Source of the DNA: Azospirillaceae bacterium
Lineage (GTDB): Bacteria > Pseudomonadota > Alphaproteobacteria > Azospirillales > Azospirillaceae
NCBI GenBank assembly: GCA_028277115.1
Contig: JANQHG010000166.1
Location: 1 to 42,713 of the forward strand
Reading direction: 5' to 3'
Length of the DNA stretch: 42,713 bases
Shown: one piece after another, positions 1 to 42,713 of the stretch
Numbering within the stretch: the stretch's first letter is position 1
Layout of the letters: each line of letters begins with the position of its first letter
Position numbers and translations under genes: made by a program
The notes under the pieces: generated by a model
Told to the model about the DNA's origin: nothing
Database searches by the model: none
Seen by the model: only the letters and a program-made list of their open reading frames with translations

Positions 1-259
1 GCACGAAGGTTCGGCACGCCGGCGCGCCCTCGCCGTCGGCGTGTGGCGGCAGCCCGGCAAGACACGCGCGCCCGATCGCGATCACCTCGCCCGCCCCGGG
101 CTCGGCGAGCGCCCGGATGTCCGCCCAGGTCATCGGCGGTCGGCCGCACTGGCTCGCGAAGCTCGCGACCGCAACGTCGGACCAGCCTTCGGCCGCGACC
201 GCGGTTTCGACCTCACGGCGGAAAGCCGAGCAGCAGACGAGGCACAGGCGCCCGGTCAT
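1..259 (-). CDS. Partial protein of unknown family, N-terminal 86 residues
   Basis: The gene starts at an ATG that overlaps the stop of the upstream methyltransferase-like gene (ATGA), and it runs off the left edge of the window. Only the first 86 residues are visible. They begin MTGRLCLVCCSAFRREVE, with a CC pair at residues 9-10 and a later CGRPPMTW segment near residue 38. I see no signal peptide or membrane helix. I do not recognise the family with any confidence. It could be the sensory N-terminus of a larger signalling protein, or a small corrinoid-associated protein. Translational coupling to the UroD/MtaA-like and corrinoid genes is the best clue that it works with them. Confidence 0.55.
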   Translation of the reverse strand, partial: MTGRLCLVCCSAFRREVETAVAAEGWSDVAVASFASQCGRPPMTWADIRALAEPGAGEVIAIGRACLAGLPPHADGEGAPACRTFV

Positions 260-1320
260 GAGGCCGGCTCGGGCCCGCGGTCGCCGTCAACCCAATCGAG
301 CGGATAGCACCCCCAGCGGTCGACCGCGTCGCGGATCGCGAGCAGAACCTCGTCCGGCACCTGCCAGGGGATCTCCCCGTGGGTATCGGACAGGATGAAC
401 CCGCCGCCCGATCCGGCGGCCGCGATCACCCGTTTGACCTCGGCCTCGGCCTCGGTGGGCGACCAGGTGCGCATCGCGACGCCGTTCAGGTTACCGAGCA
501 GAGCGACCCGGCCGGCCGCCTCGGCCTTGAGCGCCGCCGGATCCTCGTGGCAGCTGACCCCGATCACCGCGGTGCCGGTGTCGGCGAGGTCGCCGACGAT
601 CCCGGCCGCCCGGCCCGAGGCAAGGTGGGTCGCGGTCGGCCCTGCGATCCGGGCGAGCGTCCGCTTGGCGACCGGCTGCCCGGTCTCGAGATAGCGGGCA
701 CGCGGCACGCAGGTGATCGAGGACACCGGGTCGAAGTAACAGATCCCGGTCGCGCCTGCCGTCAGCTGGGCGTTCGCCCACTCGACGCAGAACGCGTGGT
801 TGACCGCCATCAGCCGGGCGACCCGGTCCGGGTCGTTGTACAGGAGGTCGAGATAGGCCTCGAACCCCATCTGCATCACCGGCAGCGAGAACGGTGATAT
901 GACGACGCCGACGATCGGCACGGTGTCGCCGACCCGCGCCTTCAGGGCGGCGATCGTGGTCAGCACCCGGGCGAGCCCCGGGCAGTCGGCGACCCGCGGC
1001 GGCTCGAGTGTGTCAATCGCGGACGGATCGCGGACCACCGGCTCGCCGGCGTTGGGCGGTCCGTCGTCGATGAACATGGTCTCGCCGCCGAACGCCTCGA
1101 CCTCGAGCGAGGCGTGGAAAAACGGGTAGAGGCAGTCGCCGCGATAGCGCGCGAGCAAACGGAGCTGGCCTTCGGTGACATGCTCGGCGCGCGCGAAATA
1201 GTCACGAATGGACAGCCCCAGCGTCTTGGCGCCGTGCATCGTGGTCAAAAGGAACACGGGCACCCGATCGGGTTCGCGGTGGCCGAGGGTGGTGACGACC
1301 CGGTCAAGCGAAGTGGTCAT
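256..1320 (-). CDS. Uroporphyrinogen decarboxylase-family (MtaA/CmuA-like) methyltransferase
   Basis: This 354-residue protein has the UroD/MtaA TIM-barrel pattern: an N-terminal REPDRVPV segment (residues 15-22), a central GVVISPFSLP strand-turn (138-147) and a GNLNG segment (276-280). Family members that sit beside corrinoid proteins usually move methyl groups between cobalamin and a thiol. True UroD makes coproporphyrinogen. The HxC zinc motif of MtaA-type enzymes is degenerate: the matching site reads HLASG, with His232 but Ala234, and the late Cys region reads SDTHGEIP (311-318). The start overlaps the stop of the corrinoid gene (ATGA), so the two are probably translated together. I infer a corrinoid-linked methyltransferase or a sensory derivative, not haem synthesis. 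Confidence 0.85.
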   Translation of the reverse strand: MTTSLDRVVTTLGHREPDRVPVFLLTTMHGAKTLGLSIRDYFARAEHVTEGQLRLLARYRGDCLYPFFHASLEVEAFGGETMFIDDGPPNAGEPVVRDPSAIDTLEPPRVADCPGLARVLTTIAALKARVGDTVPIVGVVISPFSLPVMQMGFEAYLDLLYNDPDRVARLMAVNHAFCVEWANAQLTAGATGICYFDPVSSITCVPRARYLETGQPVAKRTLARIAGPTATHLASGRAAGIVGDLADTGTAVIGVSCHEDPAALKAEAAGRVALLGNLNGVAMRTWSPTEAEAEVKRVIAAAGSGGGFILSDTHGEIPWQVPDEVLLAIRDAVDRWGCYPLDWVDGDRGPEPAS

Positions 1321-1949
1321 CGCGGGGATTCCGTCCAGCGTTGGACAATCGGGATGGCGTCGGCCGCGGTTTCGCCCATCGCGTCCGCGCCGACCGCCTG
1401 CCACAGGGTCGGATCGAACCGGAACGGAGCGCCGCCGACCGCGATTCGCGGCCGATGACCCCGGCGCGCCAAGCCGTCGCGCACCTCGCGGACCTTGAGC
1501 GCCGCCGGCAACATCAGGGTCGAAATCAACAAAATGTCCAAGCGGTCGGCGACCACGCGATCGACCAGCGCGTCCACCTCCATCCGGCCATAGTCGCGCA
1601 GGGCAACGCCGCTCGCCCGCAGGATCGATCCGACGATCCGTTTTCCGAGCATGTGATAATCGCACAAGACCACGATCGCCCCGCATGGCGCGCCGTCCTG
1701 CCCCCGGTCGGGGGTCGGCAACGCCCGCGCGACCATCTCTTCGCACACCCGCGCGCCGATGTAGATCTGCGACAGGGCGATCCGCCCTTCTTGCCACGCC
1801 TCGCCGAGGTCGGCCAACACCGGGACGATCAAGGTCTCGATCACCGTGAGCGGCGGCGCCTCGGCAAGCGCCCGGTCAAACGCCGTCTCCGCGCGCAGAC
1901 GGTCGACCGACGCCAACGCGTCGAACAGTTCTGTCTTCAACTCAACCAT
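1317..1949 (-). CDS. Cobalamin-binding corrinoid protein (MtbC/MtmC-like)
   Basis: This 210-residue protein has a helical B12-binding_2 cap (about residues 5-75), then a Rossmann-like B12-binding domain. The lower-axial-ligand motif DxHxxG is intact (Asp97, His99, Gly102), followed by the SxL segment (STLM, 143-146) and the GG motif (VGGAPF, 171-176). This is the layout of corrinoid proteins that carry methyl groups between methyltransferases. The cap lacks the EH pair of light-sensing CarH proteins. I chose the ATG at 1949 because the cap begins there. Reading frame continues upstream but shows no family pattern. The 294-bp gap to the histidine kinase upstream (1950-2243) holds no gene I can support and may carry a promoter. 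Confidence 0.9.
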   Translation of the reverse strand: MVELKTELFDALASVDRLRAETAFDRALAEAPPLTVIETLIVPVLADLGEAWQEGRIALSQIYIGARVCEEMVARALPTPDRGQDGAPCGAIVVLCDYHMLGKRIVGSILRASGVALRDYGRMEVDALVDRVVADRLDILLISTLMLPAALKVREVRDGLARRGHRPRIAVGGAPFRFDPTLWQAVGADAMGETAADAIPIVQRWTESPR

Positions 1950-2243
1950 TCGGCAATTCTCGGACCGCAACCATGGGCGGGCGCCGGCCCTGCTCGGCGT
2001 TCGGTCCCGGCGTTGCGCCCCATCGCATCCCGCGATCGACCCGGGCCATGTCACCTCTGAACAATAGCTCTGCCCGGCTCGGCTCAACCACCGATACGTC
2101 CTGTCACAACCGGTGTGAGTTGACCAAAGATCGCATCCTGCCAATTAACAAAGCGTGGACCGTGCCGTCCGCACGACCGTGCGATGGTCCGGCGTTTCTC
2201 GCTGGCGGCCGAGATATCTTCCTGGTCGCCCCCCGGAGGCCGG

Positions 2244-3449
2244 TCAGCCATCGCCGTCCGCGGCCCCGACCGACGGCAGGAAGAACCGAAAGATGCTGCC
2301 GAAGCCCACCCGGCTTTCCACGGTGATCTGGCCGCCGTGCGCCTCGACGATGCTCTTACAAATGGCGAGGCCGAGGCCGGTCGACGACTCGCCGCCGGTC
2401 GGTTGCACCGCGGCGCGGCGAAACGGTTGGAACAGATTCGGGATGTCGTGTTCCGGAATCCCCTGCCCCTGATCGATGATTGCAACGGCGACCTGGTCGG
2501 GACTTGGCAAGACCTCGATCCGGACCACGGTATCTATATGGGAGTACTTAATGGCATTAGATATCAGATTGTTTAAGACTTGATCGATCTTCCGACGATC
2601 GATCTCGATCACAATCTTCTGGTCGGTCAGGTCAGCGACCAACTCGATCCCTTTGCGGCCGGCAATGACCGAATTCAATCGGACACTGTTGCGGACCAGC
2701 TCGATCAGGTTGGTCTGCTCTCGGTTCAATTTAACTTCACCAAGGTCGGCATCCGAATAGTCCACCAAGTCTTCAACTATTTTTAACATAAAAATACTTG
2801 ATTCACGAATATTTCGAACGAAACTCAATTCAGTCTCAGTTAATCGTTTCGAAAGCATCAACTCGAGCATTTGGGCAAATCCGGAAATCACGCCAAGCGG
2901 ATTGCGTAAGTCATGTGCAGTAACGCCCAGGAGCATGCTCTTTCGTCGATTGAGTTCTTGTAATGCGGCATTTTTCTTTGACAGTTCTCTTTGAATATTT
3001 GCGAACTCGTTGTTCAACCTCATCATATCTTCAAAACCATCCGACGCCTCAAGCTGGATCGGTGCATTCGCTCGTTGCTTGAAAATCTGCCGAACTTGGC
3101 TGACATGTTCGTTGTTGATCCGTTGCATTTCTTCGAACAGGCCGCTGATCGCCTGGCCGGTCCGGCTTGCCACCACCAACAGCCGATCGCGGTCGACCAC
3201 ACCGGAGAAATGCATGGTCGCCGGCCGCCCGGTCAGAGGGACAGTCATTTCCCAATCGAACTCGGCGCCGTTGCGGCGCAATGCGGCGAAGAAGTTGAGC
3301 GCTTTGTGGAGATCTTCTCTTTGGATCAATGTCACGAATGGGACACCGATCGCGCCGGCTTCGTCGATGCCACAGTTCTGGTAGATGATCGCGGTAATCC
3401 GACCATCCAGCAGGCAATCAAGGACGAATCCGCCGCTGTGCTCGCCCAT
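2244..3449 (-). CDS. Soluble PAS-type sensor histidine kinase
   Basis: A 401-residue cytoplasmic kinase with no membrane segment. Residues 1-100 look like a degenerate PAS fold, residues 105-170 form a coiled-coil linker, and the HisKA H-box is TAHDLRNP with His179. The HATPase domain follows with an N-box around Asn298, a DQGQG G1 box (326-330) and a GLGLAI G2 box (358-363). It lacks a receiver domain, so a separate response regulator is needed, and none is in view. The gene starts 3 nt after the stop of the W-x9-EH cobalamin protein, so the two form a tight transcription unit. I infer that the cobalamin protein supplies or modulates the signal. The central part, especially about 2750-3050, is clearly richer in A+T than its neighbours. 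Confidence 0.92.
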   Translation of the reverse strand: MGEHSGGFVLDCLLDGRITAIIYQNCGIDEAGAIGVPFVTLIQREDLHKALNFFAALRRNGAEFDWEMTVPLTGRPATMHFSGVVDRDRLLVVASRTGQAISGLFEEMQRINNEHVSQVRQIFKQRANAPIQLEASDGFEDMMRLNNEFANIQRELSKKNAALQELNRRKSMLLGVTAHDLRNPLGVISGFAQMLELMLSKRLTETELSFVRNIRESSIFMLKIVEDLVDYSDADLGEVKLNREQTNLIELVRNSVRLNSVIAGRKGIELVADLTDQKIVIEIDRRKIDQVLNNLISNAIKYSHIDTVVRIEVLPSPDQVAVAIIDQGQGIPEHDIPNLFQPFRRAAVQPTGGESSTGLGLAICKSIVEAHGGQITVESRVGFGSIFRFFLPSVGAADGDG

Positions 3450-3452
3450 CGG

Positions 3453-4517
3453 TCATGCCGGGGTCGATCGGCCGACCAGCCGGTCGGCCACCGCGATCGC
3501 CGAAACGGCATCCGGCGCGGTGCCGTCGGCGCCGAGTTCGCGCCACAAGCCGCGGTCGACATTGAACGGATAGCCGCCGACCAGGATCCGCACCGACCGG
3601 GTGCGCGGGTCGGCGCGCAGTCCGTCGATCAACGCCCGCACCAACGGCAGATGCGCCGAAATCGTTGCCGAGACCGCCAGGATCGCGGCGTCGAGGGTGA
3701 CCACCGCCTCGATGACGCCGTCCGACGGAACGTTGGCGCCCAGGTAATGGGTGTCCCAGCCCTCCAGTTCGAACAGGTCGGCCAGCATCCGCATGCCGAT
3801 CTCGTGCAGCTCACCCGACACGCAGGTTGCAACCAGGACCTTGCCCAGTCGGCGTTCGGCAAAAATATACGGATAGAGTTGAGACATGATCATTTGGGTG
3901 ACGGCGGTGAAATAATGTTCCTCGGCCACTGTCACCCGGCCGGTCTGCCACAGGCGGCCCACATCGCGCAACGACGGTTGCAGAATGTCCAGGTAGATTT
4001 CCCTAATCGGCAACCCGTTGGCCGCGGCGTCCAAAATCAACTTGGCCGCCTCGCGCCGCTGCCGGTTCAAGACCAGGACGCTGTAGGTCCGCGCCAACGC
4101 GAAATGGCGATTGCCTTCGCGGACCTCGAAATCGATCGTCCGTGGCATCTGCTCGAAGCTGTCGCGGACTTGACGAAGATAGTCTACTGCAATCGCCGCC
4201 TCGGCTTTGCCGAGCCGCGCGTTCAGAACCTCCGGCATCACGTCAAGCAGGACCGAGAGGCGGTCATGATCTATCTTCTTTTCCGAAAAAACTATCTTTG
4301 CCCATGAAATATAATCATAAAAAATCCTCAGACTGGCTGAAGAGACCGCTGCGTGCAGATAGAGCAAATGGAACACCACGTCGTCGACGCACTTTTCCGG
4401 CGGACTGTCACTATAGTTTTGGGCCAGATGCGGAGATCTCCGATAATGAAGGTCGACGACCTCTTTGGCGAGCTCGCGCTCGCGGCCGCCGAACGCGCTC
4501 CCGGCAACATAGGTCAT
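3453..4517 (-). CDS. Cobalamin-binding protein with CarH-like W-x9-EH photoreceptor motif
   Basis: A 354-residue protein. Residues 1-150 are a helical region I do not recognise. Residues 155-222 form a four-helix cobalamin cap containing Trp190, Glu200 and His201. This is exactly the W-x9-EH spacing that in CarH covers the upper face of adenosylcobalamin and makes it light-responsive. Residues 226-330 are the B12-binding Rossmann domain, with ExHxxG (Glu236, His238, Gly241), a SAT segment near 283-285 and VGGYPF (313-318). There is no MerR or other DNA-binding domain. The ATG at 4517 has a GGGAG ribosome site; longer upstream reading frame looks non-coding. The histidine kinase follows after 3 nt. 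Known: the motif marks B12 photoreceptors. Inferred: a light sensor signalling through the kinase instead of DNA. Confidence 0.9.
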   Translation of the reverse strand: MTYVAGSAFGGRERELAKEVVDLHYRRSPHLAQNYSDSPPEKCVDDVVFHLLYLHAAVSSASLRIFYDYISWAKIVFSEKKIDHDRLSVLLDVMPEVLNARLGKAEAAIAVDYLRQVRDSFEQMPRTIDFEVREGNRHFALARTYSVLVLNRQRREAAKLILDAAANGLPIREIYLDILQPSLRDVGRLWQTGRVTVAEEHYFTAVTQMIMSQLYPYIFAERRLGKVLVATCVSGELHEIGMRMLADLFELEGWDTHYLGANVPSDGVIEAVVTLDAAILAVSATISAHLPLVRALIDGLRADPRTRSVRILVGGYPFNVDRGLWRELGADGTAPDAVSAIAVADRLVGRSTPA

Positions 4518-4926
4518 GGACGGCAGCTCCCGACCGTGTCCCACCCGGCCTGCGAAACCCGCCCCCGAAGCCCGCCCCCGAAGCCCGATCGCCCCCGCTG
4601 CGGGTGCAGCGCTCAGCCCGCGCCGGGTCTGATCGGCCCGGCACCGGTGTGGCGGCTGGGTTACAATCACGCAAGCCAAGTCAGTGGATACCATCAAATA
4701 AGGAGTTTACGTTACACGATCGATCGGCCATGTGCAATCACGCATCTAGCGATGGCCGGCCCGCCGACAAGATCATCGCACGCCGACTCAAGCAGGCACG
4801 GCGACTGGCCGGCTTCGCATCCCGTTCCACGCCTATACCTAAAGAAACCACCGGACAGCTCCGCTGGATCGTCGACACCCGGCAAAAAATCTACACTTGA
4901 TCGATACTGACGTCCTGGGTGGGTCT
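4518..4926. other. Intergenic region with HTH-like remnant
   Basis: These 409 bases separate the B12 photoreceptor unit from the next histidine kinase. A short plus-strand reading frame resembling the start of an XRE regulator lies at 4730-4900 and is listed separately. A 13-bp direct repeat (cgcccccgaagcc, two copies near 4562-4588) also lies here. The promoter of the photoreceptor gene should be in this stretch, but I see no convincing -35/-10 pair and no clear PpsR or B12-riboswitch signature. Confidence 0.5.
4730..4900 (+). pseudogene. Short frame resembling the N-terminus of an XRE-type HTH regulator
   Basis: A 56-codon frame begins MCNHASSDGRPADKIIARRL and contains RRLKQARRLAGFAS. That matches the first helix and turn of Cro/CI-type (XRE) repressors, which typically read RLrxaRxxaGls. 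The match stops after about 32 residues, and the rest does not continue as an HTH. The nearest AAGGAG lies about 25 nt upstream, too far for a normal start. I read it as the remnant of a truncated regulator, or a small protein of unknown function. A chance match is possible. Confidence 0.3.
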
Positions 4927-6906
4927 TTAGGCCGTGCCGACGGTCCCGCCCCCCCTCGCGAGCGGGAAGCGGACCGCGACCGCGGTCCCTTCGCCGCGGC
5001 AGCTGGTCACGGTGACGTCGCCGCCGTGGAGCCGGACCAGGGCATGGACGATCGACAGACCAAGGCCGACGCCGCCGCTCTTGCGGTTGTAGTCATGGTC
5101 TTCCTGGTGGAACGGCTCGAGCACCCGGCCGATTTGCTCCTCGGCGATCCCGATGCCACGGTCGCGCACCGTCACTTCGAGCCATCCGGCGCTGTCGGCC
5201 GAGGGCGGCACCGGGTGCCCGTCGATCGCGATTACGGTGTCTTCGTGGGCGAATTTGACCGCGTTCGACAACAGGTTCAGCATGACCTGCCGGAACGCCA
5301 GCTCGTCGGCGTGGATCATCACCGCGGTGGTCTCGCCGACCGCGAGTTTGAGGCGTCGGCGTTCGAGATCGAGCCGCAGCAGGGGTTCGAGTGCCAGGAT
5401 CGCGCGTCGGGCCTCGAAGCTGCCCCAGCGCAACGCGCGTCGCCCGGCCTCGATCCGGCTGAAGTCCAACAGATCGTTGATCAGCGCCAGCAGATGGCGA
5501 CCGCTGCCGTGGATGTCGCTGGCATAGTCGCGCATCGCGGGCGGGGTCGCGTCGTCGTCGCGGATCACCCCGGACAGGCCGATCACCGCGTTGAGCGGGG
5601 TGCGCAGCTCGTGGCTCATGTTGGCGAGGAACACCGATTTCGCCCGGTTCGCCGCCTCGGCCTTGTCGGCGAGCGCCTCGGCGGTCAGCTTGGCCTGGAT
5701 CAGCCGTTCTTCGCGTTCGCCGATTGCCTGGATGAAAAAGCACGCGGCTTCGCCGATCTCGGCGATCTCGTCGCGGCCGTCGGCCGGGATCGCCACCGGC
5801 TGGCCACGGATGCGGGCCCCGAGCGCCTCGCGCAAACCGACAAGGCGCGACAAAACCCCGCGCCAAATGTAGAGCGACAGGCAGGCAACCGCCACCAACA
5901 AGGCGCCGCCGACCGCGGCCAAGCCCAATTCGGTGCGCCGGGCCAGCGCCGCGAACTGACGGCGCCGCGCCTCGGTCTGGGCCACCAACATGGATTGCAG
6001 ATCGGTCACCGCGCCGGTGAACCGACTGGCGAAGTACTTGTTCTGGTTGAGTAAACCGTCAAGTGCACCCTCAGATCGCACCAGCGCGATCAACCGTGCC
6101 GCCACCCCGTCCTCCGAATCGAGCAGATCGGTGATCTGTCGGTCAAGCGCGTCGAGCCGCACGCCGAGTCCGTCCGTGCCCGCGATGCCGTCCGCGACCG
6201 GCGCGCTGCGGTCGAGCGCGCGCCGGTCGCGCCACGCCGCGGTCGCGCCCCGAATGATGCGCCGGATCAACGCCCGGTTGCGGTGCTGCAGCGCGTTGCG
6301 CAGATCATGGACGATCGTGCCCGCGCGATCGAGCCATATCAAGGCCGCGATCAGGCCTGCGCGCGCGGCGTCCGACGGGTCGGCACCGAGCGCCAGCGCC
6401 CGCACCCGTCCGACCAGAGCCAGGATCTCGACGTCGACCGCCTGGGCCGCGCGTGCTTGTGCCGAGACCGCCTGCTGGCTCGCGATCCGGATCACCACCG
6501 CTTGGTCGAGCGCTTCGAGGTTGGCGATCAGCGCGCGCCGCTCGGCGCGAATGCGATCGAGCGCCGGGCCGCTGTCGATGTTGAACGCCGCCGCCCGCGC
6601 CGCGACCGCGTCGAGATAGCGGTCGAGATCGGCGAACTGGTCGGTCAGTTCGTGGGTGACGGTTCGGCGAGCAAACTCGCTGTCCACGGTGGCGAGCGCC
6701 GGTGCGACCGAGGCGATCGCCTGGCTGGTCAGCGCAATCCGAGCGGTGTCGCCGAACTGCGGCAAGGTGTTGCGCGCGAGATGGTCATAGCCGGTCAGCA
6801 CATGGTTGAACACCATCGCGCTGCCGGCAAGCGCGCCGCACGCGACCACGCCGAGACCGCCGATCGCGGCGATCAGTCGGACCGAAATCAGCGGGCGATG
6901 CGCCAC
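4927..6906 (-). CDS. Membrane-bound sensor histidine kinase with large periplasmic domain
   Basis: A 659-residue kinase. TM1 spans about residues 10-32, and a mostly helical, alanine/arginine-rich periplasmic domain fills 33-325. TM2 spans about 326-348 and is followed by a HAMP-like linker (350-405) and a coiled coil. The HisKA H-box is [11 protein letters not shown] with His432, and the HATPase domain has Asn548, RDRGIG (581-586) and GVGLGLS (612-618). No receiver or Hpt domain is attached, so it is not a TorS-type hybrid. The start codon is GTG, with no obvious ribosome site. It follows a periplasmic binding protein by 42 nt and may read its ligand state, as TorT-TorS pairs do. That pairing is inferred from position only. 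Confidence 0.9.
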
Positions 6907-6948
6907 ACGACGGGCTCGGTCGGTCGGGACGCGCCAAGGCGACCGGGG

Positions 6949-8049
6949 TTACAGGAACGGCGGGGCATAGATCAGACCGCCCTGGCGCCACAGGGCATTG
7001 AGGCCGCGGGCCAGACCGACCTTGGACCCGCGCCCGAGGGTCCGCTCGAAAATCTCGCCATAATTGCCGACCGCTGCGATCACCCGGCGCCCGAAATCGG
7101 CGGCGAGGCCGAGCTTGGCCCCGATCTCGCCGTCGAGGCCGAGCAGGCGGCGGACCTCGCGGTTGCGCCAACGATCGGCGCTTGCCCGGTCCGCGGTCGC
7201 GCCGTCGCCGCGCGCGGCGAGCGCTGCCCGGGTGACCCCCTGCTCCTCGGCGACGATGGTGGCAAAGGTCACCCACTGGACGACGTCGCGCCAGGCATCG
7301 TCGCCCTCGCGCACCACCGGCCCGAGCGGCTCGCGCGAGATCACGTCCTCCAACAGGGTATAGTCCGCCGGATCGGACGCCCGCGTCAGTCGTTCGGACA
7401 CCAGCGAGATCCGGTCATGGGTGAAAAGATCGCAGGCGCGTGCGAAAAAGGCGCCGTACCCGCCTTTCAGCGAGCGATAGACCCTGATTTCGAGCGGCAG
7501 GGCCCGGATGCGCACCAGATCGCGCAGGTTCTGCAACGTGGTCGTGGCGTCGAGGACGCAGACGGTGGCGGGACCGAGCTCGGCGACCCGCCGGGCCCCG
7601 AGCACGCCGTGGGCCAAGAAACCCTGGCCGTCGTAAAACAGGGGCGAGGTGAAGGCAAGACCGGCGCTGGCGTCCCGGCTCGCGGTCCAGGTCGAGTTGG
7701 CGATCAGGACGTCGTACGCGCCGGCAACCAGCGCCTCGAAGCGCACGACCAGATCGACCTCGACGAAGTCGACCGCGTCCGGTTCGCCGAAGATCGCGGC
7801 TGCGACCGCGCGGCAGAACTCGGGAAAGAAGCCCTGCCACTGGCCGTCGAGGTCGATCTCCGACACCCCGACCCCGGCCCGGGTCACCCCGCAGCGCAGA
7901 ACGCCCCGCGCGCGCACCTCGCCCAGTGTCCCGTGATCCGCCGGTGTCGCGCGGTCAGCCGCCCCGGCAGCGCCGGCACCGATTACCGGCGCACTGACCA
8001 CCGACACCGCCAAGACCGCCGCCGCGAGCCTGCATTGCCATGCGCCCAT
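6949..8049 (-). CDS. Periplasmic amino-acid-type (family 3) solute-binding protein
   Basis: A 366-residue protein with a classic signal peptide (about residues 1-31, hydrophobic core then GAAGAADR). The SBP_bac_3 fold begins VRARGVLRCGVT and includes GFFPEFCRAVAAA and a FTSPLFYDGQGF segment. The C-terminal YGEIFERTLG is typical of AapJ-type general amino-acid binding proteins. The ATG at 8049 is preceded by GGAGAGG; a GTG one codon earlier is the alternative. No permease or ATPase gene is adjacent. Its neighbours are elbB upstream and a histidine kinase downstream, all on one strand with gaps of 36 and 42 nt. I infer a sensing role for the kinase, or an orphan binding protein. Confidence 0.9.
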   Translation of the reverse strand: MGAWQCRLAAAVLAVSVVSAPVIGAGAAGAADRATPADHGTLGEVRARGVLRCGVTRAGVGVSEIDLDGQWQGFFPEFCRAVAAAIFGEPDAVDFVEVDLVVRFEALVAGAYDVLIANSTWTASRDASAGLAFTSPLFYDGQGFLAHGVLGARRVAELGPATVCVLDATTTLQNLRDLVRIRALPLEIRVYRSLKGGYGAFFARACDLFTHDRISLVSERLTRASDPADYTLLEDVISREPLGPVVREGDDAWRDVVQWVTFATIVAEEQGVTRAALAARGDGATADRASADRWRNREVRRLLGLDGEIGAKLGLAADFGRRVIAAVGNYGEIFERTLGRGSKVGLARGLNALWRQGGLIYAPPFL

Positions 8050-8085
8050 CACGCCTCTCCGTCCGCGCGCGACCCGCAGGTCGGT

Positions 8086-8763
8086 TCAAATCCCGGCCCC
8101 GGGACGCGCGAGCGCGACCAGCGCCGCAACCGTCGCATCGGCGCCGTCGGCGATCTGGGCGACCGTCGCCTCCAGCATGTAGCACGGGCTGGTCACCAGC
8201 TTACGGGTTTGATCGATCACCACCTCTGCGTGCCCGGTCGGGGTGTGGCGGGCGCCCATCGCCTCGATCGCACCGGCGACGCCGGCATCCTGGCCGATCG
8301 TAAGCTCGCCGGCGCCGAACAGCTTGGCCAGGATCACCGGCGCGATGCACAAGGCGCCGACCGGCTTTTCGGCCGCGACCATCGCCCGGACCGCCGCCGC
8401 GACGGCGTCGTCGACCGTGCAGTCGGCGCCGTCGACCGCGAAGTTCGACAGGTTCTTGGCCGCGCCGAAGCCGCCCGGCATGATCAGGATGTCGGCGTCG
8501 TCGGCCGAAAAGCCGGCCAGATCCTTGATCTTGCCGCGGGCGATCCGCGCCGCCTCGATCAGCACGTTGCGGGTCTCCGGCATCTCGTCGCCGGTCAGGT
8601 GGTTGATCACATGGTGCTGGGCAATGTCGGGGGCGTAGCACTGAGCGACATGGCCGCCCCGGCTGATCGCAAGCAGGGTCAAGGTGGCTTCGTGGATTTC
8701 CGCGCCGTCATAGACCCCGCAGCCGGACAACACGACCGCAAATCGCAAGGGTTGGTCAGCCAT
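8086..8763 (-). CDS. elbB: Isoprenoid biosynthesis glyoxalase ElbB (DJ-1/PfpI family)
   Basis: The 225-residue length is close to E. coli ElbB (about 217). The sequence carries the family signatures: VLSGCGVYDGAEIHEA near the N-terminus, the IMPGGFGAAKNLSNFA loop (94-109) and the nucleophile elbow GALCIAPVILAK with Cys139. ElbB has weak glyoxalase activity and was linked genetically to isoprenoid synthesis; its physiological substrate is unsettled. It is the first gene of a likely three-gene unit with the binding protein and histidine kinase. Nothing in the sequence explains that grouping. Confidence 0.95.
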   Translation of the reverse strand: MADQPLRFAVVLSGCGVYDGAEIHEATLTLLAISRGGHVAQCYAPDIAQHHVINHLTGDEMPETRNVLIEAARIARGKIKDLAGFSADDADILIMPGGFGAAKNLSNFAVDGADCTVDDAVAAAVRAMVAAEKPVGALCIAPVILAKLFGAGELTIGQDAGVAGAIEAMGARHTPTGHAEVVIDQTRKLVTSPCYMLEATVAQIADGADATVAALVALARPGAGI

Positions 8764-9110
8764 TGTCGACCTCTTCGATTGTCATGCCCCGGACGAGGCC
8801 GGTGAGTCATCCCGACGACGACGCCGACCCGCGGGCGACCCGGCCCCACTCTATCGCCGCCGCCTTCGCAATCCCAGCCCCGATGCAACCGACCGGCTCG
8901 CGGCAACGCCGTCCGGCACCGCAAAATGGTGATTATGGCGCACCGCACACCCGGGCATACTTATCCCCTTGATCGGCGAGGAGCCATCCGCTTCCAAAGC
9001 GTCGAACCATGTTGACCCGAAGGTCACTTTCAGCTGTTTCACCGCCTCCCCCCCGATCCTGGCGCCCGACCGCGAGGTCGTCGGTCGTGTCTGCGGGGTT
9101 TTGTGTCGAC

Positions 9111-9158
9111 GGGGTACCGAGTTCTATGGGGTACCGAGTTCTATGGGGTACCGAGTTC
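9111..9158. repeat. 17-bp tandem repeat, 2.8 copies
   Basis: The unit ggggtaccgagttctat occurs at 9111-9127 and 9128-9144, with a partial third copy (ggggtaccgagttc) at 9145-9158. The copies are identical, which suggests recent slippage. It lies between genes and encodes nothing recognisable. Confidence 0.9.
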
Positions 9159-9196
9159 GGAATTCAAGGGCCTGTTCGGGCGGCTGGCGTGACTGA

Positions 9197-9334
9197 TCGC
9201 CGGGGTCGGCCGGCGAGGCCGAGCGCACCCGCGCGCTCGACGCCATGTCACAGGAGTTCAGCCAAGCGATCGACGAGATCGCTGGCGCAACCGGCGGCCT
9301 GCGTGAGGCCGAGGCGCCGAAAACTGGGGGCTGA
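9197..9334 (+). pseudogene. Chemoreceptor-like (MCP) fragment
   Basis: The plus frame reads GEAERTRALDAMSQEFSQAI then DEIAGATGGLREAE, stopping at 9332-9334. This resembles the junction after the HAMP domain in alphaproteobacterial methyl-accepting chemotaxis proteins (aRr.Al..l...Fe..v..i). An in-frame stop lies just upstream (9194-9196), and only about 35 codons remain. The fragment runs straight into the GC-rich repeat element, so the receptor gene may have been lost there. The match is short and made by eye. Confidence 0.35.
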
Positions 9335-9445
9335 CGCCCCCAAGGTCAGCCCCCCGACCAGGGGGTGCCCCCCTGGACCCCATTTGGTGGGGGTCAAGGG
9401 GGAACACCCCCCTTCTCGGGGGTGTCTCGGGGGCAGCGCCCCTGA
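9325..9445. repeat. GC-rich palindromic repeat element, copy 1
   Basis: A run of short C/G palindromes begins with tgggggctgacgcccccaag and continues past gaccagggggtgcccccctg. About 75 bases match the reverse complement of 20484-20563, apart from an extra block of about 20 bases in the other copy. It therefore belongs to a dispersed intergenic family in this genome. It lies downstream of the DUF1641 gene and could act in transcript 3'-end formation. Confidence 0.75.
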
Positions 9446-9481
9446 CAACGGCCGTCAGGCCGCGTACGGCCTCGCCCCTTG

Positions 9482-10036
9482 TCAATCGTCGGTCAAATGC
9501 GGCTCCATCCAACCGCTGAAGCCCTGGGTGCGCTCGCGCAACGACGTCCCGAACGCCAAGAGCAGGTTCAAGGTCTTGATCGTCTCCGGATGGCTCAGCT
9601 TGCGCAGCACGCCCCAGATCGAGGTCGGGGCGTCCGGCGCGTCGCACGCCCTTGCTGCGTCATACAGCGACAGTTCGGTGTCGCGCGCGAGCTCGGCGAT
9701 CTCGCGTGTCGCGAGATTGTTCACCAACAGCTCGATCATGTGATAGACGCGTTCGATCATTTCGTCGGTCGCGGCCGACCGGGCGGCATGGATCACCGAG
9801 ACCAACTCGAGCATGGTGTCGAGCCCGCCCGAGGTGTGCAGCGCCGTGACGCCGTCGATCAGGCGGTGCACCGCGGCCGCGGTGTCCGGGTCGTTCAGCC
9901 GGTCCGCGACCTCGAGCCCGGTCGATGCCGTGGTCACCAGACGTTCGACCATGCTGTCGGTCAACGCCGCCTTGGCCGCGAGCGCAACGCCCTGAACTTC
10001 GACCACCGCTGATGCGTCGTCGAGCGTCATATCCAT
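9482..10036 (-). CDS. DUF1641 family protein, SQR-associated
   Basis: A 184-residue, all-helical soluble protein with no signal peptide. The stretch LLVNNLATREIAELARDTEL and the closing SLRERTQGF match my recollection of the DUF1641 family, whose genes often sit beside sulfide:quinone oxidoreductase or flavocytochrome-like genes. Biochemical function is not known. It follows sqr by 80 nt on the same strand; a short GC hairpin (10059-10076, ggccccc-attg-gggggcc) lies between them. The ATG at 10036 has a GAAGGGA ribosome site. I infer a partner or regulator of sulfide oxidation from position alone. Confidence 0.85.
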   Translation of the reverse strand: MDMTLDDASAVVEVQGVALAAKAALTDSMVERLVTTASTGLEVADRLNDPDTAAAVHRLIDGVTALHTSGGLDTMLELVSVIHAARSAATDEMIERVYHMIELLVNNLATREIAELARDTELSLYDAARACDAPDAPTSIWGVLRKLSHPETIKTLNLLLAFGTSLRERTQGFSGWMEPHLTDD

Positions 10037-10116
10037 GGGTCGTTCCCTTCTCTTGGGCGGCCCCCATTGGGGGGCCGGTTATCGGGTCGGGTGTCGTTCA
10101 AGAAAAAGCCGGTCGA

Positions 10117-11256
10117 TCACAACAGGCCGCACGCCGACAGCCAGTACATCCGGTTGTAGGCAAGCTTGAACCAATGGACCATCTGGGTCGGCGGGGTCGG
10201 CCGCGGCGGGGTCTTGTAGTTGAACCAAATGTAAGTCCCGCGCGACAGCCCGGTTTCGATAAAGCAGAACACCTTGCCGTCGTATTCGCGCGACCACCGG
10301 CCCTCTTGGACCATCATGGTCAGGTTCTCGACCACGGTGTCGGCCTGGAAGTGCGCGGTCGAGCCCGCCTTGGAGATCGGGATATTGGTGGTATCGCCGA
10401 TCACGAACACATTGTCCGAGCCTTCACGCAAGAGCGTCCGCGGGTTGGTCGGGATCCAACCGCCGGCGCCGAGGCCTGAGTCCTCGATCACCTGGGCGCC
10501 GCGGTGCGGCGGGATGGTGATCAACAGATCATATTCGAAGCTGTCGCCTTCTTCGGAGTGGACGACTTTCTTGGCGACATCGACTTCCTTGGTGTTGAAG
10601 AAGGTCTGATACTTGATGCCGCGGCGGTCGAACTCGGGCACCGCCCATTCCGCGACCGGCTCGAGCGAATGCAGCCGCCCGATCGGGTAGGTGTAGGTGA
10701 TATCGAACTTGCCCTCGAGCCCGCGGTCGCGCAGATGCTCGTCGAGCATCAGCGTGATCTCGAGCGGCGCCACCGGGCATTTGTGCGGCGCGTTGACGTT
10801 GATTACGATCCGGCCGCCCTCGAACGCGTCGATCGCGCCCCGCAGCTTGCGCGCACCTTCAAGATCGTAGCAATGGTAGGCGCCTTCCGTCAGGCCGGGG
10901 ATCTGTTCCGGCACCAGGCGCGAGCCGGTCGCGATCACCAGATAGTCGTAGCCGTAGCTCTTGCCCGACTGAGCGACCACCCGGTTGGCGTCGACGTCGA
11001 TGTGGGTCGCCGGATCGATCACGAAATTGATCCGACGGTCGAGAATCGAACGCTCTTGCCGCTTCAGCTCCTGGCTGCGGACCCGTCCGAACGGGACGTA
11101 CAAAAAGCCGGGCTGGTACATATGGTCGTTACTGGTACCCAGCACCGTGACATTGACGTCGCCCGAGCGCAACTCGTGCGACAGACGCCGGGCCAAGCCG
11201 TTGGCAACGATGGTGCCGGCCATACCGCCACCGACAATCAACAGTCTTGCGGTCAT
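10117..11256 (-). CDS. sqr: Sulfide:quinone oxidoreductase (SQR)
   Basis: A 379-residue FAD disulfide oxidoreductase. It has the N-terminal FAD-binding motif LLIVGGGMAGT (5-15), an IATGSR segment (108-113) and a VFVIGDTTNIP FAD-contact (283-293). The three redox cysteines of SQR have counterparts at Cys129, Cys160 (NAPHKCPVAP) and Cys331 (VFCFIETG), close to Cys128/160/356 of the Acidithiobacillus enzyme. The tail is rich in aromatic residues (HWFKLAYNRMYWL), fitting membrane attachment. It oxidizes sulfide to polysulfide/sulfane sulfur and reduces quinone. I chose the ATG at 11256 (GAAGGACC ribosome site, and the FAD motif starts there). The upstream 11257-11421 gap contains an AT-rich tract (11333-11372) that is unusual here and may be its promoter region. 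Confidence 0.93.
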   Translation of the reverse strand: MTARLLIVGGGMAGTIVANGLARRLSHELRSGDVNVTVLGTSNDHMYQPGFLYVPFGRVRSQELKRQERSILDRRINFVIDPATHIDVDANRVVAQSGKSYGYDYLVIATGSRLVPEQIPGLTEGAYHCYDLEGARKLRGAIDAFEGGRIVINVNAPHKCPVAPLEITLMLDEHLRDRGLEGKFDITYTYPIGRLHSLEPVAEWAVPEFDRRGIKYQTFFNTKEVDVAKKVVHSEEGDSFEYDLLITIPPHRGAQVIEDSGLGAGGWIPTNPRTLLREGSDNVFVIGDTTNIPISKAGSTAHFQADTVVENLTMMVQEGRWSREYDGKVFCFIETGLSRGTYIWFNYKTPPRPTPPTQMVHWFKLAYNRMYWLSACGLL

Positions 11257-11421
11257 CTCTTGGGTCCTTCCGTCTGTTTGACGTGTTTCCTCCAAAGCGA
11301 CCACCGTTACGCGGGCTGCGCCGGCGGTCAGGTTTTTTGTCTTGATCACTCTTTTTTCTTGTTGATTTTTCTGGTCCGTGCGCCCGGCACCTGAAGACGT
11401 CCCGATCCGCCCGACCGGGGC

Positions 11422-11652
11422 TCACTTCATCCGACGCACCACGATCGACCAATGGGTGCCGTGGTCGTCGGACGAGACCAGTTGATGGCCGACCTTGCGG
11501 GTCCAGGCGGGGATATCATTGGCCGAGCCCTTGTCCGACGACAAGACCTCGATCTCGTCGCCGACCGCGATGGTCTTCAAGGCGGCGATCATTTCCATCA
11601 TCGGGCCGGGGCAGAAGGCGTTGCGGGCATCGATGGTGGTTCGGTTGGACAT
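11422..11652 (-). CDS. tusA: Sulfur carrier protein TusA
   Basis: A 76-residue TusA/SirA-family protein. The active site is FCPGPMM with Cys14 in the CPxP motif, at the start of the first helix as usual, and the expected VGDEIEVLSSDKG strand-turn follows. TusA accepts sulfane sulfur as a persulfide and hands it to DsrEFH/DsrC in sulfur oxidizers. It has a good AGGAG ribosome site and lies 32 nt downstream of dsrN, so it is probably the last gene of the dsr transcript. The rhodanese and dsrE2 genes that often accompany tusA are not next to it. Confidence 0.95.
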   Translation of the reverse strand: MSNRTTIDARNAFCPGPMMEMIAALKTIAVGDEIEVLSSDKGSANDIPAWTRKVGHQLVSSDDHGTHWSIVVRRMK

Positions 11653-11684
11653 GGCGGCGGTCTCCTCTCGATCGCTCGATACGG

Positions 11685-13091
11685 TCAGGGACGGGTGGGA
11701 CGGGCATCCGCCGTCCGGCGGACAAAAGCGGCGAAGCGGTCCGGCCAAGGCCGGGCGCCGACGCCGCGCAGGTGGCTGAACGAGGCCAAGGTGTTGGCGG
11801 TCACGATGCCGTCGTCGCGGCCGGTGATGCCGTGGCCGCGTGCCACCTGATAGGCGAACCGGGTTTGGGGGCCGAGATTTTCGAGCCGCCCGTAATGGAA
11901 CTCGTGCGCCGGCGTGGTGGTGCCGACCCCGCCGCCGGGCCAGGGCGCATCCGCGGTCTCGCTGAGCACGACATAGCCCTTGCCCTGGGGCCGCGGCTCG
12001 ATCACCGCGTCGGCGTCGATCGCGCCGACCATCTCGGCGCGCCGGCCGTCGCGGGCGAGGCTGCGGGAGAGATACATGAGCCCGCCGCACTCGGCATAGA
12101 CCGGCAGCCCGGCCGCGACCGCCCGGCGGATCTCGGCGCGCAGGCTGCGATTGGCCTCGAGCGCGTCGAGATGGGTTTCGGGAAAGCCGCCGCCGAGGAA
12201 CAGGCCGTCGAGATCCGGCGGCAAGGCCGGGTCGTTCAGCGTGTCGACCGGCACCAGCTCGAGCCCGGCCGCCTCCAGCCCCTCGAGATCGTCGGGGTAG
12301 TAAAAGCCGAAGGCGCGGTCGCGGGCGATCCCGACCCGCCGCCGCGGGCCTGCGTCGGGCGCGACATGGCCGGTCTCGGCGGCCGGGACCGGCGGCGCGC
12401 CGAGCGACGCCGCCGCGTGCGCGATCGCCTCGAGACGGTCGAGGTCGACCGCGTCCCTGATCACGGCCGCGATCGCGGCGATCCGCTCTTCGGCCTCGGG
12501 CAGCTCGTTGGCCGGGGTCAGGCCGAGGTGGCGCTCGGTGATCGCGAGCGCGGGCGTGCGCGCGACCGCGCCGACCACCGCCAGGTCGGTATAGGCCTCG
12601 ACCGCCCGGCGCAGCTTGGCCTCGTGGCGCGGCCCGGCGACCTTGTTCAAGATCACCCCGGCAAGCGCGACCGCGGGGTCGAACCGGCGATAGCCGACCA
12701 ACAGCGGCGCGATCCCGCGGGTGATCCCGGAGCAATCGACCACCAACACGACCGGCACCGCCAACAGCTTGGCCAACGCCGCGCCGCTGTCCCGACCGTC
12801 GAGCGCGACGCCGTCGTGAAGGCCCTTGTTGCCCTCGATCACCGACAGGTCCGCGGTCGCGGCATGGCGGGCAAACAGCGCCGCCAACTCGGGCTCGCTC
12901 AGCGTGTGGTGATCGAGGTTGCGACACGGCCGGCCGGCGGCGACCGAAAGCCACAACGGGTCGATGAAGTCCGGCCCCTTCTTGAACGGTTGGACCCGGC
13001 GGCCGCGCGCGCGCAAGGCCGCGGCGATGCCGAGCGTCACCGTGGTCTTGCCCGAGGATTTGTGCGCCGCCGAGATCATCACCCGTGCCAT
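11685..13091 (-). CDS. dsrN: DsrN, siroheme amidase (CobB-like glutamine amidotransferase)
   Basis: This 468-residue protein resembles cobyrinic acid a,c-diamide synthase. It has an N-terminal P-loop SSGKTT (12-17), the FKKGPDFIDPLW segment (36-47), and a C-terminal class I glutaminase domain with the nucleophile in YAECGGLMY (Cys335). In dsr clusters this enzyme amidates siroheme to the siro(heme)amide bound by DsrAB, using glutamine and ATP. Position after dsrP in the canonical order supports DsrN over a cobalamin enzyme. A B12 role cannot be excluded, since B12 proteins occur in the window. The ATG at 13091 precedes the P-loop directly; further upstream the frame shows no homology. Confidence 0.92.
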   Translation of the reverse strand: MARVMISAAHKSSGKTTVTLGIAAALRARGRRVQPFKKGPDFIDPLWLSVAAGRPCRNLDHHTLSEPELAALFARHAATADLSVIEGNKGLHDGVALDGRDSGAALAKLLAVPVVLVVDCSGITRGIAPLLVGYRRFDPAVALAGVILNKVAGPRHEAKLRRAVEAYTDLAVVGAVARTPALAITERHLGLTPANELPEAEERIAAIAAVIRDAVDLDRLEAIAHAAASLGAPPVPAAETGHVAPDAGPRRRVGIARDRAFGFYYPDDLEGLEAAGLELVPVDTLNDPALPPDLDGLFLGGGFPETHLDALEANRSLRAEIRRAVAAGLPVYAECGGLMYLSRSLARDGRRAEMVGAIDADAVIEPRPQGKGYVVLSETADAPWPGGGVGTTTPAHEFHYGRLENLGPQTRFAYQVARGHGITGRDDGIVTANTLASFSHLRGVGARPWPDRFAAFVRRTADARPTRP

Positions 13092-13150
13092 CCGGTCGTC
13101 CGCTCCCCTTCCCTCGCCTCGCCTCGCCTGAATTGCCGGTCCCGATCTGG

Positions 13151-14335
13151 TCAGCCGCCGATCGCGCGCACACCGGCGCCGGCGCTCGCCTTGGGCAGGA
13201 TGCGGAACAGCCGGCAGGCGACGATCGCGACCGTGGCGGCGATCGCGAGCCCGCCGACCCCGAACACCCACTCGACCAAGGCCGGCTGATAGGTCGCAAG
13301 CGCACCGTCGCCGAACGCCGACGTCACGGTCATGCCGGGCAGGATCGCCTGGGGCAGCACCTGGGCGCTGATCAGGGTGACGTAGACGGTGGCAAAGCCG
13401 CCGACCACGGTGGCGGCCGCCGCCGCGATCGGCCGGCCGCCGAACGCCAGCACCAGCGCGACCACGGTGCCGAGGCCGATCTGGCCGCCCCAGAACAGCG
13501 CGGTGTAGACCCCGCCCTCGACCAACAGAAACGCGACCACGTCGCGCCCGTCCGGCGCATACAGGTGCACCGCCTGCAGCACCACCGCGAGATAGGCCGA
13601 GACCGCGACGAACAGCCCGAGCAGCCGGCCGAGCCGTTGCATCAGGGCGCGGTCGGTGGTGCCGCCGCCGAGCCAGGCCAGCCCGGGCAGCGCCAGCAAA
13701 AACACCGCGAGCCCATAGGTCAGGGCGAGCGAAATGAACAAGGGTGCCAAGACCGCCGAGTGGATCAGCTCGCGCCCGACCAGGACGCCGAGGTCGAGCC
13801 CGGTGCCGGTGGTCAAAACGAACCGCCAGATGTTCGCCGTGTGCCCGGTGATGCCGCCGAACCAGGCGAACCGGCGGTCGATCACCGTGATCAGATGGGC
13901 GACCGCGACCGCCATGAAGCCGGTGTAGAGCACCACGTTCCAAGCGAAGATCGAGCGCGGGTTGGCGCTGGTCATGGTCAGCATCAGCCGGTCGGGCCGG
14001 CCGAGGTCGAGCACGAGCAGGCTCAAGCCGCCGACCAGGCACGCAACCGCGATCAACGCCGACAAGGGCTCGAGCGGCTTGTAATCGGCGCGCCGGAACA
14101 CCGACGCGATCACCGCGACGTTGAGCGCGCCCGACGCCGACAGGATCAGAAAATAGGCGAACACATGGGGCAGGCCCCACGGCACCCGGTTGGTCATGCC
14201 GGTGATCTGGTGCCCGGCGAGCGCCATGATCAGCGCCGCGCCGAGCCCGGCGACGATCGCGGCGGCGAACACACCGAGTATCGGCAAAAGCCGCCCCGGG
14301 CGGACGGCGATGAGGTCGTAGGCGATCGCGGCCAT
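13151..14335 (-). CDS. dsrP: DsrP, NrfD-family membrane subunit of DsrMKJOP
   Basis: A 394-residue integral membrane protein with about ten hydrophobic helices spaced along its full length, beginning RLLPILGVFAAAIVAGLGAA. It is in the NrfD/PsrC family, which moves electrons between a periplasmic iron-sulfur protein and the quinone pool. In DsrMKJOP it pairs with DsrO. The gene starts 33 nt after dsrO stops and is followed by dsrN after about 60 nt. I see no haem-binding pattern. Confidence 0.93.
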   Translation of the reverse strand: MAAIAYDLIAVRPGRLLPILGVFAAAIVAGLGAALIMALAGHQITGMTNRVPWGLPHVFAYFLILSASGALNVAVIASVFRRADYKPLEPLSALIAVACLVGGLSLLVLDLGRPDRLMLTMTSANPRSIFAWNVVLYTGFMAVAVAHLITVIDRRFAWFGGITGHTANIWRFVLTTGTGLDLGVLVGRELIHSAVLAPLFISLALTYGLAVFLLALPGLAWLGGGTTDRALMQRLGRLLGLFVAVSAYLAVVLQAVHLYAPDGRDVVAFLLVEGGVYTALFWGGQIGLGTVVALVLAFGGRPIAAAAATVVGGFATVYVTLISAQVLPQAILPGMTVTSAFGDGALATYQPALVEWVFGVGGLAIAATVAIVACRLFRILPKASAGAGVRAIGG

Positions 14336-14368
14336 CGGGGCAGCCCCTTTAGAACGTCAACGCGTGGT

Positions 14369-15181
14369 TCACAGGTCGCCGTAATGCACGGCGGTGCCAA
14401 GGCCGAGGTCCGGGCGCAGCCGCGCGGTCGGCAACTCGGCGAGCGCCGCGCGGATCGGATCGTCCGGGTCGGCAAGGTCGCCAAAGCGCATCGCGCCGCC
14501 GCCGGCCGCCGCGCACGCCTCGACGCACGCCGGGATCTGGCCCTGGTCGATCCGGTGGACGCACAGCGTGCAGCCCTCGGCCGTGCCCTGGCCGCGCGGC
14601 ATGTGCGGGCGCTGGTCGGTCAGCGCGCCGGGCGTAAAGAAGCGGGCGCTGAACGGGCACGCCATCACGCAATAGCGGCAGCCGATGCAGCGGTGGCGGT
14701 CGACCAGGACGATGCCGTCGGCGCGCCGGAAGGTCGCGTGGGTCGGGCAGACGTCGCGGCACGGCGGCGCGGCGCAGTGCTGGCACATCAAGGGCAGGTT
14801 GAGGGTCCGGCCGTGGGTGTCGTCGGTCGCCGACACCAGACGGATCCAGTGCGGGTCGTGGGCGCCGTGGTCGCCGGCGTGCCAGCCGTGCTCGGTCTGG
14901 CAGGCCTCGACGCAACGCGCGCAGCCGTCGGCGCAGTGGCCGAGCTCGATCAACAGGCCCCAACGCTGGGCCGGGCTGGCCGGGGTGCCCGGCGGCCGTG
15001 CCGCCCCCGGGGCGGCCCCGGTGATCAGCACCACGCCGGGGGCGAGCATGGTGGCGGCGGCACCGGCGGCGAACGCCGCCAGCGCCTGCCGGCGCGACCG
15101 CCCGGCCGGGCGCGGTGCGTCGGTCTCGGCCATCGGGCACGCGGACGTCGGACGATCGGACGTGCGGCGGGGATCGGTCAT
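14369..15181 (-). CDS. dsrO: DsrO, periplasmic iron-sulfur subunit
   Basis: A 270-residue ferredoxin-like protein with a twin-arginine signal (GRSRRQALAAF, then a hydrophobic core through about residue 55). It is therefore exported folded. Sixteen cysteines fall in four groups: CADGCARCVEAC, CQHCAAPPCRDVC, CIGCRYCVMAC and CTLC followed by ACVEAC. This is the layout of NrfC/HybA-like electron-transfer subunits. In the Dsr complex it links DsrJ and DsrP. The ATG at 15181 overlaps the dsrJ stop (ATGA). An internal ATG at 15133 would also keep the Tat signal, so the first 16 residues are uncertain. Confidence 0.93.
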   Translation of the reverse strand: MTDPRRTSDRPTSACPMAETDAPRPAGRSRRQALAAFAAGAAATMLAPGVVLITGAAPGAARPPGTPASPAQRWGLLIELGHCADGCARCVEACQTEHGWHAGDHGAHDPHWIRLVSATDDTHGRTLNLPLMCQHCAAPPCRDVCPTHATFRRADGIVLVDRHRCIGCRYCVMACPFSARFFTPGALTDQRPHMPRGQGTAEGCTLCVHRIDQGQIPACVEACAAAGGGAMRFGDLADPDDPIRAALAELPTARLRPDLGLGTAVHYGDL

Positions 15182-15657
15182 AGCGCGTCTCCGCTGTGCG
15201 CCCGGCCGGCCGGGTGATGGGCGACCGTGTGGCCGTCCGCGGTCTCGGGCGTCGCGCGGTGGCACGAGAAGCAATCGGCGGCGACCGCGGTCTGGTCGTG
15301 GCAGCTGCGGCAGAAGTGGCGCGGGTCGTCGTGGCCGACCGGGACCCCGGCGGCGTCGGCGACCGCGTGGCACTCGATGCAGCCGTGAAGCGCCCACTCG
15401 GCGTTGCGCCGACCGTCGCGCACCACCTCGTCCCGGACCTCGAACAGCACGTCCATATGGCGCACCCGCATCTCGGGCCCGGGCAGGACACAGCTGCCGG
15501 TCTCGGCCGCGGCCGCGGTGTCGGGCAGCTCGGGGGCGGCCTGGCCGGCCCACAGCAAAATCCAGGTGACCGCCAGCACCGCAAGACCGGCGAGCAAGGG
15601 GGCCCGGGCGCTCCGTCCCATCAGGGCGCGGGGGCCGATCGGCGGCGGCGCGCTCAT
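15178..15657 (-). CDS. dsrJ: DsrJ, triheme cytochrome c
   Basis: A 159-residue protein with one N-terminal membrane anchor (about 19-37), an uncleaved signal of the usual DsrJ type, and three CxxCH sites at 93-97, 116-120 and 129-133. Cys56, in GSCVLPG, matches the conserved extra cysteine proposed as the axial ligand of the unusual His/Cys haem. The protein sits on the periplasmic side of the DsrMKJOP complex. Its start overlaps the dsrL stop and its stop overlaps the dsrO start, so dsrLJO are translationally coupled. Confidence 0.95.
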   Translation of the reverse strand: MSAPPPIGPRALMGRSARAPLLAGLAVLAVTWILLWAGQAAPELPDTAAAAETGSCVLPGPEMRVRHMDVLFEVRDEVVRDGRRNAEWALHGCIECHAVADAAGVPVGHDDPRHFCRSCHDQTAVAADCFSCHRATPETADGHTVAHHPAGRAHSGDAL

Positions 15658-17597
15658 TCCCCGAGCCCCATCTGGATATAGCCGGTCGGGCAGACGTCGT
15701 GGCAGACATGGCAACCGATACACAAAATGTAGTCGGTCTCGACATAGCGGCCCATCATCCGCTCGGCCTTCGGCACCCGGGCGACCGCCTGCTGCGGGCA
15801 GAACACGACGCAGTTGTCGCATTCGATGCACAGCCCGCAGCTCATGCAACGCTTGGCCTCGGCGGCCGCCTCGGCCTCGGCGAGCGGCGACAGGCGCTCA
15901 CCGAAATCGCCCAGCACCTGGTCGCCCGCGACCTCGCGCTCGCGCCGGTGGTGGCGCGCGGTCGGCGGGAAATGGCCGAGGAACAGGGCCTCGTGCGGGA
16001 TGATCTCGTGCGCCGAGCGGTCTTCGTAATTGTGCACGGCAAAGCCGGCGGTGTCGGTGCCGCGGGTCGGGTGATCGACCGTGGTCGGCGCACGGCCGAC
16101 CGCCTCGAGCCGGGCCGCGAGGTCGAAGCGCGGGCCGTCTACTTTGGACCGGCGCGCCGGGGGCCGGCCGGCCAGAAACTGGTCGATGCTGTCGGCGGCG
16201 ATCCGGCCCTGGCCGATCGCCGCGGTCATCAAGCCGGGGCGCACGATATCGCCGCCGACGAAATGGCCGGACCGGCCGGGCACCGCCTGCTGGCGGTCGG
16301 CGTTGATCAGCCCCTGGCCGTTGTCGAGCGCCTTCAGGTCGCCGAGGTCGCCGGTCTGGCCGATCGCGATCACCAACAGCTGGCACGGCAGATCGAAGGT
16401 GGTGCCGTCGACCGGGATCGGGGTCATGCCGTCCATCTCGCAGCGGCAGAGACGCAGGCCCTTGACCCGGCCCATGTCGTCTTTGAGGACCTCGAGCGGC
16501 ATCACGCCGCCGCGGATCTCAACGCCTTCGCGCTGGACCGCCTCGACCTCGCGCGCCGCCGCCATCATGCGGTCGATCGGGAAGATCGAGGTCAAGGTGA
16601 CGTCCGCGCCCTTGCGCCGCGCGGTGGTCGCGACGTCGTGGGCGATCTGGCCGAGCATCGCGCTCGAGGGTCGGTCCTTGTCGTGCGACTGGGTGACGTG
16701 ACCGAGCCGGCGCGCCACCGCCGCGACGTCGAGCGAGGTGTCGCCGCCGCCGATCACCACGACCTCGCCCGAGACCGAGCGCAGGCGGCCTTCGTTGAAC
16801 GCGCGCAGGAACTCGACGCCGGTGATGCAATTGGCGGCGTCGGCGCCCGGGATCGGCAGGGTCTTGCCGGCCTGGGTGCCGAGCGCCCAGAAGATCGCGT
16901 CGAAGTCGCGTTCGAGATCTTCGATCGTGATGTCGCGGCCGACCCGGGTGTTGAGCCGAACCCCGACCCCGAGCCCGAGGATGCGCTTGATCTCGGCGTC
17001 GAGCACCGGGCGCGGCGTGCGATAGCCCGGGATGCCGTAGCGCAGCATGCCGCCGAGCGCGTCATGGTCGTCGAACAGGGTCACGGTGTGGCCGCGCCGG
17101 CGCAGGTGATAGGCGGCCGACAGCCCGGCCGGCCCGCCGCCGACCACCGCGACCTGCCGCCCGGTCTCGGCGACCGGCTTGGGGAACGCGACCTGATTGG
17201 CGAGCGCCCAATCGCCGATGAAATGCTCGACCGAGTTGATCCCGACGTGGTCGTCGAGTTCGTTTCGGTTGCAGGCGTCCTCGCACGGTGCCGGGCAGAC
17301 CCGGCCCATCACCGCCGGGAACGGGTTGGCCAGGGTGAGCCGGCGGAACGCGTACTCCTGCCAGGCCAGACCGTCGGGCGGGATGTCCTGGCCGCGCACG
17401 ATCGCAAGCCAGCCGCGGACATCGTGGCCCGACGGGCAGGCGCCCTGGCACGGCGACGCCTTGTGGACGTAGGCCGGGCATTTGTGGGACGCGCCGGCCT
17501 TGAATATCTCGTCCTGCCACACCACCGGGCGATGATCGCCATCGACGTAGCGTCGGAAGGTCTGGGCGTCCGGCGGCGCTGCGGCGGTCGCGGTCAT
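15654..17597 (-). CDS. dsrL: DsrL, NAD(P)H:acceptor oxidoreductase of the oxidative Dsr pathway
   Basis: A 647-residue iron-sulfur flavoprotein. Order: N-terminal Cys groups (Cys40, 50, 54 and 101, 105, 109), as in GltD-type proteins; an FAD site AVVGGGPAGLSAAYHL (150-165); a second dinucleotide site VVVIGGGDTSLD; and a C-terminal domain with two [4Fe-4S] motifs (CMSCGLCIECDNCVVFC and CIGCHVCHDVC). DsrL takes electrons from DsrAB and reduces NAD(P)+; its presence with dsrEFH marks the sulfur-oxidizing direction. A 103-bp spacer without a gene separates it from dsrK. Confidence 0.96.
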   Translation of the reverse strand: MTATAAAPPDAQTFRRYVDGDHRPVVWQDEIFKAGASHKCPAYVHKASPCQGACPSGHDVRGWLAIVRGQDIPPDGLAWQEYAFRRLTLANPFPAVMGRVCPAPCEDACNRNELDDHVGINSVEHFIGDWALANQVAFPKPVAETGRQVAVVGGGPAGLSAAYHLRRRGHTVTLFDDHDALGGMLRYGIPGYRTPRPVLDAEIKRILGLGVGVRLNTRVGRDITIEDLERDFDAIFWALGTQAGKTLPIPGADAANCITGVEFLRAFNEGRLRSVSGEVVVIGGGDTSLDVAAVARRLGHVTQSHDKDRPSSAMLGQIAHDVATTARRKGADVTLTSIFPIDRMMAAAREVEAVQREGVEIRGGVMPLEVLKDDMGRVKGLRLCRCEMDGMTPIPVDGTTFDLPCQLLVIAIGQTGDLGDLKALDNGQGLINADRQQAVPGRSGHFVGGDIVRPGLMTAAIGQGRIAADSIDQFLAGRPPARRSKVDGPRFDLAARLEAVGRAPTTVDHPTRGTDTAGFAVHNYEDRSAHEIIPHEALFLGHFPPTARHHRREREVAGDQVLGDFGERLSPLAEAEAAAEAKRCMSCGLCIECDNCVVFCPQQAVARVPKAERMMGRYVETDYILCIGCHVCHDVCPTGYIQMGLGE

Positions 17598-17700
17598 GCG
17601 GTCGATCTCCCTTCGAATGCGTCGTCAACCCGTATTCGGAGGGTCGGCGTGCGGCCGACCCGGGCGCGCGGGACGCGCACCCTCCGTGGCCCGCGGCCGC

Positions 17701-19200
17701 TCATGCGCCGGCCCCGAGGCGGAGCGCCTTGCCGATCAGCTGATGCAGCGACACCACCATCTCCATCTCGAAGCCGTAGTGCGGCAGCACCGCGGTGAAC
17801 TGGCTTTTACAGATCGCGCACATCGCGACCATGTGCGTGACGCCGTCGTCCTCGACGACCTGGCGCAACGCTTCGGCGCGCGGCTTGGTCCCCTTGATCC
17901 GCAGGTCCATCAACTCGTCGGTCAGAAGCCCGCCGCCGCCGCCGCAACAGAACGTCTTGTCCTTGACCGTCGAAGGGTGCATTTCGACGAAGGTCGGCAC
18001 GCACGCCGCGAGCAGCTCGCGCGGCAGGCTGAACTGGCCGCCCGGGCGGTCGCCGAGCCGGGCGGCACGCGCGACGTTGCAGCTGTCGTGCATGGTCGCG
18101 ACCACCCCTGCGTTGGCGTCGCGGTCGAGCTTGACCGCGCCGCGGCTGACCAGATCATGGGTGACCTCGATGATGTGCTGGGGCACCGGGTAGCGCGGAT
18201 CAAGGAAGTCCCACGGGCCCGCAAAGGTGTTGAGGAACGAGTAGGCAACCCGCCAAGCGTGCCCGCACTCGCCGAACACCAGCCGTTTGACCCCGAGATC
18301 GAGCGCCGCCTCGCGGATCCGGCTGGCGACCTTGTGCATCTGGTCGTACGACCCGATGAACAACGCGAAGTTCGCCGCCTCCGAAGCATGGCTGCTGATG
18401 GTCCAGTTGATCCCGGCCTGGTGGAAAATCTTGGCGTAACCGATCAGCCCGTCGACATGGGGTTCGGCGAAGAAATCCGCCGACGGCGTGACCAACAGGA
18501 CGTCGGCACCCTTGACGTCGAGCGGGAACTTGACCGGTACCCCGGTGTCCTCGAGCACGTCTTCTTCCAGACCCTCGAGCGTGTTGCGCAGGGCAGCGGC
18601 GGACAGGCCGAGGTTGTTGCCCTTGTCATGGACCTTGGTGATGACTTCGTTGGTGTATTTTTGCCCCTTGCCGATCACGTCCATGATATCGCGGGCGGCC
18701 ATCGAGATTTCCGCGGTATCGATGCCGTACGGGCAAAAGACCGAGCAGCGCCGGCATTGCGAGCATTGGTGGAAATAGTTGTACCACTCATCGAGCACGT
18801 CTTCGGTCAGCGGCCGCGCCCCGGCGAGATTGCCGAGCCACTTGCCCGCGGTGGTATAATGATGGCGGAACACGCTGCGCAGCAGGTCCTGGCGCGCGAC
18901 CGGCATGTTGTAGGGATCGGCGGTGCCGAGGAAATAGTGGCATTTATCGTGGCAGGCGCCGCATTTGACGCAGATGTCGAGGAACACCTGGAGCGATTGA
19001 TAACGCGCGACCAGCTCGCCAAGGCGCGCGACCGCGACCTCCTGCCAGCCGTCGACCAACTCGCCCGGAAAGCCGAGCGGCTCCTGGTGGCTGGGCTTGG
19101 CCGGGTGGGACCGGCAGTCGCGCATCGCGCCGGGGACCGGCCGCGGCGGCCGATCGGCGGCAAGGTCCGGACTGAGCGTGGGAACAGCGTAGGCGGTCAT
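17701..19200 (-). CDS. dsrK: DsrK, HdrD-like iron-sulfur catalytic subunit
   Basis: A 499-residue cytoplasmic protein. It has two ferredoxin-type motifs (CVKCGACHDKC, 77-87; CSQCRRCSVFC, 146-156) and the CCG-domain cysteines of HdrD (MHDSCN, FCCGGGGG, and CAICKSQ near the C-terminus), which bind a catalytic [4Fe-4S] centre. DsrK is the proposed site where the DsrC disulfide/trisulfide or persulfide is handled. It lies between dsrM and dsrL in standard order, 24 nt downstream of dsrM. No truncation is visible. Confidence 0.96.
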   Translation of the reverse strand: MTAYAVPTLSPDLAADRPPRPVPGAMRDCRSHPAKPSHQEPLGFPGELVDGWQEVAVARLGELVARYQSLQVFLDICVKCGACHDKCHYFLGTADPYNMPVARQDLLRSVFRHHYTTAGKWLGNLAGARPLTEDVLDEWYNYFHQCSQCRRCSVFCPYGIDTAEISMAARDIMDVIGKGQKYTNEVITKVHDKGNNLGLSAAALRNTLEGLEEDVLEDTGVPVKFPLDVKGADVLLVTPSADFFAEPHVDGLIGYAKIFHQAGINWTISSHASEAANFALFIGSYDQMHKVASRIREAALDLGVKRLVFGECGHAWRVAYSFLNTFAGPWDFLDPRYPVPQHIIEVTHDLVSRGAVKLDRDANAGVVATMHDSCNVARAARLGDRPGGQFSLPRELLAACVPTFVEMHPSTVKDKTFCCGGGGGLLTDELMDLRIKGTKPRAEALRQVVEDDGVTHMVAMCAICKSQFTAVLPHYGFEMEMVVSLHQLIGKALRLGAGA

Positions 19201-19224
19201 CTTGGCAACGGGCCTCTCGTCCGG

Positions 19225-19965
19225 TCAGCGGGGGCGCAGGTCATCGAGCGGGCGGGCCCACGAGACCAGGTGGCGGCGTTCGCGCGCGTTGTCGCACTGG
19301 GCGCGGGTCGGGCTGAAGAACACGCCCGCCATGTGCAGAAGCTTGGAAAACGGTGCGACCGCCATCAGGACCGCGGCGAGCACGAGGTGCAGCACCAACA
19401 CCGGGTCGTCGGGCAGCGGTGCCGGGGCGAACCGCCACAGGCCGGCGAGAAAGATCTTCAGCCCCATGATGTCGGCCGGCGCCGCCAGGGTCATGACCAG
19501 GCCGGTCGCGCCGATCGCGAGCAGCAGCACCAGGACCGCGAGATCGGTCGCCCGGGTGATCATCCGGACCGAGGGCAGGAACAGCCGGCGCGCCAGCAGC
19601 CCGGCGAGCCCGACCATCATCGCGCCGGCGCCGAGCACGCCGAGCGGCTGGATCGCCTCGATCGGCCACGGTACCGGGTTCAGGACATAGCGCAGATGGC
19701 GCAGCAGCACGAGCGCGAGCCCGGCGTGGAACAGGGCCGACAGCGCCCACAACACCTTGTCGGCGCGGAACAGGCTCTCGAACAGCAAGACCTCGCGCGC
19801 CAGCCGCCCGGCAGCGCCGAGCCGGGTCAACGGCGCCGGCGTGGTCGGGATGCGCAAGGGCGCCGGGGTCGCGGCATAGACCCAGACCTTGTTGGCAAGA
19901 CCGAGCACCAACACCCCGACCGCAAAGACCAACAGCGTGCCCACCACCGCGTCGAAAAAAGACAT
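19225..19965 (-). CDS. dsrM: DsrM, cytochrome b membrane subunit
   Basis: A NarI-like integral membrane protein of 246 residues with about five to six hydrophobic helices. It starts MSFFDAVVGTLLVFAVGVLV and contains a VLVLHLVLAAVLMAV helix and a late FSKLLHMAGVFF helix. Histidines in these helices are candidates for haem b ligands. It exchanges electrons with the quinone pool and with DsrK. I chose the ATG at 19965: a GGGGG ribosome site precedes it and the first helix begins there. A start at 19989 would add eight residues. Confidence 0.92.
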   Translation of the reverse strand: MSFFDAVVGTLLVFAVGVLVLGLANKVWVYAATPAPLRIPTTPAPLTRLGAAGRLAREVLLFESLFRADKVLWALSALFHAGLALVLLRHLRYVLNPVPWPIEAIQPLGVLGAGAMMVGLAGLLARRLFLPSVRMITRATDLAVLVLLLAIGATGLVMTLAAPADIMGLKIFLAGLWRFAPAPLPDDPVLVLHLVLAAVLMAVAPFSKLLHMAGVFFSPTRAQCDNARERRHLVSWARPLDDLRPR

Positions 19966-20055
19966 CACGCCCCCAAAGACTGCCCCCATGCGAAAACAAG
20001 ACCTCGCGGTCCCCGGACCCGCTGGCGTGCCCGGGGATCTCGAGAGGCGGTCCGG

Positions 20056-20388
20056 TCAGACGCAGCCGGTCGGTTTCGGCAAGCCGGCGATCTTGCACGC
20101 CTGCTTCGCCGGGCCGTACGGGAACAGCTCGTACAGATACTTGTTGTTGCCCTTCTCCGCCCCGAGCCGCTTGCCCATCGCCTTGGTCAGGACGCGGATC
20201 GCCGGGGCGATCTGGAATTCCTGGTAGTATTCACGCAAGAAATTGACCACTTCCCAGTGTTCCGGGGTCATGGTCAGGTCTTCGGTCTGGGCGATGTGGT
20301 TGGCGAGGTCTTCGCTCCATTGCCCGATATCTTCCAGGAACCCTTCCTCGTCATGCTCGATGCTGGTGCCGTTGAACTGATAGGCCAT
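20056..20388 (-). CDS. dsrC: DsrC, sulfur-carrying protein
   Basis: This 110-residue protein of the DsrC/TusE family ends in the swinging arm with both essential cysteines, Cys98 and the penultimate Cys109 (PTGCV), spaced by ten residues. True DsrC has both; TusE has only the last. It carries sulfane sulfur to DsrAB and the product interacts with DsrK. A near-perfect AAAGGAGGA ribosome site lies before the ATG, fitting high expression. It is 90 nt upstream of dsrM. Confidence 0.97.
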   Translation of the reverse strand: MAYQFNGTSIEHDEEGFLEDIGQWSEDLANHIAQTEDLTMTPEHWEVVNFLREYYQEFQIAPAIRVLTKAMGKRLGAEKGNNKYLYELFPYGPAKQACKIAGLPKPTGCV

Positions 20389-20483
20389 TGTTTCCTCCTT
20401 TATTCAGCTCTTGTGGCTGGGATGGCTCTTACGAGTCCCTTCCCGACCGGCCTGTCGGCCATATGGGGGACGGTGCCCCCTTG

Positions 20484-20563
20484 AGTGGGGTCCAGGGGGC
20501 AACCCCTGGTCGGGGGGTGTCGGGGGGTGAACCCCCCTGACCTTGGGGGCGCCAGCCCCCAAA
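20484..20563. repeat. GC-rich palindromic repeat element, copy 2
   Basis: C/G palindromes between dsrH and dsrC. The stretch is an inverted copy of 9325-9401: both share, on opposite strands, gaccttgggggcg and a block read as tggggtccaggggg. This copy has about 20 extra bases (gtgtcggggggtgaaccccc region). It sits inside the dsr operon and could form strong hairpins in the mRNA between dsrEFH and dsrC, perhaps tuning segmental stability. Confidence 0.75.
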
Positions 20564-20590
20564 TCGGCGGACCGTCCGTCCGCCCCCGTC

Positions 20591-20893
20591 CTAGAGCCAG
20601 GCCTGGACGCTCGACGCCTTCTCGGTCAGATCGACGAAGCCGCCGTAATCGACTGGCCGGACCCCGGCGATCAGCCGATCGGTGCCGAGGCCGCGCGCGG
20701 CCAGGTCCGGCTCCAGGACGTGGACCGCAAAGGTCCCGGCGGCACCGGTCATGGTGTCGGTCACCGCGGTGCCGGTCAGCGCGGCGTAGACCGCGTCTTC
20801 GTACAACAAGATCGCCGACCCCGGCTTGGCGTGCTTGAGGCAGGCGTCCAGGTTCTTGCGTTCGAACGGGGATTTGTTGACCAGGTGCAGCAT
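20591..20893 (-). CDS. dsrH: DsrH, sulfurtransferase subunit
   Basis: A 100-residue DsrH/TusB-family protein beginning MLHLVNKSPFERKNLDACL, with Cys18 and the ILLYEDAVYAA segment typical of the family. It forms the alpha2-beta2-gamma2 complex with DsrE and DsrF that relays persulfide sulfur to DsrC. It follows dsrF by 13 nt, in standard order. Confidence 0.95.
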   Translation of the reverse strand: MLHLVNKSPFERKNLDACLKHAKPGSAILLYEDAVYAALTGTAVTDTMTGAAGTFAVHVLEPDLAARGLGTDRLIAGVRPVDYGGFVDLTEKASSVQAWL

Positions 20894-20906
20894 TGGATCG
20901 GCCTCC

Positions 20907-21308
20907 TCATGCGCTCAACACGACATCCATTTCGGCCATCAGCTCGGTCATCGCTGCGCGCCCGATCACCTCGACCGGGATCACCAAGTCGGCGGCGGCG
21001 AGCCCGCGGTCGTCGAGCGACTCCTGCTCGACGTAGATTTTCTCGATGCCGTAGCCCTCGAGCGCGCGATAGGTCTTGGAGAAGTCCTTCATCTCGAGCC
21101 GGCCGGGGTCCTGGTTCTTTTTCAACTGGAACACACCGTCGTCGAGAAAGGCGACATGGACGTCTTGTTCAAACATTGCCGAGATCAGCACCATCTCGAG
21201 CACTTCAAGCGCGTAGACGGTGCCGTGCGGTGCCTTGCGGTTCACGTACATGAACCGCTTGACCACCTGCTCTCCGGCAGCGGGATCGGTTTCGGTGAGA
21301 TCGGTCAT
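20907..21308 (-). CDS. dsrF: DsrF, sulfurtransferase subunit
   Basis: A 133-residue DsrF/TusC-family protein with FMYVNRKAPHGTVYALEVLE near the N-terminus and a VHVAFLDDGVFQL core strand. It contains no cysteine, which fits a structural partner role in DsrEFH rather than sulfur transfer. The spacing is 15 nt from dsrE and 13 nt to dsrH. Confidence 0.94.
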   Translation of the reverse strand: MTDLTETDPAAGEQVVKRFMYVNRKAPHGTVYALEVLEMVLISAMFEQDVHVAFLDDGVFQLKKNQDPGRLEMKDFSKTYRALEGYGIEKIYVEQESLDDRGLAAADLVIPVEVIGRAAMTELMAEMDVVLSA

Positions 21309-21323
21309 TTGGAGCTCATATCC

Positions 21324-21683
21324 TCAATCGCCGAAAACGACGGTGCGGTCGGCATCGATGCAGGACTCGATCAATTGTCCGAGCCCGGTGATCCGGAACC
21401 CGGGCGCGATCACCTCTTCGGTAATGCCGCGGCGCAGGCCGGCGGCGACGCAGATCGCAAGATCGACCGGGTGTTGCTCGGCCAGGCCGGCCCAGCGCTT
21501 GACGATGTGGCGGTCGTCCGACTGCGGCGCGACGAACCGGCTGCCGTTGAAGACGCCGTCATAGTAGAAAAACACGCGCAAGACTTGGTGACCCTTGTCC
21601 AGCGCATGCTTGACGAACTGGTAGGCCGAATCTGCCGCCTGATGATTGTACGGTCCTTCATTGACCACGATCGCGTATTTCAT
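21324..21683 (-). CDS. dsrE: DsrE, catalytic sulfurtransferase subunit
   Basis: A 119-residue DsrE/TusD-family protein. The catalytic cysteine is at residue 78 in AICVAAGLRRGI, the same number as in the well-studied Allochromatium DsrE. The N-terminus KYAIVVNEGPYNHQAADSAY is typical. It binds persulfide sulfur and passes it to DsrC. DsrE, F and H together separate sulfur oxidizers from sulfate reducers. Confidence 0.96.
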   Translation of the reverse strand: MKYAIVVNEGPYNHQAADSAYQFVKHALDKGHQVLRVFFYYDGVFNGSRFVAPQSDDRHIVKRWAGLAEQHPVDLAICVAAGLRRGITEEVIAPGFRITGLGQLIESCIDADRTVVFGD

Positions 21684-21713
21684 CTGGTGGCGTCCTTTTC
21701 TTGGTCATGACCA

Positions 21714-21785
21714 TGTCGGGGCTGTCGCCCCGACCTACGGGGGCAAGAGGGCCGTAGGCCGTAGGTCGGGGCAACCGCCCCGACA
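21714..21785. repeat. Large inverted repeat between dsrE and dsrB
   Basis: Two 25-nt arms (21714-21738 and 21761-21785) are reverse complements except for a 4-nt centre. Each arm is itself a small hairpin, tcggggc-nnnn-gccccga. The arm core gtaggtcggggc recurs as gtaggttggggc at 42624-42635. It is a dispersed palindromic element; in the transcript it would fold into a cruciform-like structure in the dsrB-dsrE spacer. Confidence 0.8.
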
Positions 21786-21791
21786 TTCCGA

Positions 21792-22862
21792 CTAAAAATA
21801 CAGCTGAGCCGACGCGTTCAGGCTGGCACGGGCGCCGCGCCAGTTATCGACGTGGTATTTGGTGAACGGCATTTCGGTGAGTTCGAAGAACCGCGGCCAG
21901 CCGATCCGCCCGACCCATTCGCTTAAACGTTCCCAGGGCCGGCCGCCCTCCTTGTAGGCCGCGAGGACTTTCACGACGATCTCGGTGACTTCCGGCCACC
22001 GCGGCGGATTGTTGGGCAGCCCGGCGGCGACCAGCTTGTGCAGGGTCGGGCGCGAGCGGGTCGAGGAGTGCTTGCCGCCGACCCAGATCGCGAGCTTGCT
22101 GTGCTCCGGGTCGTTGATCTGCATCGGTGGGCACGGCGGGAAGCAGCCGCCGCAGCACACGCATTTGCGTTCGTCGATCTCCAGGCTCGGCTTGCCGTTG
22201 ACCACCGCCGGGCGGATCGCGGCGACCGGGCAGCGCGCGACCACCGCCGGGCGCTCGCACATCTTGGCGACCAGGTCGTGGTTGATCACCGGCGGCTTGG
22301 TGTGCTGGACGTTGATCGCGATGTCGCCCTGGCCGCCGCAGTTGATCTGGCAGCACGAGGTCGTGATCTTGACCTTGTTCGGCATCTCTTCTTGGACGAA
22401 CTCGGCGTGCAGCACGTCCATCAGCGACTTGACCACGCCCGAGGCGTCGGTCGCCGGGATGTCGCAGTGGAGCCAGCCCTGGGTGTGCGAGATCATCGAC
22501 ACCGAATTGCCGGTACCGCCGACCGGATAGCCCTCGGCCTCGAGCCGCGCGATCAGCGGCGCGACCTTGGCCTCGGCATCGACCATGAACTCGACGTTGT
22601 TGCGCGTGGTGAAGCGCAGGTGACCGTCGGCATGGGCGTCCGCGATGTCGCAGAGCGCGCGGATGGTGCCGACATCCATCTGGCGTTGGGTGCCGGCGCG
22701 CACGGTCCAGACCGCTTCGCCGCTTGCGGCGACGTGGTGGAGCACGCCCGGGCGCAGCCGGTCGTGCCACTTCCACTGGCCGTAGTTGCGGGCGAGCAGC
22801 GGGTGCAGGTGTGGGCGCGGATCGGGCACGCCATGTTCGACGGGGCGACGCAGCTGGGCCAA
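21792..22862 (-). CDS. dsrB: DsrB, dissimilatory sulfite reductase beta subunit
   Basis: A 356-residue protein with LHPLLARNYGQWKWHD near the N-terminus, the SCCQINCGGQG iron-sulfur/sirohaem segment and the inserted ferredoxin motif CVCCGGCFPPCPP. With DsrA it forms the alpha2-beta2 enzyme that interconverts sulfite and DsrC-bound sulfur; in this gene setting it runs oxidatively. The best start is a TTG at 22862, with GGAGG five bases ahead; there is no in-frame ATG before conserved sequence. The first 14 residues (MAQLRRPVEHGVPD) are unlike most DsrB N-termini. It is 52 nt from dsrA. Confidence 0.96.
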   Translation of the reverse strand: MAQLRRPVEHGVPDPRPHLHPLLARNYGQWKWHDRLRPGVLHHVAASGEAVWTVRAGTQRQMDVGTIRALCDIADAHADGHLRFTTRNNVEFMVDAEAKVAPLIARLEAEGYPVGGTGNSVSMISHTQGWLHCDIPATDASGVVKSLMDVLHAEFVQEEMPNKVKITTSCCQINCGGQGDIAINVQHTKPPVINHDLVAKMCERPAVVARCPVAAIRPAVVNGKPSLEIDERKCVCCGGCFPPCPPMQINDPEHSKLAIWVGGKHSSTRSRPTLHKLVAAGLPNNPPRWPEVTEIVVKVLAAYKEGGRPWERLSEWVGRIGWPRFFELTEMPFTKYHVDNWRGARASLNASAQLYF

Positions 22863-22914
22863 CCTTTCCTCCCTCGGTCTTGGGTTCGACGTGTCGCGGC
22901 GCGGGCTCGGCGGC

Positions 22915-24192
22915 TCAGTCGGCCGCCTGCGGCGCGCGCGCGGTCGCCTTGGCCGCTTGGCGGGCCCGCCACTTCGCGACCTCGTCGTCCCAGTCGTCGG
23001 TCCGGACGTAGGAGTTGGTCCGCGGGTGGATCACCATGTTGGGGTCGGGGTCGATGCCGAGGCCCTCGAGGAACGGCACCAGGCCGATCCGCTCGATCAT
23101 CTCGCCGATCCGCTCGTGCTCGAGCGCGTTCTCGGCAAAGAAGTCGATGACCCGGGCCGCCAGATCCTTCAGCGCCTCATAGTCCTCGTCGGTCTCCATC
23201 TTCATGAAGGGCACGACGACGCTGCCCATCAAGTCGCCGATCTTGAGCGTGCGCTTGCCGCCGACCAGGACGGTCACCCCGCGCTCGCGCCCGGGCGCCA
23301 GTGCCTTGGTCATCGAATTGATGCAGTGCATACAGCGCACGCAGCTCTTGTTGTCGATCTCCAGCGTGTCGTCGTCGTTGAGCGAGAGCGCCCGGGTCGG
23401 GCACATCGAGATCACCTGGTCGATCATGCCCTTGCGGCCGCGCTCGGCGACGTAGTCCTTGACCTTGTCCTGATCGACCTGGATGTCGTCGCGCCAGGTC
23501 CCGAACACCGCGAAGTCGGAGCGGTGAACCGCGTTGGCGCAGTCGTTGGGACAGCCCGAGAACTTGAACTTGAACTTGTAGGGCAGCGACGGCCGGTGCA
23601 CCTCGTCGAGGAAGGCGTTGACCACGATCCGGGTCGCCTTGGCCTCGTCGTAGCAGGAGTGCTCGCAACGCGCGGCGCCGACGCAGGTCACCGAGGTGCG
23701 CACGCCGGCACCGGCGCCGCCCAGATCGAGCCCGAGCTCCTCATTGACCGCATCGAAGCACGGCTGGACATTGTCGGAGCTGCAGCCCTGCAACATGATG
23801 TCGCCGGTCTGGCCGTGCAGCGCGATCAGACCCGAGCCGTACTGCTCCCAGATGTCGCACAGGCGGCGCAGCAGGTCGGTCTTGTAGTGCGTCGCCGGCG
23901 GCGGGATGATCCGGAGCGTGTGGAACTCCGACGACGCCGGGAACTCTTCGGCGATCTCGGAAAAGCGCGGGATCACGCCGGCGCCATAGCCGATCACGCC
24001 GACCACGCCGCCTTTCCAATAGCCGCGGCGGGTCTGGTAGGACCGCTCGAGCTGGCCGAGCAGGTCCTTCATCATCGGCGCGTGCTGCTTGTCCTCGGCC
24101 GCCGCGAGCCGCTTCAACCCGGCAACGAAACTGGGCCACGGGCCGCTCTCCAGCTGATCGAGCAGCGGCGTCTGAGGCATCTCTTTCGACAT
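22915..24192 (-). CDS. dsrA: DsrA, dissimilatory sulfite reductase alpha subunit
   Basis: A 425-residue protein. The sirohaem-[4Fe-4S] ligands appear as TCVGAARCEHSC (Cys-x5-Cys) and GCPNDCANA (Cys-x3-Cys). The ferredoxin insert follows with CPTRAL and CVRCMHCINSM. The N-terminus, MSKEMPQTPLLDQLESGPWP, is typical. It is the first gene of a 13-gene dsr run that matches the Allochromatium order ABEFHCMKLJOPN. dsrD, a marker of most sulfate reducers, is absent. The C-terminal AAKATARAPQAAD tail is slightly extended. Confidence 0.97.
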   Translation of the reverse strand: MSKEMPQTPLLDQLESGPWPSFVAGLKRLAAAEDKQHAPMMKDLLGQLERSYQTRRGYWKGGVVGVIGYGAGVIPRFSEIAEEFPASSEFHTLRIIPPPATHYKTDLLRRLCDIWEQYGSGLIALHGQTGDIMLQGCSSDNVQPCFDAVNEELGLDLGGAGAGVRTSVTCVGAARCEHSCYDEAKATRIVVNAFLDEVHRPSLPYKFKFKFSGCPNDCANAVHRSDFAVFGTWRDDIQVDQDKVKDYVAERGRKGMIDQVISMCPTRALSLNDDDTLEIDNKSCVRCMHCINSMTKALAPGRERGVTVLVGGKRTLKIGDLMGSVVVPFMKMETDEDYEALKDLAARVIDFFAENALEHERIGEMIERIGLVPFLEGLGIDPDPNMVIHPRTNSYVRTDDWDDEVAKWRARQAAKATARAPQAAD

Positions 24193-24341
24193 GAACCGCG
24201 TTCCTCCCGAACACTTTCCGCATCCCGCCGGATCACAACCCCAGCCCGGCGCCCGAGCCCGCGCCTGGTGCGGTCGGCGGGGCGGTCTCCCGGGGTCGAG
24301 ACCCGTCGGACGGGTCCTTTGATCCGATGGTGTTGCGCGTG

Positions 24342-24389
24342 GGGCGATGCCGGCCCGGGTCGGGTGTCCCGACCGGACCGGCATCGCCC
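24342..24389. promoter_or_regulatory. Near-perfect hairpin upstream of dsrA
   Basis: Arms gggcgatgccgg (24342-24353) and ccggcatcgccc (24378-24389) are perfect complements, and the inner bases (gggtcggg/cccgacc) extend the stem around a tgt loop. It lies about 150 nt before the dsrA ATG, in the 24193-24538 gap that must hold the dsr promoter. A second palindrome, gacccgtc-g-gacgggtc, lies at 24300-24316. They could be a leader structure, an operator or a terminator for either strand; no T-tract follows. Confidence 0.6.
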
Positions 24390-24461
24390 GCGTTTCCTCC
24401 CTGACGCGGCCGCGGTTGGCTCCCCGGCCGGCTTTGGTGCGGGCGTCGCCCGTCACCCCTG

Positions 24462-24488
24462 TTGACGACCGCCGTCGGCGGCTAGATT
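24462..24488 (+). promoter_or_regulatory. Possible sigma-70-like promoter for the small gene at 24539
   Basis: ttgacg (24462-24467) and tagatt (24483-24488) have a 15-nt spacer, slightly short. This would place transcription start near 24495, about 45 nt before the ATG at 24539. Confidence 0.4.
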
Positions 24489-24538
24489 AAGGTTCGCCGG
24501 CCCGGTGCACCGGGCACCACCGACGGGGACCTTTCGCG

Positions 24539-24796
24539 ATGGACACCACCTCGACCCGGGACGAAACCGGCCACGGGACCTTGACCGAGATCGCGCGCCT
24601 GGACGCGCCGTGGGGCAAGGAGCTGGTGGTCCAAACGGTGCACTTCGACAGCGGCCTTGCGCTCGCGCGCCTGCGCATCCGCGAGGGCCGCCGGTTCACC
24701 CTGATCGACCTCGACCGGGCGACCGCGGACTGGCTGGCCGCCGCGCTCGACCGGGCACTGGCACCCGACGCCGCCGATCACCCGGCCGCCCGGTAG
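24539..24796 (+). CDS. Small conserved-looking protein of unknown function, divergent from dsrA
   Basis: An 85-residue soluble acidic protein, MDTTSTRDETGHGTLTEIAR onward, with a compact beta-rich middle (LVVQTVHFDSGLALARLRI) and REGRRFTLIDLDRATADWL. I see no cysteine and no known active site. It has a GGGGACC ribosome site and a candidate promoter, and it faces away from dsrA across a shared 346-base control region. Its last 19 bases overlap the 3' end of the SUMT gene on the other strand. Placement suggests a role linked to the Dsr system, but I cannot name the family. Confidence 0.7.
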   Translation: MDTTSTRDETGHGTLTEIARLDAPWGKELVVQTVHFDSGLALARLRIREGRRFTLIDLDRATADWLAAALDRALAPDAADHPAAR

Positions 24797-25647
24797 GCAG
24801 CCGCGGCCGCCGGCCCGGGATCGCACGCCGGCACCGGGATCGGCAGCGGCGCCGGTGGCGGCATCGGCATCGACCCCGGCAGCGGCGCGGTTCTGGGCCA
24901 GGTCTCGGCCCGCCAGTCGAGCGCGCCGGCCAGCGCGACCACCTGTCCGATCACCACCAGGGTCGGCGATGCCAAGCCCGCCGCCGCGACCGCGTCCGGC
25001 AGCTCGGCGAGCGGCGCGATCACCCGGCGCTGGCTGTCGGTGGTGCCGTCCTGGATCGCCGCCGCCGGGGTGTCGGCGGGCAGCCCGGCGGCGAGCAACG
25101 CGGCCGCGATCCGCGGCAAGGTGCCGAGCCCCATATAGACGACCAGCGTGCTCTCGGGATCGGCGAGCGCCGCCCAGTCATAGTCGAGCGCACCATCGTC
25201 GCCGGCGTGGCCGGTGATCAGCCGCACGCCGTGGGCGTGGCCGCGATGGGTCAGCGGGATGCCGGCGTAGGCGGTGCAGCCGGCGGCCGCGGTGATCCCG
25301 GGCACCACCTCGAACCGGATGCCGTGGCGCGCCAGATGCTCGGCCTCCTCGCCGCCGCGGCCGAACATGAACGGGTCGCCGCCCTTGAGCCGGACCACCC
25401 GGCGGCCGGCGCGGGCAAGCCGAAGCAGCAGGCCATTGATCTCGGCCTGGCTCAGATGGTGGCAGCCGGCCTGCTTGCCGGCGAAGATGCGGCTGGTGCC
25501 GACCGGGATCAGGTCTTGGATCTCGCGGCCGACCAAACGATCAAGCACGACCACCTCGGCAGTCTGGATCAAACGCAAGGCTTTGACTGTCAAAAGCTCC
25601 GGATCCCCAGGTCCGGCGCCGACGAGGTAGACGCATCCACGAGCCAT
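24778..25647 (-). CDS. cobA: Uroporphyrinogen-III C-methyltransferase (SUMT)
   Basis: A 289-residue enzyme that makes precorrin-2 from uroporphyrinogen III with two S-adenosylmethionine molecules. The signatures are clear: VYLVGAGPGDPELLTVKALR (N-terminal glycine loop), VVRLKGGDPFMFGRGGEE, VPGITAAAGCTAYAGIPLTHR and LVVYMGLGTL. The CysG N-terminal dehydrogenase/chelatase domain is absent, so a separate dehydrogenase is required. The last 35 or so residues form an unusual proline/alanine-rich tail (PMPPPAPLPIPVP). The ATG at 25647 follows GGGGGGA. Next to dsr, it most likely feeds sirohaem synthesis for DsrAB, but it could equally serve cobalamin. Confidence 0.95.
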   Translation of the reverse strand: MARGCVYLVGAGPGDPELLTVKALRLIQTAEVVVLDRLVGREIQDLIPVGTSRIFAGKQAGCHHLSQAEINGLLLRLARAGRRVVRLKGGDPFMFGRGGEEAEHLARHGIRFEVVPGITAAAGCTAYAGIPLTHRGHAHGVRLITGHAGDDGALDYDWAALADPESTLVVYMGLGTLPRIAAALLAAGLPADTPAAAIQDGTTDSQRRVIAPLAELPDAVAAAGLASPTLVVIGQVVALAGALDWRAETWPRTAPLPGSMPMPPPAPLPIPVPACDPGPAAAAAYRAAG

Positions 25648-26352
25648 AAATCCCCCCAAACCAGGTCCCAACCGCGTTTCGCCTTTACACGTCGGCGAGA
25701 ATACGGTCCCCTGGTCGGGATCTATAAGGTTTTTTTCATTTTAGCCCGTTCGCATATGCTCTATTGCATTGCGATACAACCATTCTAAACCAGACGGTGA
25801 TTTCGCGCCGCGGACCGGCCCAAACCCTTAATCGGACTATGGTTATCGCGGAATGATGCACTGCCCACGAGCAAGCAACCGCCGCGGCGCGGCAGGTCGA
25901 TGCGACAAGGCGGTTGAGGTTGCAACCACCAAAGGACTCTTGGCCAACGCGGGGGGACACATGAAATTGCTCGAAAAACCGGCCGGCGGCGATCGGCGCA
26001 GCGACGATGTCGTCTTACCGGCTGCGGCGCGGTCGCGGTCCCGACCTGCTCAAGACCAGCTTTCGACCTTCATTTCGACCGGGTGGACCCGGGTCGGGCC
26101 TGGTCTTGGGTTTTCCCATTGTTTACCTGTAGTTCTTTTCGACCAAGCGATCGATGCCCGAACGCCCATCTTCTTCGCTGTGCGAGATCCAGTGCGACAA
26201 GGAGTCGCGCACGGGCGCCGACCGATATCGCTTGACGAACCTCGGGAGACGTACACCGTCTGGCGGACCTCTGCCCCACCATCGGCGGTCAACCGAACGG
26301 CGGCGGCGCGCCGGGGTCGAGGGCCTGGCTGTGCGGCCGGCGGTGCCCGCAA
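25648..26352. other. Long region without a firm gene
   Basis: About 700 bases upstream of both the SUMT and chelatase genes. The part at 25725-25860 is unusually AT-rich for this genome (a run of seven T near 25731-25737 and catatgctctattgcattgc) and probably carries the SUMT promoter. The rest holds one weak plus-strand frame, listed separately, and no recognisable RNA or repeat. Confidence 0.5.
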
Positions 26353-26356
26353 ATGA
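25961..26356 (+). CDS. Hypothetical protein, weak support
   Basis: A 131-codon frame starts ATG after a strong GGGGGGAC ribosome-like site: MKLLEKPAGGDRRSDDVVLP. Its stop overlaps the start of the chelatase gene (ATGA), the coupling style seen throughout this window. Against it: the composition is irregular, the second half is rich in Arg/Pro/Ala without a fold-like pattern, and I recognise no family. It could be a decayed gene or a leader. Confidence 0.25.
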   Translation: MKLLEKPAGGDRRSDDVVLPAAARSRSRPAQDQLSTFISTGWTRVGPGLGFSHCLPVVLFDQAIDARTPIFFAVRDPVRQGVAHGRRPISLDEPRETYTVWRTSAPPSAVNRTAAARRGRGPGCAAGGARK

Positions 26357-27129
26357 GGGCGCAGCCTGGCCTGTTGCCGGACGGCCTGTTGCTGGTCGCC
26401 CATGGCAGCCGGTTCGGCATCGACCCGACGCTTTTGCGACTCGCAACGCGTCTGTCACAGCGATATGGCGAGGTCGGGCTGGCGGTGCTGCGCGGGCGAC
26501 CGACCCCTGAAGCGTCGTTGTCGAGCATGGCGGCGGCGCGGGTCGCGGTGATGCCGTTGTTGATGGCGCGCGGCGAGGTCGCGGCGCGCCGTCTGGTCAC
26601 GGCCCTGCCAGCGGCCGAACGCCGACGCCTGACCCTCCATCCGCCGATCGGCGACCACCCCGGGCTGGCGCAGCTGATCGCGCGGCTGGTCGCGCATGCG
26701 CTCGACGACGCGCCCGGCGGCGGTGCCCCGCGGACTCGGGTCGGGGTGATCCTGGCCGGCCACGGCCACCCGAGCGACCCGGCGCCCGCCACGACGCTGG
26801 ACCGGCTGGCGGCGCGGGTCCACGCGGTGATCCCGACCGCCGAGGTCCGGACCGCGTTTTTGGCCCAGGCGCCGTCGCTGACCCACTGGCCGGCGCTGAC
26901 CGCTGCCGACACCGTGGTGATCGTGCCGTGCTTTCTGTCGGCCGGTCTGCATGTCCGGGTCGATCTGCCAGCGCTGGTCCACGGCGCCGCCGCTGCGGCG
27001 ACACGTGCGTGCGTCCTGACCGAACCCTTGTCCGGACGGTGGCGCGACCTCGCCGATCTGATCGATGAGCAGATCACGGCCACCGGGGCTGGACCGGACG
27101 CGGACGCGCGCTATCTCGCAACGGTATGA
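26353..27129 (+). CDS. CbiX/SirB-type sirohydrochlorin chelatase
   Basis: A 258-residue protein made of two related halves. The first has LLLVAHGSRFGIDP (His at about 17) with the VMPLLMARGEVAARRL metal-site helix. The second has GVILAGHGHPSDPAPATTL and VIVPCFLSAGLHVRVDLP. These are the paired active-site patterns of long CbiX chelatases, which insert Fe2+ or Co2+ into sirohydrochlorin. With SUMT next door and dsrAB beyond, iron insertion for sirohaem is the likely job; cobalt for B12 is the alternative. Its stop overlaps the next start (ATGA). Confidence 0.88.
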   Translation: MRAQPGLLPDGLLLVAHGSRFGIDPTLLRLATRLSQRYGEVGLAVLRGRPTPEASLSSMAAARVAVMPLLMARGEVAARRLVTALPAAERRRLTLHPPIGDHPGLAQLIARLVAHALDDAPGGGAPRTRVGVILAGHGHPSDPAPATTLDRLAARVHAVIPTAEVRTAFLAQAPSLTHWPALTAADTVVIVPCFLSAGLHVRVDLPALVHGAAAAATRACVLTEPLSGRWRDLADLIDEQITATGAGPDADARYLATV

Positions 27130-27881
27130 ACGATGCGATGTCTCCATCGCCGGCCGGTCCAGCGGCGCCGATCCGCGCGGTGGTGATCGGTGCCGGCGGC
27201 GGCATTGGCGCCGCCCTGGTCCGGCGCCTGCTCGATGCCCCGGCGGTCGCCGAGGTGCTGGCGCTGGCGCGCCGGCCGCCGGTGTCGCCGCCCGATCACC
27301 CGAAGCTGCGCGTGGGCCCGCTCGAGCTCGGCGACGAAGCGACGATCGCCGCGGCCGCCGCGACCGCGGGTCCGCGCGAGTTGGTGATCGTCGCGACCGG
27401 CCTGTTGCACGACGAGCAGGTCAAACCGGAAAAGAGCTGGCGCGACCTCGACCCGGCGGCACTGGCGCGGGTGTTCCAGGTCAACGCGATCGGCCCGGCG
27501 TTGGTGGCCAAGCATTTCCTGGCCTTGCTGCCGCGGCGCGGTCGGGCGGTGTTTGCCGCGATCTCGGCCCGGGTCGGCAGCATCCAGGACAACCGGATCG
27601 GCGGCTGGTACGGTTATCGCGCGTCCAAGGCGGCGCTCAACCAGGTGATCCGCACCGCGGCGATCGAGCTCGCGCGCAGCCGGCCCGAGGCGCTGTGCGT
27701 CGCGCTCCACCCGGGCACGGTCGACACGGCCCTGTCGCGCCCGTTCCAGGCCGGGGTACCCAAAGGCGTGCGACAGACCCCGGACACCGCGGCGGCGCAT
27801 CTGTTGGACGTGCTCGCGCGGCTGACCCCGGCCGACACCGGCGGCCTGTACGCCTGGGACGGCCGCCGCCTGCCCTTCTGA
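27126..27881 (+). CDS. Short-chain dehydrogenase/reductase
   Basis: A 251-residue classical-type SDR. It has a dinucleotide motif VVIGAGGGIGAALVRRLLD (glycine-rich TGxxxGxG variant) and the catalytic YxxxK in GWYGYRASKAALNQVI, with a preceding serine-containing strand (AAISARVGS). The closest general likeness is to C-factor-type SDRs: LHPGTVDTALSRPFQ and the end-piece GGLYAWDGRRLPF. The substrate is not evident. It is translationally coupled to the chelatase and lies 35 nt before the photolyase, so the three probably form one unit. Confidence 0.9.
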   Translation: MNDAMSPSPAGPAAPIRAVVIGAGGGIGAALVRRLLDAPAVAEVLALARRPPVSPPDHPKLRVGPLELGDEATIAAAAATAGPRELVIVATGLLHDEQVKPEKSWRDLDPAALARVFQVNAIGPALVAKHFLALLPRRGRAVFAAISARVGSIQDNRIGGWYGYRASKAALNQVIRTAAIELARSRPEALCVALHPGTVDTALSRPFQAGVPKGVRQTPDTAAAHLLDVLARLTPADTGGLYAWDGRRLPF

Positions 27882-27916
27882 CCCCGACCCCGGGCGCGGG
27901 ACGCCAAAGACGATCG

Positions 27917-29455
27917 ATGACCACGCTCGTCCTCGTGCTCGGTGACCAGCTGTCGCCCACCGTCGCCGCGCTGCGCGCCGCCAACCGCACCGATGCGGTG
28001 GTCCTGATCGCCGAGGTCGCCGCGGAAGCCGGCTATGTTCGGCACCACAAGAAGAAACTCGCCTTCGTGTTCGCGGCGATGCGCCACCACGCCGCGGCGC
28101 TCACGGCCGACGGCTGGCGGGTCGATTACGTCCGGCTCGACGATCCCGAAAACCGCGACAGCCTGACGGCCGAAGCGAGCCGCGCGGGCGCCCGCCACCG
28201 GGCGACCCGGGTGCTCGCGACCCATGCCGGCGAGTGGCGGGTCGCCGATGCGGTTGAGCGTTGGGCGGCCGACGCGGGCGTCCCGGTCGAGATTCTGGAG
28301 GATGACCGGTTTATCTGCCCGCGCGCGCGGTTCGACGCCTGGGCGGCCGGCCGCAAACAGCTCCGGCTCGAGACCTTCTATCGCGAGATGCGCCGCGAGA
28401 CCGGCCTGTTGATGAACGGCGACCGGCCGATCGGCGGGCGCTGGAACTTCGACGCCGACAACCGCAAACCGGCGGCGGGCGGCCCCCGGTTCCCGCACCC
28501 GCCGCGCTGTGACCCCGACCCGGTGACCGACCAGGTGCTGGCGCTGGTCGAAAACCGGTTCGCCGACCATCCCGGCGCGCTCCACCCGTTCTGGTTTCCG
28601 GTCACCCGAGACCAGGCCGGCCGCGCCGCCGACCATTTTTTCGCGCACACCCTCGCACACTTCGGCGATTTTCAAGACGCGATGCTGCGCGGCGAGCCGT
28701 TCCTGGCGCACTCGGTGCTCTCGATCGCGCTCAACGTCGGCCTGCTCGACCCGCTTGATCTGTGCCGCCGCGCCGAGGCCGCCTACCATGCCGGGACGGC
28801 GCCGCTGAATGCGGTCGAGGGCTTCATCCGCCAGATCCTCGGCTGGCGCGAGTTCGTCCGCGGTCTGTATTGGCGCGACATGCCCGGCTACCGCGACCGA
28901 AATGCCCTGGGTGCGACCCGCCCCCTGCCCGATTTCTATTGGACCGCCGACACCGACATGGCGTGCGTGCGCGAGGTGGTCGGCCAAACCATGGCCGAGG
29001 CCTACGCCCACCACATCCAGCGCCTGATGGTCACCGGCACCTTCGCGCTGTTGGCGGGCATCGACCCGATCGCGGTCCACGAATGGTACCTCGCGGTCTA
29101 TGCCGACGCGTATGAGTGGGTCGAGTTGCCGAACACGCTCGGCATGAGCCAGTTCGCCGACGGCGGTGTCGTCGCGTCGAAGCCCTACGCGGCGTCGGGC
29201 GCCTACATCAACCGCATGTCCGATTATTGCCGGTCTTGTGCCTACGACGTGCGTGCCAGGACCGGCCCGCGCGCCTGCCCGTTCAACCCGCTCTATTGGG
29301 ACTTTTTGGTCCGCCACCGCGGCCGACTGGCGCGCAACCCGCGCCTCGGCCCGGTCTACCGCACTTGGGACCGCATGGCCGAGGACAGCCGCGCGGCCGC
29401 GCTCGCCGCGGCGGCGGCGCTGCTTGCCCGGCTCGACGGCGGGGGACGGGTGTGA
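27917..29455 (+). CDS. Iron-sulfur bacterial photolyase, (6-4)-type (FeS-BCP/PhrB)
   Basis: A 512-residue flavoprotein of the FeS-BCP group that repairs (6-4) photoproducts in light. It starts MTTLVLVLGDQLSP and has KKKLAFVFAAMRHH in the antenna domain. The four [4Fe-4S] cysteines fall at 350, 438, 441 and 454 (ACVREV; YCRSCAYDV; RACPFNP), the same numbers as in Agrobacterium PhrB. FAD-domain segments include NAVEGFIRQILGWREFVRG and LPNTLGMSQFADGG. The ATG at 27917 was chosen by alignment with the family start; the longer upstream frame overlaps the SDR gene. Confidence 0.95.
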   Translation: MTTLVLVLGDQLSPTVAALRAANRTDAVVLIAEVAAEAGYVRHHKKKLAFVFAAMRHHAAALTADGWRVDYVRLDDPENRDSLTAEASRAGARHRATRVLATHAGEWRVADAVERWAADAGVPVEILEDDRFICPRARFDAWAAGRKQLRLETFYREMRRETGLLMNGDRPIGGRWNFDADNRKPAAGGPRFPHPPRCDPDPVTDQVLALVENRFADHPGALHPFWFPVTRDQAGRAADHFFAHTLAHFGDFQDAMLRGEPFLAHSVLSIALNVGLLDPLDLCRRAEAAYHAGTAPLNAVEGFIRQILGWREFVRGLYWRDMPGYRDRNALGATRPLPDFYWTADTDMACVREVVGQTMAEAYAHHIQRLMVTGTFALLAGIDPIAVHEWYLAVYADAYEWVELPNTLGMSQFADGGVVASKPYAASGAYINRMSDYCRSCAYDVRARTGPRACPFNPLYWDFLVRHRGRLARNPRLGPVYRTWDRMAEDSRAAALAAAAALLARLDGGGRV

Positions 29456-29488
29456 GGCGGTGACGCGCCCTCGGCGCGGTTGCATTCA

Positions 29489-29962
29489 TCAAAGGAGCCG
29501 CGCGGGCAGATTGATCGGAAGGGCGGTGGTGGCCCGAGGGCCGTCGCGGCCGTGAATGCTGATCGTGCCGCCGTCGCTGACCAGCCAGACCTCATCGGCG
29601 CCGGCGGCCAGATAGAGCGCCACCTTCTCGGCCATTTCGGCCGTCCGGTTGGACGGCGAGACCACCTCGACGCAGAGCTCGGGCGCGGCAGGAAACGGCG
29701 TGGCATCGATGTGGCGCGCCACGAACGCCGGCGAGGCCCAGGCGACGTCGGGAACCCGGACGCCCGCCGGCGTTGCCACTGAGCATTCTGTCAAGGTTTC
29801 GCCTTCGCTGAGGGCGTGCGCCAGCAGGCGGAACACCCGGCTCTGGAGCCGGGCGTGGCGGTTCGACGCCGGTGTCATCAGGATCCGTCCGCCGTGATCG
29901 AGTTCGATCTTGTAAGGCAGGTCGCGCAAGCTGGGATCGGCCAGCACCTCGCTCCACTCCAT
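29489..29962 (-). CDS. Uma2-family putative restriction-endonuclease-fold protein
   Basis: A 157-residue Uma2 (DUF820) protein. The PD-(D/E)xK nuclease-like core is visible as VRVPDVAWAS (Asp), ELCVEVVSPSNRTAEMAEKV (Glu and following Lys) and a late YLAAGADEVWLVS strand. Members are common in cyanobacteria and some proteobacteria; their function is undetermined. The ATG at 29962 begins the conserved MEWSEVLADP region. It ends the minus-strand run that starts at the phosphoribosyltransferase. Confidence 0.9.
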   Translation of the reverse strand: MEWSEVLADPSLRDLPYKIELDHGGRILMTPASNRHARLQSRVFRLLAHALSEGETLTECSVATPAGVRVPDVAWASPAFVARHIDATPFPAAPELCVEVVSPSNRTAEMAEKVALYLAAGADEVWLVSDGGTISIHGRDGPRATTALPINLPARLL

Positions 29963-29997
29963 CGGCGGTCTCCCTGAAAGGCAAAGGGCGCGCCCGT

Positions 29998-30510
29998 TCA
30001 CGGCCCCTGTTCGCGCAGTTTGCGCGAGCGGTATTGCCAGGGCTTTTCCACCTGGCCTGCCCACAGACCGAAGCGGCGGCGCTGGGCATACACCTCGGCG
30101 GCGGCGTAGCTGTGGCTGAGGCTGCGCCAAGCGAACGCCCAGCCGCGCGCGACCATCGCCGCGCCCAGATCGACCCCGGCGACCCGGCACACCCCGATCA
30201 GCTGGCCCGTGCGGTCGGTGTCGACCGGACGGCAGGTCACGGTGCGGCCGGAGATCAAGCTCTCGAGCACCCGGGTCGCGATCCGGTCGCAGTCGAACGG
30301 CCGGCCATAGCGGTTGCGGCACATTTGCCCCGGCTCCGGTGCATCGATGCCCTCGAGCCGGATCAGGGTGCCGCCGACCGTCAGCTCGTCGCCCGACATC
30401 GGGATGCCGATGCCGGTGATCGCGCCCGCCGGCCCCGGCGGCGCCTGGGCCGCGCCCGCGAGCGGGACGATCGCGACCAGGACCGCCAGCACCGCGCCGG
30501 CCCGGATCAT
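29998..30510 (-). CDS. Secreted thermonuclease-family (SNase-like) protein
   Basis: A 170-residue protein with a signal peptide (MIRAGAVLAVLVAIVPLAGA, cleavage near AQA). The SNase-like fold follows: GTLIRLEGIDAPEPGQMC (the Arg/Asp active-site loop), then CDRIATRVLESLISGRTVTC and a RGWAFAWRSLSHSY segment. Two cysteine pairs could form disulfides in the periplasm. Its start overlaps the stop of the photolyase gene (ATGA). Some family members lack nuclease activity, so activity here is inferred. Confidence 0.88.
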   Translation of the reverse strand: MIRAGAVLAVLVAIVPLAGAAQAPPGPAGAITGIGIPMSGDELTVGGTLIRLEGIDAPEPGQMCRNRYGRPFDCDRIATRVLESLISGRTVTCRPVDTDRTGQLIGVCRVAGVDLGAAMVARGWAFAWRSLSHSYAAAEVYAQRRRFGLWAGQVEKPWQYRSRKLREQGP

Positions 30511-31886
30511 CCGCCGACCTCCGCCCGCACCCGGGAGACATAGGCGTCGATCGGGAATTTGCGCTTGACCCCGGCCGCGGTCATGGTGCGCACGGTGCCG
30601 AACACCGCGCGCTCCGGCCACGGCCGGTCGTGCAGGCCGAACAGCCAGCCGACGCTGGCGTAAGAGTTGACGTCGCGGCCGTCCAGGAAGTAGCGGTTGT
30701 TGAAGGCGAGCGTCCAGTCGAACGCGGTCTCCGGGTCCGGACACCATTCCAGGATCTTCTTGCCCCAATACATGCGCAGATAGTTGGGCATGCGGCCGCG
30801 GTGGGTGAGCTCGGTCATTGCCGCGTTCCAATAGGGATCGTCGGTCGCCGCGACTTCGAGCGTCGCGCGGTCGTAGAGCCGCGGGCGCCGGTCGGCACGG
30901 TGGGCGTCCAGGGTCGCCCGCGCCCACGCCGGGACCGCCGCGTACCGATCGTAACCGTCCGGCGAAAAGCGCACGAAATTGGCCGCGAGCTCGCGCCGGA
31001 CGATCAGCTGTTCGAGCACCGCCGCGCGGTCGTTCGGGCTGCCGGCGCGGCCGGTCGCGACCGCGCGCGCGACCTCGAGCGGCCCGATTTGGCCGAAATG
31101 CAGATACGCCCCGAGCTCGGACCGGCCCTGGGTCGCGCGGTCGACCCGGCCCGCCGCATAGCCGTCGATGCCGCACGCCAGGAAATCGGCCAAGCGGCGC
31201 CGCGCCGCGGTCAGGCCGCCCGGCCGGTCGGCGACCGGCGCCACCGTGCGGTCGATGTCAAGCCGGGCCAGCGTCGCCGCGGGCGCGCGCGGGTCGATGT
31301 CACCGCCGAGCCCGAGCGCCTCGGCGGTCGCGTGATGGGCGAGCGGCGTCTCGGCCAGCGGCGCGAGATACCCATCGAGATGGCGGTGGATCTTCGGACG
31401 GATCGTCCGGGCGGCGTACTCGGCCTTGGCCGACACCAGATCGACCGGGACCACGACGTCGCTCTCGATCTCGACGACCCGACAGCCGGCCGCCGCCGCG
31501 ACCGCGGCGCGCCAGGCGATCTGGTGGCGCAGATAGCCGCGGTCGCACACCACCAACGCGGCCACCCCGGCCAGGCGCGCGCAGACCCCGGACGGCTCGC
31601 CGACGCGGACCACGAACACCGCGCCGCGCGCGTTTAAACGATCCGCGACGTCCGCCAGCCCCTCGAGCAGAAAGGCGAAGTGGCGCGCGTTCGCCTCAGG
31701 ATAGCTCGGCATCAGGCCGAACCCGACGACCAAGGGCACCCCGAGCCGGTTGGCCGCGCGCACCGCCCATTCGAGGGCATGGTTGCCCTCGGCGCGCTGG
31801 GCCTGTTGCATCCAGTAGAGCACGTAGCGGCCGTCGCCGCGTTCGGGCGCGGGCGTGAGCGCGCGCACCCGGGTCGTCTGGATCAT
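30507..31886 (-). CDS. Class II CPD DNA photolyase
   Basis: This 459-residue protein resembles class II (animal/plant/archaeal-type) cyclobutane pyrimidine dimer photolyases. It has RYVLYWMQQAQRAEGNHALE at the N-terminus, GVPLVVGFGL, the FAD-domain segments RSELGAYLHFGQI and VRRELAANFVRFSP, and the class II hallmark NYLRMYWGKKILEW followed by NNRYFLDGRDVNSY. It repairs cyclobutane dimers with blue light. It is sandwiched by ATGA overlaps with the phosphoribosyltransferase and nuclease genes. It is unrelated at the subfamily level to the FeS photolyase 1 kb away. Confidence 0.94.
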   Translation of the reverse strand: MIQTTRVRALTPAPERGDGRYVLYWMQQAQRAEGNHALEWAVRAANRLGVPLVVGFGLMPSYPEANARHFAFLLEGLADVADRLNARGAVFVVRVGEPSGVCARLAGVAALVVCDRGYLRHQIAWRAAVAAAAGCRVVEIESDVVVPVDLVSAKAEYAARTIRPKIHRHLDGYLAPLAETPLAHHATAEALGLGGDIDPRAPAATLARLDIDRTVAPVADRPGGLTAARRRLADFLACGIDGYAAGRVDRATQGRSELGAYLHFGQIGPLEVARAVATGRAGSPNDRAAVLEQLIVRRELAANFVRFSPDGYDRYAAVPAWARATLDAHRADRRPRLYDRATLEVAATDDPYWNAAMTELTHRGRMPNYLRMYWGKKILEWCPDPETAFDWTLAFNNRYFLDGRDVNSYASVGWLFGLHDRPWPERAVFGTVRTMTAAGVKRKFPIDAYVSRVRAEVGG

Positions 31887-32542
31887 CGGACCGGTGCCGG
31901 GCCGAAGCCGACCGCACGGTCGAGCAGGGCGATCACCTCGTCGTCCTCGACCTGGCTGAAATCCTGGTAGAAAAAGCCGATCGCGCCGAACGCCGCCGGG
32001 GTTGCCAGGCACACCGTCTCGTCGACCTCGCGCGCCAACCGGGCGAGCGAGTCCGGCGGCGCCACCGGCACCGCCAGCACCAGGCGGCGCGGGCCGGCGG
32101 CGCGCACCCCCCGGATCGCCGCGCGCACGGTCGCGCCGGTGGCGATCCCGTCATCGACCAGGATCGCGGTCCGCCCGGTGACCGGGGTGCGCGGTCGCCC
32201 GGCGAGATACTGGGCCCGCCGGCGCGCCATCTCGGCGAGCTCGCGGGTCTTGACCGCCTCGATCTCGGCCTCGGCGAGACCGAGGGCCACGATGATCTCG
32301 TCGTTGCGCACGGTGACCGGCGGGTCGCCCTCGACCACCGCGCCGACCGCAAGCTCGGGCTGTATCGGCGCGCCGAGCTTGCGCACCAGGACGAGGTCGA
32401 GCGGGGCCCCGAGCCGGGCGGCGATCTCGAACCCAACCACCACCCCACCCCGCGGCAGCGCCAACACCACCGGCGCCTCGGTCGCCAGGTGATCCAGCCG
32501 TTCAGCCAGCCGGCGCCCGGCATCCGATCGATCGGCGAACAT
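31883..32542 (-). CDS. Phosphoribosyltransferase-family protein
   Basis: A 219-residue stand-alone PRTase of the type often found with stress proteins. The PRPP loop is TAILVDDGIATGATVRAAIR, and the N-terminal VLALPRGGVVVGFEIAARLG and LVRKLGAP segments are typical. The substrate is not known for this subgroup. It has an AAGGGAG ribosome site and is the first gene of the coupled unit with photolyase and nuclease. It is divergent from the GGDEF gene; the promoter would lie in 32543-32704, where I see no clear signature. Confidence 0.92.
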   Translation of the reverse strand: MFADRSDAGRRLAERLDHLATEAPVVLALPRGGVVVGFEIAARLGAPLDLVLVRKLGAPIQPELAVGAVVEGDPPVTVRNDEIIVALGLAEAEIEAVKTRELAEMARRRAQYLAGRPRTPVTGRTAILVDDGIATGATVRAAIRGVRAAGPRRLVLAVPVAPPDSLARLAREVDETVCLATPAAFGAIGFFYQDFSQVEDDEVIALLDRAVGFGPAPVR

Positions 32543-32704
32543 CTCGTCTCCCTTCCCCGCGACCGATACCGGCCCAACCCTACGCGGGTGCCCGGGTTCG
32601 GGTCCAGCGGGTGCGCGGTTGAGCGCGGCACCACCGCCGCCACCCAGGCCCCCATCGACGACGGCTCCCCTTCGCTCCATTCGGTATTTCGCCCCATTCG
32701 GTAT

Positions 32705-33862
32705 ATGGTGCGCACAACGCCGGCCACAGGCGGGGGATGGCCCTTGGACCAGCATGCGGAGCAATCGGGGAGCGGCTTGGCCGGCGTCGTCGATGCCTAC
32801 GTCCTGTGGTTCGCCCGCTGGCATCGGCTGGTGTTCTTCCCGACCGGCACCGCGGACGGCGCCGAGACCCATGAGACCGCCGCGGCGTCCAAGTTCCGCG
32901 ACTGGGTCGCCGCGACCGATCAGGCGGCGCTGACCCGCCAGCCCGCGGTTGTTCGTTTGGTCAGCCTGAACGAGCAGTTGCATCGGCTGGCGCGGATGAT
33001 CCGGCTGCGCACCGCGGCCGACCGCACCCCGCCGAACCCCGAGGAGTACGACGCCCTGGTCGCCTGCTACGAGCGGTTCTTCCGCCTGTTGCGACGGGTC
33101 GAACGCGCGTTCGCCGCCGCGGCCTCGGGTCTCGACCCGTTGACCGGCTTGCGCACCCGGCGCAGCCTTGCCGCGGTGCTCGACCGCGCGGTCGCGCGGC
33201 TGCAGCGCAGCGGTCGGCCGTTCTGCGTCGCCATGGTTGATATCGATCATTTCAAGGTGATCAACGACCGCCACGGCCACGACGCCGGCGACCGGGTGCT
33301 CGCCGCGGTCGCCGGCGCGATCGACCAGGGGGTGCGCGCCACCGACGAGGTATTCCGCCACGGCGGCGAGGAGTTTTTGGTCTGCCTCGACGACCTCGGG
33401 CTCGACGAGGCGGGCGCGATGCTGGACCGCCTGCGCCGGCGGATCGCCGCGCTGTCACTGCCCGCCCTGCTCGCCGGCGATGACGACGCCCCGCCGCCGC
33501 CAAAGCCGACGCCGAACGCAGACACCACGATCACCGCGTCGTTCGGCGTGGTCGAGGCGACCGCCGACGCCGATCCGAACCAGTTGATCGCGGCGGCCGA
33601 CGCGGCGCTCTACCGCGCCAAAGCGGCCGGCCGCAACCGGGTCGAGGCACTCCGGCCGGGAGCCCCGGCGAGCCGCCCCGACGCGCGGTCGCGCCGCCGC
33701 CCCGATGCGGCCGGCGCGCCGACCGACCCGACCGTCCCAGCCACGCAGACCGACGGCGACGGCGACCCGGGCGCGACGCCGTCCCCGTCGCCGCGCCCGC
33801 GGCCGCCCCTGAAGGCACCGCGCTCGGCGCTGCCGGGCACCGGCGGCCGACGGCCGCGCTGA
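32705..33862 (+). CDS. GGDEF diguanylate cyclase
   Basis: A 385-residue soluble protein. Residues 1-145 are a helical N-terminal domain I do not recognise (AYVLWFARWHRLVFFP early on). The GGDEF domain (about 147-320) begins DPLTGLRTRRSL, has DIDHFKVINDRHGH, and carries the active motif GGEEF, with an inhibitory-site RxxD (RATD) five residues before it. It should make cyclic di-GMP and be product-inhibited. Residues after about 320 are a long proline/alanine/arginine-rich tail, probably disordered. The start is uncertain: ATG at 32705, or TTG at 32744 with GGGGGA before it. Confidence 0.9.
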   Translation: MVRTTPATGGGWPLDQHAEQSGSGLAGVVDAYVLWFARWHRLVFFPTGTADGAETHETAAASKFRDWVAATDQAALTRQPAVVRLVSLNEQLHRLARMIRLRTAADRTPPNPEEYDALVACYERFFRLLRRVERAFAAAASGLDPLTGLRTRRSLAAVLDRAVARLQRSGRPFCVAMVDIDHFKVINDRHGHDAGDRVLAAVAGAIDQGVRATDEVFRHGGEEFLVCLDDLGLDEAGAMLDRLRRRIAALSLPALLAGDDDAPPPPKPTPNADTTITASFGVVEATADADPNQLIAAADAALYRAKAAGRNRVEALRPGAPASRPDARSRRRPDAAGAPTDPTVPATQTDGDGDPGATPSPSPRPRPPLKAPRSALPGTGGRRPR

Positions 33863-33887
33863 CCGGTGCCGGTGCCGGACCGGTCGA

Positions 33888-35279
33888 TCACCGCGACAAG
33901 CGCAGCTCGCTCAGCTGGCGGCCGATCGTGCGGAACACCGCCGCCAGGTCGGCCTCCCCGGCCTCGAAGAACATCTCGGGCTGGGTTGCACAATCGCGCA
34001 TCAAGTTCTCGATATTGGAGTTGTTGAGGTCGTAGACGATGGTATAGACCAGCACACCTTCGTCCTTGATATTGTCGCACACCGCGGTCAGGCGTCGATC
34101 CAGCTCGCGGCTCGCCCGCCAGCCGCTGGTGGTGCCGAGGCGGCCGTCGCCGCGATAGCCATAGGCGGTGTAGACCGAGTTGCTGGTGGTATTGGCACCG
34201 TCGGTCATGATCACCACTGCTTTTTGCCAGTCCGGATGGTTGTAGGCGACCCCTTCGTCGAACGGCACTTTGGGCGAGATCAGGCGCCACGCCCACGCCG
34301 CGCCGATGTTGATGTGGGTGTAACCCTGGGCCCACATCTGGTCGATCCGGTTGAGCAGCAATTGTTTGTTGTTGGTAAGAGGGGTGACTTCGCGCGGGCA
34401 GTATTTGTTCGGCCCGCGTCCGCTCGGTGGCGAGTGGTCGATCGAGCTATAGGATGTGAACTGCCAATCCTGGTTACACTGGGTGTCCCAGGGTGTCTCG
34501 CACCAATTGTTGCGGCTTTGATGGGTCGCCCAATAGAACGGGGTCCATGCCTCGGCGGCGTCGTCGATGCCGACCGTGATGTCCTGGGTGTCTTGCGGGC
34601 TGGTCCTGGCCTCGACGCAGCCCCACCAGCTCGAATTCGGGCCCCAGTTGTGGACATCGGGATCGCCGACGTACGCGGTCTGCGCCGTGCCGATATTGAC
34701 CGAACCGGCAAACGGCACCAGCCCGACCTTGACGCCGTCCGGGGTTTCTTCGTCGCCGAACAGGATCTCAATCAAATCGCGGGCCGAGGTTTTCAGCTCG
34801 CTGATCTTGGAGCCGCCCATCGAGCCGGTGTTGTCGAGCGCCATCACCAATTCGACCCCGGTGGTCTCGCGGGTGACCTCGCTTTCGAACGACACGGTCA
34901 GGTGATCGATCCCGATCAGGCCCAGGAACGCGGTGTCGACGTCGACGCTCGCCCAGGCTGTGATGACATTGTCGTCGATCCGAATATCGGCGTTGTAGGG
35001 CGTCCCGAACCGGTCGGACGGGAAGTTGGCCTCGAGAAACCGGTCGTAGATCGGTTTCAGGTCGTCGTAGGTGCCGTCGGCGCTGCCGATCGCCAGGTTG
35101 GCGGCATCGACCGCCTGGCCGAGCCGGGCCCGGGTGACATACGCGCTCGAGACATCGACCGCGAGCCCCGTGAACAGCACGAGCGGGATCGCGCTCAAGC
35201 CGAAGATGATCGCGACCGCGCCCCGCCGGTCGCTGCCGAGGCGGGTCAGTCGCTGGAACTTGGGTCCGATCCTGATCAT
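33888..35279 (-). CDS. TadG-like pilus protein with von Willebrand A domain
   Basis: A 463-residue protein. The N-terminal Tad segment RRGAVAIIFGLSAIPLVLFTGLAVD spans the membrane, here in pieces RRGAVAIIFGLS and LFTGLAVDVSS. The vWA domain begins ELVMALDNTGSM (MIDAS-type DxTxS) near residue 145. It resumes with KAVVIMTDGANTT after a cysteine- and tryptophan-rich insert (about 205-285). Tad G/E proteins are accessory pseudopilins or surface factors of Flp pili. The ATG at 35279 has AAGGG eight bases ahead; GTG at 35288 is the alternative. The central insert and vWA part are somewhat less GC-rich than the neighbouring genes. Confidence 0.9.
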   Translation of the reverse strand: MIRIGPKFQRLTRLGSDRRGAVAIIFGLSAIPLVLFTGLAVDVSSAYVTRARLGQAVDAANLAIGSADGTYDDLKPIYDRFLEANFPSDRFGTPYNADIRIDDNVITAWASVDVDTAFLGLIGIDHLTVSFESEVTRETTGVELVMALDNTGSMGGSKISELKTSARDLIEILFGDEETPDGVKVGLVPFAGSVNIGTAQTAYVGDPDVHNWGPNSSWWGCVEARTSPQDTQDITVGIDDAAEAWTPFYWATHQSRNNWCETPWDTQCNQDWQFTSYSSIDHSPPSGRGPNKYCPREVTPLTNNKQLLLNRIDQMWAQGYTHINIGAAWAWRLISPKVPFDEGVAYNHPDWQKAVVIMTDGANTTSNSVYTAYGYRGDGRLGTTSGWRASRELDRRLTAVCDNIKDEGVLVYTIVYDLNNSNIENLMRDCATQPEMFFEAGEADLAAVFRTIGRQLSELRLSR

Positions 35280-35358
35280 CGCTGCCACCCTTGTCTGCCG
35301 GCCACCGGGCGGCGCCTCGAGGGCCGCCCGGACCCTGGTTCGCGCACGCGGTCTCTGT

Positions 35359-35946
35359 TCAAGGACAATCGTCGGCCGTGCGGCGGACCGCGGTGGTGAT
35401 GCGCGGCCGGAACACGGCGCTTTCGGAAAAGGTCACGGCACCGGTGATCACGCCGGCGAAGATCGGCTGATAGGTGTAGGTCACGGTGCCGACCACGACG
35501 CTCTCCCCGGGACCGCCGAGACCGATCACGTCGTCGGCCAGCACCCGATCGTCGGCCTCGGGAATGTTGCGCAGGTCGCGCCATTCGACCGCCGGGCTGC
35601 CGTCGTCCGGGTCGAACTCGACGCTGGCGAGATCATAGGTCGCGCCGGTGTCCGGATAGGGGTCGAGCACCAGGGTCAACGCCTGGAAGACATCGGCGAT
35701 CTCGCCGTCGTCGAGACAGGTGTCGCGGGAGACCAGGTCGGCGCCGGTCTGAGCGGCGGCCACCACCCGGCTGCTCAACAACAGCATCTCCGAAACCTCG
35801 ACAATCCCGGCCAGCATGACAAAGAGCAAAGGCACGACCAGCGCGAACTCGGTCGCGACAACGCCGCGGCGGTCGCGCACGACGCCGCGCACCGCGGCCG
35901 CCGCGACCCTGAGCCCCCCGCCCCGCCTGCCTGCCGGCGCCGCCAT
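35359..35946 (-). CDS. TadE-like pilus assembly protein
   Basis: A 195-residue protein with one N-terminal transmembrane segment preceded by the Tad signature RRGVVATEFALVVPLLFVML; Glu is at the +5-like position, as in TadE/F pseudopilins processed by TadV. A hydrophilic extracytoplasmic domain follows, with one possible disulfide (Cys in DTCLDD and the C-terminal DDCP). It has a GGAGG ribosome site before the ATG at 35946. It lies between tadG-like and the broken tadE-like gene, all in one direction. No tadA/B/C or prepilin gene is in the window. Confidence 0.88.
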   Translation of the reverse strand: MAAPAGRRGGGLRVAAAAVRGVVRDRRGVVATEFALVVPLLFVMLAGIVEVSEMLLLSSRVVAAAQTGADLVSRDTCLDDGEIADVFQALTLVLDPYPDTGATYDLASVEFDPDDGSPAVEWRDLRNIPEADDRVLADDVIGLGGPGESVVVGTVTYTYQPIFAGVITGAVTFSESAVFRPRITTAVRRTADDCP

Positions 35947-35968
35947 CACCCAACCTCCCGTCGTCGGC

Positions 35969-36537
35969 CTAAAACGGCTCGTTGCGGAACACCGTGGTCG
36001 AGGTGATCCGGATCACGTTGGTCCCGTCGGCGACCAGGAGCTCACCGACCAGGGGGGTCAAGAAGGTCCAGGCAAACCCGACCCGCGCGATCACCGTCTC
36101 GCTGCCGGTGCCCGGCTGGAACCCTTGGTTGATCGGTTCGCCGTTCTCATCGAACAAAGGTTGGACCGTCAGGTTCAGGAAATCGCTTGCGGCATCGACC
36201 GAAACCGCCAGATCCCCGCACGAGACCACGTCGAGCAGGTTGTCGCACATGGTGGTTTCGAACAGGCTGGCGGCGTCGCCGCTGCCCTGGGCCTGGCCGG
36301 TGCGGATCAACCGGGTCGCCTCGCGCACCGCGCCTTCGACCACGATCGCGCGGAAGTAGACCAGCGACACTTCGATGATCGCAAACAGCATCAAGAAATC
36401 GCAAACAGCATCAAGAAAAAGATCGGCCCGACCAGCGCGAACTCGATCGCCGAGGCGCCGCGGCGGTCGAGCCGGCCGCGCCGCGCCCCTCGGTCGCAGC
36501 GGCCGTCTGGCCCAAGATCGGCTTCGGTCGTGCCCAT
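35969..36537 (-). pseudogene. TadE-like gene disrupted by a 20-bp tandem duplication
   Basis: The N-terminal part (from ATG 36537) gives RRGASAIEFALVGPIFFLML then FAIS and a stop. The C-terminal part (35969-36394) resumes with LMLFAIIEVSLVYFRAIVVE and runs to a normal end (TTVFRNEPF). Removing one copy of the 20-bp repeat at 36378-36417 restores one continuous frame, PIFFLMLFAIIEVSLVYF, of about 182 residues. That matches a TadE-like protein with one membrane helix. So the break is a simple frameshift in the transmembrane codons. Either the gene is recently inactivated, it is phase-variable, or the assembly has an error. Confidence 0.88.
36378..36417. repeat. 20-bp perfect tandem duplication
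   Basis: Two adjacent copies of atcgcaaacagcatcaagaa (36378-36397 and 36398-36417). Twenty is not a multiple of three, so it shifts the frame of the TadE-like gene and brings in a stop. Confidence 0.97.
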
Positions 36538-36939
36538 CGCTGGCCCCTCGAACTCAAGGTCTTGGTGGGTAAAACCGGGGTCGGCACCCGACCCCGCGTC
36601 ATCATGACCGATGTTAACCGGTTGCCGACAGACCGCAGTGCGCGGCATCACAGAAAACCCAATTGCCTGGACGGTCGATCGGCGCGGCGGTCACGCGCGA
36701 TCGCGCGCCGCCGAGCGGCTGGGCCCACTTGACGTAAATCATTGTTGATGAAGGCGCCGGTCTGACACACGGGATCGACATGGCCGCGGCAGACGCGGCG
36801 GATCGCGGGGACGGCGGGCGTGATGTCTACGCGCCGCCGCGGTCTCCCGAGTCGGCGCGAAACCGACCAAGACGACGGGCAGCGGCCCCGGGTCACCCGG
36901 TGGCGCCGCCCTGCCCATGAGGGCCGAGCGGGGGGAAAT
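36538..36939. other. Divergent control region between tad-like and iorA genes
   Basis: These 402 bases hold no gene I can support. An FNR/FixK-like palindrome at 36729-36742 is listed separately. A plus-strand frame in line with iorA extends into 36820-36939 but looks non-coding (arginine-rich), and the ribosome site favours the GTG at 36940. Confidence 0.5.
36729..36742 (+). promoter_or_regulatory. FNR/FixK-like binding site (anaerobox)
   Basis: ttgac-gtaa-atcat differs from the FNR/FixK consensus TTGAY-N4-RTCAA only in the last base. It lies about 200 nt before the iorA GTG. Control by oxygen would suit the oxygen-sensitive oxidoreductases downstream. One such match could arise by chance. 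Confidence 0.5.
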
Positions 36940-38865
36940 GTGGAACATAACACGACCGACACCGACACCGTGATCCTGGCCGGTCGGGCCGCTGCCGCCA
37001 CAGAGGACCGGACCATCGACGACCGCTCCGACGACCGCTCCGCCGACGACGTGGTGGTCCGCCCGGTGTCGCGCACGGCCGATCGTACGGTGCGGCCGCT
37101 GACCGGCAACGAGGCGATCGCCCGCGGCGCCTGGGAGGCCGGGGTGCGGGTGGCCGCCGCCTATCCGGGCACGCCCAGCACCGAGATCCTGGAAGCGCTC
37201 GCGACCTACCCGGCCGACGACGTCCACGCCCAATGGTCGACCAACGAGAAGGTCGCGCTGGACGTCGCGATCGGGGCGTCGTTCTCGGGCGTGCGCGCGC
37301 TGTGCGCGATGAAGCATGTCGGCCTCAACGTCGCGGCCGATGCCTTGATGTCGATGACCTATATCGGGGTCAACGGCGGCCTGGTGCTGGCGGTGTGCGA
37401 CGACCCGGGGATCCACAGCTCGCAGAACGAGCAGGACAGCCGGCTTGTGGCACGGCTCGGCAACATCCCGTGCCTTGAGCCGACCGACGCCGGCGAGGCG
37501 CGGGCGTTCATGCATCTGGCGTTCGAGCTGAGCGAGCGGTTCGACACGCCGGTGATCGTGCGCGCGACCACCCGATTGTCGCACACCCGCAGCCTGGTCG
37601 AGATCGGTGAGCGCCACGAGGTCGCACCAAAGCCGTTCGTCGAAGACCGGCGCAAGAACGTGATGATCCCGGGTCATGCCCGGGCTCGGCACCCGTTGTT
37701 GCTGGAGCGCGAGGCCGCGGTCGCGGCCCGGCTGGCCGAGCCCGATCTGGCCCGGATCGACGAGGGCGAGCGCACGGTCGGCGTGATCACGGTCGGCCTG
37801 CCTTACGCCTATGTCAAAGAGGTCCTGCCGACCGCCCGGGTGCTGAAACTGGCGGCGTCCTACCCGTTGCCCGAAGACCGGATCGCCGCGTTCTGCCGCT
37901 CGGTCGAGCGGGTGGTGGTGGTCGAGGAATTGGAGCCGGTGATCGAAGACACGGTGCGCCGGCTCGGCTTTGCGGTCGAGGGTAAGGCCGTCGTGCCGCG
38001 GGTCGGCGAGCTGTCGCCCGAGCGGTTGCGCCATGGGCTGGCCGAGATCGGCGTGCTGGGGCCGGTGACCCGGCCGGCGCCGGTGGTCGAGGCGGCGCCG
38101 CTGGTGCGGCCGCCGGTGTTGTGCGCCGGCTGTCCGCACACCACCAGCTATTTCGCGCTGCGCGCGCTCGGCGCCCGGGTCGCCGGCGACATCGGCTGCT
38201 ACACGCTCGCGACCATCGAGCCGTTGCGCGCGATCGACACCTGCGTGTCGATGGGCTCCAGCATCGCCAACGCGGTCGGCATGGCCAAGGCCGGTCAGGA
38301 GACCCGGCCGATCGTCGCGACGATCGGCGATTCGACCTTCCTTCATGCCGGTATCCCGCCCTTGATCGACGCGGTCTACAACTCGACCGACATCACGGTG
38401 ATGATCCTCGACAACCAGATCACCGCGATGACCGGCGGCCAGGATCACCCGGGCACCGGCCGGACCCTGCGCGGCGAGCCGGCGCCCAAGGTCGATTTCG
38501 AAGCGCTGGTGCGCTCGACCGGGGTTGCGTGGGTGCGCCAGATCGACCCGTACGACGTCGGCGGCCTGTTCCGCACGTTGCGCGAGGCGATCGCGCACCG
38601 CGGCGTGTCGGTGGTGATCGCGAACCGACCGTGCGTGCTCGACCCGGTCAAAATCAAGGGGCCGCCGCTCGAGGTGCGCGAGGACGACTGCATCGCGTGT
38701 CAGTCGTGCATGAACCTCGGCTGCCCGGCGATCGGGTGGAGCGACGGCTGGCACGACGGCCACCACAAGGTGCGGATCGACGCCGAGAGCTGTATCGGCT
38801 GTACGATCTGCGCCCAGGTCTGCGTTGCCGGCTGCATCGTGCCGACCAAGACGGCGGCGCACTGA
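36940..38865 (+). CDS. iorA: Indolepyruvate:ferredoxin oxidoreductase, alpha subunit
   Basis: A 641-residue fused-subunit TPP enzyme. It starts with the pyrimidine-binding domain (LTGNEAIARGAWEAGVRVAA, AAYPGTPSTEI), then a linker domain and the TPP/Mg domain (LCAGCPHTTSYFALRALG, GDIGCYTLATIEPL, ILDNQITAMTGGQDHPGTG). It ends in two [4Fe-4S] motifs (CIACQSCMNLGC; CIGCTICAQVC). It oxidatively decarboxylates aryl pyruvates to aryl-acetyl-CoA and reduces ferredoxin. The GTG at 36940 has a strong GGGGGGAA site and begins a 45-residue acidic extension (DRTIDDRSDDRSADD) not usual for the family. Confidence 0.94.
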   Translation: MEHNTTDTDTVILAGRAAAATEDRTIDDRSDDRSADDVVVRPVSRTADRTVRPLTGNEAIARGAWEAGVRVAAAYPGTPSTEILEALATYPADDVHAQWSTNEKVALDVAIGASFSGVRALCAMKHVGLNVAADALMSMTYIGVNGGLVLAVCDDPGIHSSQNEQDSRLVARLGNIPCLEPTDAGEARAFMHLAFELSERFDTPVIVRATTRLSHTRSLVEIGERHEVAPKPFVEDRRKNVMIPGHARARHPLLLEREAAVAARLAEPDLARIDEGERTVGVITVGLPYAYVKEVLPTARVLKLAASYPLPEDRIAAFCRSVERVVVVEELEPVIEDTVRRLGFAVEGKAVVPRVGELSPERLRHGLAEIGVLGPVTRPAPVVEAAPLVRPPVLCAGCPHTTSYFALRALGARVAGDIGCYTLATIEPLRAIDTCVSMGSSIANAVGMAKAGQETRPIVATIGDSTFLHAGIPPLIDAVYNSTDITVMILDNQITAMTGGQDHPGTGRTLRGEPAPKVDFEALVRSTGVAWVRQIDPYDVGGLFRTLREAIAHRGVSVVIANRPCVLDPVKIKGPPLEVREDDCIACQSCMNLGCPAIGWSDGWHDGHHKVRIDAESCIGCTICAQVCVAGCIVPTKTAAH

Positions 38866-38963
38866 CGCCGCGTGCACCGCACAGCGCACTCAATCGGGCC
38901 CTCGTCCCCGTTTCGAAGACGTTCGCGTTGCGGCGGCCGGGGGGCCGCCGACCGGAGCCGCCG

Positions 38964-39920
38964 ATGCTTGTCAACCGTGCCGACAGCCGCCCGATCAACG
39001 TCCTTGTCGTCGGGGTCGGCGGTCAGGGCGTGATCATGGTGTCCAAGGTCCTGGCGCAGCTGTGCCTGGAGCAGGGCTATGAGGTAAAGCAGAGCGAAGT
39101 GCACGGCATGGCCAAGCGCGGCGGCTCGGTGTTCAGCCACATCCGGTTCGGCGCGCGGGTGTGGTCGCCGACCATCCCCGAGGGCGAGGCCGACGTGCTC
39201 TTGGCGATGGAGTGGGCCGAGGGCTTGCGCTGGCTGCCGTCGCTCGAGCCCGAGCGCGGCATCTTCATCGCCGACACCCGGCGGATCGTGCCGCCGTTCG
39301 CGTTCCGCAACCGCCGCCGCGGTGCCGATCCGGCCTATATCACGACCCGCCCCGACGAGGTGTTGGACCGGGTGGCGGGCGGCTATGCGATCGATGCGAC
39401 CCGGGAGGCCGAGGCGCTCGGCAACGGCCGCGCCGCCAACACGGTGCTGTTGGGCGCGCTGTCGACCGCGCTCGGCTTTCCGGCCGAGGACTGGCTGGCG
39501 GTGATCAGCCGGTTCGTGCCGTCCAAGACGATCGAGACCAACCGCCAGGCGTTCCACCGCGGCCGCACGGTGATCGAGGCCGGGGATTTGCCCGATCTCT
39601 CGGCACCGCCGGCCGCGCCTGCGGCCGCGGCCCCGGTGGCGACGGCGACGCCGGCGACCGATCGGGTGACGTGGCGGATCGAGCCGAGCTGGTGCAAGGG
39701 CTGCAACGTCTGCGTCACGATCTGTCCGGAGCGATGCCTGGCGCTTGACCAGCGCAAGGTCGCGGTGCTGGCGGCGCCCGATGCTTGCACCGGCTGCCGG
39801 TTGTGCGAGTATCTGTGCCCCGACCTTGCGATCACCGTGAGCGACGGCGCGCTCAGCGTCGCGATCGAGGGCGCGGCGTCACCGCAGCCTGCCGCCGCCG
39901 ACCCGGGGAGCCGACGATGA
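38964..39920 (+). CDS. iorB: IorB-like gamma subunit fused to a 2[4Fe-4S] ferredoxin domain
   Basis: A 318-residue protein. Residues 12-200 are the POR-gamma/IorB domain (VLVVGVGGQGVIMVSKVLAQ, QSEVHGMAKRGGSVFSHIRF, GRAANTVLLGAL). An alanine/proline linker (about 212-234) leads to a ferredoxin domain with WCKGCNVCVTIC and CTGCRLCEYLC. IorB is normally about 190-200 residues, so the ferredoxin is an extra. It resembles the KorD subunit of oxoglutarate oxidoreductase and may serve the KorABC enzyme encoded next. The ATG at 38964 follows CGGAG; a 98-nt gap separates it from iorA, and its stop overlaps the korA start. Confidence 0.92.
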   Translation: MLVNRADSRPINVLVVGVGGQGVIMVSKVLAQLCLEQGYEVKQSEVHGMAKRGGSVFSHIRFGARVWSPTIPEGEADVLLAMEWAEGLRWLPSLEPERGIFIADTRRIVPPFAFRNRRRGADPAYITTRPDEVLDRVAGGYAIDATREAEALGNGRAANTVLLGALSTALGFPAEDWLAVISRFVPSKTIETNRQAFHRGRTVIEAGDLPDLSAPPAAPAAAAPVATATPATDRVTWRIEPSWCKGCNVCVTICPERCLALDQRKVAVLAAPDACTGCRLCEYLCPDLAITVSDGALSVAIEGAASPQPAAADPGSRR

Positions 39921-41101
39921 ACGCGATCTCGGCCGAGGGCGAGCTGCGCATCCTTCAGGGCAACCAGGCCTGCGCGTTGGGGGCGGTCGCGGCCGGGTGC
40001 CGGTTTTATGCCGGCTATCCGATCACGCCGTCGTCGGAGATTGCCGAGCAGATGGCGCGCGAGCTGCCGAAGGTCGGCGGCGTGTTCATCCAGATGGAAG
40101 ACGAGATCGCGTCGATGGGCGCGGTGCTCGGCGCCTCGATGGGCGGCGTCAAGGCGATGACCGCGACCAGCGGCCCCGGCTTTTCGTTGAAACAGGAGAA
40201 CCTCGGCTATGCCGCGCTGGCCGAGGTGCCGTGCGTGGTCGCCAACGTGATGCGCGGCGGTCCCAGCACCGGCATGCCGACCCGGCCGAGCCAGGGCGAC
40301 GTGATGCAGGCGCGCTGGGGCACCCATGGCGACCACCCGATCGTGGTGGTCGCGCCGGCCTCGGTCACCGAGGTCTATTTCGAGACCGTGCGGGCGTTCA
40401 ATCTGGCCGAGCGGCTGCGGGTGCCGGTGGTGGTGGTGTTCGACGAGGTGATCGGGCATTTGTTGGAAACCGTGCGCCTGCCGGCGCCGGGCACGCTGGA
40501 GCTGGTCGACCGGCCGTGGGCCGAGGGGTCGCCCGCCAACTTCCGCCCGTACGCCGAGACGCCGGACCTGGTGCCGCCGATGGCGCGCCCGGGCGACGGC
40601 TATCGCGCCCACACCACCGGGCTGACCCACGCCGACACCGGCTTTCCGACCCAGGACCCTGCGGTTGTCGAGCGGATGCTGCAGCGTCTGCTCGGCAAGC
40701 TCGACCATCACCGCGCGCTGATCGAGCGGGCCGAGCAGGTGGCGACCGACGACGCCGAGATTTTGGTGGTCGCCTATGGCATCACCGCGCGGGCGGCCAG
40801 GCGCGCGGTCGCGCTGGCACGCGCCCGCGGGGTCAAGGCCGGGCTGTTCCGGCCGATCACCTTGTGGCCGTTCCCGGAGACGGCGTTCCGGGCCGCGGCG
40901 GCGCACGCGTCCGGTCTGTTGGTCGCCGAGATGAACGCGGGCCAGTTGGTGCTTGAAATCGAACGGCTGGTCGGCGGCGCCAAGCCGGTGTCGCGGCTTG
41001 GCCGGATCGACGGCGAGCCGATCGTGCCCGCCCAGCTGCTGGCGATGATCGAGCGGATGGCGTCCGGCGGCGAGACCGCGGCGGCAGGGAGGCAAGCATG
41101 A
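39917..41101 (+). CDS. korA: 2-oxoacid:ferredoxin oxidoreductase, alpha subunit (KorA-like)
   Basis: A 394-residue protein with the TPP pyrimidine-domain signature RFYAGYPITPSSEIAEQMA, EDEIASMGAVLGASMGGVKA and TSGPGFSLKQENLGYAALAE, then the CoA-side segment GGPSTGMPTRPSQGD. The C-terminal domain has LFRPITLWPFPE and AEMNAGQLV. This is the KorA/VorB layout without a fused gamma domain. The likely reaction is 2-oxoglutarate to succinyl-CoA with ferredoxin reduction; related branched-chain or other oxoacids cannot be excluded. It is coupled by ATGA to both flanking genes. Confidence 0.92.
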   Translation: MNAISAEGELRILQGNQACALGAVAAGCRFYAGYPITPSSEIAEQMARELPKVGGVFIQMEDEIASMGAVLGASMGGVKAMTATSGPGFSLKQENLGYAALAEVPCVVANVMRGGPSTGMPTRPSQGDVMQARWGTHGDHPIVVVAPASVTEVYFETVRAFNLAERLRVPVVVVFDEVIGHLLETVRLPAPGTLELVDRPWAEGSPANFRPYAETPDLVPPMARPGDGYRAHTTGLTHADTGFPTQDPAVVERMLQRLLGKLDHHRALIERAEQVATDDAEILVVAYGITARAARRAVALARARGVKAGLFRPITLWPFPETAFRAAAAHASGLLVAEMNAGQLVLEIERLVGGAKPVSRLGRIDGEPIVPAQLLAMIERMASGGETAAAGRQA

Positions 41102-41925
41102 CCGCGATGACCAAGATCGACGACCGCTTCGATGTCCGGTCCTGGCTGCGCGAGGCGTTGTTCCCGCATTTCCTGTGCCCCGGCTGCGGCCATGGGATTG
41201 CGTTGCGCGCGCTGGTGTGGGCGTTCCACGACGCCGGGATCGCCAGGGACCGGCTGGCGATCGTCTCGGGCATCGGCTGTTCGGGGCGGATCGGTGCCTA
41301 TATCGACACCAACACCTTTCACGTCACCCATGGCCGGCCGCTGGCGTATGCGACCGGGCTGAAGCTGGCGCGGCCGGATCTCGAGGTCGTGGTGATCACC
41401 GGCGACGGCGACTGCCTGGCGATCGGCGGCAACCATTTGATCCACGCTTGCCGGCGCAACATCGATCTGACCTGCGTGATGTTGAACAACGAGATCTACG
41501 GCATGACCGGCGGCCAGGTGTCGCCGACCACCGCCGAGGATCGCTGGACCACCACCACCCCCGCCGGCAACATCGAGCCGGCGTTCGACGCCTGCCGGTT
41601 GGCCGAGGCGGCCGGCGCCGGTCTGGTCGGGCGCGAGATGACGCTGCATTTGCCGGCGTTGCGCGATCTGTTGGTCGAGGGGTTGATGCATCCCGGCTTT
41701 TCGTTCATCGAGGTGATTTCCGACTGCACCGAGATTTACGGGCGCAAGAACGACCTGGGCCTGCCGGCCGAGATGATGCTGTGCCAGACTGGCAGCCTTC
41801 GGCCCGACGTTTACACCAGCACGGTGGATCAGCCGTTTCGGCCGAACAGGTTGCGCACCGGGGTTTTGGCGCGCTCGGACCGGCCGGGCTATCTGGCGCG
41901 GATCAGCCGGGTTTCGGACCGATGA
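41098..41925 (+). CDS. korB: 2-oxoacid:ferredoxin oxidoreductase, beta subunit (KorB-like)
   Basis: A 275-residue TPP-binding subunit. It has the cluster motif FLCPGCGHGIALRALVWAF and later GIGCSGR cysteines, and the TPP/Mg motif ITGDGDCLAIGGNHLIHACR ending in MLNNEIYGMTGGQVSPTT. These place it with KorB proteins. It works with the alpha and gamma subunits encoded on either side; the start and stop overlap both neighbours by four bases. Confidence 0.94.
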   Translation: MTAMTKIDDRFDVRSWLREALFPHFLCPGCGHGIALRALVWAFHDAGIARDRLAIVSGIGCSGRIGAYIDTNTFHVTHGRPLAYATGLKLARPDLEVVVITGDGDCLAIGGNHLIHACRRNIDLTCVMLNNEIYGMTGGQVSPTTAEDRWTTTTPAGNIEPAFDACRLAEAAGAGLVGREMTLHLPALRDLLVEGLMHPGFSFIEVISDCTEIYGRKNDLGLPAEMMLCQTGSLRPDVYTSTVDQPFRPNRLRTGVLARSDRPGYLARISRVSDR

Positions 41926-42512
41926 TGACCGGGGGTGTGCGCGACGGTTTGGCCGGTCGCGCGTGCGAGCTTCGGCTGGCCGGCAGCGGCGGCCAGGGGT
42001 TGCAGTTGGCGGCGCGGATGCTGGCCGAGGCGTTGATGCATGACGGCCGCCGGGTGGCGCAGTCGCAGAGCTATGAGCCGACCTCGCGCGGTGGGTTGAG
42101 CCGGGCTGATTTGGTGGTCGCGGCGCCGGGGGCCGAGGTTGATTATCCGTTGGCGACGACGGTGGATGCCGCGGTTTTGTTGGACCAGCCGGCGGTCGAG
42201 CCGACCGAGCCGTTGTTGTCGTCGGTGGCGCAGGTGATTTTTGACCCGCTGCGGGTGTCGCGGGCGCCGGCGGTCGGGGATGTTCGGGCGGTGCCGTTGA
42301 CCGAGACGGCGCGGCGGCTTGGTAATGAACGAGCGGCCAATCTGGTCGGGCTGGGGGCGTTGGTTGCGGTGACCGGGGTTTGTGGGATGGATCGGTTGCG
42401 GGCTGCCGTTGCGGCATTGTCGCCTCCGGCGTACCGCGAGGTCAATCTTGAGGCATTGTCGGCTGGCGCCGAACTCGGCGGCGCTGCCCCCGCCCCCCCG
42501 CAAGGGGGGTGA
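41922..42512 (+). CDS. korC: 2-oxoacid:ferredoxin oxidoreductase, gamma subunit (KorC-like)
   Basis: A 196-residue POR-gamma family protein with ELRLAGSGGQGLQLAARMLA, AQSQSYEPTSRGGLSRADLV and a late NERAANLVGLGALVAVTG. It completes the KorABC set and lies last in the operon. The codons near its end (PAPPQGG) run into a strong GC hairpin. The second half uses more G/T-ending codons (ttg, gtt, ttt) than the other genes in the window. Confidence 0.92.
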   Translation: MMTGGVRDGLAGRACELRLAGSGGQGLQLAARMLAEALMHDGRRVAQSQSYEPTSRGGLSRADLVVAAPGAEVDYPLATTVDAAVLLDQPAVEPTEPLLSSVAQVIFDPLRVSRAPAVGDVRAVPLTETARRLGNERAANLVGLGALVAVTGVCGMDRLRAAVAALSPPAYREVNLEALSAGAELGGAAPAPPQGG

Positions 42513-42531
42513 CCCCGGGGCTGCCCCCCTT
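42502..42531 (+). terminator. GC hairpin at the end of korC
   Basis: aagggggg (42502-42509) pairs with cccccctt (42524-42531), and the loop itself contains cccc-gggg. It overlaps the korC stop codon. The T-tract is only three bases, so it is a weak intrinsic terminator or an mRNA-end stabilizer. Confidence 0.5.
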
Positions 42532-42628
42532 TAAAACGGGCCACGCCCCCAGGCGGGTGCGGGCGGCAGCCCGCGCGCGACGCGCAACCTGGAGATCAAG
42601 GACCGGCGCTGTTCACCGATCCTGTAGG

Positions 42629-42690
42629 TTGGGGCGATCGGCCGGCACGGTCTGCCTGTTTGCATCGCCGGTGGGGGCCGATCGCCCCAA
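42629..42690. repeat. 15-bp perfect inverted repeat
   Basis: ttggggcgatcggcc (42629-42643) and ggccgatcgccccaa (42676-42690) are exact reverse complements around a 32-base centre. The flank gtaggt before the first arm is shared with the inverted repeat inside the dsr operon (21761-21772). The 200 bases after korC otherwise hold nothing I can call. Confidence 0.85.
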
Positions 42691-42713
42691 CATCGGCGGT
42701 TCAGCTTTGCGGC

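Follow-up and report, generated by a model that had tools for sequence, protein, structure and literature searches.

What does a cobalamin-binding protein sense, and through what does it signal, when it carries no DNA-binding domain and is encoded next to a histidine kinase? The question is raised by two neighboring genes on a contig of an Azospirillaceae bacterium (the window, that is, the whole stretch of 42,713 nucleotides that was analyzed). The initial annotation had read the first product, here called the sensor, as a CarH-like B12 photoreceptor coupled to the kinase. Its gene and cobalamin-contacting elements are the following:

3453..4517, minus strand: sensor coding sequence, 354 residues, a photoglobin-B12 protein (translation, Pfam, alignment of the 75-member family, structure model with mean pLDDT 93)
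3876..4091, minus strand: B12-binding_2 four-helix cap, residues 143-214 (Pfam PF02607, 1.6e-13)
3495..3836, minus strand: B12-binding Rossmann domain, residues 228-341 (Pfam PF02310, 2.3e-21)
3948..3950, minus strand: W190, corresponding to CarH W131 (alignment; invariant in 75/75 relatives)
3915..3920, minus strand: E200-H201, corresponding to CarH E141-H142 (alignment; both invariant in 75/75 relatives)
3795..3812, minus strand: ELHEIG (E236-L-H238-E-I-G241), with H238 as the predicted lower axial cobalt ligand (74/75 relatives)

The W190-x9-E200-H201 arrangement and the ExHxxG motif around H238 lie exactly where they had first been noticed, and pairwise alignment with Thermus thermophilus CarH confirms their equivalence, placing W190, E200, H201 and H238 on W131, E141, H142 and H177. 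The four elements by which light-responsive cobalamin domains are recognized, GxxW, EH, GxxH and GxxxP (PMC11796333), are all present (GRLW187-190, E200H201, GELH235-238 and GANVP260-264) and nearly invariant among the 75 relatives. The sensor also lacks a MerR or any other HTH domain, as had been proposed; Pfam gives B12-binding_2 and B12-binding only. The B12 residues are thus those of CarH, but a CarH without its DNA-binding domain is the wrong comparison: the nearest neighbors in the PDB are photocobilins, the N-terminal domain is a globin, and the second cobalt ligand of CarH in the light, H132, is replaced by Q191. Gln occupies this position in 63/75 relatives, and also in the photocobilin SasPcob (PMC11796333). 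Against the NCBIfam CarH model NF052513 the sensor scores 55.6 bits, the cut-off of 400 not being reached. One ortholog with a kinase partner, from Azospirillum sp. OGB3 (L035:7510-8571, the same as L045), has Arg in place of the lower axial His (GEQREIG), so that cobalamin would there need to be bound without a His ligand.

The N-terminal portion of approximately 150 residues, which the initial annotation could not place, is identified by an HMM search of the family profile against the PDB:

4143..4490, minus strand: photoglobin (phycobiliprotein-like) domain, approximately residues 10-125 (family profile against the PDB; helical model)
4380..4391, minus strand: C43-V-D-D46, at the place of the CxRD/CxQD bilin motif, D46 corresponding to SasPcob Asp270 (ungapped alignment)
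4302..4304, minus strand: W72, invariant, aligned with SasPcob Trp296 (ungapped alignment)

The top PDB matches of the full sensor are the photocobilins 8J2W, 8J2X and 8J2Y, and the single-sequence search gives a faint second match, in which the C-terminal domain of SasPcob aligns with sensor residues 41-99. With phmmer, the N-terminal domain alone has no meaningful match in the PDB; the globin is seen only with the family profile. Positions 10-102 of the profile built from 75 relatives match the SasPcob globin (8J2X/8J2W) with an i-E-value of 2.5e-6 and AbPcob (8J2Y) with 4.9e-5; independently, the same profile matches chains of allophycocyanin and phycocyanin, the best being an allophycocyanin at 3.2e-6. 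The predicted structure of the sensor (mean pLDDT 93) starts with a run of helices, as a globin would show; Foldseek matches of this model are dominated by the B12 domain and so say nothing separate on the globin. In SasPcob, whose published numbering runs 6 ahead of the chain index (as Trp61/Glu71/His72 show), Asp270 and Trp296 are the main contacts of biliverdin (PMC10979010); their equivalents in the family are D46, conserved in 73/75 members, and W72, conserved in 75/75. The bilin motif, CVDD in the window sensor, occurs among relatives as CxQD, CxED and, in a few, CxRD, and the family thus includes the CxQD type ascribed to photoglobins (Rockwell et al. 2023, PMC10151467). Judged by sequence, the N-terminal domain is a photoglobin, a phycobiliprotein-like globin of bilin-binding type placed before the B12 domain, and the sensor as a whole is a photoglobin-B12 fusion of the photocobilin type, possibly with two chromophores, B12 and a bilin.

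The sensor belongs, with this, to a kind of protein that has already been described. Photoglobin-B12 proteins were reportedly predicted by Schneider et al. in 2022 and, according to papers citing that work, are globin-B12 fusions like the one in the window. The photocobilins SasPcob and AbDPcob were characterized and crystallized in 2024 (Zhang et al., PMC10979010; PDB 8J2W, 8J2X, 8J2Y). As in the window sensor, a B12 domain with the W, EH and H residues is joined to a globin of bilin-binding type with Asp and Trp as bilin contacts, and SasPcob shares the Gln after the signature Trp. However, the globin stands behind the B12 domain in SasPcob and AbDPcob and in front of it in the window sensor (both orders are mentioned for photocobilins; PMC10979010), and the output of the former is a fused GGDEF domain or none, whereas that of the latter would be a separate PAS-kinase. 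CarH and LitR have the B12 fold and the adenosyl- and cobalt-contacting residues in common with the sensor, but combine them with a MerR HTH, the H132 bis-His ligand and DNA output, where the sensor has no HTH, Q191, an extra globin and a candidate kinase output. The BBAG-2 globins (PMC10151467), finally, are related bilin-binding globins that, as in the sensor family, are associated with a B12 domain and with heme-to-bilin genes; there, however, the globin and the B12 domain are encoded separately, and the enzymes are of the heme oxygenase/PcyA-like type, in contrast to the IsdG-like neighbor found in the sensor family.

The presumptive output of the sensor is encoded directly downstream:

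2244..3449, minus strand: kinase coding sequence, 401 residues, a soluble PAS-type sensor histidine kinase (translation, Pfam, structure model)
3159..3449, minus strand: PAS-like partner domain, residues 1-97 (conserved beside the sensor in relatives whatever the output; model)
2742..2942, minus strand: HisKA, residues 170-236, with the phospho-accepting H179 in HDLRNP (Pfam, 8e-12)
2271..2600, minus strand: HATPase_c, residues 284-393 (Pfam, 8.3e-28)

Only 3 nt separate the sensor stop from the kinase ATG, and the description of the neighbor as a soluble PAS-type kinase agrees with its Pfam domains and with the PAS topology of its first ~95 residues. This topology is read from the order of secondary-structure elements in the predicted model, as Pfam reports no family for the N-terminal partner domain and Foldseek matches of the kinase model are dominated by the kinase core. 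The H-box HDLRNP is intact, and H179 is invariant among the aligned partners.

Surveyed across genomes, as had been proposed with the initial annotation, the gene pair recurs widely. When 84,980 species genomes were scanned with an alignment built from sensor sequences only, at least 80 loci were obtained, in Azospirillum/Skermanella, Chloroflexi, Bacteroidota, Verrucomicrobia, Paenibacillus, Lokiarchaeota and others. Directly downstream and on the same strand, 73/80 loci listed have a gene with the PAS-like domain, and in 71 of these 73 the domain starts within 100 bp of the sensor stop (median 27). What follows the domain varies: the 75 partners (the scan loci, the paralog in the window's genome, and one Azospirillum locus a second time) comprise 64 kinases, 4 GGDEF proteins, 5 instances of the domain alone and 2 others. 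Pairwise distances of sensors and partner domains correlate at 0.76, against a permutation maximum of 0.15; this shows joint inheritance, the common descent of the species being included in the figure. The pair is real and old, being kept from Azospirillum to Chloroflexi, Bacteroidota, Paenibacillus and Lokiarchaeota, and the conservation of residues and of the gene pair across phyla lends good support, at the level of sequence, to the coupling of a kinase with a protein of the B12 photoreceptor type. The further proposal of a B12-light two-component system is supported in part: the kinase is intact, and response regulators stand beside the pair in Azospirillum (a single-domain one, upstream) and several other relatives (after the kinase), which supports a two-component output for the family; in the window itself, a receiver profile detects no response regulator. 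Skermanella has a sensor without a kinase.

Other arrangements are seen in individual loci. A Verrucomicrobiales contig carries two single-chain versions, divergent from each other (L041:1428-5273 and 5956-8556): one is a photoglobin-B12-PAS-kinase fusion of 866 residues, and the other chain, of 1281 residues, adds two receiver domains. Elsewhere (L093:4608-7002), a tandem of two photoglobin-B12 genes precedes the gene for a GGDEF protein with a PAS domain.

On balance, we favor the view that the two genes form a two-component sensor of the photocobilin type. Adenosylcobalamin would be held between the four-helix cap (W190, E200, H201) and the Rossmann domain, with H238 as the lower ligand, while the photoglobin would fold against the corrin edge and may carry a linear tetrapyrrole via D46 and W72. 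By analogy with SasPcob and AbDPcob, the dark state would be a head-to-tail dimer loaded with adenosylcobalamin; light would break the Co-C bond, upon which the adenosyl group would leave, the helix carrying E200 and H201 move, and the dimer loosen. Since the second His of CarH is a Gln here (Q191), a light state with water as ligand and with a modest structural change is expected, as in SasPcob. Through contact between the two proteins, the PAS-like domain of the neighboring kinase would receive this change in trans, an action that has a precedent in photocobilin domains acting on a separate GGDEF protein (PMC10979010). Autophosphorylation at H179 would thereby be altered, be it upwards or downwards, and with it phosphorylation of a response regulator encoded elsewhere. 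This view is supported by the signature elements, the photocobilin matches of both the B12 part and the globin in the PDB, D46 and W72, the 73/80 listed pairs, the 64/75 kinase partners, the L041 fusion, the adjacent response regulators of relatives, and a phototrophic host with an adenosyltransferase; against it count the many relatives from anaerobic or dark-living groups, the absence of PF01126 from the window's genome and from 33/40 family genomes, the lack of a detected response regulator in the window, and the Skermanella sensor without a kinase.

A rival reading concerns the globin. Its pocket may be empty, the domain being a mere structural cover of the corrin edge; B12 would then be the single chromophore and the response limited to green/UV, and we give this reading a chance only slightly below even. 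It agrees with the absence of a PF01126 heme oxygenase from the window's genome and from 33/40 family genomes (7/40 have one), with AbPcob, which keeps its globin yet binds biliverdin poorly (PMC10979010), and with SasPcob Trp296, which touches the corrin too, the conservation of W72 being one that could reflect B12 contact alone. An empty pocket accounts less well for the pyrrole-contacting D46, kept in 73/75, and for the IsdG-like protein, of heme-degrading type, that 20/80 listed loci encode next door:

L066:5650-5949, L068:5644-5940, L078:5671-5970, L107:5657-5953, and 16 more loci: IsdG/HmuQ-like gene of ~98 residues

In these loci, which belong to Bacteroidota, Verrucomicrobia, Gammaproteobacteria and others, the small gene directly precedes the sensor gene, in one case in divergent orientation, and has no further copy in the locus. 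Its products match Pfam ABM in 20/20 cases; the closest named models are HmuQ and the staphylobilin-forming IsdI, below cut-off where shown, and the PDB matches are TT1380, HmoB, IsdI and MhuD. Of the active-site residues of IsdG, Trp and His are kept, and the Asn that is catalytic in IsdG/IsdI (position 6) is Ser in 20/20, so that heme-degrading activity is not to be assumed. Cys43 is commoner in sensors with this neighbor (16/19 vs 20/55, p = 4e-4, relatedness ignored). Heme oxygenase was rejected as the bilin source on the distribution of PF01126 given above, which makes the identity of the bilin uncertain; with PF01126 in only 7/40 family genomes and not in the window's, the IsdG-like neighbor would fit a local source. 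IsdG-type enzymes yield products other than biliverdin (PMC9393634). It is conceivable, if rather improbable, that in hosts without heme oxygenase the IsdG-type enzyme of the same operon makes the bilin of the sensor (not biliverdin IXalpha), and that heme cleavage, B12/bilin sensor and PAS-kinase constitute a complete dual-chromophore light-signaling module, in which exchangeable outputs are connected to the sensor through an unvarying PAS partner domain. A single HmuQ-like gene (L122), which has Asn6, is present in the window's genome, where it directly follows a heme-transporter-like ABC gene.

Among the relatives, many belong to lineages that are anaerobic or live in the dark (Lokiarchaeota, Clostridium, Desulfoferrobacter), and light may thus not be the universal signal of the family. 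This distribution, together with the missing canonical heme oxygenase in most family genomes, favors a sensor that reads cobalamin supply, oxygen or redox, with adenosylcobalamin occupancy or the state of cobalt setting the conformation read by the kinase; we nevertheless hold it to be unlikely, as the invariant adenosyl-contacting W, E and H are typical of light-responsive domains and the window's host is a phototroph. That the sensor instead serves methyl transfer as a corrinoid carrier, in the manner of the methyltransferase system encoded at 256-1985, with the kinase an incidental neighbor, is very improbable: MtaA-like and corrinoid genes do follow on the same strand, and MtgC/MtbC-type models match the B12 part weakly, but these matches lie far below the cut-offs (61.7 bits against 370 for MtgC, 46 against 350 for MtbC), the EH pair, invariant in the sensor family, is missing from the true corrinoid protein at 1317-1985 (W-QEGRIALSQ-IY), and the constant neighbor in relatives is the PAS-domain gene.

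A photocobilin-type light sensor fits the host, whose genome (4.77 Mb, 94% complete) encodes photosynthetic reaction-centre genes, as well as a corrinoid adenosyltransferase. Another contig of this genome holds the pair a second time (L005:5408-7746, G000:C12); the sensor there keeps D46, W72, W190, E200, H201 and H238, but in its partner the PAS-like domain precedes a region in which no HisKA or HATPase domain is recognizable (pseudokinase-like).

A diguanylate cyclase is known to be under photocobilin control (PMC10979010). The gene downstream of the sensor, whose PAS-like domain stays the same while its outputs vary, points to the physiological partner of standalone photocobilins in many phyla, and makes B12-light two-component signaling testable with two small soluble proteins. 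The IsdG-like neighbor raises the question of which tetrapyrrole would occupy the globin in hosts without heme oxygenase. A conserved PAS partner, predicted to act in trans, and this neighbor are the additions to the known family; in the literature searched, we found no earlier report of a constant PAS partner with exchangeable outputs or of the IsdG-like neighbor, and Schneider et al. 2022 (PMC8717448) may include the PAS partner. A soluble kinase controlled by green light, if true, would be a useful optogenetic part.

Several further features of the host and the window may be recorded. Photo_RC (PF00124) has five matches on four contigs (G000 C130, C251, C78, C75), exceeding one L/M pair; the surplus represents either extra reaction-centre copies or assembly fragments. 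In the window, the genes at 256-1985, downstream of the kinase and on the same strand, encode an MtaA/CmuA-like methyltransferase and a small corrinoid protein. A second kinase, of membrane type and with weak similarity to the TorS sensor domain, is encoded at 4927-8052, immediately upstream of the sensor, beside a gene for a periplasmic solute-binding protein. Positions 10117-11349 encode a protein resembling Type III sulfide:quinone reductase (NF049943, 2.2e-100, below cut-off), adjoined by a gene with a weak DUF1641 match. A sulfur-oxidation cluster of the reverse-Dsr type extends over 11422-24456 (NrfD/DsrP, Fe-S DsrO, DsrL-like, DsrK-like, DsrM-like, siroheme reductase, TusA, CobB-like). 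The CobB-like gene at ~11.7-13 kb was considered for cobalamin synthesis and rejected, as its neighbors (NrfD, Fe-S proteins, a DsrL-type oxidoreductase, siroheme reductase, TusA) favor DsrN; it is probably the DsrN of this cluster.
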